DNA of 59,092 bases, taken from the NCBI RefSeq assembly GCF_000743355.1, contig NZ_JQEI01000024.1:1-59092 (forward strand), written 5' to 3'. The notes beneath the pieces were generated by a model that made no database searches, was not told the DNA's origin, and saw nothing but the letters and a program-made list of their open reading frames with translations. This stretch comes from Serratia sp. Ag1. Lineage in GTDB: Bacteria > Pseudomonadota > Gammaproteobacteria > Enterobacterales > Enterobacteriaceae. Each line of letters starts with the position of its first letter. The stretch's first letter is position 1. Positions 1 through 59,092 of this stretch are shown piece after piece. Position numbers and translations under genes: made by a program.

Positions 1-267
1 AGCGCCTTCGGGGCCACCTCGCAGCTGACGGTGAACAGCGGCGCCACCCTGAATGCCAACGCCTTCAGCCAGGCCGTGGGGGCCCTGACCAACCTGGGGA
101 GCGTCATCCTCAACACCGGGGAATTGACCAGCGGCCTGCTGACCAACAGCGGGGGGATTGACCTGGCAGGCGGCACCCTCAACCTGTCGGCGGGCGGCAC
201 CTCTACTACCGTGGGCGGCCTGACCGGGCCGGTACCCTTAACGTCAACGGCGGTGACCTGGCCCTGA
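1..267 (+). pseudogene. 5' fragment of repeat autotransporter, out of frame with the rest
   Basis: The reading frame is open from the first base of the window (residues SAFGATSQLTVNSG...) and encodes the same passenger repeat found again near 1899 and 3801. It runs out of register at about 226-230: the matching positions of the other copies read tgaccggggccggtac, whereas this copy has three Gs instead of four, so translation hits a stop at 265. Restoring one G joins it to the frame that continues to 7880. The gene start lies outside the window. The lesion is either a real frameshift or a sequencing or assembly error in a repeat. Confidence 0.7.
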
Positions 268-3200
268 GTGCCGCCAACGGCGGCCTGTCCGCCACCACCC
301 ATATCGCCAGCGGGGCTTCGGTCACCGCCAGCGCCGCCAACGCCCTGGGCACCAGTGCGGTGGATGTCGGCGGGACGCTGAACCTGGACGCCACCGATAC
401 CCTGGCCAACGTGCTGAGCGGCGCAGGCACCGTCAACACCGATGCCGCCATTGGGCTGACGGGTGCCAACAGCTTCAGCGGCAGCCATAACGTCAATGCG
501 GGTGGGGCCCTGACGGTCACTGCCGCCAACAACCTTGGCACCTCGGTGGCCCGTGTCAACCTGACCGACGCCACCGCCCAGTTACTGCTCACTGGTTTTG
601 CCGGTACCCTGGCCAACACCCTGAGTGGCGTGGTGGGGTCCACCGTGCAGCTCAATACGGGCTCCTCTGTTAACCTGACCGGGGCCAACGCGGACTTTGA
701 CGGCCTGTTTGACCTGCTGGGCAACAGTACCCTGACGGTGTCGCAACCGGCCAACCTGGGCAGTGGCAGTGTCACGATTGCCAGCGGCAGTACGCTGGCG
801 TTTGACACCTATGCCGGGGGGGCCCTGACCGCCCTGAGCAATGCCCTGAGCGGGGCCGGAACCTGGGTGCTGCGCAACAGCAATATTAATCTCTCGGGGA
901 ACAGCACGGATGTCGTGGGCTTTGGCGGCCTGCTGGACATCAACACCGCGTCCTCGCTGACGCTGGATGGCGTAACGGCGTTGAATGCCGGCACCGTGCT
1001 GAACGTCAATGACGCCAGCAGCACGCTGAACCTCGCCACCACCGGCAGCTATACCCTGAACAACACCCTGACCGGGGCCGGTCAGGTGAATGTCGACACC
1101 GCCAACACCGCCTTCAACCTGGGGGCCGGTGCAGGCAGCGCCTTTACCGGCAATATGACGTTGAATAATGCCACCTTCTCGCTGGCGGGCACCAATGCCG
1201 GGGCGCTGGTCGGGGCCGGGCTGACGCTGGGCAGTGGCAGTGTGACCACCGTCGGCGTGCCCGGCACACCGGCCACCGAGACGCTGCGGGCCCTGGCCCT
1301 GAATGGCGGGACGCTGACCTTTACCGGCGGCGCGCCGCTGTCGCTGGCCGAGAGCACGATTGACACCCAGAGCCTGACCGCCAATGGCGGCACCGTCAAC
1401 GTGGTGGGCGGCGGGGCGTGGGACAACACCCTGCCGGTGGTGCCACCGAACCTGTCGATACTGGACCAGAACCGCGGGGCGACGGCGATGACGCTCATCA
1501 ACGCCAACACCGCCAGCGGGGCCGATACCCTGACGCTGATGATTGACGGCGTGGCGGTCACCCCGCAAGGGGTGGTCTCGGCCATCAACCAGAACGCTTT
1601 TCACGTGGCGGACGCCACCTACAACTATGCCTTGTCCAACACCAACGGGGTGGGGGCAACGGGCCTGTTCCTGGACTACGGCCTGAGTGCCATCAACCTG
1701 TTGCTGGACACCCCCAATGCGCTGGTGATTGCCACCGACGCCAGTCCGGATGCCAACAAGACCCTGACGGCACAGCTGACCGGGGTGGGTGGCATTGTGT
1801 TTGATGCCACCCACGATACGCTGACCGTCACCAACAGCCTGAACAGTTACACTGGCAGCACCACGGTGACCGGCGGCACGGTGCTGCTGGGCAGCAACAG
1901 TGCCTTCGGGGCCACCTCGCTGCTGACGGTGAACAGCGGCGCCACGTTTAATACCAATAACTTCAGCCAGAGTGTGGGGGCCTTGACCAACCTCGGCACC
2001 GTGAGTCTTGACCCCGGCGTGCTGACCAGCGGCCTGCTGACCAACAGCGGGGTGATTGACCTGGCAGGCGGCACCCTCAACCTGTCGGCGGGCGGCACCT
2101 CCACTGCCGTGGGCGGCCTGACCGGGGCCGGTACCCTGAACGTCAACGGCGGTGACCTGGCCCTGAGTGCCGCCAACGGCGGCCTGTCCGCCACCACCCA
2201 TATCGCCAGCGGGGCGTCGGTCACCGCCAGTGCCGCCAATGCCCTGGGCACCAGCGCGGTGGACGTCGGCGGCACGCTGAACCTGGACGCCGCCGATACC
2301 CTGGCCAACGTGCTGAGCGGGGCCGGCACAATCAATACCGACGCGGCGGTCACCTTGAGTGGCACCAACAGCTTCAGCGGCAGCCATCGGGTGAATGCGG
2401 GCGGGACCCTGACCGTCACGGCGTCCAATAACCTCGGCACCTCGGCGGCCAGTGTCAACCTGACCGACGCCACCGCCCAGTTGCTGCTCACCGGTTTTGC
2501 CGGCACCCTGGCCAATACCCTGAGTGGCGTGGTGGGGTCCACCGTGCAGCTCAATAACGCCGCCAACACCACCCTGACCGGCAATAACGCGGGCTTTGCC
2601 GGGCAGTTCGACCTCACCGGCAACAGTACCCTGACGGTGTCGCAGCCAGCCAACCTGGGCAGCGGCAGCGTCAATATTGCCAGTGGCAGTACACTGGCGT
2701 TTGACAGCTTTGCCGGGGGGGCGCTGACCGCCCTGAATAATGCCCTGAGCGGGGCCGGGACCTGGGTGCTGCGCAACAGCAATATTACTCTGGCGGGGAA
2801 CAGCACGGACGTCGTGGGCTTCGGCGGCCTGCTGGACATCAACACCGCGTCCTCGCTGACGCTGGATGGCGTAACGGCCCTGAATGCCGGCACCGTGCTG
2901 AACGTCAATGACGCCAGCAGCACGCTGAATATCGCCACCACCGGCAGCTATACCCTGAACAACACCCTGACCGGGGCCGGTCAGGTGAATGTCGATACCG
3001 CCAACACCGCCTTCAACCTGGGGGCCGGTGCAGGCAGCGCCTTTACCGGCAACGTGACGTTGAATAATGCCACCTTCTCGCTGGCGGGCACCAATGCCGG
3101 TGCGCTGGTCGGGGCCGGGCTGACGCTGGGCAGCGGCAGTGTGACCACCGTCGGCGTGCCCGGCACACCGGCCACCGAGACGCTGCGGGCCCTGGCCCTG

Positions 3201-4560
3201 AATGGCGGGACGCTGACCTTTACCGGCGGCGCACCGCTGTCGCTGGCTGAGAGCACGATTGACACCCAGAGCCTGACCGCCAGCGGCGGCACCGTCAATG
3301 TCAATGTGGGCAGCGCCTGGGACAATGTCCTGCCGGTGGTGCCACCGAACCTGTCGATACTGGACCAGAACCGCGGGGCGTCGGCGATGACGCTCATCAA
3401 CGCCAACACCGCCAGCGGGGCCGATACCCTGACGCTGATGATTAACGGCGTGGCGGTCACCCCCGGCCAGGGCGTGGTGTCGGGGATTAATCAAAACACG
3501 GTGCACGTGGCAGACGCCACCTACAGCTACCTGTTGTCCAACACCAACAACCTGAACGCGACAGGCCTGTTCCTGAACTACGGCCTGAGTGCGCTCAACC
3601 TGTTGCAGGACGGCCCCAATGCGCTGGTGATGGCCACCGACGCCAGCCCGAGCGCCAACAAGACCCTGACAGCACAGCTGACCGGCACGGGTGGTATCGT
3701 GCTGGATGCGACCAACGGGGCGCTGACCGTCACCAATAGCCAGAACAGCTACACCGGCAGCACCACGGTGACCGGCGGGACCGTACTGCTGGGCAGCAAC
3801 AGCGCCTTCGGGGCCACCTCGCAGCTGACGGTGAACAGCGGCGCCACCCTGAATGCCAACGCCTTCAGCCAGGCCGTGGGGGCCCTGACCAACCTGGGGA
3901 GCGTCATCCTCAACACCGGGGTATTGACCAGCGGCCTGCTGACCAACAGCGGGGGGATTGACCTGGCAGGCGGCACCCTCAACCTGTCGGCGGGCGGCAC
4001 CTCTACTACCGTGGGCGGCCTGACCGGGGCCGGTACCCTGAACGTCAACGGCGGTGACCTGGCCCTGAGTGCCGCCAACGGCGGCCTGTCCGCCACCACC
4101 CATATCGCCAGTGGGGCGTCGGTCACCGCCAGCGCCGCCAATGCCCTGGGCACCAGTGCGGTGGATGTCGGCGGCACGCTGAACCTGGACGCCGCCGATA
4201 CGCTGGCCAACGTGCTGAGCGGGGCCGGCACCGTCAACACCGAGGCGGCGGTCACCCTGAGCGGCGCCAACAGCTTCAGCGGTAACCATAACGTCAATGC
4301 GGATGGCACCCTGACGGTCACGACGGCCAATAACCTTGGCACCTCGGCGGCCCGTGTCAACCTGACCGACGCCACCGCCCAGTTACTGCTCACCGGTTTT
4401 GCCGGTACCCTGGCCAACACCCTGAGTGGCGTGGTGGGGTCCACCGTGCAGCTCAATAACGCCGCCAACACCACCCTGACCGGCAATAACGCGGGCTTTG
4501 GCGGGCAGTTCGACCTCACCGGCAACAGTGCGCTGAGCGTCAGCCAGAACGCCAATCTGG
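1..4560 (+). repeat. About 1.9-kb tandem repeats inside the autotransporter passenger
   Basis: The string agcgccttcggggccacc starts at 1 and at 3801, and a one-base variant of it starts at 1899. The spacings are 1898 and 1902 bp; restoring the missing base in copy 1 makes both spacings multiples of three. Copy 3 diverges after about 4560, and copy 1 probably continues beyond the left edge. Copies are nearly identical over long stretches, so unequal recombination should readily change passenger length. Confidence 0.85.
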
Positions 4561-7500
4561 GCAGCGGGTCGGTCACGGTCGACACCGGCAGCCAGCTGGT
4601 GTTTGCCGGGTTGACCGGCACCCTGAGCAACCTGCTCGGCGGCACCGGTGCCTGGGTCCTCACCAACAGCCACGTGCTGCTGAACACGGCCAATGCCTCG
4701 GCCTTCACCGGCACGGTCAGCCTCAATGGCGGGTCGGTGCTGAGCCTGGACAGCATTGACTGGTTCAACCCGGCGGCCACGGTGGATGTGGTCAGCGCCA
4801 GCGACACACTAAACATCAGCAACAACGGGGACTTCACCTTTGACAACCGCCTGCTCGGGGCGGGCGTGCTGAACATCAACACCCACCACAACCTGTTCAA
4901 CTTCGGCAGCAACGTGGGGACCGGGTTCACCGGGCAGGTCAACCTGCAGAACACCCAGTTCCAGCTGTCGAACACCAACACCACCAGTAACAGCAACACG
5001 GTGTTGAACCTGGAGACCGACAGCCGCACCCTGGTCGGCGATGGTGTGCAGGCTATCGGCGCCCTGACGATGAACGGCGGCACGCTGGTGTTCAATAACA
5101 TCATTGATAACAGCGGGTTGCTGACCTCCGGCGGAACCGTGACCGCCACCCGTATCGACACCACCGGGGGCGGAACGGTGAGCGTCAACCTGCCACCGAA
5201 CGTCTCCCCGAGCCTGGAGGGCATCAGCACGCTGTCCCTGGACACCGGGGCGATTGTGGTTGACCTGGTGAAAGGTGCCGCCACCGGCACCGGGCGTGAA
5301 CTGACCCTGACGGACGGCAGCAACACGCCGATTATTCAGGACTATTTTGAAGGGATCACCAACCCGAACAGCAGCGTGGTGGCGGCGATGGGGACCTTCG
5401 GTTTTGGCCTGACCACCGGCGAACAGCGGGACGGCCTGTACGTGAACTACAGCCTGAAGAGCATGGAGTTGCTGACGGCGGGCAGCGAGGCGCTGGAGCT
5501 GGTCGGCACGGCCAGGTTTAATGGCACGCCGGGCAACGAGCTGTTTGCGCACATCACCGGCAGCGGTGACCTGGCCATCACCGAAGCGGATCCGGGGACG
5601 GTAGTGGTGATTTCGGGGGCGGACAACACCTACACCGGGGCCACTCTGGTGCATGCCGGTACCCTGCAACTGGGGGCGGATACCGCACTGGGCCAGACTG
5701 CGAACCTGGTGATGGACAGCGGGGCGGCAGTGGACCTCAACGGCCATACGCAAACCGTGGGGGCGTTGAACAGTGCCACCGACAGCCTGCTGAACCTGAA
5801 CGGCGGTGCGCTGACGGTCAGCAACGGCGGGGTGGCCGATGGCGCCCTGGCGGGGGCGGGTGACCTGGTGCTGAACGGCGGGACGCTGAGCGTCAACCAC
5901 AACAACACCGGTTTTAGCGGCACGACGACGATTGCCAGCGGTGCAACGGCGGACGTCACGCAGGCGCAGGGGCTGGGCACCGGGAATATCCTGGTGGACG
6001 GCACGCTGCAACTGGACGGCCGCACCGGCGGGCTGGCGACGGCTGCCCTGGTCAACGCGCTGCAGGGCAGCGGCACCACCCTGCTGAGTGACGGGGCCAA
6101 TGTCATCCTGAGCGGTGACAACAGCGCCTATGCCGGCACCTTCACTACCCAGAGCGGCACCACCCTGACGGCAACGCAGGGGGCTAACCTCGGCGCGGCG
6201 TCGGTCCTGAACGCCGGGAGCCTGGTGCTCAATACCGCCGGGTACTGGGACCTGACCACGCCCATCAGCGGCAGTGGCAGCCTGGTGAAACAGGGCAGCG
6301 GGACGGTACAGATTAACAACAGCCTGGTGAGTGCCGGCATGACCACGGTGCAGTCCGGGACCTTGCTGGTGGGGACGCCTGCGGTGAACGCGCCCGTCCA
6401 GCAGGCGGTGCCGATGGCGTTTGCCTTGCCGACGGCGTTGGCATCGGTCGGGAGTGCCACGCTGACCAGCAACGTGACGGTGCAGGCGAACGGCACCTTC
6501 GGCGGTGACGGTCAGGTTATCGGCAACGTGAGCAACGCCGGTAACCTGGTGGTCGGGCGGGCCGCCACCGGGGGCAGTTACAGCGATTTCGTCATCAACG
6601 GCAACTACCTGGGGGATGGCGGTAACGTGACGCTGAACACCGTGCTGGCCGGGGACGATGCCGCCACCGACCGTCTGGTGGTGACGGGGGACACGGCGGG
6701 CACCAGTACGGTCACCGTCAACAACATCGGCGGCGACGGGGCGAAGAACATCAACGGTATCCAGGTCATTCACGTCGGGGGGACGTCGGCGGGGACCTTT
6801 ACCCTGAATGGCCGTGCCCAGGCCGGGGTGCTGGAGTACTTCCTGTACCAGGGGACCCCAACGGCCCCGACCGACGGCAACTGGTACCTGCGTTCGAACT
6901 ATCAGGACAAGGTGGTGACCTATAACCCGGAAGCGGGGGCCTTTATCGCCAACCTGGCGGCGGCCAAGACGCTGTTCAACACCCGGCTGGACGATTTGCA
7001 CACCGGGGAGCACCGTGACAGCGGTGACGTGAGCGGTGCGGCGCCGCACTCCAGCCTGTGGCTGCGTCAGGTGGGCTCGCGCAACACGTTCGAGGATGCA
7101 TCGGGGCAACTGTCCAACACCAGCAACCGCTACGTGGTGCAGTTGGGGGGGGACGTGCTGGAGACGCAGTTTACCGGTCAGGACCGTTTCGGGCTGGGGG
7201 TGATGGCGGGGTACGGCCGTGCCACCGGCACCAGCGATTCGCATGAAACCAGTTACAAGGCCGATAACAGCCTGACGGGGTACACGGTGGGGATGTACGG
7301 CACCTGGTATGCGAATGCCCGTGAACGCCACAGCCCGTATGTGCACGGCTGGCTGCAGTACGACTGGTTCAATGCGTCGGTGAGCAGCAGTGCCTACGAC
7401 AGCGGGAACTATCGGCTGCGTGGGGTGAGCACTTCGCTGGAGGGGGGCTATCCGGTCTCCCTGTACCAGGGTGAAGCGAATGACCTCTTCGTCACACCAC

Positions 7501-7880
7501 AGGCACAACTGACGGTGAACGGGGCGAAGATGGGCGACCTGGAGAACAACGGTTCCCTGGTGCAGCAGAATGGCAACAACAACCTGCAGACGCGTCTGGG
7601 GGCCAAGCTGTCGAACGATACGCACCTGGGGAAAGACCGGTCGGCTATCCTGACCACTTATCTTGACCTGAACTGGATACACAACACCCGCCTGCCGGGG
7701 GTGACGGCAGACGGTCTGGGGGTCCAGCAGAGCGGTAACCGCCATCTGGTGGAGGTGAAAGTGGGGGCGGAAGGTCAGCTGAGTGAGAATGTCAGCGTAT
7801 GGGGCAACCTGACGCAGCAGCTGGGGCAGAAAGGGTACGATGACAAGGCGGCGATGCTGGGGGTGAAATACCGCTTCTGA
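360..7880 (+). CDS. Type Va autotransporter, giant repeat passenger plus beta-barrel (5' end missing)
   Basis: This is a secreted or surface-anchored autotransporter whose C-terminal barrel inserts in the outer membrane and moves the passenger outside. The visible 2506 residues are Gly/Ala/Asn/Thr-rich, with many autotransporter-associated beta-strand repeats (for example GGTLNLSAGGTST, NSYTGSTTVTGGTV), consistent with a long beta-helix. About the last 280 residues, from SSLWLRQVGSRNTF, fit a pertactin-type barrel, and the protein ends in aromatic Phe (GVKYRF). Position 360 is only the first start codon after the break: the coding frame is open from about 231, and the true gene starts upstream of the window. 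The passenger has near-identical 1.9-kb units starting at 1, 1899 and 3801. The DNA is distinctly GC-rich, which creates very long false ORFs on the other strand. The family is clear; the ligand is unknown. Confidence 0.85.
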   Translation: MDVGGTLNLDATDTLANVLSGAGTVNTDAAIGLTGANSFSGSHNVNAGGALTVTAANNLGTSVARVNLTDATAQLLLTGFAGTLANTLSGVVGSTVQLNTGSSVNLTGANADFDGLFDLLGNSTLTVSQPANLGSGSVTIASGSTLAFDTYAGGALTALSNALSGAGTWVLRNSNINLSGNSTDVVGFGGLLDINTASSLTLDGVTALNAGTVLNVNDASSTLNLATTGSYTLNNTLTGAGQVNVDTANTAFNLGAGAGSAFTGNMTLNNATFSLAGTNAGALVGAGLTLGSGSVTTVGVPGTPATETLRALALNGGTLTFTGGAPLSLAESTIDTQSLTANGGTVNVVGGGAWDNTLPVVPPNLSILDQNRGATAMTLINANTASGADTLTLMIDGVAVTPQGVVSAINQNAFHVADATYNYALSNTNGVGATGLFLDYGLSAINLLLDTPNALVIATDASPDANKTLTAQLTGVGGIVFDATHDTLTVTNSLNSYTGSTTVTGGTVLLGSNSAFGATSLLTVNSGATFNTNNFSQSVGALTNLGTVSLDPGVLTSGLLTNSGVIDLAGGTLNLSAGGTSTAVGGLTGAGTLNVNGGDLALSAANGGLSATTHIASGASVTASAANALGTSAVDVGGTLNLDAADTLANVLSGAGTINTDAAVTLSGTNSFSGSHRVNAGGTLTVTASNNLGTSAASVNLTDATAQLLLTGFAGTLANTLSGVVGSTVQLNNAANTTLTGNNAGFAGQFDLTGNSTLTVSQPANLGSGSVNIASGSTLAFDSFAGGALTALNNALSGAGTWVLRNSNITLAGNSTDVVGFGGLLDINTASSLTLDGVTALNAGTVLNVNDASSTLNIATTGSYTLNNTLTGAGQVNVDTANTAFNLGAGAGSAFTGNVTLNNATFSLAGTNAGALVGAGLTLGSGSVTTVGVPGTPATETLRALALNGGTLTFTGGAPLSLAESTIDTQSLTASGGTVNVNVGSAWDNVLPVVPPNLSILDQNRGASAMTLINANTASGADTLTLMINGVAVTPGQGVVSGINQNTVHVADATYSYLLSNTNNLNATGLFLNYGLSALNLLQDGPNALVMATDASPSANKTLTAQLTGTGGIVLDATNGALTVTNSQNSYTGSTTVTGGTVLLGSNSAFGATSQLTVNSGATLNANAFSQAVGALTNLGSVILNTGVLTSGLLTNSGGIDLAGGTLNLSAGGTSTTVGGLTGAGTLNVNGGDLALSAANGGLSATTHIASGASVTASAANALGTSAVDVGGTLNLDAADTLANVLSGAGTVNTEAAVTLSGANSFSGNHNVNADGTLTVTTANNLGTSAARVNLTDATAQLLLTGFAGTLANTLSGVVGSTVQLNNAANTTLTGNNAGFGGQFDLTGNSALSVSQNANLGSGSVTVDTGSQLVFAGLTGTLSNLLGGTGAWVLTNSHVLLNTANASAFTGTVSLNGGSVLSLDSIDWFNPAATVDVVSASDTLNISNNGDFTFDNRLLGAGVLNINTHHNLFNFGSNVGTGFTGQVNLQNTQFQLSNTNTTSNSNTVLNLETDSRTLVGDGVQAIGALTMNGGTLVFNNIIDNSGLLTSGGTVTATRIDTTGGGTVSVNLPPNVSPSLEGISTLSLDTGAIVVDLVKGAATGTGRELTLTDGSNTPIIQDYFEGITNPNSSVVAAMGTFGFGLTTGEQRDGLYVNYSLKSMELLTAGSEALELVGTARFNGTPGNELFAHITGSGDLAITEADPGTVVVISGADNTYTGATLVHAGTLQLGADTALGQTANLVMDSGAAVDLNGHTQTVGALNSATDSLLNLNGGALTVSNGGVADGALAGAGDLVLNGGTLSVNHNNTGFSGTTTIASGATADVTQAQGLGTGNILVDGTLQLDGRTGGLATAALVNALQGSGTTLLSDGANVILSGDNSAYAGTFTTQSGTTLTATQGANLGAASVLNAGSLVLNTAGYWDLTTPISGSGSLVKQGSGTVQINNSLVSAGMTTVQSGTLLVGTPAVNAPVQQAVPMAFALPTALASVGSATLTSNVTVQANGTFGGDGQVIGNVSNAGNLVVGRAATGGSYSDFVINGNYLGDGGNVTLNTVLAGDDAATDRLVVTGDTAGTSTVTVNNIGGDGAKNINGIQVIHVGGTSAGTFTLNGRAQAGVLEYFLYQGTPTAPTDGNWYLRSNYQDKVVTYNPEAGAFIANLAAAKTLFNTRLDDLHTGEHRDSGDVSGAAPHSSLWLRQVGSRNTFEDASGQLSNTSNRYVVQLGGDVLETQFTGQDRFGLGVMAGYGRATGTSDSHETSYKADNSLTGYTVGMYGTWYANARERHSPYVHGWLQYDWFNASVSSSAYDSGNYRLRGVSTSLEGGYPVSLYQGEANDLFVTPQAQLTVNGAKMGDLENNGSLVQQNGNNNLQTRLGAKLSNDTHLGKDRSAILTTYLDLNWIHNTRLPGVTADGLGVQQSGNRHLVEVKVGAEGQLSENVSVWGNLTQQLGQKGYDDKAAMLGVKYRF

Positions 7881-7891
7881 CGCAGCGTGAG

Positions 7892-7923
7892 AATGCGAGC
7901 TGCCCCTGCGGGCAGCTCGCATT
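7892..7923 (+). terminator. Hairpin after the autotransporter
   Basis: A perfect 14-bp stem (AATGCGAGCTGCCC paired with GGGCAGCTCGCATT) around a 4-base loop lies 12 bases after the autotransporter stop codon. There is no clean T-run after it, so termination strength is uncertain. Confidence 0.6.
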
Positions 7924-8017
7924 ACGCGGAACTCTCTCCTTTCCCCTTAATACCCCGAACAGCCAAGTACCGACTGAGCCTCTTCGCCATTTCAGGGCAA
8001 ATCGTGGGACGGTTCAA

Positions 8018-8392
8018 TTACTGCAACTGAGACAACTTATTACTGTCGCAACCGGTACTCTTACACTCACGCTCCACGCTTTTCAGGAAATTAATCCGGC
8101 TTTGCATGGTCTTGTTTGAACAATCCAGGAACAGGCGTGCGCCGTCGCTACATTCGTTATCCCGGTTTTGCAACCACTGGATTTGCGATTGTTTCAAGAT
8201 CTGCTTTTGCTGTGGGTTCAGTAGCCCTACCACTTTCTTGTATTCCACATTCAGTTCCTGATCCAACTGAACCATTTCCAGTGACGCACAATAGGTTCTG
8301 TCGTAAGCATTACGTGGGTTATCGCAGCCACCCGCCAGCGCAGCGGCGGAAACTAATAGCAGCGAGCATCCCAGAATGGTTTGTTTAAACAC
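8018..8392 (-). CDS. LprI/DUF1311-like small secreted protein
   Basis: The product is a 124-residue exported protein resembling the LprI/DUF1311 family of small Cys-containing periplasmic proteins, some members of which are lysozyme inhibitors. A signal peptide (FKQTILGCSLLLVSAAALA) is followed by a mature part with six cysteines (GGC, TYC, NEC, LDC, REC, TGC), suggesting disulfides. I chose the GTG start at 8392 because aaggag lies nine bases upstream and the signal peptide begins there; the frame is open further upstream, but that extension has no such support. The gene stands alone between the autotransporter and the RND pump. The family call is moderately secure; the function is inferred only from family. 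Confidence 0.65.
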   Translation of the reverse strand: MFKQTILGCSLLLVSAAALAGGCDNPRNAYDRTYCASLEMVQLDQELNVEYKKVVGLLNPQQKQILKQSQIQWLQNRDNECSDGARLFLDCSNKTMQSRINFLKSVERECKSTGCDSNKLSQLQ

Positions 8393-8456
8393 TTTACACT
8401 TCTCCTTGTTTTGTCTTGAACCAGGCACACAGTAAACCAAAGCGGTGCATTGGAAT

Positions 8457-8525
8457 ATACCCATCAGGCTTTAGGCCCGGGTGTTGGCTGCATGTTGTCG
8501 CCTCGGTCACAGAGTCATAGTCTGC
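8457..8525. repeat. Partial TATACCC-type intergenic repeat
   Basis: The stretch begins TATACCC and contains gggtgttggctgc and gtcgcctcggtcacag, close to the degenerate repeat at 40302-40413. It looks like a truncated copy with no matching right end. Confidence 0.45.
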
Positions 8526-8551
8526 GAATGATCATTGATAGTGGTTCACAT

Positions 8552-8582
8552 AAAAAAGCCCCCTTTATCGCTAAAGAGGGCT
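8552..8582 (-). terminator. Rho-independent terminator of the RND operon
   Basis: Read on the minus strand, an 11-bp stem (AGCCCTCTTTA with TAAAGGGGGCT) and GCGA loop are followed directly by a run of Ts. It lies about 20 bases past the permease stop codon. Confidence 0.85.
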
Positions 8583-8600
8583 GGGTAACCGGAAGGACGA

Positions 8601-11600
8601 TCAGGCTTCGGTTTCTGCCGTGACCTTTTGCTTGTCGGAGTTCATGCAACTGTAGATCACCGGCAGTACCAGCAGCGTCAGCACGGTGGCAAAGCCCAGA
8701 CCGAACATGATAACCACCGCCATGCTTTGGAAGAAGGCGTCGCTAAGCAGCGGGGCCAGACCGAGCACGGTGGTAAAAGCGGTCAGCAGGATCGGGCGTA
8801 AACGCGAGGTCGATGCATCAATAATCGCTTCCAGCATCGGTTTCTCTTTGCGCTGCAGGCCGATCTCTTCCACCAGCACAATACCGTTACGGATCAGCAT
8901 ACCACTCAAGCTCAGTAAACCGATCAAGGCCATAAAACCAAATGGAATACCGGTGAGCAGGAAGCCTAGCGTTACCCCAATCAGCGCCAGCGGAATGGTC
9001 AACCAAATCGCCACGGCATTTTTCAATGAGCTGAACATCAGCACGGTGATAATGAACATGATCACAAAGGCGACCGGCAGGCTGGTGAACAGCCCGGCCT
9101 GTGCTTCTTTGGTGCTTTCATAATCGCCGCCCCACTGCAGTTCATAGCCGCGTGGCAGAGGGATAGCGTCAATCCCCGGTCTGATACGTTGCAGCAGTTC
9201 GGCAGAGGTTTCACCACTCTGGGTGCTCGGATCGGCTTGCACTGTCAGGGTCCGTTTACGATCCCGGCGCATCACTAGCGGATCTTCCCACTCGGTTTTG
9301 AAACTGCTGACCACGTTATCGATAGGAATAAACGCCTGCCGCGCCTGGCTCCAGATCATCACGTCGTTCAGCCGTTCAGCATTCAGTCGTTCAGCATCCG
9401 GTGTTCTCAGCACAATCGGCATCAACCGGGTACCATCGCGGTACAGCCCAACCGTGGCGCCGCCAAAGCTCATACGCAACGCGCTGTCGATTTCGCGTTT
9501 ATCCACACCCAGTTCACGGCCAAGGTAGTCGGAGAACTGTGGGCGGATCACTTTGGTGCGCTCTTGCCAGTCGTGCATTACGCCATCAGCGTTCGGATCC
9601 GAGCTGGCCACTTTCTCTGCTTTGGCAGCCAGTGTACGCAACACGTTCGGATCTGGCCCAATAAAGCGTGCTTCAATTGAGCTGTTATTGGACGGGCCAA
9701 ACATGATGCGTTTGGCTTGTGCGTTGACCTGCGGGTAATTTTCACGCACGTAGGTTTCGATCTGGCCGATCATGCCCGGGATCTGGTTCAGCTGTTTAGC
9801 CCGCACCATCACCTGCGCATAGTTGGAGTACTGCCGCTGTGCGTTATAGGTAAGCATAAAGCGCATGGCACCCTGGCCCACGGTGACCATGGTATCGCTG
9901 ACGGTCGGCAGCTCCTTGATGTGCTGCTCGATCTGGGCGGCGATCTTCTCGGTATAGGCGATGTCGGTGCCATAGGGCAGCCAGATATCGACAAAGAAGA
10001 TCGGCGTGTTGGACGGCGGGAAGAAGCTTTGACGCACGCTGCCAAAGCCGATCACCGAAGCGACCATCAGCGCCGCCAGCACCGACAGGGTAACGGTGCG
10101 CTGGCTGAGCAATTTGCTGAGCAGATTGCGATAGACGCGGAACAGCCAGCCGTCGTAAGGGCTCTTGGTTGATTCACCCTCTTTCGGCTCGACGATTTTC
10201 TGCTTCTCAAAGGCCCATTTGGTGAACACTGGGGTCAGGGTCAGCGCGGTAAACCAGCTCAGCATCAGTGAGATCAACAGCACCTGGAACAGCGACTTAC
10301 AATATTCCCCGGTGGAATCGTTGGATAACCCGATCGGTGCAAACGCCAGAATGGCGATAATTGTTGCCCCCAGGAGAGGGAACATGGTGCGTTTCACCAC
10401 GTTGTTGATGGCTTGCAGGGTACTTTCGCGCTGTTGCCGCCCGACCAGTACGCCTTCGACAATCACGATGGCATTATCCACCAGCATACTCAAGGCGATA
10501 ACTAATGCCCCGAGTGAGACCCGCTGCAGCTCGATGCTGAACAATTTCATGATCAACAGCGTGCCCAACACGTTCAGCGCCAGCGAGGCGGCAATGACCA
10601 GGCCGCTGCGTACCCCCATGAAAATCAGCAGGGTGCCGACCACGATCAACAGGGCCAGCAGGAAGTTCATGATAAAGCCGTTTACTGCCCCTTCCACCTC
10701 ATGGGATTGATCGTAGAAAACGCTGATGTCCATCCCTGCCGGACGTTCAGCTTCCAATTGCGCCAGACGCGCTTTGACTGCCTCCCCGACTACGATCACG
10801 TTGACGTTCGGCGCAAAAGAGACCCCGATAGACAACGCCGGTTGGCCGTTGGCGCGGTAAATATTGTTAGGCGAATGGGTGAAGCCCTGAGTGATGGTGG
10901 CGATATCACGCAGGTAGACGCTCTTGGCACTGCCCGGTTCGCTGATCAGCAGGTTACCCAGCTCCTGCACGTTAGAGAATTCGCCGGTTGGGTGCAGCCT
11001 GATTGATTCGCTGCCAACCAGCAGATCCCCGGCGTTAGACACCACGTTCTGCCGGCTCAACAGATCGAATAACCGCTGCGGAATGATATTGGCGGCAGTC
11101 ATTTGAGCGCGGGAAATTTCGATTTGCACTTCTTCCGGTATGATGCCGACAATGCCGACTTTACCGACGCCGGGCACCACTACCAGTTCACGGCGCAGGA
11201 CTTCGGCAAAGTTGCGCAGTTCCTGGTTGCTGTAGCCCGCCCCGTGCAGCGAGAAGAAAAAGCCGTAGACGTCGCCGAAGTCATCATTGACCAGCGGCGG
11301 ACTGGCGCCGGGCGGTAAACGTACGCTGGCATCATTGATGCGGCGGCGCAGCACGTCCCAGATTTGTGGCAGTTCCGCCGCACCATATTCGGCACGAATA
11401 TTAACGGTGATCTGCGATAATCCCACGCTGGAAATGGACGTCACGTTATCCACATAGGGCAACTGTTGAATGGCGTTTTCCAGCGGCAGGGTCACTTCCT
11501 CTTCAACCTGTTGAGCCGAAGCGCCTTCATAGCGGGTGACGACTACCGCCGTTTTAATGGTAAAAGCCGGATCCTCCAGCCTGCCAATATTCAGAAAAGC

Positions 11601-11681
11601 AATGACACCACCAATCCCCAGCAGCAGAATGGCCAGCCAGATACGGGTGCCGTTGTTGATGAAGTTCTCTGTCAGTTTCAT
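8601..11681 (-). CDS. RND efflux permease (AcrB superfamily)
   Basis: This is an inner-membrane proton-driven drug/solute exporter of the resistance-nodulation-division family, 1026 residues, full length for the family. An N-terminal membrane segment (IWLAILLLGIGGVIAFL) is followed by a large periplasmic porter domain. Membrane segments cluster at about 335-480 and 865-1015, as expected of two six-helix halves. In TM4 the motif is LVDNAIVIVE: the first Asp of the AcrB proton-relay pair is kept and the second is Asn, as in the broader single-Asp subfamily. The start ATG overlaps the stop of the upstream adaptor gene (TAATG), implying translational coupling. No outer-membrane factor is encoded next to it, so it probably uses a TolC made elsewhere. 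The substrate cannot be read from sequence. Confidence 0.9.
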   Translation of the reverse strand: MKLTENFINNGTRIWLAILLLGIGGVIAFLNIGRLEDPAFTIKTAVVVTRYEGASAQQVEEEVTLPLENAIQQLPYVDNVTSISSVGLSQITVNIRAEYGAAELPQIWDVLRRRINDASVRLPPGASPPLVNDDFGDVYGFFFSLHGAGYSNQELRNFAEVLRRELVVVPGVGKVGIVGIIPEEVQIEISRAQMTAANIIPQRLFDLLSRQNVVSNAGDLLVGSESIRLHPTGEFSNVQELGNLLISEPGSAKSVYLRDIATITQGFTHSPNNIYRANGQPALSIGVSFAPNVNVIVVGEAVKARLAQLEAERPAGMDISVFYDQSHEVEGAVNGFIMNFLLALLIVVGTLLIFMGVRSGLVIAASLALNVLGTLLIMKLFSIELQRVSLGALVIALSMLVDNAIVIVEGVLVGRQQRESTLQAINNVVKRTMFPLLGATIIAILAFAPIGLSNDSTGEYCKSLFQVLLISLMLSWFTALTLTPVFTKWAFEKQKIVEPKEGESTKSPYDGWLFRVYRNLLSKLLSQRTVTLSVLAALMVASVIGFGSVRQSFFPPSNTPIFFVDIWLPYGTDIAYTEKIAAQIEQHIKELPTVSDTMVTVGQGAMRFMLTYNAQRQYSNYAQVMVRAKQLNQIPGMIGQIETYVRENYPQVNAQAKRIMFGPSNNSSIEARFIGPDPNVLRTLAAKAEKVASSDPNADGVMHDWQERTKVIRPQFSDYLGRELGVDKREIDSALRMSFGGATVGLYRDGTRLMPIVLRTPDAERLNAERLNDVMIWSQARQAFIPIDNVVSSFKTEWEDPLVMRRDRKRTLTVQADPSTQSGETSAELLQRIRPGIDAIPLPRGYELQWGGDYESTKEAQAGLFTSLPVAFVIMFIITVLMFSSLKNAVAIWLTIPLALIGVTLGFLLTGIPFGFMALIGLLSLSGMLIRNGIVLVEEIGLQRKEKPMLEAIIDASTSRLRPILLTAFTTVLGLAPLLSDAFFQSMAVVIMFGLGFATVLTLLVLPVIYSCMNSDKQKVTAETEA

Positions 11682-12766
11682 TACAGACCTCGCTCACGAA
11701 CCCAGGCGCGCACTTCTTGATTTGGACGCAATTCACGGGTGCCCGTTGCGACGATCTGTTCACCATCGGCCAGACCGGAAACGATCTGAATACCGTTGGC
11801 GGTCAATTGCCCGGTTTCAACCCGGCGGGATTCAACAAAAAGCTTCCCATCCTTTTCTTTCACCACCCAGACGTGGGGCTGATTACGCGGTGAGTTGTCC
11901 GGATCAAAGACGGCTTCTACGGGCACGATCACATTGCTGTCCTGTGTCGCAGTCGCCAGGTTACCCAGGTTGATTTTTACGCTACCGCTCATACCTGAGA
12001 GCAGCGGCAAGTCTTGTGGGCGAGCCATAGATAAGGTCATTTGGTAGGTTAACGAACCTGATGTGGTGTTGGTGGTGTGTTCTTTATACTGAGCGACGAA
12101 TTCACGGCCCGGTAAGTTGTTCAGAATGACTCGGGGCTGATACTTCGCATTGTTGGCATCAATGATGACAAACAGGTTTTCGGGAATGCTGAAGATAACA
12201 TCCAAAGAATCCAGTGCATTCAAGGTCGCGATAGGTTGACCCGCAGGTATCACCTGATAGTTACGTGAGTCAACGGAAGCGATGACGCCTGAAAAGGGGG
12301 CGCGGATCTGCATATCGCTCAGTTCTTCTTGCGCGAGCTTCAGCGCTGCCTGAGCGGAATCGCGGGCGGCCCGTTGTACGTCAAGCTCTGCGCGTGGGAT
12401 GACATTGCGTGCGCTCAGCGTGGCGAAACGGTTGAACTGGGCCTGTGCCAGATCGAAGGTTGCCTGGCGATCTTTGAGGCGCAGCCGGGCATCATTGCTG
12501 TTAAGTTCAGCAATCAACTGACCTTGGCTTACCCGTTGGCCTTCACGCACCAGCAACTGTTGTAATTGACCGGGGCGTTTAAAGGCCAGATCGGTTCTAT
12601 CGCCAGCGACGATCCTGGCGGGGAAGATCCGCTCGCCTTGCTGGGCATTGTTTGTAACATCAAAGATGCTGACCGGACGCACGCTTTCGTTATTTTCAGG
12701 GGTCCCTCGGTCACAGGCGACAAGGGACAGTGTGAAAAGCAGAACGGCAACAAGTTTTATATTCAC
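11681..12766 (-). CDS. RND periplasmic adaptor lipoprotein (membrane fusion protein)
   Basis: The product is the periplasmic adaptor linking the downstream RND permease to an outer-membrane channel. It is 361 residues, with a lipoprotein signal ending in LSLVAC, so Cys18 is probably lipidated and anchored in the inner membrane. It shows the usual order: a first biotinyl-lipoyl-like half (PGQLQQLLVREGQRVSQGQLIAEL), a helical hairpin at about 90-150, the second lipoyl half (IRAPFSGVIASV) and a beta-barrel/membrane-proximal C-terminus. It is the first gene of a two-gene operon on the minus strand. No dedicated regulator is adjacent. Confidence 0.88.
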   Translation of the reverse strand: MNIKLVAVLLFTLSLVACDRGTPENNESVRPVSIFDVTNNAQQGERIFPARIVAGDRTDLAFKRPGQLQQLLVREGQRVSQGQLIAELNSNDARLRLKDRQATFDLAQAQFNRFATLSARNVIPRAELDVQRAARDSAQAALKLAQEELSDMQIRAPFSGVIASVDSRNYQVIPAGQPIATLNALDSLDVIFSIPENLFVIIDANNAKYQPRVILNNLPGREFVAQYKEHTTNTTSGSLTYQMTLSMARPQDLPLLSGMSGSVKINLGNLATATQDSNVIVPVEAVFDPDNSPRNQPHVWVVKEKDGKLFVESRRVETGQLTANGIQIVSGLADGEQIVATGTRELRPNQEVRAWVRERGL

Positions 12767-12948
12767 GATGCAATCTCTTAGGATCAGATTTTAAGGGAGC
12801 GATGACTTAACTTAATCTACCAACAGGCGTTACTGGCGCTGTGGCTTATCGCTCGTCCGGGCCTGCTCCGGCCCATATTCACGCCTGTAGTGGCGTGAAT
12901 ATAAATGGCTCGTTGCATCTGTCAGGATGAGGTAACAGATAACGAGCT

Positions 12949-13217
12949 ATACCCGTCATACTTCAAGTTGCTTGGGTGTTGGCTGCGTTACTCGGCCCAG
13001 ACTGGGCCTCGCCCCTTCGGGGCCGCTGCAAGCAGCGTTCAAGTCTGCTTACGCAGACTTGTCACTCACCCCAGTCACTTACTTCAGTAAGCTCCTGGGG
13101 ATTATGAGCCTCAAAGAGGCTCACCCTGCGGGCCAGCGCAAGCGCTGTTCAAACCGGTCTTTGACCGGTTTGTCGTTCAGTTGCCGCCTACAAGCAACTC
13201 GAATTATTTTGGGTATA
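12949..13217. repeat. MITE-like intergenic repeat, full-length copy
   Basis: The element begins TATACCCGTCATACTTCAAG and ends with the imperfect reverse complement (GAATTATTTTGGGTATA). Inside are modular hairpins, including ggcccagactgggcc, ggccccttcggggcc and two GTTC-stem-GTC units at 13025-13063 and 13135-13074+100 (that is, up to 13174). Related copies lie at 44587-44837, 54986-55061 and 40302-40413. No transposase is encoded. Confidence 0.7.
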
Positions 13218-13548
13218 AGTTCTCATAAAGGTACAGCAACAACATGATTTACTGGGCCGCAAACACTAGGCGGCTCGCTCGGTAACCATCCCACATCCAG
13301 ATTTGCGCCTAGCCAATAGCTTCATCCTCCTCTTTATGCTACTGATTCTAAACATGCCTCTTACGAGAGTAGGCCATAACCACGCAAGGCGACAGTACAA
13401 ATCTAAGATTTCCCTGGTTCGATTGTGACTCCCAACATCGCAATCGTTTCCTTGAGTTTCAATCACTCGCAGTCTTTACAAGTTTAGTTTGCTTGTGGCA
13501 ATTGAGATGAAATTATCTTCGCGACGTCACCAGATTAGGTGCGCTTGG

Positions 13549-13672
13549 TATCTACCCGTGATACATCAAGTTGCTTGGGGGGGACCCCATCACACCGTGG
13601 ACCACTTTTTGGCTTCTCCCGCGCTACTTGGTCAGTGCAGGTGCGGTTCAAAAACGCGTTGCGTTCTTGCAG
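13549..13672. repeat. Partial intergenic repeat, left end only
   Basis: It starts with a diverged left end (tatctacccgtgatacatcaagttgcttggg) and carries one degenerate GTTC-hairpin unit at about 13646-13668 (AAAAACGC paired with GCGTTCTT). No matching right terminus is visible. Confidence 0.45.
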
Positions 13673-13904
13673 ACAACATGAATGATTGGGGGCGATGCCA
13701 GAAAAATTCCTTTAATATTTTAGCGATGTCGTTGCTGATAGGTATTCTTTGAAAGAAATATCCCGTATTTGTTTTTTTTCTATTCGATGATATTAATGAT
13801 TATTTTTATTTAATAGAGTATTTATATAAGAATTACTAAGAAATATCCTGACATTAATAATTAAACTGTTTATAAACACCCTGTCGCCTGCGATAAAAAT
13901 TGTA

Positions 13905-13933
13905 TTGATCTGACCCATGCGTCACGCTATCCT
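13905..13933 (+). promoter_or_regulatory. Candidate sigma-70 promoter of the peptide operon
   Basis: TTGATC (13905-13910) and TATCCT (13928-13933) are separated by exactly 17 bases, each matching four of six consensus bases. Transcription would start near 13941, giving a leader of about 165 bases before the peptide gene. This is sequence inference only. Confidence 0.35.
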
Positions 13934-13990
13934 TGCCCACCAATGCAGTACTAATACAACAGATGGAACGTAAATAACTTCCTCTTGATT

Positions 13991-14060
13991 TCTACGTTTT
14001 AATAAAGGCATGGTTTGTGCCTTTATATCAAGCGTAGATTTGTCCTATTGTAAAGATAGG
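13991..14060 (+). promoter_or_regulatory. Two hairpins in the leader before the peptide gene
   Basis: The first hairpin pairs ATAAAGGCA (14002-14010) with TGCCTTTAT (14018-14026), with outer arms TCTACG and CGTAGA. The second pairs CCTAT with ATAGG at about 14044-14060. They end about 45 bases before the start codon and could act on mRNA stability or be a leftover terminator. Confidence 0.4.
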
Positions 14061-14106
14061 CAATGCTAGGGTTGGTTTTATTTCACTTTTATATAAGGAT
14101 GATGTT

Positions 14107-14301
14107 GTGAAAAAGATTAATTTGTTCGAAGCTAATGCAATCGTTGGTGGTACTTGCACTACTTGTAGTGTTGAGTATGTCAGAGGGTCACTGACTACTT
14201 GTAACGCAGTTTCAACTTGTGTAGACAAGAATGGTCAAATTGTAAGTACTGAAACTACTCCTACTGATATTGCAAACTGCGGTGTTGTCGACCCAAGCTA
14301 A
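14107..14301 (+). CDS. Double-glycine leader, Cys-rich small peptide (candidate bacteriocin/RiPP precursor)
   Basis: This gene encodes a 64-residue precursor. The leader MKKINLFEANAIVGG ends in Gly-Gly and matches the double-glycine pattern: Glu at -8, Ile at -4, Ile at -12. Cleavage after GG would leave a 49-residue core with five cysteines (TCTTC, TTC, STC, NC), rich in Thr/Ser and with little positive charge. The start is GTG at 14107, supported by taaggat six bases upstream. Genes downstream encode a DsbA-like thiol oxidase and a transporter with a C39 peptidase of the type that cuts such leaders, so this is very probably its substrate. The odd cysteine number leaves one thiol free, possibly for a modification or for dimerisation. 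It may belong to a small enterobacterial family of unknown function (I think of DUF4762), but I could not check this. Its activity is unknown. Confidence 0.75.
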   Translation: MKKINLFEANAIVGGTCTTCSVEYVRGSLTTCNAVSTCVDKNGQIVSTETTPTDIANCGVVDPS

Positions 14302-14342
14302 GCATTAGCTTGCTTTCCTATATTCTAGGATATAACTTCAGT

Positions 14343-14392
14343 GCTGATGCGATAAGATATTTCGTATCAGCCTGTTTGATTTTTGTGCTTTT
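14343..14392 (+). terminator. Terminator-like hairpin between the peptide gene and dsbA-like gene
   Basis: GCTGATgCGA pairs with TCGtATCAGC with one mismatch, followed by a T-rich tract (tttgatttttgtgctttt). Such attenuators commonly sit after highly expressed precursor genes, so that less message reaches the maturation and export genes. Confidence 0.55.
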
Positions 14393-14477
14393 AAATGGAC
14401 AGGGATGTGATTGCTGCTGGTATTATCAGTGGCGCAAGCGTGCTGAAAAAGACAATGATTGTCCCTCCTGTTTCTAA
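14385..14477 (+). CDS. Possible tiny Cys-rich ORF between peptide and dsbA-like genes
   Basis: A short frame, starting at GTG 14385 or TTG 14376 and ending at TAA 14475, would encode about 30 residues with hydrophobic start VLLNGQG, then CDCCWYYQWRKR and C-terminal CPSCF. Five cysteines in such a short stretch are notable next to a disulfide system. There is no ATG and no clear ribosome binding site, and the region overlaps the T-tract of the hairpin. It may be a remnant of a longer frame open from about 14275. Low confidence. Confidence 0.2.
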   Translation: MLLNGQGCDCCWYYQWRKRAEKDNDCPSCF

Positions 14478-14508
14478 GAGTTAATGAATCTGCCTTTTTA
14501 GGACGTAC

Positions 14509-15195
14509 TTGTTTATGTTCAAGAAACCCTTGTATCTAATCGCTTATACCCTTTTTGTGATAGTCGTCTCTTCTCTGATAACAACGGCCTATTTCCACTA
14601 TTTCATTCTTAATCAGAATTCGGGTAGTGGTGCAGAACAAAACAGCCTGACTTCGGTCAGTGCCCAAGAAGTGCAAAACAGTCCAATCAAAGACGACAAC
14701 AGCATTGTCGAATTGTTTTCTTATGCTTGCCATTATTGCTCAATCAATGAAGGGAATGTGGACAAGCTGGAAGCGCGTATGCCACAAGGCTCCAAGCTGC
14801 TCCGGCTACATGTCAATGGCGATCAGATGGGGGCATTTTCGAATACAGCTCCGCTGTTTGCTACGCTGACCGTAATGGGTATTGAGCCCAAATACCGTGA
14901 AAGCGCCTATAAAGCCGTTATTAAAGATAAAATTAACCTGAGCGATATACAGAATCGCGATCGCTGGTTGCAGGATAACGGTATTGATCTGGCCGCTTAC
15001 ACCCAGGCCAGCCAGTCACAACAGGTTAAAGACTTGTTGAATTATATGACTGAAGTTGCCAAATATTACAAAATTAATGCAACACCCACCTTTATCGTGA
15101 ATAAAAAGTGGTTGGCACAGCAGGATCGTGAATTCCCAGAATTTATCGATAAATTGCTGTCGCTGTTGCAACATGATAAGCCGCTGGAGCAATAA
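14509..15195 (+). CDS. Membrane-anchored DsbA-like thiol:disulfide oxidoreductase
   Basis: The protein is a 228-residue thioredoxin-fold disulfide oxidase predicted to sit in the periplasm, tethered by one N-terminal membrane segment (about residues 9-28, LYLIAYTLFVIVVSSLITTA). The active site is CHYC at 74-77 (ELFSYACHYCS), close to the CPHC of DsbA, and the cis-proline region NATPTFIV lies near residue 193. It follows the Cys-rich peptide gene and its stop overlaps the next start, so its natural job is probably to make disulfides in the exported peptide. Tethering by an uncleaved anchor instead of a cleaved signal peptide differs from housekeeping DsbA. The start at 14509 precedes a second in-frame Met at 14515; either could be used. 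Confidence 0.82.
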   Translation: MFMFKKPLYLIAYTLFVIVVSSLITTAYFHYFILNQNSGSGAEQNSLTSVSAQEVQNSPIKDDNSIVELFSYACHYCSINEGNVDKLEARMPQGSKLLRLHVNGDQMGAFSNTAPLFATLTVMGIEPKYRESAYKAVIKDKINLSDIQNRDRWLQDNGIDLAAYTQASQSQQVKDLLNYMTEVAKYYKINATPTFIVNKKWLAQQDREFPEFIDKLLSLLQHDKPLEQ

Positions 15196-16142
15196 TGCGT
15201 TTATTTGCCGTGTGGGTTTATTTGGCGTGGAGAAGTTTACTCACAAAAATAGCGCGCAGCTTTGATCCCGTGCGCCGTACACGCGGCAGGGTTATTTGTT
15301 GGATGCTGCGGTACGGTGATTATCGGCTGCTGCTTGGGTTGGCAGCCGTCGGGCGCTGGTTGAAATTGAGCGATCGGGGTGAGCGCCAGCGCGCGTTTGT
15401 TGCTGCGGCGAATAAACAGTGTTTGCTTGATGACGAGCGCCAGGTTGATTTTGTCAAAATCAGCCAGCGCCGTCGCCTGCTGGAGCTGGCAGCAACCGTT
15501 GGTCAGAATGCTCAGGTGATGGCCCAGTTGGATCGTTGCAAAGCTGAACTTAACGCCGTGGTTGAACCTTTGCATCAGGCGGGTTCACCCGTGGTGTTAG
15601 CGCCGTTGCATATGGTTTCTGATATGTTGGCTGGTCTGGTGGGTGGCGCGGCATATCCTGGTAAAGCAACGGTGATCGTGTCTGCCAGCATCGAGGTTTA
15701 TAACGAAAAATTTCGGCAGCAGGGGGGCGTTGATCTCTCTTACTGTTCTATCCACGATGATAATCGCGCGATTGCTGGTAATTTGATGACGGCAATTATG
15801 GAAGCGACTGAACACCAGCGCAATATTATGATATTCCCGGATATCACCCCAGATTACACCGTAAACGCCAATAAGGCTGAGACGGCAAAATTACACTGTA
15901 GACTATTTGACCGCCCAGCCAATGTGCATAGTGGCGTGATCCGGATCGCCAGAGCGTTGTCGGCACAGGTGGTTTTTTATTATCTGTATTATGACAAAGA
16001 AATAAAAATCCATATTTATCCGCCTACGTCAGCGCGCAGCCTGAAGTCATCGTTGCCCGAGATTATTGAATCCTCAATCACCCGGCATCCACAAGACTGG
16101 CTGCTATGGCACTCACATTCGTTATTTTTTATCAATGAATAA
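15195..16142 (+). CDS. Lysophospholipid/lipid A type acyltransferase-like protein
   Basis: The 315-residue product resembles the LpxL/HtrB-type and related LPLAT acyltransferases, which move an acyl chain from an acyl carrier to a hydroxyl at the inner face of the inner membrane. The likely catalytic segment is APLHMVSDML near residue 138, an HxxxD spacing rather than the usual HxxxxD. Further on, the segment MIFPDITPDYTVN and ARALSAQVVFYYLYYD correspond in layout to the conserved second half of that family. The ATG start overlaps the stop of the dsbA-like gene (TAATG). With ketosynthase, dehydratase, ACP and reductase encoded in the same operon, it is the obvious candidate to transfer the chain they build, to the peptide or to a lipid. 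The acceptor is unknown. Confidence 0.65.
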   Translation: MRLFAVWVYLAWRSLLTKIARSFDPVRRTRGRVICWMLRYGDYRLLLGLAAVGRWLKLSDRGERQRAFVAAANKQCLLDDERQVDFVKISQRRRLLELAATVGQNAQVMAQLDRCKAELNAVVEPLHQAGSPVVLAPLHMVSDMLAGLVGGAAYPGKATVIVSASIEVYNEKFRQQGGVDLSYCSIHDDNRAIAGNLMTAIMEATEHQRNIMIFPDITPDYTVNANKAETAKLHCRLFDRPANVHSGVIRIARALSAQVVFYYLYYDKEIKIHIYPPTSARSLKSSLPEIIESSITRHPQDWLLWHSHSLFFINE

Positions 16143-16166
16143 CCTGGAAATTTAAGAAGTCAGATC

Positions 16167-18314
16167 ATGGAAAAGATAATCCCAACGCTGGTTTTTCAAG
16201 GCGAAACGAATGAATGTGGGTTGGCCTGTATCTCCATGATGGCCGAGACGCAAGGTATCAGTGCACCGCTGGAAAGTTTGCGTGAGCGTTATCCCGCGTC
16301 GCAGCACGGTACTTCATTGGCTACGCTGTGTACCATCATGTCTGAGTTGGCAATGCCGTGCTACCCCGTGGCCTTTGAGCATGACGAATTGGCCGAATTG
16401 CCGTTGCCTGCCATTCTGCACTACGGAGCCAGCCACTATGTCCTGCTTGCCTATCGCAAGGGGGATTATGTTTGCGTGATGAATCCGGCGATTGGTCAGC
16501 AGCTGTTGCCCGTAGAGGCGTTAAAGCGCGATATCAGCGGTTATGCGCTGGTGTTAGACAGTGAAACGCAGCCTGATCCGCAGGCACTGGCAGGCGTGAA
16601 GCGCAGCAAACGTTTCAGCGCTATGGAATGCATGAGTCTGAAAGAAACTGCGGGCATTCGCGGTATTTACCGCTTAATGGTGCTGTCTTTCCTGATTTCA
16701 CTCACCTTGTTTATCATGCCGACGATGGTCAGTTCGGCCATCAATAAAGTGTTCTCCTCGGCGGGTGAGACTGATTTCCCGTATTTCTATTTCCTGCTGG
16801 CGTTTGTGGTATCGACGACGCTGGCATTTGGCGTGCGCTGGGTTACTGAGCGCTTTATCAAGCGCTTTGTGGTGGTGAACAGCGTGGGGGGGTTCTCGCG
16901 GTTACTCAGCAATTCGCTGAACTTTTTCGACAAGCGTGCCCCAGGTGAAGTGTTCAGCCGTTTTGCCAACTGGCAGATGGCCTCTGCAATCAAGATCGAG
17001 TTGGATAACGGCCTGCGTACCGACTGGGTGATTGGTGCTATTGCCTTGGCTGTGATGTGTTATATGAGCCCGCTATTGGCGATGGTATCAGGTATTGGCG
17101 TCACGCTGATGGGCTTGGTCAGCGTCTGGGCGATCTACCGCGATCGTTATTTTACCCAGCAGATGCAGGTCAAAACCGCTGAGCAGAGTGATTTTATTCT
17201 GGAAAGCATTCAGGGCTTCTCTACTATCAAGTCGGCTGGCTTAGACAGCCAGCGTAAAAGCCTGTTTGCCAAGTATGCCCTGTCGTTATTTAGCTGTCGT
17301 CAACGGCAGAAGATTTATGAGCAGGTAAAAAGCAGCCTGTATCAGATGATCGGCAGCCTGGAGATGGTGTGCTTTATGTTCCTGGCATTACCGCTGCTGA
17401 AAGGCGGCACCATTACGCTGGGTGAGTTTTTTGCTTACAGCTTTGTCCGTGAGATTTTTACCTCATATATCACCAAAATCTTTTATGCCATCCTGCAGAA
17501 GAACCAACTGCATGTGATTGATACCCGTGCGCGCGATCTGTTCCCCGCGTTGCCAGAGCGTGAAGAATCGGATTCCGCCATTCCTGCCGCCATCCCGACT
17601 TTCGCTTCACAACTGCGGTATCACAATATTGCTTTTGCTTACGATGCCCAACAGCCAGTGCTGCGTGATCTTTCGTTGTCGCTGAAGCCTGGCCAAAGTA
17701 TCGCCATTGTGGGGGAATCTGGTGCGGGTAAAAGCACCTTGCTGAAAGTGATGACCGGCTTGATGGCACCGCAGCAGGGCGAGGTTCTGGTGGATGGTGA
17801 ACCGGTTGACTATCGTCAGATTCACTCGCTGTTCTTCCTGCAAAGCCAGGAAGATATTCTGTTCAACGCCTCGGTGCTGCACAACATCACGCTGTTTGAT
17901 GACCAGTTTGATGAACACAAACATCGGCAGATTGAACAGTCGCTCAAGGGGCTCAACCTGGCGTCGGTGGTGGAAAAGTTGCCGGGTGGCTTGAATGCAC
18001 TGATCCGCGAAAGCCATGCCGGGCTGTCATTAGGCCAGCGCCAGCGTTTGCTGTTGGCTCGCGCAATGTATAGCGAACGCCCGATTCTGGTGTTGGATGA
18101 ACCGACGGCAAACCTGGATGAAGAAACGGCACATCTGGTGATGACCACGCTGCTGGATCACTGCCGTGAACACCATAAAACTCTGATCACCGTGACACAC
18201 AGTGAGAGCGTATTACCGATGTTTGACCGTGTTTACCGTATGTCCGGCGGGCATATAGCCGGTGTTAATACAGAATTTGAGCCTCAACCGGTTCTGGCAA
18301 CGGCGGTGGGTTGA
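16167..18314 (+). CDS. Peptidase-containing ABC transporter (C39 peptidase, PCAT)
   Basis: This 715-residue protein cuts double-glycine leaders and exports the core through the inner membrane using ATP. Domain order is an N-terminal C39 peptidase (about 1-135), a six-helix membrane domain (about 165-450) and a nucleotide-binding domain (about 490-700). In the peptidase, Gln11, Cys17 (QGETNECGLAC) and His90 (GASHYVLL) are present; the third triad position is Asn106 (VMNPAIG) where many relatives have Asp. The ATPase has Walker A GESGAGKS, signature LSLGQRQR and Walker B ILVLDEPT. It has all parts of an active processing exporter for the GG peptide encoded at 14107. The next gene starts inside its stop codon. 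Confidence 0.9.
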   Translation: MEKIIPTLVFQGETNECGLACISMMAETQGISAPLESLRERYPASQHGTSLATLCTIMSELAMPCYPVAFEHDELAELPLPAILHYGASHYVLLAYRKGDYVCVMNPAIGQQLLPVEALKRDISGYALVLDSETQPDPQALAGVKRSKRFSAMECMSLKETAGIRGIYRLMVLSFLISLTLFIMPTMVSSAINKVFSSAGETDFPYFYFLLAFVVSTTLAFGVRWVTERFIKRFVVVNSVGGFSRLLSNSLNFFDKRAPGEVFSRFANWQMASAIKIELDNGLRTDWVIGAIALAVMCYMSPLLAMVSGIGVTLMGLVSVWAIYRDRYFTQQMQVKTAEQSDFILESIQGFSTIKSAGLDSQRKSLFAKYALSLFSCRQRQKIYEQVKSSLYQMIGSLEMVCFMFLALPLLKGGTITLGEFFAYSFVREIFTSYITKIFYAILQKNQLHVIDTRARDLFPALPEREESDSAIPAAIPTFASQLRYHNIAFAYDAQQPVLRDLSLSLKPGQSIAIVGESGAGKSTLLKVMTGLMAPQQGEVLVDGEPVDYRQIHSLFFLQSQEDILFNASVLHNITLFDDQFDEHKHRQIEQSLKGLNLASVVEKLPGGLNALIRESHAGLSLGQRQRLLLARAMYSERPILVLDEPTANLDEETAHLVMTTLLDHCREHHKTLITVTHSESVLPMFDRVYRMSGGHIAGVNTEFEPQPVLATAVG

Positions 18315-19498
18315 TGAAAACGACCTTGCCGATTTCAGGTAAAAGAACAGTACGCGTGATGTTGTTGCTTGGTTTACTGGCAGCAATAGCACTGGTGGGT
18401 GTAGCGATTTGGTATTTTGCTGTTCCCAAACAGGTTCAGACGCTGAGCACTGCGGTAGTGACGCAGGGCGACATTGAGAAAACCGTGCTGGCTACTGGCA
18501 TTCTCAAACCGGCACTGCAGGTGAGTGTTGGTGCCCAGGTTAACGGTCAGTTGACCAAACTGTATGTCAAACAGGGCGATCGCGTTGTTCGTGGGCAGTT
18601 GCTGGCGGAGATCGACCCTAGGTTACAGCAGAATGAATTGCGTAAATCGGAAGCGGCACTGCAAAGTGCTCAGGCGCAGAAACAGGTCACTCAGGCAACG
18701 TTACGCCAATACCAGCAAGAGCTGAATCGCCAATTGAAGCTGGATCGTGACAGAGCCGGTGTGAAAAGCGATCTGGAAAAAGCGCAGGCGCTGTTCCAGA
18801 CGCAGGTGGCACAGTTAAAAGTCAACGAAGCACAGATTGTGCAGTCTGAGATGGCGCTGGAAACGGCCAAGGCTAACTTGGATTTTACCCGGATTGTGGC
18901 TCCGATCGACGGTGAGGTATTGGGGATTGTCACTAAAGAAGGGCAAACCATCGTTTCGTCTCAGACCGTGCCGACCATTCTGGTACTGGCCAGTTTAGAT
19001 ACGATGACGGTTCACACCCGCATTTCTGAAACTGACATTCTGAAAGTGCGCGTGGGGCAACCCCTGTGGTTTTACGTGGTGGCGGATCCCAAGCATCGTT
19101 ATGACAGTGTGATGGGAGCCATTCAGGAAGCACCAAACGATGCTTTATTGGAGAGCAACCTGTCAGCTTCGACGAATCAGCAGCCTGCTGCGGTTTACTA
19201 CAACGGTATTTTTACCATTGCCAACCCTGAACGTGTGTTGCGTACTTCAATGACTGCACAGGTGTTCATTATCACTGAACAGGCGAAGAACGCCCTGCGT
19301 GTGCCAGTTGCCGCCTTGGGTACACAGCAGGAGAAAGATCGTTATCAGGTGCGGGTATTGGAGGGCGATCAACCCGTTTCCCGCTGGATCCGCGTAGGCA
19401 CCAACGATGGTCAGTTCGTTGAAGTGAAAGAAGGGCTGAAGGAAGGGGAGCGTGTTGTGCTGCCGCAGCAGTCCGGTGGGGGAGTGGGCCATGGTTGA
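18314..19498 (+). CDS. macA-like: MacA/HlyD-type periplasmic adaptor
   Basis: The protein is a 394-residue adaptor with one N-terminal membrane helix (about 15-37) and a periplasmic body. It has a lipoyl half ending VRGQLLAEIDP, a long alpha-helical hairpin (about 100-195), the second lipoyl half (RIVAPIDGEVLGIV) and a barrel domain. This order and the next gene, macB, point to the MacA branch. The ATG at 18314 overlaps the ABC gene stop; a TTG one codon earlier is also possible. It could serve MacB, the C39 transporter, or both, since it is the only adaptor in the operon. Confidence 0.85.
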   Translation: MKTTLPISGKRTVRVMLLLGLLAAIALVGVAIWYFAVPKQVQTLSTAVVTQGDIEKTVLATGILKPALQVSVGAQVNGQLTKLYVKQGDRVVRGQLLAEIDPRLQQNELRKSEAALQSAQAQKQVTQATLRQYQQELNRQLKLDRDRAGVKSDLEKAQALFQTQVAQLKVNEAQIVQSEMALETAKANLDFTRIVAPIDGEVLGIVTKEGQTIVSSQTVPTILVLASLDTMTVHTRISETDILKVRVGQPLWFYVVADPKHRYDSVMGAIQEAPNDALLESNLSASTNQQPAAVYYNGIFTIANPERVLRTSMTAQVFIITEQAKNALRVPVAALGTQQEKDRYQVRVLEGDQPVSRWIRVGTNDGQFVEVKEGLKEGERVVLPQQSGGGVGHG

Positions 19499-21446
19499 TC
19501 AACGCTCGCCACTCATTGAGCTGCGTGGTATCTCACGCCATTTCGTTTCCGGGCTGCAGACGGTTGCGGTGCTGAAGAATATCTCGCTGACCATCCAGCG
19601 TGGCGAAATGGTGGCGATCGTTGGGGCTTCCGGTTCGGGTAAATCCACGCTGATGAATATTATTGGCTGCCTGGACAAACCGACAGAAGGTGAGATGCGC
19701 ATTAAGGGCATTTCAACGCAGTTGGCTAGCAGTGAACAACTGGCACAATTAAGAAGCCAGTACATCGGATTTATTTTTCAGCGCTATCACCTGATGCCTT
19801 ATCTGAGCGCCACGGAAAACGTGTCGATTCCGGCACTGTACACGGCAATGCCGTCGACAGAACGGCAAACGCGGGCCGAATACCTGCTGACCCGGCTGGG
19901 ATTGCAGCAGCGTATGGAGTACAAACCGGCGCAGCTTTCTGGTGGGCAACAGCAGCGGGTCAGTATTGCCCGTGCGCTGATGAATGGTGCTGAAATTATT
20001 CTGGCCGATGAACCGACCGGTGCACTCGACAAGGCCAGCGGGCATGAGCTGATGGGGATCCTGCATTCGCTGCACCAGTCCGGCCACACCATTATTATCG
20101 TTACCCACGATCGCGACGTTGCCAATCAGGCACAGCGCATTATTGAAATCAGCGATGGTGAGATTATTGCCGACAGGCGTAATGAATCGGTGCCAGCGCT
20201 GGAAAACAAACCGTCGATACCGGTCGCGGTAGCCACCGGGCGGGCGCAGTTATGGCAGAGCGTCAAAGAGGCGGTCAAGATGGCCTGGCGTGCCCTGCTT
20301 GGGCACCGGGTGCGGGCTTTTCTGTCGATGCTGGGCATTATCATCGGTATTTCTTCCGTTGTCTCGTCAATGGCCGTTGGCGAAGGGGCGCGGCAAAGTA
20401 TTCTTGAGCAAATCAGCCAGCTTGGTACCAGCACGCTGGAGATTCGCCCAGGCTTAGGTTGGGATAAACCGCGTGCTGATTATGCCCGCTCTCTTAAGCT
20501 GGCGGATGTCGAACTGTTAGCGCGGCAACCTTATGTGGACAGCGTATCCCCGGTGATCAGCAATTCCGTCACGGTCGTTCGCGGCGGGAAAGAGGCGTTT
20601 GTTTCGCTTTCTGGCGTCAGTGACGCTTATTTCCGCGTGCGGGGCCTGCGTTTTATTTCTGGTAACAGCTTCACCCGAAGCGATGTCGAGGAGCGGGAAC
20701 CGGTGGTTATCATCGATCCCGATCTGCGCTCAACGCTGTTTAAAAAAGATGAACAGCCAGAAGGGCAGATTATTCAACTTGCCGGGGCACCTTATCGGGT
20801 GAGTGGTGTCGCTGAACCTAAAGGCGGCAAGTTCAGCGGCATGATGCTGGGGGCGTGGATGCCCTATACCTCGTTACTGGAGCGGATGTCTGGCAGCATG
20901 CCTATTGAGTCGATCACTCTGCGTTTACGCGATGGTTTCTCATTGAGTGAAGCGCAGAAAGACGTAGAGCAGTTACTGGAGCAGGCCCACGGTCGGCGCG
21001 ACTTTTTCACTCAAACCAACGATCAGATGACCGAGACCATGCGTAAGGCATCGGATTCGATGTCGCTGCTGATTACGGCGATTGCAGGTATTTCGCTGTT
21101 GGTGGGGGGGGTTGGTGTGATGAACATCATGCTGGTTTCGGTGACCGAACGCACTCATGAGATCGGTATTCGTCTTTCTGTCGGTGCCCGTCCGGCGGAC
21201 ATTATGCGCCAATTCCTGATTGAAGCCATGGTGATCTGCTCGCTGGGCGGCATGATCGGCATTATCGGTTCCGGGATCGCCGGGCTGATTTTTTCTCAGG
21301 TTACGCAGCAATTCACCATGATTTTCACCTGGCCACCGATCGTGCTGGCTTGCGGGTTCTCGGCACTGATTGGGTTGGGATTCGGCTTTTTCCCTGCGCG
21401 CAACGCGGCGCGCCTTCACCCTACGGAGGCGCTGGCGCGCGAGTAA
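19491..21446 (+). CDS. macB-like: MacB-type ABC exporter (ATPase fused to FtsX-like permease)
   Basis: This is a 651-residue tripartite-pump ABC protein. The N-terminal ATPase carries Walker A GASGSGKS, signature LSGGQQQRV and Walker B IILADEPTGAL. A linker leads to the first membrane helix (MLGIIIGISSVVSSM, preceded by RVRAFLS), a periplasmic domain, and three C-terminal helices, including the segment with VMNIMLVSVTERTHEIGIR. MacB pumps act on periplasmic substrates; in E. coli, MacAB-TolC exports the disulfide-bonded enterotoxin STII. That fits a model in which the C39 transporter delivers the peptide to the periplasm, the DsbA-like protein folds it and this pump expels it. The ATG at 19491 overlaps the macA-like stop by eight bases; an upstream extension of the frame is not needed. 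Confidence 0.88.
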   Translation: MVDQRSPLIELRGISRHFVSGLQTVAVLKNISLTIQRGEMVAIVGASGSGKSTLMNIIGCLDKPTEGEMRIKGISTQLASSEQLAQLRSQYIGFIFQRYHLMPYLSATENVSIPALYTAMPSTERQTRAEYLLTRLGLQQRMEYKPAQLSGGQQQRVSIARALMNGAEIILADEPTGALDKASGHELMGILHSLHQSGHTIIIVTHDRDVANQAQRIIEISDGEIIADRRNESVPALENKPSIPVAVATGRAQLWQSVKEAVKMAWRALLGHRVRAFLSMLGIIIGISSVVSSMAVGEGARQSILEQISQLGTSTLEIRPGLGWDKPRADYARSLKLADVELLARQPYVDSVSPVISNSVTVVRGGKEAFVSLSGVSDAYFRVRGLRFISGNSFTRSDVEEREPVVIIDPDLRSTLFKKDEQPEGQIIQLAGAPYRVSGVAEPKGGKFSGMMLGAWMPYTSLLERMSGSMPIESITLRLRDGFSLSEAQKDVEQLLEQAHGRRDFFTQTNDQMTETMRKASDSMSLLITAIAGISLLVGGVGVMNIMLVSVTERTHEIGIRLSVGARPADIMRQFLIEAMVICSLGGMIGIIGSGIAGLIFSQVTQQFTMIFTWPPIVLACGFSALIGLGFGFFPARNAARLHPTEALARE

Positions 21447-21447
21447 G

Positions 21448-22845
21448 ATGAATAAAATTTCTTTGGCTATCGCGATCTCACTGGTGCTGACGGGTTGTGG
21501 CTCTTTAGTAAAAAGTGATTACCAGCAACCGATGTTGTCGGTGCCTAAACAGTGGCGGGTGCAAGATACAGGGGCGGGTTTTCTGCAACAGACCGATCAC
21601 TGGTGGGAGAATTTCAACGATCCACAACTTTCGATGTTGATTGGCCGAGTGTTGACCAGCAACAACGATCTGGCGATTGCCGGGCTGCAGCTGAAGCAGG
21701 CACGGTTGGCCGCTGGGTTAACCAATACCAATTTGACGCCGGATGTTTCCGTAACCGGCAGTGCCAGCAACACCAAGAACCTGCGGGAAAACCGTGAACC
21801 AGTAGAATCTTACGGCGCTGCGCTTGGTTTGAGCTATGAGCTGGATCTGTGGGGCAAGCTGGCGCGTGCGCGTGAACAAGCAGAGTGGCAAGTTAAAGCA
21901 TCGGAACAGGATCGGCAAAACACCGCGTTAACGCTGATTGGTACGACCGCGCAACTCTATTGGCAGATTGCCAACCTGAATCAGCAGATCGTACATCAGC
22001 AAGCGGGCCTGGATATTGGTAAGCAAACGCTAGAGCTGGTGCAGTCACGCTATGCGGCAGGAGCTGCTGGGCAGATCGAACTGTTGCAGGCGCAACAATC
22101 GCTGCTCGATCGTGAAAACCAGTATCAGACCCTGCAGCAACAGCGGGAGGCGGCGCGTAATGCCATGGCGATCCTGTTCAACCGTGCGCCGACCGATCGC
22201 CAGCCTGAACGAACCTCTTTGGATATCACACAGAACGTTGCCATTGCGCAGACTCTGCCATTGGAGGTGATCGCTCGCCGCCCGGATGTGCAGGCGGCAG
22301 AGGCACGTTTGCGCGCTACGTTGGCCGGTTCCGACGTTGAGCGCCTGAGCTTTTATCCAACATTGTCGCTGAGCGCTACGCTGGGCGCGGGCAGCGCTAT
22401 TTTCCAGCAATGGTTCAGTAACCCATACAGAACGTTGGGAACGAACGCTGCATTACCGTTTATCCAGTGGAATAAAGTGCAACTGACCATCGAAAAGTCG
22501 GAGCTGGATGTGCAGCAGGCGGCGATCCAGTTCCGCAGCAAAGTGTACAGCGCCTTATCTGATGTGGATAACGCGATGACACAGCGCCTGAGTTACCAAC
22601 AGCAACGGATCAATCAGCAACAGAATCTACAGCTTGCCGAGCAGCGCTGGATTCTGACGAAGAGTCAATACGAATCGGGTGCGGTTGCTTTCAAGACGTT
22701 ACTGGATGCGGAAGACGCGCTGCTGACCAGCAAAATAAATCTGTCACAACTGCAATATAACTATCTCAATGCCACCATGACGCTGTGGCTGGCCTTGGGC
22801 GGCGGTGTGGAAAAAGATAATGATACAAAAGGAATAAAATCATGA
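21448..22845 (+). CDS. Outer-membrane factor, TolC/NodT family lipoprotein
   Basis: The 465-residue product is the outer-membrane channel of the export system. The lipoprotein signal MNKISLAIAISLVLTGC puts the acylated residue at Cys17. The mature part shows the NodT pattern of two repeated outer-membrane-efflux halves (for example WWENFNDPQLSMLIGRVL, LSYELDLWGKLARAREQAEW, RRPDVQAAEARLRA). It starts one base after the macB-like stop and its own stop overlaps the ketosynthase start (ATGA). Together with the two ABC proteins and the adaptor it makes the operon self-sufficient for export across both membranes. Confidence 0.88.
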   Translation: MNKISLAIAISLVLTGCGSLVKSDYQQPMLSVPKQWRVQDTGAGFLQQTDHWWENFNDPQLSMLIGRVLTSNNDLAIAGLQLKQARLAAGLTNTNLTPDVSVTGSASNTKNLRENREPVESYGAALGLSYELDLWGKLARAREQAEWQVKASEQDRQNTALTLIGTTAQLYWQIANLNQQIVHQQAGLDIGKQTLELVQSRYAAGAAGQIELLQAQQSLLDRENQYQTLQQQREAARNAMAILFNRAPTDRQPERTSLDITQNVAIAQTLPLEVIARRPDVQAAEARLRATLAGSDVERLSFYPTLSLSATLGAGSAIFQQWFSNPYRTLGTNAALPFIQWNKVQLTIEKSELDVQQAAIQFRSKVYSALSDVDNAMTQRLSYQQQRINQQQNLQLAEQRWILTKSQYESGAVAFKTLLDAEDALLTSKINLSQLQYNYLNATMTLWLALGGGVEKDNDTKGIKS

Positions 22846-24092
22846 ATAAAGACTCTTTGCCACGTCGCGTGGTCGTCACCGGGTATGGTGCCGTCACCCC
22901 AATGGGGATGAATGCTCAGCAAAGCTGGGCGGCAATGATGGATTACCAGTTAGGTTACCGTTATTACGATAGATCCCAGGCTGGGATCCAGTCCCGCTTT
23001 ATGGGGCTGATTGATGAAGAACCTAATCTGAAAGGGATCCCGGCGGCCATCCGTCGCCGTTCGCCGCGTTTTGCCCGTTTGGCCCTGGGAGCGGCGCGTG
23101 AGGCCATGACCATGGCATTCGACAGTGGAAGCCCGGCAGATTACTACGACTTGTTGGATTGTGGCGTCATCATGGGGACCGGCTGGGCCGGGCAAGATGA
23201 AACTCAGGTCAACTACGATGATTATAAAAGGGTTGGGTTAGGATCGCCTTTTGGCTGCTTCCTGACGATGCCTAATGCGGCTACCGCTGCCTGTAGCCTT
23301 TACTGGGGCTTGCGTGGTTACCAGAGCACCCCGATTGCCGCTTGTGCGACAGGGACTATTGCGATTGGTGATGCCTTTGAAGTGATCCGTAGTGGCCGTG
23401 CTTCCATGATGCTGGCCGGTGCTGGTGAATCGTTGCGCACTGATTTTGCGGTCTGGAATATTGATATCCTGCGCGCCCTAGCGAGCGAACAAGAGGACAT
23501 CACAAAAGCCTGCTGCCCGTTCAGTCTGGATCGTAACGGTTTTGTGTTATCCGAAGGGGCTGCCGTTTTGTGCCTGGAAGAGCGCGAAGCAGCACTGGCG
23601 CGGGGTGCGACCATCCTGGGTGAGATTAAAGGATATGGCAACTATTCCGATGCCTTTGATTTCACCGCACCAGCGGAAGACAAAATCGCCAGAATAAAGA
23701 CCATTCAGTTTGCGTTGCAGCAGGCCGGATTGAATGTTGACGAGATTGATTACATCAATGCGCATGGCACCTCGACACAGCTTAACGATCTGAACGAAAC
23801 CGAAGCGATCAAACTGGCGCTGGGCGAAGCCGCCTATACCACCCCGCTTTCCAGCACCAAGTCTTATTCCGGGCATCTGATTGCCGCAGCGGGTAGTTTT
23901 GAGTCGATCATCTGTCTGCAGGCATTACAGCACCAACTGATGCCCGCGACCTGCCACCTGAATAACCCCGATCCGGCCTGCGATCTGGATTACATCAGCG
24001 AAGGGCATCGCCCGGCCAAATTGCAGAACACGCTGAATCTGAGCTTTGGTTTTGGGGGCGCCAATGCTGCCCTGGTGATCGGGCAGGCATGA
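22842..24092 (+). CDS. Beta-ketoacyl-ACP synthase (FabF/KAS II-like)
   Basis: The protein is a 416-residue thiolase-fold ketosynthase that condenses malonyl-ACP with an acyl starter. The full catalytic triad is visible: Cys in IAACATG (about residue 168), His in NAHGTST (about 307) and His in YSGHLIAAAG (about 344). FabF-like features include RRVVVTGYGAVTP at the N-terminus and FGFGGANAALV at the C-terminus. Only one ketosynthase is present, with no chain-length factor partner. It is followed by dehydratase, ACP and ketoreductase genes, so it likely starts a small dedicated acyl-chain assembly line. There is no enoyl reductase, which suggests an unsaturated or 3-hydroxy product unless the housekeeping FabI acts on it. 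Confidence 0.88.
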   Translation: MNKDSLPRRVVVTGYGAVTPMGMNAQQSWAAMMDYQLGYRYYDRSQAGIQSRFMGLIDEEPNLKGIPAAIRRRSPRFARLALGAAREAMTMAFDSGSPADYYDLLDCGVIMGTGWAGQDETQVNYDDYKRVGLGSPFGCFLTMPNAATAACSLYWGLRGYQSTPIAACATGTIAIGDAFEVIRSGRASMMLAGAGESLRTDFAVWNIDILRALASEQEDITKACCPFSLDRNGFVLSEGAAVLCLEEREAALARGATILGEIKGYGNYSDAFDFTAPAEDKIARIKTIQFALQQAGLNVDEIDYINAHGTSTQLNDLNETEAIKLALGEAAYTTPLSSTKSYSGHLIAAAGSFESIICLQALQHQLMPATCHLNNPDPACDLDYISEGHRPAKLQNTLNLSFGFGGANAALVIGQA

Positions 24093-24898
24093 GCATGAAC
24101 CTGACTTACACGGTGCGTGACGCAGAAGAGTGGGCGGCCTTCTCCGGGGATTACAACCCGATCCATTTTGATCTGCAGTATGTGCGCAATATGGGGGCCG
24201 AACAACTCAGCGTCCACGGTATGCGTGCGATGTTGGATATGAAACGCCACCTGAGTGCAGCGTTGTTGGCAACTTCGCCACAGGAGGCGTTTTATACCTG
24301 CAGTACGCGCCTGCGCCATCCGGTGCTTTGTCATACCCCGTACCAGTTGCAGATTACTGAAAACGGTAAGCAAATCACCGGCAAATTGCTTGATAGCACC
24401 ACCCAAGAGTGCTGTTTCAGCAGCAAACTGACGGCGTCACAGCCGTTGGCACTGGCGAGTCAGGGGCAGGAGCATCGGCTCCCTTTGGCCGAGGTAATGA
24501 CCCTCAGCCAGCAATTCCCCGGTGAGGCGTCAGATACGGCTCAGACTTGGGGATTCTTTGATGCATTACTCTTCCAGCTTCTGGTGAAGTCGCCGGAAAC
24601 CCTGGCGATGGTTACAGAGACTCTGCCAGAGCTGACGGCGGCGACGCTGATTGATGTGTTTGCTCAGATCCCGGTAGTTCAGACGCATCATGAAACCCAG
24701 TTCAGCGCGAAATTATTGCTGCCTGATGCACATTACCATCTGGTAGAAGGTTTGGATTATGCCATCCAGCCGATGCTAATCATGGGCAGCAGAGACAGTG
24801 GTTTTGTTCTGCGTACCGAGATCCAGGGCAGAGTACAGCAGCAGCCGCTGATCACCACCGCCGTAACATTGAAAACATGGCCGTTGGCCAGTCATTAA
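24089..24898 (+). CDS. MaoC-like (R)-hydroxyacyl dehydratase
   Basis: This is a 269-residue hotdog-fold hydratase/dehydratase. The diagnostic N-terminal motif SGDYNPIHFD (about residues 20-29) contains the Asp and His expected of MaoC hydratases, followed by VHGMRAMLD. The length suggests a double hotdog in which only the first half carries the active site. It would remove water from the 3-hydroxyacyl chain made by the adjacent ketosynthase and reductase. The start overlaps the ketosynthase stop (ATGA); a second Met follows two codons later. Confidence 0.75.
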   Translation: MSMNLTYTVRDAEEWAAFSGDYNPIHFDLQYVRNMGAEQLSVHGMRAMLDMKRHLSAALLATSPQEAFYTCSTRLRHPVLCHTPYQLQITENGKQITGKLLDSTTQECCFSSKLTASQPLALASQGQEHRLPLAEVMTLSQQFPGEASDTAQTWGFFDALLFQLLVKSPETLAMVTETLPELTAATLIDVFAQIPVVQTHHETQFSAKLLLPDAHYHLVEGLDYAIQPMLIMGSRDSGFVLRTEIQGRVQQQPLITTAVTLKTWPLASH

Positions 24899-24912
24899 AT
24901 AAGGATATAAAA

Positions 24913-25161
24913 ATGGAAAAGTACGAACAGGTTTATAACACCGTTTGCGAAATGATTTGTGATGCTAAAGATCTGGAGATGTCCGATTTGTCTCCTGAAA
25001 TGCCTCTGCACCAGTTGAAATTGGACAGCCTGGACTATGTCGAACTGATGGTTCTGGCCAAGCGTGAATTTGGTGTGACGCTCACTGCTGAAATGTTTAT
25101 CGATAAGCCGGAAATGACGCTTGATGAACTGTGTCAAATGCTGATGGAAGAGCCGAAATAA
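24913..25161 (+). CDS. Acyl carrier protein
   Basis: The product is an 82-residue acidic carrier protein. Ser39 in LKLDSLDYVELM is the site for the phosphopantetheine arm, set in the usual DSL motif at the start of helix 2. The ATG at 24913 follows aaggatat; the frame stays open upstream into the dehydratase gene, but the strong ribosome site and family length fix this start. It carries the growing chain for the neighbouring ketosynthase, dehydratase and reductase and would present it to the acyltransferase. No phosphopantetheinyl transferase gene is nearby, so a host enzyme must activate it. Confidence 0.9.
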   Translation: MEKYEQVYNTVCEMICDAKDLEMSDLSPEMPLHQLKLDSLDYVELMVLAKREFGVTLTAEMFIDKPEMTLDELCQMLMEEPK

Positions 25162-25165
25162 TTGT

Positions 25166-25900
25166 ATGACTAAACAATGGGTATTGGTCACCGGTGGTAG
25201 CCGGGGCATTGGCCGTGCGCTGGTGGAAGAGCTGGCTAAACAATGGAATGTAGTGTTTACCTGCCGCAATAGCCAAGCGCAGAGTGCCGAGGTGATCGCA
25301 GCTTGCGCCGGTTTACCCGGTTGGGTTGAAAGCTGCGTCTGTGATGGTAGCGACGAAGAGGCGGTGAATCAGGTTGCCCCCGAGTTGTTGTCGCGTTTCG
25401 GTGCGCCTTTCGCCGTGATCCATAACGCGGGTATCACGCTTGATGGACTCCATATTCAGCAAAATGGCGACAACTGGCGGCAAGTGATGGATACCAATTT
25501 GAACGCGATATTCTATTGGAACCGACATTTGCTGCCAGCCATGATGGCGCAAGGGGAGGGGGCATTGGTATTGATGTCCTCTGTTTCCGGTGTTAAAGGC
25601 AATATTGGGCAAACGGCCTACGCTGCCACTAAAGCGGCAATGATTGGTATGGGGCGCTCATTGGCGCTTGAGGTCGCCCGCTTTGGTATCCGGGTGAATT
25701 GCCTGCTGCCGGGGATTATTGAAAGTGATATGACCGATGCCATTCCGGCGGAAGCGTTGAAAGCGTTGCGGAAACAAATTCCATTGCGCCGTTTGGGCAA
25801 GGCCAATGAAGTCGCTCGTACCGCTGTATTTATGATTGGTGATGACAGCCGCTACATGACAGGGCAATCTCTGATCCTGGATGGTGGCCTGACCGTCTGA
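25166..25900 (+). CDS. 3-oxoacyl-ACP reductase (FabG-like SDR)
   Basis: This is a 244-residue short-chain dehydrogenase/reductase that reduces the 3-oxoacyl-ACP intermediate with NADPH. It has the cofactor loop TGGSRGIG (residues 9-16), the NAG motif (HNAGIT), the catalytic Ser in MSSVSG and the YxxxK pair in YAATKAA (about 152-156), and a conserved end (GQSLILDGG). It starts four bases after the ACP stop and closes the operon; a hairpin follows at 25947. The FabG-like pattern is clear, though a specialised substrate is likely given the context. Confidence 0.9.
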   Translation: MTKQWVLVTGGSRGIGRALVEELAKQWNVVFTCRNSQAQSAEVIAACAGLPGWVESCVCDGSDEEAVNQVAPELLSRFGAPFAVIHNAGITLDGLHIQQNGDNWRQVMDTNLNAIFYWNRHLLPAMMAQGEGALVLMSSVSGVKGNIGQTAYAATKAAMIGMGRSLALEVARFGIRVNCLLPGIIESDMTDAIPAEALKALRKQIPLRRLGKANEVARTAVFMIGDDSRYMTGQSLILDGGLTV

Positions 25901-25946
25901 AGCCGCATGTTCCTTATTGGTGGTGTCTCTGTGACTATACAGCGGC

Positions 25947-25978
25947 AGCCCTAAAAGCCATAGCGGGCTTTTGGGGCT
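25947..25978 (+). terminator. Hairpin at the end of the peptide/acyl operon
   Basis: AGCCCTAAAAGCC pairs with GGCTTTTGGGGCT (13 bp with a G-T pair) about 47 bases after the reductase stop. The stem is strong, but the following bases are not T-rich on the plus strand. Confidence 0.55.
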
Positions 25979-26612
25979 AATCCAAAGTGGCGGGGATATT
26001 TGTCCCAGAAAATCTCGTGGTTTCTACCTCTATTCTGTTCAAACTCAAATGATCACCTGTGCTCAAGGGATACACTGTTTGAGTCTTGAGCTATTTCACC
26101 TTCCTGTAATACCCTGCCCATTTTAATTTACATCTAATCAATACTCATTTGGGGTTATTTTGCCTTTTGGGAGCAAATTTGAGTTTAATTCTTTAATTTA
26201 ATAAGAATTAACCTGATAATAATTAAAAATAAATTCAATTGGTTGATTTTAAGCTGTTTTGTTTTTTGATTTCAATTTATTTTAATGGGTTTGTTCTGAT
26301 TTGTTTCAGTGATTCATTGTTGGTTAATTACATTCGGTTGGTTTTTTGTTGCAATAAAATTGTCAATTTAATTTTTTATTGATGTGGGTTATGTATAGCC
26401 GATAAATTATTTGTATTTTCTGGTGAAATAAATGTTTGTGGAAACATGGACATAATTAAATTCCTCTACTAGATTTTTTTAACCTGTTGGTTATTGCTTC
26501 TTTTTTAAAAAGATCGGTGCCTGTGTCAGGTGTTTAGTGTGATGTTTATTTTCCAAAGCTCAAATTAATTATGTCCATATTATTTCTATTTCCTTGGATG
26601 GAGATGTTATTC
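25979..26612. other. AT-rich intergenic region upstream of the TpsA gene
   Basis: No gene is visible in these 630 bases. From about 26140 the sequence is very AT-rich, with many T-tracts, as is common upstream of horizontally acquired or H-NS-silenced surface genes. I could not settle on a promoter. The ribosome site for the next gene is ggagatgttattc just before 26613. Confidence 0.5.
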
Positions 26613-29453
26613 ATGAGTAAAGCAAATAGTTCTATAGGCAATACCTCATTAAATCGCCTCACGCTGGCCATTTTGGGCAGCCTGGCGTTCGGCTCCAGCT
26701 ATGCGGCAGATCTGCCAGCCGGTGGTGCAGTCAAATTTGGTAGCGGTACCATCAGTCAGCCAACCAACCAACAGATGCAGATCAACCAAAGCAGCGATAA
26801 GTTGGCGATTGAATGGCAGAGTTTTAATGTTGCCGAAGGCAGCAAGGTTAATTTCCAACAACCCAACAGCAACGCCATCGCGTTGAACCGGGTGGTGGGG
26901 ACGGAAGGCTCCAAAGTGATGGGGCAACTGAACGCTAATGGTCGTGTGTTCCTGGTCAACCCGAATGGCGTGCTGTTTGGCAGTAATGCACAGGTGAACG
27001 TTGGCGGGCTGGTGGCTTCAACCCAGGATTTGACCCCCACCAACTTCTCTCTGGGTAAATACAACTTCAGCGGTGGCAATAGCCCGGCGAGCGTGGTTAA
27101 CCAGGGTACCATTACCGCCAAAGATGGTGGTGCGGTGGTGTTGCTGGGCGGCCAGGTGAGCAACCAGGGGAATATTCAGGCCAACCTCGGCAGCGTGAAG
27201 CTGGCGGCGGGCAAAGCGACCACGCTGGATTTCGGCGGCGATGGTCTGGTGAATATTCAGGTGACGGGCGCGGCGGCGAATGCATTGGCGGAAAACAGCG
27301 GCTTTATTCAGGCCGATGGGGGGCAGGTGGTGATGAGCGCTGCCTATGCCAACAGCAACGTGCTGCAGACCGTGGTGAATAACACTGGCACCATTCAGGC
27401 GCAAACCCTGAGCAATAAGTCGGGCAAAATCGTGCTGAGCGGTGGGCAACAGGGACTGGTCAACGTGGACGGTATTCTCGATGCCAGCACTGCCGATCAG
27501 GGTAACGGCGGTAATATCGAGACCAGCGGCCAGTCGGTCAATGTCAGCGCCAGTGCCAGTGTGGATACCCGTGGTTTTGGTGGTCAGACCGGCACTTGGA
27601 CCGTGGCAGCCGACAAGTTGAACGTGAATGACAGCACCAGCAGCAATAAAGTCTCCGCCCGCGCGGTGACAAATAGCCTGCGTACCAGCAATGTTGAGCT
27701 TATTAGCAACAGCGGCGATTTGACGTTGGGCAATGATGTCAGTTGGAGCACGGCCAATCAGTTGCTGTTAGCAGCACAGGATAACATTGTGCTGAATGCC
27801 AACCTGAAAGCCACGGGCAAGAATGCCGGAGTAGCCTTTATTGAAGGCGGTGACTATGTGTTGGCGAAAGGGAAGAGCGTTACCCTTTCTGGCCAGGGCG
27901 CGAGCTTCAGCAATAATGGCCAAAGCTATACCGTGATCCAGAATGTGAATCAGCTACAGGCAATGGAAAACGATCTGGCCGGGTATTATGTGCTGGGCAA
28001 TACCATCGATGCCAGTTCAACCGCGCAGGGGGCTGGGTTTAGGCCGATAGGTGGTGGAGGTGTTTATGAAGAGAACCCTTTTAGCGGCATATTTTCCGGA
28101 CTTGGGCAGACCATTAATCAACTCACTATCAAAGAAGGGCGAGGCTATTATTCCTCTCAGTTTGGTTCCCTTTATCGATACAGTGGTTTATTTGGAACCT
28201 CTACGGGGGAACTTCGCAATGTCGGGTTGGTGGGTGCTAATGTGAGTGCCGGTGGCCTTGTGTCCGGTATTATTGAAGGAACAACATTCATTGACGATTA
28301 TGATGCTCTTGGGCGTCAACGTCCATACGACTATGTAGGTGGTTTAGTTGCTAAACAAACAGGAGGGAGCATTCATGACGTTTATGCTGAAAATGTTAAT
28401 GTTAACAACTCAGTCACCAACGCTTATCGTATAACTGCAACCGGTGGGTTAATTGGGCATGCCGATGTTACGGTAATAAATAATGTTTATGCTACAGGGA
28501 CTGTGAAATCTGATCAGCAAGATGTAGGAGGATTGATTGGTTCTTTATATGGGAACCCATTCACTGGACAGATTTCTTACCTCAGTAATAGCTATGCTGC
28601 TGTCAATGTTAATGGCACTCATAACGTCGGTGGCTTAATGGGAATAGGAGGTGGAGCCATCAGCAACTCTTACGCGACAGGCAATGTTGTTGGAACCGGT
28701 ACAAGTGTAGGCGGATTGATTGGTTCGAGTAGTGGAATGCTGAGCAACCTATATGCTTCAGGAGATGTGAGTGGTGGTGGATATCATATTGGTGGTCTGA
28801 TTGGAGCTTTAGGGGCTGGATATGATAGCCCGACATTACTCATTGATAGCTACGCTTCTGGGAAGGTTAGTGGGCAATATCTGGTCGGTGGGTTGGTGGG
28901 TGGCGCTACTAGTGCAGTTGATTATGGTGGCAGTACATTGACTATCAGCAAGTCTTATGCAACTGGAAACGTAAGCGCGAGTAGTTCTAGTGTTGGTGGC
29001 TTGGTTGGTAGCCTTTGGAGTTCCGAGATTAATGACTCTTACGCTACAGGGAGTGTCACAGGTTCTATGACTGTGGGCGGTTTGGTAGGTACTGTTGCGC
29101 AATCAACTATAAGTAACTCTCATGCTACAGGGAACGTCATTGCAACAATTGTAGCCAATGGGTATCAGTCGCAGGCTGGCGGCCTAGTTGGCTTTATGCA
29201 GCGCTCAGCTATCAAAGACTCTTATGCGGCGGGTAATGTCACGGGAGGTCAATATGTAGGTGGGCTTGTAGGTTCGGTTGTTCAATCAACGATCAATAAC
29301 TCGACAGCTCGTGGGAATGTTGCTGGTAGTACCTCTGGTGTTGGTGTTCTGTTCGGAGGAGTTGATTATAAGCCAGAGACCATTATAAGTAATTCCTATG
29401 GTTACGGCACCGTGAATGGTAGTAAATGTACAGGTTGGTACTGCGGTCTGTAA
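26613..29453 (+). CDS. TpsA two-partner secretion adhesin with GLUG repeats
   Basis: The product is a 946-residue secreted exoprotein. The signal peptide ends near SSYAADLP, and the N-terminal TPS domain follows (AVKFGSGTI, NPNGVLFGSNAQVNVGGLVAS), the part recognised by the TpsB pore. Residues about 480 onward consist of GLUG-type repeats (GGLVG, SYATGNV) that should extend a beta-helix. The protein ends in KCTGWYCGL: a Cys pair at the very C-terminus is also seen in HMW1-type adhesins, where it keeps the protein tethered to the pore, so surface retention is likely. I preferred the ATG at 26613 because ggag lies nine bases upstream and the signal peptide then has normal length; the frame is open back to 26571. 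Codon and base use turn AT-rich after about 28030, suggesting that the repeat half has a different origin. Confidence 0.85.
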   Translation: MSKANSSIGNTSLNRLTLAILGSLAFGSSYAADLPAGGAVKFGSGTISQPTNQQMQINQSSDKLAIEWQSFNVAEGSKVNFQQPNSNAIALNRVVGTEGSKVMGQLNANGRVFLVNPNGVLFGSNAQVNVGGLVASTQDLTPTNFSLGKYNFSGGNSPASVVNQGTITAKDGGAVVLLGGQVSNQGNIQANLGSVKLAAGKATTLDFGGDGLVNIQVTGAAANALAENSGFIQADGGQVVMSAAYANSNVLQTVVNNTGTIQAQTLSNKSGKIVLSGGQQGLVNVDGILDASTADQGNGGNIETSGQSVNVSASASVDTRGFGGQTGTWTVAADKLNVNDSTSSNKVSARAVTNSLRTSNVELISNSGDLTLGNDVSWSTANQLLLAAQDNIVLNANLKATGKNAGVAFIEGGDYVLAKGKSVTLSGQGASFSNNGQSYTVIQNVNQLQAMENDLAGYYVLGNTIDASSTAQGAGFRPIGGGGVYEENPFSGIFSGLGQTINQLTIKEGRGYYSSQFGSLYRYSGLFGTSTGELRNVGLVGANVSAGGLVSGIIEGTTFIDDYDALGRQRPYDYVGGLVAKQTGGSIHDVYAENVNVNNSVTNAYRITATGGLIGHADVTVINNVYATGTVKSDQQDVGGLIGSLYGNPFTGQISYLSNSYAAVNVNGTHNVGGLMGIGGGAISNSYATGNVVGTGTSVGGLIGSSSGMLSNLYASGDVSGGGYHIGGLIGALGAGYDSPTLLIDSYASGKVSGQYLVGGLVGGATSAVDYGGSTLTISKSYATGNVSASSSSVGGLVGSLWSSEINDSYATGSVTGSMTVGGLVGTVAQSTISNSHATGNVIATIVANGYQSQAGGLVGFMQRSAIKDSYAAGNVTGGQYVGGLVGSVVQSTINNSTARGNVAGSTSGVGVLFGGVDYKPETIISNSYGYGTVNGSKCTGWYCGL

Positions 29454-29464
29454 CATCCAATTTT

Positions 29465-29488
29465 AGCCTGGCACAAGCCAGGCTTTTT
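29465..29488 (+). terminator. Terminator between tpsA and tpsB
   Basis: AGCCTGGC and GCCAGGCT form a perfect 8-bp stem around ACAA, followed by TTTT. It would lower transcription of the pore gene relative to the adhesin gene. Confidence 0.75.
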
Positions 29489-29530
29489 ACTGCCGATATC
29501 AAGCTACCCCTAACCTGACAAGACAACGTA

Positions 29531-31228
29531 ATGACAAACAATAAAAAAAGTTCCCGGCCACGCAATGCCTGGCCTTGGTTGCCGCTACTGCTGGGATTTG
29601 GCAGTGTGCAAGCGGCGACGCCAACCCTACCTGATGCCGGGCAAAGCCTGCGTGAACTTGATACCCGTCGGCCAATGCTGGCACCAACAACCGCCCCCGA
29701 GCTGGGGCTGCCTATGCCTGCTAAACCTGCCCCAGCGGCACCTGCCAGCGATGAGCAGGTTACGGTCAAAGTGAACACGTTTACCCTGAGCGGCAATACG
29801 CTATTTTCTAACGCTATTCTGCTTGCGCAACTGCAGGAATACACCGGACGTGAACTGACGTTGCCGCAGTTATATGAGGCGGCACAGCGTATCACCACCT
29901 ATTACCAGCAGCGTGGTTATGTGCTTAACCGTGCCTACCTGCCGGAACAGGAGATTGACAACGGTGTGGTGAACATCGCCATATTGGAAGCGCACTATGG
30001 CGAGATCAAAACCGACAACAGCTCGCGTCTTTCTGATGCCACGTTGAATCGCCTGATCGGCAGGATCGCGCCAGATGAGGCCATTAACGCCGGTAAACTG
30101 CAGCAAACCCTGTTGTTATTGAATGATACGCCTGGCGTGCAGGCTCGTTCGACACTGCTTGCCAGCAAAAAACCGGGTGCTGCCGATCTGCTGGTGGAAG
30201 CTAAACCGACACCTTTGCTTAGCGGTAACCTTGAGGTGGATAACTACGGCGGCAAATATACCGGTAAAAACCGCTTGAATGCCGATGTTGCGATCAACAG
30301 CCCGTTAGGTTTGGGGGATCGTCTGCGCTTGCGTGGTTTGGCTAGCGATGAGCGGCAACATTATTACTTTCTGTCATACGATGCCCCGATAAATCGCTGG
30401 TTTACCCGCTTGGGGGCTGCGTATTCCAATATGGACTATACTCTGGGAAAAGATTTTGCCGATCTGGATGCGTACGGTAATGCTCGCACTACCAGTGCCT
30501 ATATCTCCCAACCGTTATTCAGAAGCCGAACGTTAACCATCAGCAGTCAACTGCAGTTTGACGACAAGCGGTTGCGGGATAACATCGATCTGTTCGACAG
30601 CAAAAGCCATAAAAACAGCCGGTTGTGGACGGCCAGTCTTAGCGCTAATGGCCAGGACAGTGTTGGCGGTGGTGGGTTAAACTTTGTTTCCGCCAGTATC
30701 AGCAACGGTAACCTGGAGATGACTGATCCCACCACTGCACAGAACGATAGCCAAACTGCGCGCACGGCGGGTAACTTCAGCAAATTCAATCTGACTGCCC
30801 TGCGGTTACAGGCGATCAGTGAACGCTGGAGTGTCTATAGCCAGTTTAGCGGTCAGCTAGCGTCGAAAAACCTCGATTCTTCAGAACAATTCTCGCTGGG
30901 GGGCGTCAACGGTGTGCGGGCTTATGCATCGGGCACTGCCAGTGGTGATTTGGGCTGGATGACGAATCTAGAACTGCGCTATGCGATCGCTCCTGCCTGG
31001 CAGTGGAAAACCTTCTTTGACTATGGTGGAGTGCGAACCAGTAAATCGCCGTGGACAACGGATAAAAACCACCAACAGCGTGGTGCCTTAGGAACCGGAG
31101 CCAGTTGGTTTGGCGATCAACGTCAGGTTTCACTGCAACTGGCGTGGCGGGTAAATCACCCCGATAACAGTGACAGCAAGCAGGATGGACAACCGCAAGT
31201 GTGGCTGCAGGCATCACAGGGTTTTTAA
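29531..31228 (+). CDS. TpsB outer-membrane transporter (ShlB/FhaC/HecB family)
   Basis: This 565-residue protein is the 16-strand outer-membrane pore that secretes the adjacent TpsA protein. A signal peptide (LPLLLGFGSVQAA) and a Pro-rich linker precede two POTRA domains (about 75-225, for example VNTFTLSGNTLFSNAILL and YYQQRGYVLNRAYLP). The barrel begins near LSGNLEVDNYGGKYTGKNR. The conserved loop motif appears as NGVRAYASG, that is VRAY instead of the more usual VRGY. The protein ends in Phe as outer-membrane barrels do. The partner gene lies 77 bases upstream, separated by a terminator-like hairpin. Confidence 0.9.
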   Translation: MTNNKKSSRPRNAWPWLPLLLGFGSVQAATPTLPDAGQSLRELDTRRPMLAPTTAPELGLPMPAKPAPAAPASDEQVTVKVNTFTLSGNTLFSNAILLAQLQEYTGRELTLPQLYEAAQRITTYYQQRGYVLNRAYLPEQEIDNGVVNIAILEAHYGEIKTDNSSRLSDATLNRLIGRIAPDEAINAGKLQQTLLLLNDTPGVQARSTLLASKKPGAADLLVEAKPTPLLSGNLEVDNYGGKYTGKNRLNADVAINSPLGLGDRLRLRGLASDERQHYYFLSYDAPINRWFTRLGAAYSNMDYTLGKDFADLDAYGNARTTSAYISQPLFRSRTLTISSQLQFDDKRLRDNIDLFDSKSHKNSRLWTASLSANGQDSVGGGGLNFVSASISNGNLEMTDPTTAQNDSQTARTAGNFSKFNLTALRLQAISERWSVYSQFSGQLASKNLDSSEQFSLGGVNGVRAYASGTASGDLGWMTNLELRYAIAPAWQWKTFFDYGGVRTSKSPWTTDKNHQQRGALGTGASWFGDQRQVSLQLAWRVNHPDNSDSKQDGQPQVWLQASQGF

Positions 31229-31239
31229 TCGCTTGTCCC

Positions 31240-31268
31240 TATGCCCGTTTGGTTACGCTACGGGCATA
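31240..31268 (+). terminator. Terminator after tpsB
   Basis: TATGCCCGT pairs with ACGGGCATA, followed by aaaacttt; the hairpin begins 12 bases after the stop codon. Confidence 0.65.
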
Positions 31269-31880
31269 AAACTTTCTTATATGATGCTCCATCGGGTTGT
31301 TGTCTTATTCGAGCCATTATCTCCCCTCGCCCTTGTGTTTTAAAACCGAGTTATAGGTTTGACGCATGACTAATGTTGGACGGAATAGATCAACTTTTTA
31401 GGTAAAAAAAGGAAAACTCTCTGTGTTTTTTATTGGAATAATCCTGCATTTTTGCGCTAGTTTCATTTTTTTCATAGGATGAGTTAATTCACTCTCAATT
31501 GACTTAGCAGGCATTTTAGCTATTAACTTCTGTACCGCTTAATCTATGTGGTAGTTATTTCTACCATTTCAATTCTTTATTGATTAATAAAGAATCTCTT
31601 TTTTGATTTGTTTTTAATCATTAAACATAAGCATTATTTAACTTGCTGATAATTTTTGAGATTATGCTGTTTTGATATAACATGAGAAGTTCTTAACCTT
31701 GAGTGTTAATGTTTTAGAAACACTAATATCATAAGTGTTACACTTAAGCTGATCGGTTATACTCTGTTCAGGATTCAGGATGTTATCCGGAGGTAGGGGC
31801 CAAAGCTCCTGAAAGCTATTGTGGAAATGACAAAGGAAAAAGAAATCCACATTTTTCTTTGTGAAGATTAACGAGGTTGT
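31269..31880. other. AT-rich intergenic region before the recombinase gene
   Basis: No gene is visible. The region is AT-rich throughout, with T- and A-tracts. A short open frame on the minus strand (31662-31898) overlaps the recombinase start and has no recognisable features. Confidence 0.5.
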
Positions 31881-32429
31881 ATGACTAGTCGTAAGCATTT
31901 AACACCTTCTGAGGTGGAAAAGTTGCTTGAGGCAACCCTAAAAGGTAAGAATCCTGAACGAGATTACTGCTTGATTTGGATGTGTTTTATTCATGGCTGT
32001 CGAGTGAGTGAGATTAATAGTTGGCGGTTGTCCGACATCGATCTTGAGGGGGGCAATATCTATATTCATCGACTGAAGAATGGCTTCTCGACAATTCACC
32101 CTTTGTACATGCGTGAAAGGAAGTGCCTACAACGCTGGTTGGCAAAAAGAAAGCATTACAGAGGGGCAGATAGTGAATGGTTGTTTCTTTCTAACCGGGG
32201 TGCTCGTTTATCACGCCAACGAATCTACTGGTTAATTCGTAATTATAGTGAGGCTGCTAATTTAGAGGTGAATGCTCATCCACACATGCTCCGTCATGGC
32301 TGTGGTTTCGCATTGGCAGATAGAGGGATAGACACTCGCTTGATTCAGGATTTTCTTGGGCATAGGAATATTCAGAATACGGTATTATATACCGCAAGCA
32401 ATGCCAGAAGGTTTAAGGAAGTATGGTGA
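31881..32429 (+). CDS. FimB/FimE-type tyrosine recombinase
   Basis: This is a 182-residue site-specific recombinase, the short form typical of fimbrial switches. All catalytic residues are visible: Arg41 (GCRVSE), Lys66 (HRLKNG), His135-x-x-Arg138 (HPHMLRH), His161 (GHRNIQ) and the nucleophile Tyr170 (VLYTAS). It lies 34 bases from the left inverted repeat of a 298-bp-spaced element in front of the major pilin gene, so its natural substrate is almost certainly that element. A second recombinase of equal length and layout is encoded at 43563-44114, unlike E. coli, where fimB and fimE are adjacent. Confidence 0.92.
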   Translation: MTSRKHLTPSEVEKLLEATLKGKNPERDYCLIWMCFIHGCRVSEINSWRLSDIDLEGGNIYIHRLKNGFSTIHPLYMRERKCLQRWLAKRKHYRGADSEWLFLSNRGARLSRQRIYWLIRNYSEAANLEVNAHPHMLRHGCGFALADRGIDTRLIQDFLGHRNIQNTVLYTASNARRFKEVW

Positions 32430-32482
32430 TTGACACGTAATTAAATATGTCTAAGGAGTCACTTTGAACTAAATTGCAACAT

Positions 32483-32511
32483 ACTCTAAGGATGCTCAAA
32501 AATAATGTCAA
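32483..32511 (-). promoter_or_regulatory. Sigma-70 promoter inside the invertible element, pointing away from the pilin gene
   Basis: On the minus strand, TTGACA (32511-32506) and TAGAGT (32488-32483) are separated by 17 bases: a perfect -35 and a four-of-six -10. Transcription would leave through the left repeat toward the recombinase gene. After inversion the same promoter would map to about 32723-32751 on the plus strand and drive the pilin operon with a leader of about 165 bases. Confidence 0.65.
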
Positions 32512-32681
32512 CACTAACGATTCAATATTTTAGAATTCGCTAAAAAATCAATAAAAAACAAATAGTTAAAAGAGTAATGTTCTTCTTGGAAACCCAATTA
32601 TATCTCGGCTTTTTCTCAAAAAAAACAAGTGTAAATCTCCACTAAAAATTAGCTCATTTTTTGACTGGAATTTTATCCCGT

Positions 32682-32724
32682 TAAATTAATTTATTCAGAT
32701 TTAAAATCTGAATAAATTAATTTA
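32682..32724. terminator. 43-bp near-perfect palindrome inside the invertible element
   Basis: AAATTAATTTATTCAGATT (32683-32701) is matched exactly by its reverse complement at 32705-32723, and flanking bases 32682/32724 also pair. A T-rich tract (tattttttaatttt) follows on the plus strand. It could stop recombinase read-through into the pilin gene in this orientation, or be a protein binding site. Confidence 0.55.
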
Positions 32725-32924
32725 TTTTTTAATTTTGGATTTTTCCTCTAAAGGAGTCACTTTAGTTCAAAATGAATCGTTTGGCTGGAAAGGTTTGCGC
32801 TGCTCAATACCTATTGACGGAGGGAGCTTCCAGGCTCTGAACTAAATAAAAAGGAATGACATAGGGTTATGTCAGAAATAAACAAGTGCACGTATAAAGT
32901 GCATTATTTTAAAGGAAAAGTAGT

Positions 32925-33449
32925 ATGAACAAGAATCTTGTCGCCGTTGCCATGTTAGCTGCCTCCGCGTTTACCGCCAATGTGTTTGCTGCAGATGGTA
33001 AGATTAATTTCACAGGGAGCATTATCCCTAACCCTTGTACTGTTACTGGTGGTACAGCCGATCAGACTGTTAACCTCGGTACTATTGGTGTGACCGCATT
33101 CCCTGTTGCTGGTGCTCTGGCCGGTGCTCAATCCTTTACCCTGAAACTGACTAACTGCCCAGATACTATCACTTCCGCTCGTGTAAGTTTCGACGGTACT
33201 TCAGCTTCAAATGATAACTCTGTGCTGGCTTTGACCCCTGCTGCAGACGCTGCTACAGGCGTTGGTGTTCAGATCACTGATAAAACGGGTGCAGTAGTTA
33301 AGCTGTTCGACAGATCTTCTGAGTACGCATTGGCCAGTGGTACTGCTGTTAATAACCTGGATTTTGTTGCTCGCTATATTTCAACTTCAGCGAACGTGAC
33401 TTCTGGTTCTGCTAACGCCGTTACCAACTTTACTATTGTTTATCCTTAA
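32925..33449 (+). CDS. Major fimbrial subunit (type 1 family pilin)
   Basis: This gene encodes a 174-residue pilin. A signal peptide (MNKNLVAVAMLAASAFTANVFA) is followed by a mature pilin with the typical Cys pair (PNPCTV and TNCPDT) and donor-strand N-terminus (DGKINFTGSI). It ends in VTNFTIVYP with the penultimate Tyr seen in chaperone-usher subunits. The site aaaggaaaag lies just before the ATG. It is the first structural gene after the invertible element, and an attenuator follows, as expected for the most abundant subunit. Confidence 0.9.
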   Translation: MNKNLVAVAMLAASAFTANVFAADGKINFTGSIIPNPCTVTGGTADQTVNLGTIGVTAFPVAGALAGAQSFTLKLTNCPDTITSARVSFDGTSASNDNSVLALTPAADAATGVGVQITDKTGAVVKLFDRSSEYALASGTAVNNLDFVARYISTSANVTSGSANAVTNFTIVYP

Positions 33450-33491
33450 GTTTTGTCTGCCTGATTTCACCAGGGCAGCATAAAGCCTGGT

Positions 33492-33515
33492 CAGGGGGAA
33501 TTCCCCCTGGCTTTT
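33492..33515 (+). terminator. Attenuator between pilin and chaperone genes
   Basis: CAGGGGGAATTCCCCCTG is a perfect 18-bp palindrome followed by GCTTTTC. It would keep pilin message in excess over chaperone and usher message. Confidence 0.7.
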
Positions 33516-33530
33516 CTCTATATGGTTTAA

Positions 33531-34220
33531 ATGGGTAAACAAGAAATGAAAGTTTGGCAGAGCGCAACAGCCGCAGTGCTATTATTGATATCAGGCTTGC
33601 AGGCTCAGGCGGGTGTTGTCATTGGCGGAACTCGTTTGATTTATGATGGAGCGAAAAAGGAGTCTTCTTTAAATATCAGTAACCCTGATAAGGTTCCTTA
33701 TCTGGTTCAGTCTTGGGTTGATACTCAGGAAGGTGATACCTCTAAAGCCCCATTTATTATAACGCCGCCACTATTCCGCTTAGACGGTGGGCAAGATAAT
33801 ATTCTGCGTGTGGTACGTGCGGGGGGCAATCTGCCAACCGACAAAGAGTCTTTATATTGGCTCAATATTAAATCTATTCCTTCCGCAGAGAAAAAAGATA
33901 ATACGCTGCAAATCGCGGTTAAAACCCGCATCAAGCTGATTTATCGTCCACAGGGGTTGCAAGGTTCGTTGGATCAGGCGGCTCAGGCATTAAAGTGGCA
34001 ACGTAGCGGCAATGCATTGCAGGTGACGAACTCTTCGCCTTATTACGTTACCTTCTTTAACGTCAAGGTTAACGGTAGCCCTATCAAGAATGCAACCATG
34101 GTTGCACCACAATCCAGTGCTCGTTTTGATCTGCCTGCGGGTGTCAGCGGTGGTGCACTGAGTTGGGAAATTATTAATGACTACGGCGGTACCAGTAAAC
34201 CTTTTACCGGGAATTTATAA
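33531..34220 (+). CDS. Periplasmic pilus chaperone (PapD/FimC family)
   Basis: This is a 229-residue immunoglobulin-fold chaperone that binds pilin subunits in the periplasm and delivers them to the usher. The signal peptide ends at LQAQA; the mature protein begins GVVIGGTRLIYDG, with the conserved Arg of the subunit-anchoring cleft, and has the signature LYWLNIKSIP and a Lys in VKTRIKLIYRP. A second in-frame ATG at 33546 gives a shorter signal peptide and may be the true start; neither has a strong ribosome site. Confidence 0.92.
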   Translation: MGKQEMKVWQSATAAVLLLISGLQAQAGVVIGGTRLIYDGAKKESSLNISNPDKVPYLVQSWVDTQEGDTSKAPFIITPPLFRLDGGQDNILRVVRAGGNLPTDKESLYWLNIKSIPSAEKKDNTLQIAVKTRIKLIYRPQGLQGSLDQAAQALKWQRSGNALQVTNSSPYYVTFFNVKVNGSPIKNATMVAPQSSARFDLPAGVSGGALSWEIINDYGGTSKPFTGNL

Positions 34221-34326
34221 AGCACACGTCAAGATAATTAAAAATCAATCCTTGTACAGGTAATGACAGGGAAAGGACGCGGCTTGCCGGAATCTGCTGG
34301 CACTGCTGATAAATGGAGTTAAATGG

Positions 34327-36921
34327 ATGAATAACCCGAAGCGTTTAGGCTCTCGCGGATTTAACCGTACCCCTCTGGCTTGGTTAATTTCATGTCAGGT
34401 TGCAATGTTAATGGGGCTTTCCGGTGGTGTACAGGCTCGCGATTTTTTTAACCCCGCATTGTTGGAGCTCGATAATCCGTCTCAGCGAGGCGCTGATCTG
34501 ACGGTTTTTGAGGATGGTAACACTCAGGCTCCAGGTAAATATCGGGTTGATATCTATTTGAATGGCCAAATGGTCGAAACTCACGACCTTGATTTCTCCC
34601 TGCAGAAAGATGCTGCAGGTAAAGAGAGCCTGCAGCCTTGCCTGAGTAGCGGAATGCTTGAATCGATGGGGGTAAAAATTGATTCATTCCCAGCGATCAA
34701 AGCCTCAGGAGAGTGCGTCAATCTGGCAAACTCCATTCCACAGGCTGCGGCTACATTCCGTTTTAATCAGCAACGTTTGGATTTGAGTATTCCTCAAGCT
34801 GCTTTGAACTTGGCTGCTCGTGATTATGTTTCGCCAGAGAAATGGGATCAGGGTGTCCCTGCTTTGTTAGTGAATTATAACTTCAGCGGGGCTAATAGTT
34901 GGAGCCGAGATGATAACAATAATAACAGCAATAACAATAGCGGCATAAATGGTTCTAATGGTAACACCAGCAGTTACTTCCTTAATTTACGTTCCGGGGC
35001 AAACCTGGGGGCGTGGCGTTTGCGTAACTATTCCACTTGGAACCGCGATACTAATGGTGATAACCATTGGAATTCCATCAATACCTACCTGCAGCGCGAT
35101 ATTATTGCGCTGAAAAGCCAAATGGTATTGGGTGAGAGCAGTTCGCCAAGTGATGTATTTGATAGCGTGCCGTTCCGGGGGGGGCAGTTAGCTTCTGATG
35201 ACGATATGTTGCCAGACAGCATGAAAGGTTATTCGCCGGTAGTACGTGGGATTGCTCGCAGTAACGCACAGGTTACCATCCGTCAGAACGGCTTTATCAT
35301 CTATCAAAGCTATGTGGCACCCGGTGCTTTTGAGATCAAGGACTTGTATCCCACCGCAGGCAGTGGTGACCTGAACGTTTCGATCAAAGAGGCGGATGGC
35401 AGTGAGCAGAATCTGGTTGTGCCATTTGCGTCTGTGCCAGTGCTGCAACGTGAAGGGCGTTTCAAATATAGCCTGACCAGTGGTCAGTACCGTTCATCTA
35501 ATAGCGACGTCGAAAAAACTCCGTTTACTCAAGGTACGGGGATTTATGGCTTGCCGTGGGGTGCGACCATTTATGGTGGCGTACAGGCAGCCAGTAAATA
35601 CCAGTCAATCGCGCTTGGCTGGGGGCAGAATATGGGCGTAATCGGCGCACTGTCTGCCGACATTACTCAAGCCTGGGCTAAGCCAGAGAATATGGCGAAG
35701 GATAACGGTCAATCATATCGTCTGCGCTACGGTAAGAGCTTTGTTGAGACCGGGACCAACTTCAGTTTGGCGAGCTATCGTTATTCAACGCAAGGGTTCT
35801 ACACGCTGCAAGAAACCTTGGATACTTATACCGACGGTAGGTCAGCACCGTATTTTGCTCATAAAAAGAGCCGGGCAGAGCTGTCGTTGAGCCAAAGCTT
35901 GTGGGAAGGCGCCGGTTCGGTGTCGCTCAGTTTGGTCAGTGAAGATTACTGGAACGAGAATCGCCGCAATCAGTCCGCGAGCGTTGGGTATAACAATAAC
36001 TGGAACAGCATCAGTTATGGCCTGAACTATACCTACAGTAAGAACGGTTACGATAGTAATGGCGATCGGACAAATTATACCGACCAGATCTTTGCCTTAA
36101 ATATCAGCGTACCCCTCAGTAAATGGCTGACCAATAGTAGTTATGCCTCTTACAGCATGAATACCAGTCGCCATGGTGCGACCAGTAATACTGTAGGGGT
36201 GGGCGGAACGGCGTTGCCAACCGGTAACCTGAGCTACAACGTTAGCCAGGGATACACCAGTCAAGGAGGTGGAGCTAATGGTAACGCTAACCTTGGCTAT
36301 CGCGGTGGTTTGGGCCAAGTTAACGTAGGTTATGGCTATGATAAATCACAACACCGCCTCAATTACGGTGCGCAGGGGGGCGTAATGGTGCACGAAAACG
36401 GCCTGACCTTGTCGCAATCGCTAGGTGAGACCGTGGTGTTGGTGAAAGCACCGGGTGCTAAAGGTGTCAATATCGCCAACCAAACTGGGGTAACGACCGA
36501 CTGGCGTGGTTATGCAGTGGTGCCTTATGCCTCTGCTTATCGTAAGAATACTGCAGGTTTTGATACCACAACGTTGCCTGATGATGTGGATATGACGTTG
36601 ACCAGCCAGACGGTGATCCCAACCCGTGGTGCGGTGGTTCGTGCTGAATTTAAACCCAATATTGGCCAGCGTGTGTTGATGACCTTGCTGATGCAAGGTG
36701 GAGCGCCGGTGCCGTTCGGTGCCACTGTGACCGATGAGGCAGGGCAGAATGCCAGCATTGTAGGTGATAGCGGGCAGGTTTACCTCACCGGGATGTCCGG
36801 CAGCGGCAAGCTGAATGTGAAATGGGGTAATGCAGCCTCAGAACAGTGCCAGGTATCTTATTCTGTTCCTGAGCAGAAAGAGAATATCGGTATTCAGCAG
36901 ATAAATGGCCAGTGTTTATAA
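34327..36921 (+). CDS. Fimbrial usher (FimD/PapC family)
   Basis: The 864-residue product is the outer-membrane assembly platform. The signal peptide ends near GGVQA. Then come the N-terminal chaperone-binding domain (RDFFNPALLEL), the 24-strand barrel with plug (SPVVRGIARSNAQVTIRQNG) and two C-terminal domains with Cys near the end (EQCQVSY, NGQCL). A low-complexity Asn/Ser/Gly run sits near residue 200 (DDNNNNSNNNSG), a variable extracellular loop. The C-terminal coding region nearly touches the tip-subunit gene, 10 bases before its start. Confidence 0.93.
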   Translation: MNNPKRLGSRGFNRTPLAWLISCQVAMLMGLSGGVQARDFFNPALLELDNPSQRGADLTVFEDGNTQAPGKYRVDIYLNGQMVETHDLDFSLQKDAAGKESLQPCLSSGMLESMGVKIDSFPAIKASGECVNLANSIPQAAATFRFNQQRLDLSIPQAALNLAARDYVSPEKWDQGVPALLVNYNFSGANSWSRDDNNNNSNNNSGINGSNGNTSSYFLNLRSGANLGAWRLRNYSTWNRDTNGDNHWNSINTYLQRDIIALKSQMVLGESSSPSDVFDSVPFRGGQLASDDDMLPDSMKGYSPVVRGIARSNAQVTIRQNGFIIYQSYVAPGAFEIKDLYPTAGSGDLNVSIKEADGSEQNLVVPFASVPVLQREGRFKYSLTSGQYRSSNSDVEKTPFTQGTGIYGLPWGATIYGGVQAASKYQSIALGWGQNMGVIGALSADITQAWAKPENMAKDNGQSYRLRYGKSFVETGTNFSLASYRYSTQGFYTLQETLDTYTDGRSAPYFAHKKSRAELSLSQSLWEGAGSVSLSLVSEDYWNENRRNQSASVGYNNNWNSISYGLNYTYSKNGYDSNGDRTNYTDQIFALNISVPLSKWLTNSSYASYSMNTSRHGATSNTVGVGGTALPTGNLSYNVSQGYTSQGGGANGNANLGYRGGLGQVNVGYGYDKSQHRLNYGAQGGVMVHENGLTLSQSLGETVVLVKAPGAKGVNIANQTGVTTDWRGYAVVPYASAYRKNTAGFDTTTLPDDVDMTLTSQTVIPTRGAVVRAEFKPNIGQRVLMTLLMQGGAPVPFGATVTDEAGQNASIVGDSGQVYLTGMSGSGKLNVKWGNAASEQCQVSYSVPEQKENIGIQQINGQCL

Positions 36922-36931
36922 AGGTTTGATT

Positions 36932-37996
36932 ATGAAAACATTACGTTCGATGCTTCATCCGTTAGCAACTAGCATGGCCCTCTTTGGGAGTATATGTCTG
37001 ATGCAGAATGCCTATGCTGCCACTGGTATCTGCATGCCTAGTGCTTCACCTAATAATGCTACACAGATTAACGTTGACTTTACTAAAACATACCCGAACC
37101 CTTCGGAGAACGTTGCTGGGCAAACTCTCGTTAACGTTTCTGCTGGCTTTTGGAATAAACCAACGTATGTCATGAATTGCGACTGCGATAATCCTCCAAA
37201 AATGCAAGCCTCATATATTAGAGCTGTAACACCGTTACCTTTGGCGGGTTTTGACGTAAATGGTCTTACCGGATATATATTAAATGATTATCTGGCGATC
37301 TCTTCAGAGATCTGGATCGCTGGTAATGTAAAGAAGTATGTAGCAATCCCTTTCCCCGAAATGTCGAATGGTGTTTCAGATCAATTCTGTGAGTGGGCAT
37401 ATGATACTGGTGCCACTGGGATGCTGCATCTATACTTTCGTCGTCCATTTATTGGGCAGCAGGTCATAACACCAGTAAAACTAATTGATATATTTATCTC
37501 CTCAAAACCTAACAGCGGTAATGCTACTCCTGCTGTCAATGTTTGGTTATCAGGTACTGTGACTGTTCCCCAAAGTTGTGTTATTAGCCCAGATCCTATC
37601 ACCATTAACCTTGGTGATATTATGTCAAGTAAATTCAAAACGGCGGGGGCTATGCCAGACGGTTTTACACCAGTAAAACAGCAGATAACGGTAGCATGTC
37701 AGAATATATCAGAAGGGGTTAAGGTCGACCTTACCCTTAGTTCTGAACCCGATTCTAAGATGGGCGATGCACTAAAAACGACAAATAACGATATCGCAAT
37801 AAAAATTAAAGATGGCAATGGGAATGAGATTTCACCGGTTAATGGGGCAATTCCTGTCAATATGACTGGGCTTGGACAGCAGGAGAGTACTGGGCAAGCG
37901 GAAATTAATGTTTACCCTGTGAATACCACTGGCAACACGCCTGCAGTAGGTGTGTTTAATAATGTGACAGGCACCATCAAGGTTGAGATTCAATAG
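36932..37996 (+). CDS. Fimbrial tip adhesin
   Basis: The protein is a 354-residue two-domain tip subunit. The signal peptide ends at QNAYA. An N-terminal receptor-binding-like domain (about 25-205, with Cys in GICMPS, NCDCD and FCEW) precedes a C-terminal pilin domain (VPQSCVISPDPITINLGDI ... VACQN ... GTIKVEIQ), the FimH/MrkD layout. The ATG at 36932 is preferred: the upstream extension overlaps the usher gene and would spoil the signal peptide. The gene is AT-richer than the usher, as variable adhesins often are. The receptor is unknown. Confidence 0.85.
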   Translation: MKTLRSMLHPLATSMALFGSICLMQNAYAATGICMPSASPNNATQINVDFTKTYPNPSENVAGQTLVNVSAGFWNKPTYVMNCDCDNPPKMQASYIRAVTPLPLAGFDVNGLTGYILNDYLAISSEIWIAGNVKKYVAIPFPEMSNGVSDQFCEWAYDTGATGMLHLYFRRPFIGQQVITPVKLIDIFISSKPNSGNATPAVNVWLSGTVTVPQSCVISPDPITINLGDIMSSKFKTAGAMPDGFTPVKQQITVACQNISEGVKVDLTLSSEPDSKMGDALKTTNNDIAIKIKDGNGNEISPVNGAIPVNMTGLGQQESTGQAEINVYPVNTTGNTPAVGVFNNVTGTIKVEIQ

Positions 37997-38045
37997 TATT
38001 TATAACTAGCTTCTGTAGCTGAATATTTAAAAGGATAAGGACATT

Positions 38046-38582
38046 ATGAAAGATTATAAGCAGGCATTAAAGAAAACATTACTCTGCATGGCTATAGCGA
38101 GTGTGGGGATCAGTTACTCTGCGCTGGCAGCAGATACAGTAGCATTAAACATCACTGGCACAGTCAAAGCCTCCCCATGTACCGTTGATGCCGCAGGTGG
38201 CAATATTAACGTTAATTTAGGGGACAATATTCAGGCTACAAGCCTGACGGCGAAAACCGGTTCTACTTGGGTACCGGTCACTATTAGCTTGAAAGACTGC
38301 CCCACGTCCACGACTCAAATCACAGCGGCATTTAGTGGTACTCAAGCTGCCGAAGAAACCGGTCTTTATAAAAATACCGGCGATGCGACTAATGTACAAA
38401 TCGAGTTGCAGAACGTGGCTACAGGCGTGAGACAAGGTAATGGCAGCACCCTGATTGCGCCAGTGGTATTGGCAACCAATCAGGCTACTTACAATTTGCA
38501 GGCCCGTGCTTATTCATTCCAAGGTGATGTAGCACCAGGTAGCGTTGTGGGTACTGTCCAAGTGGCATTTACCTATCAGTAA
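38046..38582 (+). CDS. Minor fimbrial subunit
   Basis: The 178-residue product is a second pilin. The signal peptide ends at YSALA, the donor-strand start is ADTVALNITGTVKASPC, the Cys pair is SPCTV and KDCPTS, and the end is VQVAFTYQ with a penultimate Tyr. It has its own good ribosome site (aaggataagg). It could be an adaptor or a terminator of pilus growth; its position after the adhesin gene and before a strong terminator ends the structural operon. Confidence 0.88.
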   Translation: MKDYKQALKKTLLCMAIASVGISYSALAADTVALNITGTVKASPCTVDAAGGNINVNLGDNIQATSLTAKTGSTWVPVTISLKDCPTSTTQITAAFSGTQAAEETGLYKNTGDATNVQIELQNVATGVRQGNGSTLIAPVVLATNQATYNLQARAYSFQGDVAPGSVVGTVQVAFTYQ

Positions 38583-38598
38583 CTACTAATTCGTTTTT

Positions 38599-38637
38599 AT
38601 CCGTCATGAGATATTTAACCCCGCTCTCATGACGGAT
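38599..38637. terminator. Terminator after the fimbrial structural genes
   Basis: ATCCGTCATGAGA pairs exactly with TCTCATGACGGAT (13 bp), with T-rich sequence on both sides, so it may act in both directions. Confidence 0.8.
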
Positions 38638-38821
38638 TCTTCATTGCCTGTATTTAGGTTATTTGTTGGTGGGGCTTTTATTTTATAGCGATTTCGTTTT
38701 GAGCAGTCACTTGGGAAAAGTAAAGAAAATAATAACCCTCAGTTAATAAAGGGCAATTCTATATACCCATTGATAAAGGACGTAGTAAAAAATCGGTAAT
38801 CTGCAGAAAGGGAGAATAACT

Positions 38822-39526
38822 ATGACCATAGCTCATACTTATCAGAGAGTGAGTGCGCCTTCGCCACATCTTTATGGGCAAAAAGGGGAAAGCGTGATTG
38901 TAATGGAGTCCTGCCCAATCACCGCACTCGGTATGCGTAACATTTTGGCCCAGTCCTGTGGATTTGCGGATGGGGTGCAAATTGTCAGCAACCTTTCGGA
39001 AATCCCTACGTTGATGCATCAACGCCCCGCTAAATTACTGATTATGGAATTGTGTGGGGAAGAAGAATCTGTGCTGGATGGCTTGCGGCTTATTGCTCTT
39101 TGCCTGGAACACTGGCCAACGACCTCCATGATTGTCTGTACCGCGCTTGATGACCCTCGGGTGCTGCAATTACTTACCGCATCAGGGATCAAGGGGCTGG
39201 TATTGAAGCAGGAACCTGCAATCGCTCTGACACAATGTGTGCAGCAGGTGATTGCCGGACGCCGCAGTTATAGCCATAAAGTCAGACAGTTACTGACTAA
39301 TCATTCTACTGGTGGAAAAGCGTTAACGGCTCGCGAGCTGGACGTACTGGCTTATCTGTTCTCCGGAAAAAGTGTGACCACAGCCGCGTTGATGATGCAT
39401 CGCGATGTCCGCACCGTCAGCACTCACAAGCGTAATGCCATGCACAAGTTAGGCTTCCAGAGTGACGGCGAGCTTTATCTGCAGGGCAAATGGATGGCAA
39501 AAACTGGCCCGGTATTTGCCCGCTAG
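38822..39526 (+). CDS. LuxR-type regulator 1 (pseudo-receiver plus HTH)
   Basis: The protein is a 234-residue transcription factor. The C-terminal GerE/LuxR helix-turn-helix is clear at about 160-225 (LTARELDVLAYLFSGKSV ... STHKRNAMHKLGF). The N-terminal part resembles a response-regulator receiver (VIVMESCPITALGMRNIL), but I cannot place a full set of phosphorylation residues, so it may work without phosphorylation, like RcsA or BglJ. It is the first of three related genes between fimbrial genes and accessory genes, and probably regulates fimbriae. The ribosome site gggaga precedes the ATG. Confidence 0.8.
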   Translation: MTIAHTYQRVSAPSPHLYGQKGESVIVMESCPITALGMRNILAQSCGFADGVQIVSNLSEIPTLMHQRPAKLLIMELCGEEESVLDGLRLIALCLEHWPTTSMIVCTALDDPRVLQLLTASGIKGLVLKQEPAIALTQCVQQVIAGRRSYSHKVRQLLTNHSTGGKALTARELDVLAYLFSGKSVTTAALMMHRDVRTVSTHKRNAMHKLGFQSDGELYLQGKWMAKTGPVFAR

Positions 39527-39594
39527 GCTGACGTTTATACAGATGGTACTCATTCTTGGATGGAATGAGCGCGTTATTCATACAGGAGTAGAAT

Positions 39595-40263
39595 ATGGCT
39601 TTTTCGTCGCAAAAACCGATTGGTATCGCCTTGATGGATCGCAGCCCGCTTACGTTGACCGGGTTGTCGTGTTTTATTGGGTCGCTGAGCGTACCGAATG
39701 AAATTATTGTACAGGAAACCAGTATGGCGGCGGTTTCCGAAGGGTTGTTATATCAGCCGGTCGATATTCTCATCACGGAATTGAACGGTCTGAATGAAAC
39801 AGCCGTGCAGGGGCGCGAAGCCTTGCTGAATTTGTGTGCACAATTGCCCGCGTTACGAGTGATTGTTTACACCCGTTGCCAGAAAAGGGAAGACTTGGGT
39901 AAATTGCTTGATGTTGCTAACATCAGCGTTGTTTCCCGTGGAGATGCCCTGCAACTGGTGGGTGAGTTTTTCAGCCGTGTATTCAACGGCGAACGCGTAT
40001 TAAGCCCCTTGATTGGTTCTTATCTGGCCCGTGCCGATTCTGATGATGTTTCCAGCCTGTATAGCCTGACTCGTTGCGAAAATGATGTACTGACATTCCT
40101 GTTCAATGGTATGAGTCTGCGCGAAATTGCTGAACTGCAGCACCGTAGTATTAAAACTATCAGCGCACATAAATGTAATGCCATGCGCAAGCTGCAAGTC
40201 AAAAATGACAGTGAGCTCTTCTCGCTCAGAAAGAACATCACCCAGCAGTTTGCGTGTGATTGA
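39595..40263 (+). CDS. LuxR-type regulator 2
   Basis: This 222-residue protein has the same layout as its upstream neighbour: an N-terminal receiver-like region (IGIALMDRSPLTLTGLSCFI) and a C-terminal LuxR helix-turn-helix (LTRCENDVLTFLFNGMSLREIA ... ISAHKCNAMRKLQV). The two share enough pattern to suggest an old duplication. The 68-base gap to gene 1 suggests co-transcription. The intergenic repeat after it separates it from regulator 3. Confidence 0.8.
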   Translation: MAFSSQKPIGIALMDRSPLTLTGLSCFIGSLSVPNEIIVQETSMAAVSEGLLYQPVDILITELNGLNETAVQGREALLNLCAQLPALRVIVYTRCQKREDLGKLLDVANISVVSRGDALQLVGEFFSRVFNGERVLSPLIGSYLARADSDDVSSLYSLTRCENDVLTFLFNGMSLREIAELQHRSIKTISAHKCNAMRKLQVKNDSELFSLRKNITQQFACD

Positions 40264-40301
40264 TGACCTTGCGAATAGGGATTCCCTATTCGCTTATCCT
40301 A

Positions 40302-40413
40302 TATACCAGCCTAAATGGGTGTTGGTCACACGCTGTCGCCCCAGTCACATAGTGATGCTCTTAGGATATCCAGCATTTGTCGCCTACAAGCGCCTTGAGT
40401 TATTTAGGGTGTA
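40302..40413. repeat. Degenerate TATACC-type intergenic repeat
   Basis: The stretch runs from tataccagcc to gttatttagggtgta and keeps the gtgttggtcacacgctgtcgccccagtcac interior shared with the partial copy at 8457. Its ends match the terminal inverted repeats of the full element only loosely. Confidence 0.45.
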
Positions 40414-40477
40414 GACAAATACCTTCACGATCATACTTGCGGGCAGTCAGCCATCTTTCTCATGGAAGGGAAATTTC

Positions 40478-41296
40478 ATGACTCTATGCAGTTCACCGAT
40501 CTCACGTGCCGCGCTACTGATTCCTTGCCAAATGATGGCGAACGGCATTGAACATCACTTGAAAGAGCATAATGGTATCTGGCAATGTTGGCGGATGCAT
40601 TCTCTGACTGAGGCCCGCTTAAGGCTGGTCACCTCCAACATTGAGCTGCTGGTGGTCTCCGTTGGTCGGCAGCAGACGGACTGGCTGGAGCAGTTACAGT
40701 TTATCTGGACACTACGCCAGACCAGGCCAAACATGCAGATTGCCGTGATAGTGGATGTCTATATCCCCTATTTCTTGCGGCGTTTATATGAGTTGAATGT
40801 CAGTAGCATCTTAAGTCAGCATGATTCCTTGCGGGAAATTCAGGAAGCTTTTACGCAGATAGGGCGTGGAACTTTCTACTGCAGTACCAGAATAAAAAAT
40901 GTATTGTCTGATAACTTGAGCAAAGTTCCAGATGAGGTAACATTGCGTCTGATGGAGCTGAGGGTATTACAGCACTTACTGGAGGGGGACTCGGTAAAGC
41001 GTACCGCGAAATTGCTGCTGCGCAGCGAAAAAACGGTAATGGCAATCAAGGGTAAAGCCATGCATAAACTGGGGATCACTCACAGTGCCGAACTGGTGGC
41101 AATGAAAGAAATGCTGGAATATTTGTATCTGGAGTTGACCTTGTGTGACGACTCAGAGGGCTCGGTTGACGGTCTCGCAGGCCATATTCGTGGCAATAGC
41201 CGAGAAATTAAAACATTACCGACATGGTTACCCCCGGTGGAGGTGCTCCACCCCAGGGTGATGATGGCAGGTCATTATCCAGCGAGGAAGGAATAG
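40478..41296 (+). CDS. LuxR-type regulator 3
   Basis: The product is a 272-residue regulator with a C-terminal LuxR/GerE helix-turn-helix (MELRVLQHLLEGDSVKRTAKLLLRSEKTVMAIKGKAMHKLGI, about residues 155-205). The N-terminal half is more divergent from regulators 1 and 2, and a C-terminal tail of about 60 residues follows the HTH. The aaggga site precedes the ATG. Its stop is two bases before the proposed start of the lipoprotein gene, so it is probably co-transcribed with the lipoprotein and FKBP genes. Confidence 0.75.
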   Translation: MTLCSSPISRAALLIPCQMMANGIEHHLKEHNGIWQCWRMHSLTEARLRLVTSNIELLVVSVGRQQTDWLEQLQFIWTLRQTRPNMQIAVIVDVYIPYFLRRLYELNVSSILSQHDSLREIQEAFTQIGRGTFYCSTRIKNVLSDNLSKVPDEVTLRLMELRVLQHLLEGDSVKRTAKLLLRSEKTVMAIKGKAMHKLGITHSAELVAMKEMLEYLYLELTLCDDSEGSVDGLAGHIRGNSREIKTLPTWLPPVEVLHPRVMMAGHYPARKE

Positions 41297-41298
41297 AA

Positions 41299-41754
41299 TT
41301 GGAACAACTTCAGAAAACCAACAGAGGCAGCAGGCGGCTGTTGGTTGGATTTATCGTCAGTAGCGGTTTGTTATTGGCCGGTTGCGCAAGCAAAAGCAGT
41401 CCCCCTCCACCCAAGGTGCAACCGAGCATTTCCTCTCCTGTTGCCATCGAACCGCCGATTCAACCTCAACCTGTGATTGAACAATCAGAAGCAAAACCAA
41501 ATCGTCTGGGCTTATGCCAGAGTGAGCTTGCTTCACTGAAAACGGTAAATCCAAAGGCCTATGCCGCCAGAAAAGCGTATTTCGATAGTCTGGTCAGAAA
41601 TGCGTCGGTCTATAGTGCCGTACGTGGCGATGTCAACACGTCGACCAAAGATACATTGGACGCCTTGTATAAATATAAAACCAATCAGGTGTGTGCTGAA
41701 ATTCAGCGCGATGTGTTGAATGGATTGATTCGTAAAGGGGAGAGTCTGAAGTGA
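41299..41754 (+). CDS. Lipoprotein of unknown function in the fimbrial locus
   Basis: The protein is a 151-residue lipoprotein: the signal RRLLVGFIVSSGLLLAGC puts the acylated Cys at position 29 from the proposed start. A Pro-rich linker (SSPPPPKVQPSISSP) leads to a helical domain with two cysteines (GLCQSEL and NQVCAEI). I chose TTG at 41299 because aaggaa lies just upstream and it avoids a long overlap with the regulator gene; the frame itself is open from 41224. The family is not recognised. The next gene starts four bases before its end, so the two products probably act together in the envelope. Confidence 0.65.
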   Translation: MEQLQKTNRGSRRLLVGFIVSSGLLLAGCASKSSPPPPKVQPSISSPVAIEPPIQPQPVIEQSEAKPNRLGLCQSELASLKTVNPKAYAARKAYFDSLVRNASVYSAVRGDVNTSTKDTLDALYKYKTNQVCAEIQRDVLNGLIRKGESLK

Positions 41755-43505
41755 AACCGGGTCTAAAATATGGCTTTTTTTTTACATTGACGCTGCCTTT
41801 GAGCTGCGCTTTTGGTGCCGATAAACTGCAAGATGACATGAGGAGCACGCTCGAGTCATTGAATGCGATCACCAGCCAAGTGGATGAAACTCCTGCGCTG
41901 TTGCTGTTGACTCCCTCGCAGCTAGAAGCCGCCACACCTCCCCCGATTGAAAAGAGAAGCCCCACAAAATCGACCAGAAGTGCACAGAGCAAGCGGGCAA
42001 GTGAGGCGCAATCCGCGCCTGTGGCAGAGCTAAAAGCGCTACAGGCCAAAATCAACCAGTTGAATACCTCTCTGAGCCAGCGGGATCAGGAACTGAAACA
42101 GCTGCGTCAAGTAGCCCAACAGGATGCTGATGCGCGTGCTGAAATTGCGCAGTTGAAACAAAATCTCCAAGATAACCTGCGGGCAACGGAGCAGATGCAG
42201 CAGGATTTGGCCGCAGCTACGGCAGCCAAGTCCGAGGTTAAGCAGGATACTGGCCGCCTGCAGCAGGCTCTGGATAAAAGTCAGCAGCAAAGTGCGTCAT
42301 TGCAGAAACAGTTAGAGGCATTGGCGCTATCCCAAAATGAGAAAAATAAACAAAGCCAGCTACTTCAGACACAGCTGAACGAAAGCCGTAAGCAAAATGA
42401 AGAAGTACAAAAAACATTAGCTGTGTTAACAGCAAAAGCCAGCGAGAAAGAGCAAAAGGCCTCGGCATTGCAGAAGCAACTGGAGGCAATGACCGTGGCA
42501 CAAACGGGTAAGAGCAGTGAGCAGGATGCCCTGAAAGCGCAATTGGCGCAAAGTAAGCAGCAGAGTGAGGCAGCACAACAGCAGTTGGCAATGCTGACGA
42601 ATAAAGCGGCTGAAAGTGAGCAACAAGTGGCTGCATTGAAAAAACAGCTAGAGACATTGTCTGCATCACAAAGTGATAAAGCCAAAGATAATCAGGCATT
42701 GCAGGCCGCTTTGGATCAGAGCCGCAAGCAGAGTGACGAACTGCAGAGCCAGCTTGTTGCATTACGGGATAGTGCAAGCGAGAAAATGCGTGACTACAGC
42801 GCATTGGAACAGCAACTGTCCGCATTACAGAAAGCTCAGAATGATGCCGTTGTAGAACCGAAAACCGAGAGTGAAATTCGTGATTATGCGATCGGTAGCT
42901 CGTTGGCCGATGATATGCTGGCATTGCTGAAAGAAAAAACGGCACAAGGGATCAAGGTCGATAGCCGCTTGGCGTTAGCCGGCGTGCAGGATACGTTCTC
43001 TGGCAAGATCAAGCTGCAGCAGGAGCAAATAAATAAAGCATTGCAGGCTACCGAGGTTGAGCTGAGTGCCAATGAAAAGCAGCGTACACAGGAAACGGAA
43101 GCTGCAGGCTTGCGCTATATTGCGCAGTTTAAAAAGCAGAAGCAGGTGAAGAAGGATGCTTCCGGCTATTTCTACCGCATCGACAATGCGGGTAAAGGCA
43201 AGATTGACGATACCAGCATTGTGTCTGTGGTTGTGAAAGAAAGCCTGACGAATGGCAAAGTGATTAAAGATATGGAGGCTGCTGGCACCTCGATCAGGCA
43301 ACCATTGGGCAGTTATCCTCCTATGTTTAAAACCGCACTTTCACAGTTGCAAAATCACGGCAGCATGACGATGGTAGTTCCGCCAAACCTGGCTTACGGC
43401 GACAAAGGCCTACCACCCGACATCCCGCCGGGGTCTACGATGGTATATAATGTGAAGATATTAGACGTAGTGGCTCCTGCCGATACTGTTACTCCTGTAA
43501 GGTAA
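41751..43505 (+). CDS. Periplasmic coiled-coil protein fused to an FKBP-type prolyl isomerase
   Basis: The 584-residue product starts with a signal peptide (FFFTLTLPLSCAFGA). Residues about 85-365 form a long Gln/Ala/Lys-rich coiled coil with recurring units (LQKQLEAL, KSQQQSASLQ, QSRKQSDELQSQL). Residues about 375-460 resemble the FKBP_N dimerisation helices of FkpA/Mip (YAIGSSLADDMLALLKEK), and the last 110 residues form an FKBP domain (GYFYRIDNAGKG ... VVPPNLAYGDKGLPPDIPPGSTMVYNVKILDV). It is unusual for a Mip-like isomerase to carry such a coiled coil. Overlap with the lipoprotein gene (ATGA) and its place at the end of the fimbrial locus suggest a role in folding or anchoring fimbriae, which is inference. 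Confidence 0.82.
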   Translation: MKPGLKYGFFFTLTLPLSCAFGADKLQDDMRSTLESLNAITSQVDETPALLLLTPSQLEAATPPPIEKRSPTKSTRSAQSKRASEAQSAPVAELKALQAKINQLNTSLSQRDQELKQLRQVAQQDADARAEIAQLKQNLQDNLRATEQMQQDLAAATAAKSEVKQDTGRLQQALDKSQQQSASLQKQLEALALSQNEKNKQSQLLQTQLNESRKQNEEVQKTLAVLTAKASEKEQKASALQKQLEAMTVAQTGKSSEQDALKAQLAQSKQQSEAAQQQLAMLTNKAAESEQQVAALKKQLETLSASQSDKAKDNQALQAALDQSRKQSDELQSQLVALRDSASEKMRDYSALEQQLSALQKAQNDAVVEPKTESEIRDYAIGSSLADDMLALLKEKTAQGIKVDSRLALAGVQDTFSGKIKLQQEQINKALQATEVELSANEKQRTQETEAAGLRYIAQFKKQKQVKKDASGYFYRIDNAGKGKIDDTSIVSVVVKESLTNGKVIKDMEAAGTSIRQPLGSYPPMFKTALSQLQNHGSMTMVVPPNLAYGDKGLPPDIPPGSTMVYNVKILDVVAPADTVTPVR

Positions 43506-43518
43506 TGGTAATCTTAAG

Positions 43519-43594
43519 ACGTTGAGCGTTGGGGATAATTAAAGACAGCTCGATTTTTCGGGTTAAATATTTATAGTCCTGAAACGCTCAACGT
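43519..43594. repeat. 12-bp inverted repeat around the end of recombinase 2
   Basis: ACGTTGAGCGTT (43519-43530) and AACGCTCAACGT (43583-43594) are exact reverse complements 52 bases apart. The right arm lies within the last codons of the recombinase gene. It could be a loose transcription stop between convergent genes or a remnant recombination site. Confidence 0.5.
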
Positions 43595-44114
43595 TACTTG
43601 CGGTATAAATCACAGTGTTTTGAATATTTCGGTGCCCTAAATAATCTTGAATTAGCCGTGTATCAACGCCTTTGTCAGCAAGTGCATATCCACAGGAATG
43701 GCGCAGCATATGCGGATGCACTTGCACACTGATCCCGGCTAATTCTCCGTAGGCTTTTATCAAACGATAAAGTTGCTGCCGTGAAATTTGCCCGCCGTGA
43801 CGTGACAGAAATAACCATGGACTGTCAGATTCCAGATAGCTTGGTCGTTGGGCCAGCCATTTTTTCAGTGCTAAACGTTCGCGAATTTGAATCGGATGTT
43901 GAACAGAGAAACCATTTTTTAAACGAGAAACATGCAGGCGATTGGTTGTAAGATCAATGTCTTCTAAGCGCAACCCTCTGAGTTCACTGACGCGTAACCC
44001 GTGAATAAAGCACATCAACAACATACAGCGATCTCGCCAGCCATTGGGTCCATCCGGTATGGCAGAGATCATTCTCTCAATTTCAATGTGACTGAGATAT
44101 TTGCGTTTTTTCAT
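43563..44114 (-). CDS. Second FimB/FimE-type tyrosine recombinase
   Basis: This 183-residue recombinase has the same catalytic layout as the one at 31881: Arg41, Lys66, His135-x-x-Arg138 (HPHMLRHSCG), His161 (GHRNIQ) and Tyr170 (VIYTAS). It is convergent with the FKBP gene and faces back into the fimbrial locus. Being 11 kb from the switch, it probably acts in trans on the element at 32463-32771, perhaps with opposite directional bias as FimE does relative to FimB. No similar inverted-repeat element was seen beside it. Confidence 0.9.
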   Translation of the reverse strand: MKKRKYLSHIEIERMISAIPDGPNGWRDRCMLLMCFIHGLRVSELRGLRLEDIDLTTNRLHVSRLKNGFSVQHPIQIRERLALKKWLAQRPSYLESDSPWLFLSRHGGQISRQQLYRLIKAYGELAGISVQVHPHMLRHSCGYALADKGVDTRLIQDYLGHRNIQNTVIYTASNVERFRTINI

Positions 44115-44902
44115 TTTCCATATCCTGAGTTATAAAAAGCAAATATTAATTTGACGTGGTTATTTAAACATCGAATACCTCTTGTCAGCAATTGAAATAG
44201 CGATGGCCCAATCTAAGAATTTTCTGTTAAAATTTGCGTGAGAGTAGTGTTACAGAGGGGTTTCACGCTATTAATGTGAAAAAAAATAGCGCATCTGTTC
44301 ATAAAATAATCGTTTAATTGAGGGTGATATCCTATGATATCTTGTAATCAAGCGGATAAATGCATTTTTTTTGCGGGGTAAGCATTTTCTTATGGATGGT
44401 TAATGCATACATTTTTCATGGTTATTGGATAATTTAATTTTGAACAGCATTTTTATTTCAACAGGCTACGTTATCTGTGGCTGAAGATTAATTTTCTATG
44501 AACTAATTTTCACCGGTTTGTTTAGACGCAGTTTAAGGAAAAGTTGATAGTATAATAGTGCTGTAGTTGTATTTTTCGTACTCTTATATACCCACCAGAC
44601 TTCAGGCTGTTCGTTCCCTTACTCACTACTTGAACCCGCTTTTGAGGATTACGAGCCTCAAAGAGGCTCACCCTGTGGGCTGGCGCAAGCGCCGTCCGAA
44701 TGGGTCTATTGGCCCATTTGTCGCTCTGTTGCCGCGTTACTCGGCCAAGTCTGGGCCGAGCCCCTACGGGGCCAGCGCAAGTGCTGTTCAAAAACGCAGG
44801 GCGTTTTTGTCAAGTAACTCGAATTATTTGGGGTATAGCTGCAATTACATGTACTTGGGTATAAACTTATTACTGATTTATATAAAATTAAGAGGAATAA
44901 AT
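44115..44902. other. Intergenic region with AT-rich sequence and a full repeat element
   Basis: Bases 44115-44580 are AT-rich without a convincing gene and could carry the promoter of the recombinase. A full MITE-like repeat occupies 44587-44837. The remainder leads into a small membrane-protein gene. Confidence 0.5.
44587..44837. repeat. MITE-like intergenic repeat, second full-length copy
   Basis: The stretch begins TATACCC and ends gaattatttggggtata, the same terminal signature as 12949-13217. It shares agcctcaaagaggctcaccct and the actcggcc...gggccgagcccctacggggcc module, in changed order. It holds two GTTC/GTCC-stem-GTC hairpins at 44698-44722 and 44786-44811. Confidence 0.7.
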
Positions 44903-45010
44903 ATGCCCTATTACAGCCCCCGCCGTATTGCTCTTTATACCGCCGCCGTCATCCTTATTTTAGTGGTTGTTGGGTTAGTCACCTATGTCGGCGTCGGTTT
45001 GCTTAGCTGA
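44903..45010 (+). CDS. Small single-span membrane protein
   Basis: A 35-residue frame begins MPYYSPRRIALYTAAVILIL and continues as one hydrophobic helix to GVGLLS. A short positive N-terminus (SPRR) suggests an N-in orientation. The ribosome site aagaggaataaat is well placed before the ATG, which is why I accept so short a gene. The function is unknown; it could be one of the small inner-membrane stress or regulatory proteins. Confidence 0.55.
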   Translation: MPYYSPRRIALYTAAVILILVVVGLVTYVGVGLLS

Positions 45011-45112
45011 GTGAATCGATGATATTGCGAGGTTGCGCGTTGAAAGAGGGGCTTTTTGCTCTTTGGCGAAACGGCCTTCGCAGCACGTTTTTATAGACGG
45101 TTGGTTCTGAAC

Positions 45113-45158
45113 ACCCTATCTCAACTGACGAACCATGGGGTGCCCGTTGAGATAGGGT
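45113..45158. terminator. Bidirectional hairpin between convergent genes
   Basis: ACCCTATCTCAAC pairs exactly with GTTGAGATAGGGT (13 bp) between the small membrane-protein gene and the convergent ABC transporter gene. Confidence 0.6.
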
Positions 45159-45179
45159 ATAAGAGTATTGCCCGATGCT

Positions 45180-46913
45180 TTAGTACACCGTTGGTAGCGG
45201 GCTCAGCGCCATGTGTGCCAGCCCTTTTTCATTGCGGCTGAAACGCCAGCAGGTCTGGTGATACTTCGCCACGCTGTTGCGGTGTGCCACGCTCACCAGC
45301 GTAACGTCTGGCAGTTCGTCCACCAGCAGGCAGTACATCAATTGCTCGGTTTCATCATCCAGCGCACTGGTGGCCTCATCCAGGAACAGAACGTCTGGGC
45401 GGGTGAGGATGGCGCGGGCAAATGCCAACCGTTGTTGCTCACCTGGCGATAACCGATGGCTCCAGTTGGCACTGGTATCCAACCAACGTTGCAGGTGTTT
45501 CAAACGGCAATTTTCCAGCACTTTTAGTAACTGCTCATCGCTGTAGTTTTTGTCCTGATGTGGATAACTCAGCGCTTCACGCAACGTACCGATTGGAATA
45601 TAGCTGCGTTGCGGCAGGAACAAGGTGCTTAAGGTCTTATCCAGGCCGATTTCACCGGAACCGTAAGGCCAGATCCCGGCAATGGCGCGCAGCAGGGTGG
45701 ATTTACCACAGCCAGATGGGCCGACGATCAGCACACGCTCCCCACGTTTCAGCGTTATAGTCGCTGCGCCCAGCAGCGGTTGGCCATCGGGCAGGGTCAT
45801 GCTCAGATCGCGCAGCGCCAGCGGTTGGGTGCTTTCTGCTTGCAGTTGAATACCGCGAGGTTGGTTATGCACTTCGTCTATTGCCGCGTTAAAACCCGCC
45901 AGACGGTTAACGCAGGCCTTCCAGGTGGCCAGATTGGTGAATGCATCAATAAACCACGACAGTGCCCCTTGCACCTGGCCGAACGCAGAGGCGATCTGCA
46001 TTAATCCCCCCATCTGGATAGCGCCAGAGAAGTAACGCGGGGCGGCCACCAGCAGCGGGAAAATAATGGCAAACTGGCCATAGAAGTTACTGGCAATATT
46101 GAGGCGGCGCGTAATACGCATGATGGACCACCAGTTGCTGCGAATCGCGTCAAAGCGGCTATTCAACTGTTGTTTTTCCCGTGGTTCACCGTGATACAGC
46201 GCAATGGCATCGTTGTTTTCACGGATACGGATCAGGCCGAAACGGAAGTTTGCCTCATAGCGTTCCTGGTTAAAACCCAGCATGACCAGCGGCTTACCGA
46301 CCCACCAAATCACCAGTGAACCCAATGCCGCGTACAGCAGGGCAAACCACACCATATAGCCCGGTAGGGTGATGGAATGTTGGGCGATCGCGAAGGTCAT
46401 TGGTCCGCTGATGTGCCAGAGAATGCTGACAAACGAAGCGAGTGTGACCACGCTGGAAAGCAGGCCGAGTGACAGCGACAGCGTATATTGCGTCAGAACG
46501 TTGAGATCGTCAGCAATACGTTGGTCTGGGTTATCGATAATCTGCTGCTGCTCGGTATGGTAGTAGGCGCGATGAGCCAGCCATTTCCCCATGAATCTTT
46601 CCGTCATCCAGCTTCGCCAGCGCATTTGCAAGCCTTGCATCAGGTAGACCTTGTAAACCGCCAACACGATGAAGATCAATGCCAGGTAGGTAAAGCGCCA
46701 CAGTTGCTCTTTAAATACCGGATAGTTTTTATTTTGCAGCGCGTCGTAGAACACCTGATTCCACTGGTTGATCAGCACGCTGATATAGACCAACCCAAGG
46801 GACAGAGCCACGATGGCGATCAGCATCGTCCAGGCGCGCCATTTCTCTTCCGAAACCCAAAAGGGTTTAATTAATTGCCAGACGGCATGTTTCTGCGAAA
46901 TAGTGTTGTTCAT
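45180..46913 (-). CDS. YddA/SbmA-like ABC transporter (membrane domain fused to ATPase)
   Basis: The protein is 577 residues with an SbmA/BacA-like membrane domain (about 1-330, with WRSWMTERFMGKWLAHRAYY and NPDQRIADDLN) followed by an ATPase: Walker A GPSGCGKS, signature LSPGEQQRL and Walker B VLFLDEATSALD. This arrangement matches E. coli YddA and the peroxisomal-type ABCD group. I placed the start at the ATG ending at 46913 (MNNTISQ), where ggaag precedes it; the frame is open up to 46997. The substrate is unknown; related proteins take up peptides or move lipids or vitamins. Confidence 0.85.
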   Translation of the reverse strand: MNNTISQKHAVWQLIKPFWVSEEKWRAWTMLIAIVALSLGLVYISVLINQWNQVFYDALQNKNYPVFKEQLWRFTYLALIFIVLAVYKVYLMQGLQMRWRSWMTERFMGKWLAHRAYYHTEQQQIIDNPDQRIADDLNVLTQYTLSLSLGLLSSVVTLASFVSILWHISGPMTFAIAQHSITLPGYMVWFALLYAALGSLVIWWVGKPLVMLGFNQERYEANFRFGLIRIRENNDAIALYHGEPREKQQLNSRFDAIRSNWWSIMRITRRLNIASNFYGQFAIIFPLLVAAPRYFSGAIQMGGLMQIASAFGQVQGALSWFIDAFTNLATWKACVNRLAGFNAAIDEVHNQPRGIQLQAESTQPLALRDLSMTLPDGQPLLGAATITLKRGERVLIVGPSGCGKSTLLRAIAGIWPYGSGEIGLDKTLSTLFLPQRSYIPIGTLREALSYPHQDKNYSDEQLLKVLENCRLKHLQRWLDTSANWSHRLSPGEQQRLAFARAILTRPDVLFLDEATSALDDETEQLMYCLLVDELPDVTLVSVAHRNSVAKYHQTCWRFSRNEKGLAHMALSPLPTVY

Positions 46914-47059
46914 GATCTTCCAGAATATATTGTTTCCTACCAGCATGGGCGCACGAAGGGTAACAAACAAATTATGACATGTAAGCAGTTTTGACACGGC
47001 TAACTATTTTGTCATGGATGAAGGCAATGGATTGTGGGGGTGGTTTGGCAGGGGAATAA

Positions 47060-47085
47060 CTTGCCCTTCCAACAGAAAGGGCAAG
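47060..47085 (-). terminator. Hairpin after the DsbA-family gene
   Basis: CTTGCCCTT pairs with AAGGGCAAG (9 bp). On the minus strand it lies just past the stop codon of the DsbA-family gene. Confidence 0.6.
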
Positions 47086-47091
47086 CGGTGT

Positions 47092-47736
47092 TCAGTGTGC
47101 GGTATTGCTCAGCAGTTCTTTCCAGGCTGCCACATCTCCCAGATAGTTGCCCACTGGAATTTGGCGCAGATGCCCATCGCTGTGCTGTAGCGCGAAGGTC
47201 GGAAATCCATGGCCTTGAATCTGGGCAAGCAACGCGCGGCTTTCTGCAATGTGCTGGGTGGTCGGTGCCCCGCTTTTGAAGCGCATCTCGGCAAGAAATA
47301 CGGCAGTCGATAGGCCCAATGCTTTTGCCAATGATGTCAAAACCGGCGTATCAGCAATGCGTTGCCCTTCTTGATAGTGCGCCTCCTGAATTAGGCGCAG
47401 CATGTCAACACCACGCCCAGCGATCTGTTCGGCAGCCAGAATTGCGGTAATCGGTGGTGTGGAATCCATCACGGCGGTGGTATCGCGCAGCAGCCCGTTA
47501 AAGTATTTTTCACCGAACTTCTGCCCGGTCAGTGAGGCAATCCGTTTATCGTGTGGCATCACGTAGTTACGCCATTCGTCGCCGAGCCGGCGGCGGTTGC
47601 TGCCAGTCATCATGCCGCCGGCGTGCAAGGCAATCCGTAGCCCAGGAAGCGTCTGAGCAGCTTGTACCAGCGGTGCTGCACCATAGCACCAGCCACACAG
47701 CGGATCGAAAATGTAATGCAGCGTTGCGGTATTCAT
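47092..47736 (-). CDS. DsbA-family (FrnE/2-hydroxychromene isomerase-like) thioredoxin-fold protein
   Basis: The 214-residue product has no signal peptide, so it is probably cytoplasmic. It has the active-site motif CGWC near the N-terminus (FDPLCGWCYGAAP) and the family feature GFPTFAL near residue 175, where cis-Pro is expected. It lies 22 bases after the metallo-beta-lactamase-fold gene on the same strand, so the two form an operon. The likely role is in thiol redox chemistry; the substrate is unknown. Confidence 0.78.
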   Translation of the reverse strand: MNTATLHYIFDPLCGWCYGAAPLVQAAQTLPGLRIALHAGGMMTGSNRRRLGDEWRNYVMPHDKRIASLTGQKFGEKYFNGLLRDTTAVMDSTPPITAILAAEQIAGRGVDMLRLIQEAHYQEGQRIADTPVLTSLAKALGLSTAVFLAEMRFKSGAPTTQHIAESRALLAQIQGHGFPTFALQHSDGHLRQIPVGNYLGDVAAWKELLSNTAH

Positions 47737-47758
47737 TGCTTTACCCTCATTGCCCGGT

Positions 47759-48643
47759 TTATTGCGGCCACTTCATTTCACCTTTCAGCACTTTTGCACT
47801 CAGTTCCAGGCTGGAACCGTCTTTCAGGCCGGGGTAGTGCTTTTTCATCGCAGCGATCAGGGCGTCGGCATTCTTCGCCTGCGGTAATTCTTTTTCCAGT
47901 ACCTTCAGGTAGTTTTGGGTAAAAGTCACTGATTCCAGAGATTGTGCGGCACCTGGCAGGAAGTGACCCGGCACGACAACTTCTGGCTTCAACACTTTGA
48001 TGCTTTCCAGCGTTTGCTGCCAATGAGCCCGGGATTGTTCACTCTGGTTATCCGCCAGCCAAGGATGAATATTGTTACCGGCCACCGCAACACCGCCGAC
48101 CACGGCCTGTAACGCCGGGATCCAGACATAAGTGCGAGCGGGTGTCGGGCCAGTCAGGCCCTTTATTTCTACTCTCTGGCCATCGAGGGTAAAACTATCG
48201 CCCTGCAACGGTTGTGGAACGATAATTTCTTGCGGCGCATTGTCTTTGAGGATCGGCCCCCAATAGGCCATTTTACCGTCTTTAGTGGCGTTGATTGCGG
48301 CGATCGTGCCAGGTGAGGCGATGATTTTAGCCTGCGGGAAGGCTGCCTTAATCACATCCAAGCCGAAGTAGAAATCCGGATCTGAATGGCTGATATACAC
48401 GGTGGTCAGTTTCTTGCCGGTAGCTTTGATTTTTTTCACCAAATTTTGGGCATCGTTACGCTGGAATTGCGCATCAATCAGAGCCACTTCGTGTTTACCG
48501 CTGATAATTTCTGAAGAAACCGGGAATAGGCTGTTCTCGCCAGGATTATACACTTCCATCGTCAGCGCATTGGTTGCGTGGGCATCAGTGCCAAAAACGG
48601 TGAAACTGGTTAACGCCAGGGTCATTAATGATTTCTTAAACAT
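47759..48643 (-). CDS. Exported metallo-beta-lactamase-fold hydrolase with altered metal motif
   Basis: This is a 294-residue protein with a signal peptide (MFKKSLMTLALTSFTVFGTDAHA), so it is periplasmic. The metallo-beta-lactamase fold is recognisable (VALIDAQF, TVYISHSDPDFYFGLD, VVVPGHFLPG). The usual HxHxDH metal motif reads HSDPDF: the first His and the Asp remain, but two His positions are replaced, so metal binding or catalysis may differ. It starts an operon with the DsbA-family gene and is divergent from a LysR regulator 100 bases away that probably controls both. Confidence 0.75.
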   Translation of the reverse strand: MFKKSLMTLALTSFTVFGTDAHATNALTMEVYNPGENSLFPVSSEIISGKHEVALIDAQFQRNDAQNLVKKIKATGKKLTTVYISHSDPDFYFGLDVIKAAFPQAKIIASPGTIAAINATKDGKMAYWGPILKDNAPQEIIVPQPLQGDSFTLDGQRVEIKGLTGPTPARTYVWIPALQAVVGGVAVAGNNIHPWLADNQSEQSRAHWQQTLESIKVLKPEVVVPGHFLPGAAQSLESVTFTQNYLKVLEKELPQAKNADALIAAMKKHYPGLKDGSSLELSAKVLKGEMKWPQ

Positions 48644-48745
48644 GTGCAGGTGTCCTTATAGTGGGTTTTCCAAGATGATATGTTGCATAAACCGAGAGAA
48701 AAATCGGACAATAAGCAATTATTTATTGCATAAATCGAGCGAATC
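48644..48745. promoter_or_regulatory. Divergent control region of LysR regulator and MBL-fold operon
   Basis: This 102-base gap separates divergently transcribed genes. It is AT-rich, with aagcaattatttattgcataa containing a partial dyad (TGCATAA at 48684 and again near 48727), a plausible LysR-type operator. Confidence 0.35.
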
Positions 48746-49654
48746 ATGGATCGCATTACTGCAGCTGAGGTTTTTGTCACCATTGTCGAACGTGGCAGTA
48801 TGATTGCGGCCGCAGAGCGGCTTGAGATGTCGCGTGCCATGGTGACGCGTTATCTGGCGCAGATGGAGCAGTGGGCTGGGGCACGTTTGCTGCACCGCAC
48901 CACCCGCAAGCTGAGCCTGACCGACGCTGGCGAACGTACGCTGGAGCGTTGCCGCCAGATGCTGGCGTTGGCTGGGGAAATCGATCTGGTCGATAACCAG
49001 CAAAATGACGACTTACAGGGGCTGTTGCGCATTTCCTGTTCGCAATCGCTGGGGCAGACCGCGTTGGTGGGGGCGGTGGCACAGTATCTGCAGCGTCATC
49101 CACAGGTGGCGGTGGATCTGCAAATGAACAATCGAACGGTGAATCTGGTGGAGGAACGCATCGATTTGGCGCTACGCATCACCAATGAACTGGATCCGAA
49201 CCTGATCGCGCGGCCACTTTCTACCTGTGCTTCGGTGGTTTGTGCTTCACCAGCTTATCTTGCAATTCATGGGACACCGCGCTACCCGCAGGATCTGGCC
49301 ACGCATAACTGCCTGACGTACTCCTACTTCGGTAAAAGCCTGTGGCACTTTGACAACCAAGGGGTGAAGTCGGCGGTAGCGGTCAGTGGCAATCTGAGTG
49401 CTAATGAATCGGTGGTGCTGCTGGCGGGAACGGTGCAAGGGGCGGGCATTTCAATGCAGCCTTACTACTCGGCGGCTCCGTTGTTGGCAAACGGCGATCT
49501 CATCGAATTGCTGCCAGACTACCAGCCGCAATCGATGGGGATTTACGGTATTTATACCTCGCGCCGCCAAATGCCAGCAACGCTGCGCACTATGCTGGAC
49601 TTTTTAGTGGAATGGTTTGCCACCGATCCCAACTGGCGCGCGACCTTGCGCTGA
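48746..49654 (+). CDS. LysR-family regulator
   Basis: The 302-residue product has an N-terminal winged HTH (MDRITAAEVFVTIVERGSMIAAAERLEMSRAMVTRYLAQME) and an effector domain (about 90-300). It belongs to the common branch with LLHRTTRKLSLTDAGE. It is divergent from the MBL-fold/DsbA-family operon, the standard arrangement for control of a neighbour, and convergent with lysR, whose stop lies four bases away. Confidence 0.9.
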   Translation: MDRITAAEVFVTIVERGSMIAAAERLEMSRAMVTRYLAQMEQWAGARLLHRTTRKLSLTDAGERTLERCRQMLALAGEIDLVDNQQNDDLQGLLRISCSQSLGQTALVGAVAQYLQRHPQVAVDLQMNNRTVNLVEERIDLALRITNELDPNLIARPLSTCASVVCASPAYLAIHGTPRYPQDLATHNCLTYSYFGKSLWHFDNQGVKSAVAVSGNLSANESVVLLAGTVQGAGISMQPYYSAAPLLANGDLIELLPDYQPQSMGIYGIYTSRRQMPATLRTMLDFLVEWFATDPNWRATLR

Positions 49655-49657
49655 TGG

Positions 49658-50581
49658 CTAGCGCTGGATGACAGCCGCCAAACGGGCCGGGAGTTTTTCT
49701 GCCTGCGATTGTAGGTGCTGCATAAATGCCGTTACCAGCGCGGAAGAGGGCCGGTGCAGTGGGCGGATCAGACTGACGGTGAAAGGAACCTCTACGCTGA
49801 ATGGCCTCACATGTACACCGTGAGTGGCGTAGTCCAGCGCGGTTAGAGGGTTGACGATCGAGACTCCAACCCCTTCTTTTACCATGGCACAGACTGAGGC
49901 GGCGCTGTGAGTCTCTAACACCAGGCGGCGTTCAATGCCCTGTTCATGGAACAGAGAGTCCAGCAACTGCCGGTAACTGTCGGTGCTGGAGAGGCTGATA
50001 AAATTCTCTCCGCTGAAGTCCTGCGGTGTCAGCACCTTTTTCGCCAGCAAAGGGTGCTGGGCAGGCAGCACACAAACTTCATTCATGGTCATCAGCGTCA
50101 CGCGTTCCGTGCCCGCAGGGGTGAGGGTGTTTTCCGTCAATCCCAGATCGTGGCGCTGTGCTGACAGCCACTCTTCAAGCAGTGGCGACTCCTGTGGAAT
50201 GACGCTGAAGCTCACTTCTGGGTAACGATCGATAAACGGCTTGCAGACGGCAGGCAGCAGCGATTGGGAAAACACTGGTAGGCAGGCGATAGAAAGCTGC
50301 GCCTGCTGAAACTGGCGGATACCGGCAGCGGCATTTTTGATGCGATCCAGGCCATAGTAGGAGCGCTGGACTTCTTCAAACAGTTGCAGACCCTGCACTG
50401 TCGGGTACAAGCGGCCACGCACGCGCTCGAACAGCTGCAGTTGGATCAGCTTCTCGAAGCGCGCCAACTCGCGGCTGACGGTGGGCTGCGAGGTTTGCAG
50501 CAGCGTTGCGGCCTCAGTCAGATTGCCCGTGGTCATCACCGCATGAAAGATCTCAATCTGGCGCAGGGTAATGCTGTGCAT
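49658..50581 (-). CDS. lysR: LysR, activator of lysA
   Basis: This is a 307-residue LysR-type regulator that activates lysA for lysine synthesis from diaminopimelate. The N-terminal HTH is visible (LRQIEIFHAVMTTGNLTEAATLLQTSQPTVSRELARFE). The divergent lysA gene 120 bases away supports the name. I chose the ATG at 50581 (MHSITLRQ), the usual N-terminus of LysR; the frame extends nine codons upstream. Confidence 0.93.
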   Translation of the reverse strand: MHSITLRQIEIFHAVMTTGNLTEAATLLQTSQPTVSRELARFEKLIQLQLFERVRGRLYPTVQGLQLFEEVQRSYYGLDRIKNAAAGIRQFQQAQLSIACLPVFSQSLLPAVCKPFIDRYPEVSFSVIPQESPLLEEWLSAQRHDLGLTENTLTPAGTERVTLMTMNEVCVLPAQHPLLAKKVLTPQDFSGENFISLSSTDSYRQLLDSLFHEQGIERRLVLETHSAASVCAMVKEGVGVSIVNPLTALDYATHGVHVRPFSVEVPFTVSLIRPLHRPSSALVTAFMQHLQSQAEKLPARLAAVIQR

Positions 50582-50701
50582 AGCGTCTCTACGAGAAAGG
50601 AAACCCATATCATAAATGAATAGAGTGTGGCGAAATAGATATTTTTCAAATCAACTCCCCTGCGGCATGATGATGAAAAATTTACTTTTGAGAACACACA
50701 G
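50582..50701. promoter_or_regulatory. lysR/lysA divergent promoter region
   Basis: The 120-base gap between divergent lysR and lysA should hold both promoters and the LysR operator. A sequence with T-A rich half-sites (ataaatgaatag, tttttcaaatcaa) is present, but I cannot fix the exact operator. Confidence 0.5.
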
Positions 50702-51958
50702 ATGCCACGCGCTTTAAACGACACCTCTACCGCACTGAATGCCGCTAACCTGCTGGCTTTGCCGCAACGTTTCGGTTGCCCGGTCTGGGCTTATGATGCC
50801 GAGATTATCTGCCAGCGTATCAACCAGCTACGCCACTTTGACGTGATCCGCTTCGCGCAGAAAGCCTGTTCAAATATTCATATTCTGCGCCTGATGCGCG
50901 AACAGGGCGTGAGGGTGGATTCGGTATCGCTGGGGGAGATCGAGCGTGCGCTGCAGGCGGGTTTTGTGCCGGGCGGGGAAGAGATTGTTTTTACCGCTGA
51001 TGTGCTGGATCACGCCACGCTGGCACGCGTGAGCGAGCTGAAAATCCCGGTAAACGCCGGTTCTATCGATATGCTGGAACAGCTTGGCCAGGCTTCGGCA
51101 GGCCATCCGGTATGGTTGCGCGTCAATCCCGGTTTTGGTCATGGTCACAGTCAAAAGACCAATACCGGTGGCGAAAACAGCAAGCATGGGATCTGGTATG
51201 CCGATCTGCCGCAGGCGGTGGCAAAAATTCAGCAGTACGGTTTGAAACTGGTTGGTGTGCATATGCATATCGGTTCCGGTGTGGATTATCAGCATCTGGA
51301 AAGCGTGTGTGATGCCATGGTGCAGCAGGTGATCGATCTGGGGCAGGACCTCAGCGCGATTTCAGCCGGTGGCGGGCTTTCGATCCCTTATCAATACGGG
51401 GAAGAAGCCATTGATACTGAACACTATTATGGCTTGTGGAACCGTGCTCGCGAGCGTGTGGCTGCGCATTTGGGGCACCCGGTAAAACTGGAAATCGAAC
51501 CGGGGCGTTTCCTGATGGCGGAAGCGGGCGTACTGGTGGCTGAGGTGCGCGCGGTAAAAGATATGGGGAGCCGCCATTTTGTGCTGGTGGATGCCGGTTT
51601 TAACGATCTGATGCGCCCGGCGATGTACGGCAGTTACCACCATATCTCACTGTTGCCAGCAGATGGGCGTGATACGGCGGGCCAACCACTGCGCGATACT
51701 GTGATCGCCGGGCCGCTGTGTGAATCCGGTGACGTTTTCACCCAACAGGCGGGCGGTGGTATTGAAACCCGTGCTTTGCCGCCGGTAAAAGTGGGCGATT
51801 ATCTGGTGTTTCATGATACCGGAGCCTACGGCTCATCAATGTCGTCGAACTACAATAGCCGCCCGCTGTTGCCGGAAGTGCTGTTTGAAAATGGCGAGCC
51901 GCGCCTGATTCGCCGCCGCCAGACCATCGAGGAATTAATCGGCCTGGAATTGATTTAA
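50702..51958 (+). CDS. lysA: Diaminopimelate decarboxylase
   Basis: The 418-residue PLP enzyme makes L-lysine from meso-diaminopimelate, the last step of lysine synthesis. The cofactor lysine is in RFAQKACSN (about residue 60), the phosphate-binding Gly stretch follows HIGSG and SAGGGLSIP, and the partner active-site segment is GPLCESGDVF with the conserved Cys. Fold III alanine-racemase type, full length. The expected divergent regulator lysR is next to it. Confidence 0.96.
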   Translation: MPRALNDTSTALNAANLLALPQRFGCPVWAYDAEIICQRINQLRHFDVIRFAQKACSNIHILRLMREQGVRVDSVSLGEIERALQAGFVPGGEEIVFTADVLDHATLARVSELKIPVNAGSIDMLEQLGQASAGHPVWLRVNPGFGHGHSQKTNTGGENSKHGIWYADLPQAVAKIQQYGLKLVGVHMHIGSGVDYQHLESVCDAMVQQVIDLGQDLSAISAGGGLSIPYQYGEEAIDTEHYYGLWNRARERVAAHLGHPVKLEIEPGRFLMAEAGVLVAEVRAVKDMGSRHFVLVDAGFNDLMRPAMYGSYHHISLLPADGRDTAGQPLRDTVIAGPLCESGDVFTQQAGGGIETRALPPVKVGDYLVFHDTGAYGSSMSSNYNSRPLLPEVLFENGEPRLIRRRQTIEELIGLELI

Positions 51959-51965
51959 CGGATAG

Positions 51966-51985
51966 GGTGCAGCGTGCTGCACCTT
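51966..51985. terminator. Hairpin between lysA and the convergent LacI-type gene
   Basis: GGTGCAGC pairs with GCTGCACC around a 2-base loop, with T-rich sequence after it, in the 26-base gap between convergent genes. Confidence 0.55.
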
Positions 51986-53001
51986 CATTTGTTGCTGGCA
52001 TAAGGCCCTGGAACCACAGATTCCCGCAGTTTCAGCTCACCGGTAAACGGCAGCAGTGGCTGCACGTTTTCACCGTTGATCAGGCGGAAAGCCTGTGTGA
52101 TGGCGGCTTCAATCATTGCGTCGATCGGCAGATATACCGTTGATAACGCCGGTTGCAGGTAAGCGGCGCTGGGTTCGTCGTCAAAGCCAAACAGTGAAAC
52201 GTCCTGCGGTAAGCGCTTGCCAGCCTGGCTGAGCGCTTTCATCGCGCCGATCGCCATATCATCGTTGCTGGCAAATAAGGCGCTGAATGGCGCACCGGTT
52301 TGCAGCAAGGTGTTACAACTGTGATAGCCACCCGGTACGCTGCTGTCGCCGTAGGTGACGAGTGTTGCAGCGAAGCTAATCTGATGATGCGCCAATGCTT
52401 GGCGATAACCCGCCAACCGCGCTTGTGCGGTGGGCGTGTCGATTGGGCCAGTGATACAGGCGATTTCACGATGTCCTTGGCGAATCAGGTAATCCACCAC
52501 GTTGAACGCCGCCAATTGTTGTTCGAAGAACACGCAACGTTCGCGGGCTTGTGGCAGATCGCGGTTAATGATCATCATCGGCACTGGCAGGCTTTCCAGC
52601 AGCGCCATCAGCGCCTCTTCGCTCATAAAACGGGTATACAGGATAATGGCATCACAGCGGCGATCGGCCAGTAACTGCACCGCCTGCAGCTCGTCTTCCG
52701 GCGTATCGTGGCCATCGGTGACGATCAGGTGCTTGCCGCTGGCTTCGATCAATTTCGCAGCCTGACGCAGCAGGCGGCCAAAATAAGGCCCATCAAAATT
52801 GGACACCACCAGGCCAATGCTGTTAGAGCTTTTATTCGCCAGCGATTGCGCCAGAAAGTTTGGCCGATAACCCAATTCATCCATGGCCTTGAACACTGCG
52901 TCACGCGTGCTCTTTTTCACCTGGCCGGTGCCGTTTAACACGCGTGAAACCGTGGCTTTAGAAACCCCTGCGCGAATGGAGACATCCAACATGGTGATCA
53001 T
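51985..53001 (-). CDS. LacI-family regulator, AscG-like
   Basis: The protein is a 338-residue repressor with an N-terminal HTH and hinge (MLDVSIRAGVSKATVSRVLNGTG ... YRPNFLAQSLA) and a periplasmic-binding-protein-like sugar domain (ASNDDMAIGAMKALSQAG, VSLFGFDD). The start MITMLDV and overall pattern resemble E. coli AscG, the repressor of a beta-glucoside operon, but no sugar operon is adjacent, so its targets are unknown. Confidence 0.85.
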   Translation of the reverse strand: MITMLDVSIRAGVSKATVSRVLNGTGQVKKSTRDAVFKAMDELGYRPNFLAQSLANKSSNSIGLVVSNFDGPYFGRLLRQAAKLIEASGKHLIVTDGHDTPEDELQAVQLLADRRCDAIILYTRFMSEEALMALLESLPVPMMIINRDLPQARERCVFFEQQLAAFNVVDYLIRQGHREIACITGPIDTPTAQARLAGYRQALAHHQISFAATLVTYGDSSVPGGYHSCNTLLQTGAPFSALFASNDDMAIGAMKALSQAGKRLPQDVSLFGFDDEPSAAYLQPALSTVYLPIDAMIEAAITQAFRLINGENVQPLLPFTGELKLRESVVPGPYASNK

Positions 53002-53135
53002 CAGTGGCTAACCTCTTTCAACGGGCGCGGTGGCAAATAACGCCCAGTTTAGCATAGGGTTAAGTTTGGTAGCGCCTTGCATTACCTGTGGCATGCGCCA
53101 TAGCATAGGTGGCCTGTTTTTAAGAGGAAATTAGA

Positions 53136-53591
53136 GTGATTCGCATTGTTCATTTGGCTGATTATCCGCAATATCAGCAACAGGTTATCGACTGGCAATG
53201 GCAGGCATTTGGCAGCGACAACAGCCGGGAGTTTTTTGCCAGCGTGGTGGCAAGCAGCCTGCGCCACGAAGGGTTGCCGATCACCTTCATCGCGCTTTTG
53301 GATGATAAACCGGTAGGCACCGTGGGTTTATGGCGCTGTGATCTGATCAGCCGCCAGGATCTGACGCCTTGGCTGGCGGCGCTTTACGTTGACGAAAGCC
53401 AGCGTGGCAAGGGTTTAGGGCTGCAATTGCAGCAGTTTGTGCAGGATTACAGTCGCCAGGCCGGATTCAGCGATCTGTATCTGTATGCCGAGTTCAGCGG
53501 CTATTACGATCGCCACGGCTGGCAATATATTGGCGATGCACTGGAATACCCGGATCGTCTGGTGCACCTTTACCACCGTCGTTTAGGCTAG
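53136..53591 (+). CDS. GNAT-family N-acetyltransferase
   Basis: This 151-residue acetyltransferase has the acetyl-CoA binding core LAALYVDESQRGKGLGLQLQQFV (motif A, with RGKGLG) and a C-terminal segment YYDRHGWQYIGDA. The GTG start at 53136 is supported by agagga nine bases before. Its stop codon overlaps the convergent galR stop. The substrate is unknown. Confidence 0.85.
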   Translation: MIRIVHLADYPQYQQQVIDWQWQAFGSDNSREFFASVVASSLRHEGLPITFIALLDDKPVGTVGLWRCDLISRQDLTPWLAALYVDESQRGKGLGLQLQQFVQDYSRQAGFSDLYLYAEFSGYYDRHGWQYIGDALEYPDRLVHLYHRRLG

Positions 53592-54607
53592 TTTTGTTCG
53601 AACACGTTATTAATACTGGCGACCGAATGGCGGCGCACCAGCGTTGGGCTGAACATGTTGGTGATTTCCGGTAGCGGTTGATGGTTAGCCAAGGCTAATG
53701 CCAGTTCGGCGGCCTGGGTGGCCATCGCCACCACCGGGTAGCGAATGGTGGTCAGGCGCGGGCGCAGGTAGCGTGAAATCAGCACGTCGTCAAAACCAAT
53801 CAGCGACATCTGGCCTGGCACGTCAATGCTGTTATCACTCAGTACCGAAAGCGCCCCGGCAGCCATTGGATCGTTATAGCAGGTAACGGCGGTAAAATTC
53901 TGGCCGCGCCCCAGTAACTCGGTCATGGCGTGTTCCCCACCGATTTCATCCGGTTCACCATAGCCAATCAGTTTCTCATCCACTGTGATGCCATGTTCCG
54001 CCAGCGCATCCAGATACCCTTGCAAACGGTCATTGGCATCGGAAATCTGATGGGTGGAGCAGATAATAGCGATGCGCTGGTGGCCTTGCTGGATCAGATG
54101 GCGCGTAGCCAACCAGGCACCATAGCGATCGTCGAGTGCCACGCAGCGCGTTTCAAACCCCGGCAAAGTGCGATTGATCAGCACCATACCCGGGATCTGT
54201 TGCATCCAGATGGTCAGTTCATCGTCGGTCAGTTTCTTGGCATGCACCACCAGCGCGTCGCAACGGTGGCGCACCAGTTGCTCTATCGCCTGACGCTCTT
54301 TATCGGCGTCGTGGTAACCGTTACCAATCAGCAGGAAATTATGCGTGGCGTAGGCGACTTGCTCCACCGCCTTGACCATGGTTCCAAAGAACGGATCGGA
54401 AACGTCGGAAACGATCAGGCCGAGGGTTTCTGTCGATTGCTGGGCTAGCGCCCGGGCATTGGCGTTGGGGTGATATTGCAGTTCTTCCATCGCCGCCAGT
54501 ACCGCAATGCGTGAACCTTCACCGGCTTTCGGGGAGTTATTTATTACGCGAGATACCGTGGCGACGGAAACACCCGCCAGCCTGGCAACATCCTTAATCG
54601 TGGCCAT
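53588..54607 (-). CDS. galR: Galactose repressor GalR
   Basis: The 339-residue LacI-family repressor of galactose genes has the N-terminus MATIKDVARLAGVSVATVSR, as in GalR, and the effector domain (GLIVSDVSDPFF, VSVIGFDD-like SLIGFDDV). The gene order galR-omrA-aas-lplT agrees with the enterobacterial layout. The ATG at 54607 is the canonical start; the frame continues three codons upstream from a TTG. Confidence 0.93.
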   Translation of the reverse strand: MATIKDVARLAGVSVATVSRVINNSPKAGEGSRIAVLAAMEELQYHPNANARALAQQSTETLGLIVSDVSDPFFGTMVKAVEQVAYATHNFLLIGNGYHDADKERQAIEQLVRHRCDALVVHAKKLTDDELTIWMQQIPGMVLINRTLPGFETRCVALDDRYGAWLATRHLIQQGHQRIAIICSTHQISDANDRLQGYLDALAEHGITVDEKLIGYGEPDEIGGEHAMTELLGRGQNFTAVTCYNDPMAAGALSVLSDNSIDVPGQMSLIGFDDVLISRYLRPRLTTIRYPVVAMATQAAELALALANHQPLPEITNMFSPTLVRRHSVASINNVFEQN

Positions 54608-54855
54608 ATCTGTCAATACTTCCTGGGTAATCGCTTACATTCCCCAGTTTTGCGGAAAAAACGAGGAGCTGCAAGCGTTGGTGTGTGTAACTTGTGGCGG
54701 CTATTGCATTTTATTCTTGCTGCGCCAATGGAATGGTGATTGTTTCAGCGAGTTATTACCGAACCGTGCGGGAAATTTACAGCTGGTTGCATTTGGAGCA
54801 AAACTCTTGCGATTCAAGGATAGTTTCTTCAGCGGCTCCCTTCTAAAGTAGAAGT
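54608..54855. promoter_or_regulatory. galR upstream region and OmrA promoter region
   Basis: These 248 bases hold the galR promoter region and, at the right end, a likely OmrA promoter: TAAAGT (54845-54850) lies about six bases before the RNA start, with no good -35, as expected for an OmpR-activated promoter. I cannot point to exact OmpR boxes. Confidence 0.45.
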
Positions 54856-54949
54856 CCCAGAGGTATTGATTGGTGAGAAATCAGCATACTCTGTATGTTG
54901 AAGCCATTTTTCATTGCACCAACCTACGCGGATGCGTAGGTTTTTTTTT
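54856..54949 (+). ncRNA. omrA: OmrA/OmrB-family small RNA
   Basis: The sequence begins CCCAGAGGTATTGATTGGTG, the conserved 5' seed of enterobacterial OmrA/OmrB. It ends with TTGCACCAACCTACGC, GGAT and GCGTAGGTT followed by nine Ts, the family terminator. It lies between galR and aas, the same place as omrA-omrB in E. coli, but only one copy is present here. OmrA/B are Hfq-dependent RNAs induced by EnvZ-OmpR that repress outer-membrane protein, csgD and other messages. The middle part differs from E. coli, as is usual for the family. Confidence 0.93.
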
Positions 54950-54985
54950 GCCTGCCATATAGTATCCTCTCCCATCACAATGAGT

Positions 54986-55061
54986 TATACCCGCCATACT
55001 TCAAGTTGCCTCGGGCGAGCGGACTTGCCGCCTACAGGCAACTGGAATTATTTAGAGTATA
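54986..55061. repeat. Short MITE-like repeat upstream of aas
   Basis: TATACCCGCCATACTTCAAG on the left and gaattatttagagtata on the right are the same ends as the 269-base element at 12949, but only about 30 bases lie between them. It ends 26 bases before the aas start, so it is likely part of the aas leader. Confidence 0.7.
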
Positions 55062-55087
55062 AAACTATCAACCCCAGGGAGAGCGGG

Positions 55088-57241
55088 ATGATTTTTTCTA
55101 TGTTACAAGCGGTATTTCGCTGGTTGTTTCGGGTTCGGGTTGAAGGCGATGCCCAACATCTGGCGCAACAGAAGTTGTTGATCACCCCTAACCACGTTTC
55201 TTTTATGGATGGCGCGCTACTGGCGTTATTCCTGCCGATCAAACCGGTATTCGCGGTCTATTCCAGTATCTCAGAACGTTGGTTTATGCGCTGGTTGAAG
55301 CCGTATATCGACTTTGTGCCGCTTGATCCCACCAAGCCTATGGCAATCAAGCACTTAGTACGCATGGTTGAGCAGGGGCGGCCTATCGTGGTGTTCCCAG
55401 AAGGGCGCATTACCGTGACGGGTTCATTGATGAAGATTTATGACGGGGCGGCGTTTATTGCCGCTAAATCCGGTGCAACAGTGGTGCCGGTGCGCATCGA
55501 CGGCCCGGAATTCAGCCTGTTTGGCCGGATGAAGGGGATTTTCAAAATCCGCTGGTTCCCGCAGGTTAGCATCCATATTTTGCCCCCCACCCAGATCCCG
55601 ATGCCAAATGCGCCGCGTGCTCGTGAGCGCAGGGTTCTGGCCGGTGACCATCTGCACCAGATCATGATGCAGGCGCGGATGGATACCCGCGAGCCACAAA
55701 CCCTGTTCAGCGCTTTGCTGGCGGCACAGCAGCGCTATGGCCGCAACAAACCCTGCATTGAAGATGTAGCCTTCAAGGAAGACAGCTATCAGGGGTTGAT
55801 CAAAAAATCGTTGGGCGTCAGCCGTATTCTGCAACGTTTCACCGAGCAGGGCGAACATGTTGGGATGCTGCTGCCAAACGCGACCATCACTGCTGCGGCG
55901 ATCTTTGGTGCCTCATTGCAGGGGCGGGTACCGGCGATGCTCAACTATACCGCCGGGGCCAACGGGCTGAAAAGCGCCCTGACCGCTGCGATGATCAAAA
56001 CTATTGTTACCTCGCGTCAGTTTCTGGAGAAAGGCAAGCTGACTCATCTGCCTGAGCAGGTGCCGGAAGCCAATTGGGTGTATCTGGAAGATTTGAAAGA
56101 TACCGTCACCTTGAGCGATAAACTGTGGATCCTGCGCCATCTGTTCCAGCCGCAACGGGCGATGGTGCCGCAACAACCGAATGATGCGGCGCTGATCCTG
56201 TTTACCTCCGGTTCGGAAGGCAACCCTAAAGGCGTGGTGCATTCTCATGCCAGCCTGTTGGCGAACGTGGAACAGATTCGCACCATTGCGGACTTCACCC
56301 CGCGCGATCGCTTTATGTCTTCACTGCCGCTGTTCCACTCTTTCGGCCTGACGGTGGGCCTGTTCACACCGCTGATGACCGGTAGCCGGGTTTTCCTCTA
56401 TCCCAGCCCGCTGCATTATCGTGTGGTGCCGGAACTGGTGTATGACCGCAACTGCACCGTGCTGTTTGGTACCGCCACATTCCTCAATAATTATGCGCGT
56501 TTCGCTCATCCGTATGATTTTGCCCGTTTGCGCTACGTGGTGGCCGGAGCCGAGAAACTGGCGGACAGCACCAAGCAGATTTATCAGGACAAATACGGCA
56601 TCCGCATTCTGGAAGGCTACGGGGTAACCGAGTGTGCGCCAGTGGTGTCGATCAATGTGCCGATGGCGACGAAAGTGGGCACCGTAGGGCGCATTATGCC
56701 GAAGATGGAAGCCCGCCTGATGGCGGTACCGGGTATCGACCAGGGTGGCCGCTTGCAACTGAAAGGCCCGAATATCATGAAAGGCTATCTGCGTGTTGAG
56801 CGTCCTGGTGAGCTGGAGCCACCGGCTGCTGAAGATGAAAACGGCGTATTGCAGCCGGGCTGGTACGATACCGGTGATATCGTCACGCTGGATGAGCAGG
56901 GCTATTGCACCATCCGTGGCCGCGTGAAGCGTTTCGCCAAGCTGGCGGGGGAGATGATCTCGCTGGAAAGTGTGGAGCAACTGGCGTGGCGTATTGCCCC
57001 AGAAGGGCAACATGCGGCAACGGTGAAAAGTGACAGCAGCAAAGGCGAAGCCTTGGTGTTGTTTACCAACGATGGCAGCATTACCCGTGAAGCTTTGCTG
57101 CGGGTGGCCCGCGAGCAGGGTAGCCCAGAGTTGGCGGTGCCGCGTGATATTCGTTTGGTCAAAGCCTTACCGCTGCTTGGCAGTGGCAAACCGGATTTCG
57201 TTACCCTGCGTAAAATGGCTGAACAGCCGGAGAATGCCTGA
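55088..57241 (+). CDS. aas: Bifunctional acyl-[ACP] synthetase / 2-acylglycerophosphoethanolamine acyltransferase
   Basis: The 717-residue inner-membrane enzyme re-acylates lysophosphatidylethanolamine. The N-terminal acyltransferase domain has the HxxxxD-type motif NHVSFMDG and FPEGRIT. The C-terminal AMP-binding acyl-ACP synthetase domain has [17 protein letters not shown] and YDTGDI. I chose the ATG at 55088 ([14 protein letters not shown]), the usual N-terminus; the long upstream extension crosses the OmrA gene and a repeat. It overlaps lplT by one base (TGATG), matching its partner role. Confidence 0.96.
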
Positions 57242-58428
57242 TGAATGCTACCGATTCACCTCTGCTGTCGCGCGGTATGATCGCAGTAATCTGCGCTCAG
57301 TTTTTGTCAGCGTTTGGTGATAATGCGCTGTTGTTTGCTACCTTGGCGTTGATCAAACAGCAGATGTATCCCGACTGGAGCCAACCGATCCTGCAAATGG
57401 CGTTTGTGGCCACCTATATCATTCTGGCACCGTTTGTTGGACAGGTTGCCGACAGCTTCGCCAAAGGGCGGGTGATGATGGTGGCCAATGGCCTGAAGCT
57501 GGCGGGGGCGTTGGTGATCTGCTTTGGCCTGAACCCGTTCCTCGGCTACAGCCTGGTGGGCGTGGGGGCGGCAGCATATTCACCCGCCAAGTACGGCATT
57601 CTGGGGGAAATCACCAGTGGTGAAAAACTGGTAAAAGCCAACGGCTTGATGGAAGCCTCCACCATTGCTGCGATCCTGGTGGGGTCGGTGGCCGGTGGCT
57701 TGCTGGCGGACTGGCATATTGTCGCGGCGTTGGCGGTGTGTGCATTGGTCTATGGTGCGGCAGTGGTTGCCAATCTGTACATTCCACGTTTGCCAGCAGC
57801 GCATAAGGTCACTTCTTGGCACCCACGCGCGATGGGGAGCAACTTCTTCAACGCCTGCGTGGTGCTGTGGCGCGACGGCCAGACGCGTTTCTCGCTGCTT
57901 GGTACCAGCCTGTTCTGGGGCGCCGGGGTGACGCTGCGTTTCCTGTTGGTGTTGTGGGTGCCGGTGGCTTTAGGGATTGCCGATAACGCGACGCCAACGT
58001 TGCTCAACGCCATGGTGGCTATCGGGATCGTCGGTGGTGCTGGCGCAGCGGCGCGTTTTGTGACGCTGGAAACGGTCAAACGTTGTATGCCTGCCGGGAT
58101 ATTGATCGGTGTTGCGGTGGCGTTTTTCGCCGTACAGACCACCATGATGAATGCCTATGTGCTGTTACTGGCGATTGGCGTACTGGGCGGGTTCTTTGTC
58201 GTGCCGTTGAATGCATTGCTGCAGGAGCGCGGCAAACGTTCGGTCGGCGCAGGCAATGCGATTGCGGTACAGAATCTCGGTGAAAACACTGCCATGCTGC
58301 TGATGCTCGGCCTGTATTCGCTGGTGGTTAAACTCGGCGTGCCGGTGATTGGGGTCGGGATTGGTTTTGGCGTGGTGTTTGCCTTGGCGATTACTGTGCT
58401 GTGGTTTTCTCAGTTGCGCGCAAAATAA
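57241..58428 (+). CDS. lplT: Lysophospholipid transporter LplT
   Basis: This is a 395-residue major-facilitator flippase that brings lysophospholipids to the inner leaflet for Aas. About 11-12 membrane segments are visible (for example [38 protein letters not shown]), with the family start [18 protein letters not shown]. It is translationally coupled to aas, as in other enterobacteria. Confidence 0.95.
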
Positions 58429-58454
58429 AAGCGGGTGAGATTGATGACAAAGTG

Positions 58455-58615
58455 GTCTTTTAGCCCGAGATACCCGGGTCTAGCGCACCGAGGGGCCGTG
58501 ATGGGACACATCCCTGTGTCCCACCCTACGGGCCGACGTAACGTCGTTCAAATTTGCTCCCGGCAAATTTGTCGGCGGCTTACGCCGCTACGACCCCATC
58601 GGCACGCTCTCCCTA
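58455..58615. repeat. Intergenic repeat with hairpins between lplT and the phosphatase gene
   Basis: This region after lplT is built of inverted repeats: ggggccgtgatgggacacatccctgtgtccca, GACG-TAA-CGTC, and AAATTTGC paired with GCAAATTT flanked by GTTC and GTC. Its ends differ from the TATACCC elements, but it shares the GTTC-stem-GTC unit and the caccctacgggcc module. Confidence 0.55.
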
Positions 58616-58671
58616 ATATCTAACTTTGTCAGCAGCCTGAAGAACATTCAGCTCCCCGCCACTCAAACTCT

Positions 58672-59092
58672 TCAGGTTATGCGTTCAATAGCCATCAGCG
58701 AGATATCGTCGGCAAAAGGCCGAGACGGCTTTTTATCCTGCTCTTGCAAGGCATCGGTTTCGCCGCTGTGCCAGGCGCTTAATGCCTTCTCTACCCGTTG
58801 AAACAGCTGGTTTTTCGGTAACTTTCGGTATTCACACAAGAGCTGTTGCAGGCGCTCCTCCCCATAAAGTTCCTGTTGGTGGTTTTCGCACTCGGTAATC
58901 CCATCGCTATACAGATACAGGCGATCGCCAACGCCGAGAGTAAAGTGACTATCCTGATACTCGGCGTCAGGAAACAACCCCACAGGCATGCCACCCTGCC
59001 CCACAGCCTGTAACTCACCGCCGCTACCAATAACAAAAGGCGTTGGATGCCCGGCCTGGCACAGCGTGCCCTGCCCATTGGTGGTATCTATC
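58672..59092 (-). CDS. SpoIIE/PP2C-type serine phosphatase domain, C-terminal part (cut by window end)
   Basis: The frame on the minus strand runs off the right edge of the window; about 140 C-terminal residues are visible. They carry the PP2C/SpoIIE features AGHPTPFVIGSGGELQ, GMPVGLFPD and LGVGDRLYLYSDGITEC, ending in FADDISLMAIERIT. Such domains act as phosphatases in partner-switching or two-component style regulators. The N-terminal sensor or receiver part, if any, is outside the window. Confidence 0.85.
   Translation of the reverse strand, partial: IDTTNGQGTLCQAGHPTPFVIGSGGELQAVGQGGMPVGLFPDAEYQDSHFTLGVGDRLYLYSDGITECENHQQELYGEERLQQLLCEYRKLPKNQLFQRVEKALSAWHSGETDALQEQDKKPSRPFADDISLMAIERIT

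What the first reader, a model, noticed from the sequence alone, without database searches (positions are those of the whole stretch)
14107..25900. Operon pairing a processed disulfide peptide with its own acyl-chain assembly line
Eleven genes run in one direction, mostly with overlapping stops and starts: GG-leader Cys-rich peptide, anchored DsbA, acyltransferase, C39 peptidase ABC transporter, MacA, MacB, TolC, ketosynthase, MaoC dehydratase, ACP and ketoreductase. Each family is established; their joint presence is what the sequence shows directly. The inference is that a ribosomal peptide is cut, disulfide-bonded, perhaps acylated with a dedicated hydroxy or unsaturated chain, and secreted. 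I know of acylated ribosomal peptides (lipolanthines, selidamides), but not of one built with DsbA, a C39 transporter and MacAB-TolC together.
Basis: partly seen in the sequence, partly recalled or inferred. Interest (0 to 1): 0.92.

Follow-up and report, generated by a model that had tools for sequence, protein, structure and literature searches.

The report
Operon predicted to lipidate secreted peptide
A conserved block of eleven bacterial genes appears to make a small disulfide-bonded peptide, probably attach a fatty chain to it with its own enzymes, and export it in two steps; the attachment of the chain is a prediction, not yet shown.

Summary
Confirmed: eleven co-directional genes at 14107-25900 (DUF4762 GG-leader peptide, DsbA, LpxL-like acyltransferase "AT", C39 ABC transporter, MacA, MacB, NodT/TolC-type channel, FabF-type ketosynthase, MaoC, ACP, ketoreductase). 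The block is a recurrent unit, not a local accident. Of 49 named loci found through AT, 49 carry C39, MacA and MacB, 48 KS and ACP, and the same 44 both peptide and DsbA. Related machinery also lies on enterobacterial plasmids.

New points: (1) in 53 of 53 distinct peptides one Lys (K-x-G) is invariant, more so than three of four core cysteines; (2) cysteines 20 and 38 are missing together in the two Rahnella peptides whose loci lack DsbA, suggesting disulfides 20-38 and 32-58; (3) five Serratia loci keep AT, KS and ACP without MaoC or KR; (4) four distant loci pair a GG peptide, AT and C39 without KS.

Best reading: a ribosomal lipopeptide, acylated by AT from the dedicated ACP, cleaved and exported by C39, oxidised by DsbA, ejected by MacAB-TolC. 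Acylation is inferred. The main rival is that AT modifies a lipid. Ten full-text searches showed no description of it.

The parts
14107..14301 (+). Precursor peptide, 64 aa, DUF4762; GG leader residues 1-15 (14107-14151), core residues 16-64 with five Cys; invariant Lys41 of D-K-x-G at 14227-14229
   Evidence: Pfam PF15959 37.1 bits, cut-off 27; alignment of 53 distinct peptides
14343..14371 (+). Hairpin between peptide and machinery genes, possible attenuator or mRNA-processing stem
   Evidence: Inverted repeat 10 nt, 90% complementary; similar stems in the same gap of L049 and L051
14509..15195 (+). DsbA-like oxidoreductase with CxxC (CHYC) and a hydrophobic N-terminus read as a membrane anchor; likely start 14515
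   Evidence: Pfam DSBA 1.2e-12; both Cys in 57 of 58 sequences, the exception being a broken ORF
15195..16142 (+). AT: remote LpxL/lipid A acyltransferase relative, predicted acyl-ACP-using acyltransferase
   Evidence: Pfam PF03279 E 3.1e-4, under cut-off; 12 of 31 aligned members match at E<=0.01, best 7.2e-9; H139, S142, D143 in 65 of 66
16167..18314 (+). C39-peptidase ABC transporter: expected to cleave after GG and export to periplasm
   Evidence: Pfam PF03412 1.1e-22, ABC_tran 1.7e-29; Cys17 and His90 in 64 of 66, the other two broken ORFs
18311..19498 (+). MacA-like periplasmic adaptor
   Evidence: NCBIfam MacA 1.1e-86, below equivalog cut-off
19491..21446 (+). MacB-like ATPase/permease (ORF listed from 19452; likely start 19491)
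   Evidence: Pfam MacB_PCD 3.1e-43, ABC_tran, FtsX
21448..22845 (+). NodT/TolC-type outer-membrane channel, lipoprotein-like N-terminus (ORF listed from 21370)
   Evidence: TIGR01845 256 bits, cut-off 210
22842..24092 (+). FabF-type ketosynthase with intact Cys-His-His
   Evidence: TIGR03150 6.5e-113, below equivalog cut-off; C168, H308, H345 in 63 of 63
24089..24898 (+). MaoC-like dehydratase
   Evidence: Pfam PF01575 27 bits at cut-off 27; D21, N23, H26 in 58 of 58
24913..25161 (+). Acyl carrier protein with DSL serine (ORF listed from 24877)
   Evidence: Pfam PP-binding 5.5e-10; Ser51 (ORF numbering) in 63 of 63
25166..25900 (+). Ketoreductase of FabG/SDR type
   Evidence: Pfam adh_short_C2 1.3e-53; S139, Y152, K156 in 57 of 57

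Best explanation
The operon makes and exports a ribosomal lipopeptide. Inferred order: KS, with KR and MaoC where present, extends or tailors an acyl chain on the dedicated ACP; AT, a relative of LpxL that is expected to use acyl-ACP, moves the chain onto the precursor in the cytoplasm, most likely onto the epsilon-amine of the invariant Lys of the D-K-x-G loop; the C39 transporter cuts after Gly-Gly and passes the core to the periplasm; DsbA closes two disulfides (Cys20-Cys38 and Cys32-Cys58 in window numbering) around the Lys loop; MacAB and the channel eject it. Shown: gene content, conserved order, intact active sites, peptide motif conservation, the DsbA/cysteine match. Inferred: acylation, its site, chain identity, disulfide pairing, order of steps and export route. 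The biological role (killing rivals, surfactant or surface lipopeptide) is open; I did not identify an immunity gene.
For: Of 394 genomes of the order, 7 have DUF4762 and 10 have AT; the 7 are among the 10. Of 49 named AT loci, 48 keep KS and ACP. AT and KS pairwise distances correlate at r=0.94 over 44 loci (six named loci left out, no species-tree control). Active sites are intact. Lys and Gly of K-x-G are invariant in 53 of 53 distinct peptides, against 51, 53, 51 and 52 for core cysteines 20, 32, 38 and 58. The divergent plasmid locus L137 (AT 27% identical, rearranged order, no DsbA hit) has a GG peptide outside DUF4762 by Pfam that carries D-K-D-G between two Cys, though 8.5% of shuffled cores also contain D-K-x-G. 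Precedents: STII uses DsbA, then MacAB-TolC (PMC5985334, passages); Aat couples an acyltransferase to an exporter with a TolC homolog (PMC7943197, passages).
Against: No direct evidence of acylation. Known enzymes of this acyltransferase family act on lipids (recalled). AT's motif is H-x3-D, not the H-x4-D/E usual in LpxL (recalled). A profile comparison with 14 LpxL-type proteins aligned in register but was not significant (P 0.13, probability 0.5%); the ATs of L109 and L137 do not match PF03279. AT occurs with no KS found in L046/L097, L047, L108 and L109; their peptides lack D-K-x-G, although one of two in L047 has N-K-F-G and its sister N-H-F-G. The Lys loop could be a structural turn. The disulfide inference rests on one Rahnella lineage. 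No peptide was recognised in L081 or beside L133-L136.
Confidence: 0.55

Rival explanations
1. AT with the KS-ACP cassette acylates a lipid (lipid A, phospholipid or a free lipid), giving self-protection against a disulfide-bonded but non-acylated secreted peptide.
For: The one Pfam family that AT and many of its relatives match is Lip_A_acyltrans, and RefSeq labels some plasmid relatives LpxL/LpxP family (others are labelled ABC transporter or hypothetical). I did not identify a dedicated immunity gene, so self-protection must come from somewhere.
Against: AT stays with a GG peptide and C39 even in distant loci with an HlyD-type adaptor (L108, L109). It does not explain the invariant Lys.
Confidence: 0.25
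2. The peptide is acylated, but at the N-terminus exposed after Gly-Gly cleavage or on a Ser/Thr; the Lys loop is only structural. (This overlaps with the best explanation and differs in the site.)
For: N-terminal acylation coupled to export is documented for Aat (PMC7943197, passages). The core is rich in Thr and Ser.
Against: The residue after Gly-Gly varies (T in 40 of 53, C in 6, N in 2, K in 2, others), unlike the invariant Gly reported for Aat substrates. AT is a LpxL relative, expected on the cytoplasmic side (recalled).
Confidence: 0.25
3. The fatty-acid genes and the peptide genes are separate functions that happen to share an operon.
For: The machinery can persist without a recognised adjacent peptide (L081, plasmid loci L133-L136), and peptide-AT-C39 loci exist with no KS found.
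Against: 48 of 49 named loci keep KS and ACP beside the exporter; distances of AT and KS correlate at 0.94; L137 keeps the cassette in a rearranged order.
Confidence: 0.05

Closest known systems
Aat lipoprotein secretion system (AatPABCD with Aap/CexE)
   Same: Dedicated acyltransferase plus an exporter ending in a TolC homolog, for a small secreted polypeptide (PMC7943197, passages).
   Different: AatD is Lnt-like and acts on an N-terminal Gly after the signal sequence is cut; here a LpxL-like AT, GG leader, C39, DsbA and a KS-ACP cassette.
Heat-stable enterotoxin STII export
   Same: Small disulfide peptide oxidised by DsbA in the periplasm, ejected by MacAB-TolC (PMC5985334, passages).
   Different: STII reaches the periplasm by Sec; here C39, DsbA and MacAB are dedicated, in one operon, with acyl genes.
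Selidamides (phaeornamide and relatives)
   Same: Ribosomal peptides fatty-acylated on Lys or (hydroxy)ornithine, with a putative peptidase-containing transporter (PMC9505594, passages).
   Different: GNAT acyltransferase and, for phaeornamide, a chain from primary metabolism; no GNAT family was matched by the eleven proteins here, and a KS-ACP cassette is present.
Lipolanthines and goadvionins
   Same: Ribosomal lipopeptides that hybridise with polyketides (named in PMC9505594, passage).
   Different: Lanthionine-type peptide chemistry and other acyltransferases (recalled); no lanthionine synthetase family was matched in the operon.
Class II microcins
   Same: GG leader and C39 transporter in Enterobacterales (recalled).
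   Different: No acyl-chain genes and no dedicated DsbA/MacAB (recalled).

Membership tests
DUF4762 peptides | Match to PF15959 above cut-off | tested here: met
   37.1 bits, cut-off 27
GG-leader peptide with C39 exporter | Double-Gly leader and adjacent C39 peptidase ABC transporter with Cys and His | tested here: met
   GG in 53 of 53 distinct peptides, none dropped for lacking it; PF03412 1.1e-22; Cys17, His90 in 64 of 66. Third triad position is Asn in 62 of 66, Asp in 2
Lipid A acyltransferase (LABLAT) family | Pfam PF03279 above cut-off | tested here: inconclusive
   20.4 bits, cut-off 22.3; an ortholog reaches 22.9; 12 of 31 aligned members E<=0.01; hhalign not significant
Lipid A acyltransferase (LABLAT) family | H-x4-D/E catalytic motif (recalled) | tested here: not met
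   Conserved motif is H139-x3-D143
Selidamides | GNAT-type acyltransferase | tested here: not met
   No GNAT family matched by the eleven proteins
Selidamides | Acyl group on Lys/Orn side chain | not testable with these tools
   Needs mass spectrometry
Aat system | Lnt-like carbon-nitrogen hydrolase acyltransferase | tested here: not met
   No such family matched by the eleven proteins
Lipolanthine/goadvionin | Lanthionine-type peptide modification enzymes (recalled) | tested here: not met
   None matched by the eleven proteins
MacAB-TolC tripartite exporter | MacA-like adaptor, MacB with MacB_PCD, and outer-membrane factor in one operon | tested here: met

The most novel reading that the evidence does not exclude
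A new class of ribosomal lipopeptides in Enterobacterales and beyond, in which a LpxL-like enzyme, of a family thought to act on lipids, has become a peptide acyltransferase that loads a Lys in a disulfide-closed D-K-x-G loop from its own carrier protein, with a two-stage exporter built around a periplasmic folding step. The distant loci without KS would be the ancestral form using host acyl-ACP.
Probability: 0.38. Interest if true: 0.87.

Novelty: new variant of a known kind. Interest (0 to 1): 0.72.

Why it matters
If true, it adds a further route to lipidated ribosomal peptides, besides GNAT (selidamides) and PKS-linked systems. It would give a peptide-acylating LpxL relative as a tool, and explain DUF4762, a name that no paper in the library holds. 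The operon occurs in common genera such as Serratia, Yersinia, Enterobacter, Citrobacter and Providencia, and related machinery lies on plasmids, so it may bear on competition among enterobacteria. The linked loss of DsbA and a Cys pair gives a directly testable disulfide map.

Tried and rejected
Sequence searches against the PDB gave one meaningless hit for AT (E 0.53), none for the peptide, FabF-type structures for KS and only weak MaoC matches. Profile comparison of AT with LpxL: one search used wrong-strand ORFs and is discarded; one search used 14 of 20 LpxL-type loci, six being dropped because my motif filter failed on them; not significant (reversed control also not). A class-wide search with the AT profile (369 genomes) gave six weak partial hits (E 7e-6 to 9.6e-4) besides the own genome, which I took for ordinary lipid acyltransferases without following them. 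PADLOC: no match for the five proteins tried of eleven. Two DUF4762 peptides had no match in the plasmid collection (short diverged peptides may be missed); the pep-dsbA DNA of the window has no match in E. coli, and that of S. marcescens none in plasmids, although a diverged machinery stretch lies on plasmids of 9 of 5,426 E. coli genomes. I considered that a FimB-like recombinase downstream in the five Serratia loci without MaoC/KR switches the operon; I think it more likely part of a neighbouring fimbrial switch, from repeats in the two loci examined. A tiny ORF between peptide and dsbA was considered as an immunity gene; only its first residues recur in genus relatives. The terminator scan found one terminator-like site against 0.6 expected, and no + strand promoter-like site. 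My own relaxed hairpin scan found a hairpin with T-rich tail in 30 of 58 pep-dsbA gaps, not in the window's own, and had no control; it is not used as evidence.
Full report
What is there. Eleven genes on the + strand between 14107 and 25900 were confirmed. In order: a 64-residue DUF4762 peptide with a Gly-Gly leader; a DsbA-like protein with CHYC and a hydrophobic N-terminus; a remote lipid A acyltransferase relative (AT); a C39-peptidase ABC transporter; MacA; MacB; a NodT/TolC-type channel; a FabF-type ketosynthase; a MaoC-like protein; an acyl carrier protein; and a ketoreductase. Most junctions overlap or are short; 207 bases with a hairpin at 14343-14371 separate the peptide from dsbA. 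To either side lie an RND pump (8601-12766, minus strand) and a two-partner-secretion-type protein (26571-29453), which I do not count to the block.

Where it occurs. In 394 genomes drawn from the order, DUF4762 was found in 7 and AT in 10 (counts include the own genome). All 7 have AT. The three others are G228, with a different GG peptide, and the distant G004 and G105. All 7 genomes of the window's genus have the MaoC gene, and one (G394) carries three complete copies of the operon. A scan of named genomes with the AT profile returned 49 loci in Serratia, Yersinia, Rahnella, Pantoea, Ewingella, Erwinia, Enterobacter, Citrobacter, Leclercia, Trabulsiella, Providencia and others; contig lengths of three genus-mates equal those of records of S. 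oryzae, S. silvae and Serratia sp. H1w. In these 49 loci (recounted): C39, MacA and MacB 49; channel 48; KS and ACP 48; DsbA 44; DUF4762 peptide 44 (the same ones); MaoC 43; KR 42. L073 is a short contig, which probably explains its lack of peptide, DsbA and KR. Some loci have split genes.

Variants. L071, L072, L078, L079 and L080 (S. inhibens, S. plymuthica, S. ureilytica, S. nevei, S. marcescens) have KS and ACP but no MaoC or KR; in all five the next sizeable same-strand gene is a FimB-like recombinase. L074 and L076 (Rahnella) have a different GG peptide and no DsbA. L081 has machinery without DsbA and no peptide that I could find. L046/L097 (one locus seen twice) and L047 pair GG peptides with AT, C39 and MacAB, with no KS or DsbA found. 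L108 and L109, from other families of the class, have candidate GG peptides (chosen by eye, no Pfam match) with AT, an HlyD-type adaptor, C39 and an OEP channel, and no KS found. So AT goes with peptide and C39 more widely than KS does.

Plasmids. A protein search with AT found 14 plasmid records: 10 Escherichia, 2 Salmonella, 1 Chimaeribacter, 1 Serratia. I examined five of these and one further E. coli plasmid. DsbA to KR is present in the three E. coli records and, with split genes, in the Salmonella one. I recognised no adjacent GG peptide in L134-L136; insertion-sequence genes or remnants are annotated upstream of the E. coli copies L135 and L138. L133 (Chimaeribacter) lacks a DsbA hit and a recognised peptide. 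L137 (S. marcescens pE41) has a rearranged order, no DsbA hit, and a GG peptide with two core Cys and D-K-D-G. Of 5,426 E. coli genomes, 9 have the L135 stretch at megablast sensitivity, all on plasmids.

The peptide. 61 peptides, 53 distinct, were aligned, including two Rahnella ones and an orphan copy (L045); the peptides of L137, L046/L097, L047, L108 and L109 were not included. Gly-Gly is in 53 of 53. In the core, Lys and Gly of K-x-G and one Cys (window Cys32) are in 53 of 53; the other Cys are in 51 (Cys20), 51 (Cys38) and 52 (Cys58); the Asp before Lys is in 51 of 53. The two peptides that lack Cys20 and Cys38 are those of the DsbA-less Rahnella loci. This suggests disulfides 20-38 and 32-58, with the Lys in the loop closed by 32-58; it rests on one lineage. 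The one peptide without Cys58 (L084) has Trp there. In L137 D-K-D-G lies between two Cys, but shuffled cores contain D-K-x-G in 8.5% of trials, so this is weak on its own.

Machinery. KS Cys, His, His 63 of 63; ACP Ser 63 of 63; MaoC D/N/H 58 of 58; KR Ser/Tyr/Lys 57 of 57; DsbA CxxC 57 of 58; AT H139, S142, D143 65 of 66 (these sets include the window, several loci present twice from two collections, and only the best piece of split genes; the exceptions are broken ORFs). The C39 third position is Asn in 62 of 66, Asp in 2 and missing in 2; papain also uses Asn (recalled). Pairwise distances of seven genes over 44 loci correlate between 0.80 and 0.95, as expected of one unit; no species-tree control was made.

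AT. The window protein's one Pfam match is Lip_A_acyltrans, under cut-off, above it in one ortholog, with 12 of 31 aligned members at E<=0.01 and a best of 7.2e-9. RefSeq labels some plasmid relatives LpxL/LpxP family, others ABC transporter or hypothetical. The hhalign comparison with LpxL-type proteins aligned the His and the C-terminal region in register but was not significant. The conserved motif is H-x3-D rather than H-x4-D/E (the latter recalled). The family assignment is likely, not settled.

Mechanism. I propose acylation by AT from the dedicated ACP, cleavage and export by C39, oxidation by DsbA, ejection by MacAB and the channel. MacB is reported to take substrates from the periplasm, with STII as a disulfide peptide oxidised by DsbA and then exported by MacAB-TolC (PMC5985334, passages read); this makes a DsbA step between C39 and MacAB natural. 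Aat is the precedent for acylation coupled to export (PMC7943197, passages read). Selidamides are the precedent for a Lys- or Orn-acylated ribosomal peptide; the review calls lipidation still very rare in such peptides (PMC9505594, passages read). The chain is not predictable: with KS, KR and MaoC and no enoyl reductase in the operon, a hydroxy or unsaturated chain is possible, but five loci do without KR and MaoC.

Literature. Ten searches of the full-text library were made. No title or abstract start in their listings describes this operon, and DUF4762 returned no paper. The library lacks most subscription journals, so a prior description elsewhere is possible.

Verdict. New variant of a known kind (lipidated secreted ribosomal peptide), possibly a class of its own.

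Noticed in passing
L080:19632-20535 and L072:19658-20545: Downstream of the S. marcescens and S. plymuthica operons a FimB-like tyrosine recombinase is followed by inverted repeats about 270 bases apart, like a fimbrial phase switch; the recombinase follows ACP in all five loci without MaoC/KR.
   Followed up: partly
L045:7366-7644: A stand-alone DUF4762 peptide gene with K-x-G and four core Cys, away from the operon, in a genome (G296) that also has the operon.
   Followed up: partly
L134, L135, L136, L138: E. coli and Salmonella plasmids (L134-L136 typed IncF-type, conjugative; L138 not typed) carry the peptide machinery with no peptide recognised or annotated beside it; CS22-type fimbrial genes lie near in L134 and L138.
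   Followed up: partly
L108:8765-14700 and L109:3882-9747: Other families of the class have GG-leader candidates with a LpxL-like gene, HlyD-type adaptor, C39 and an OEP channel, with no KS found: a wider pairing of peptide and acyltransferase.
   Followed up: partly
window 14395-14484: A tiny ORF between peptide and dsbA whose first residues (MDRDV or similar) recur in genus relatives while the rest diverges; perhaps a conserved RNA element.
   Followed up: no
L042, L043, L044: One genome (G394) holds three complete operon copies with clearly different peptide cores.
   Followed up: no
window 26571-29453: A 960-aa protein with a two-partner secretion domain and GLUG motifs directly after the operon.
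   Followed up: no
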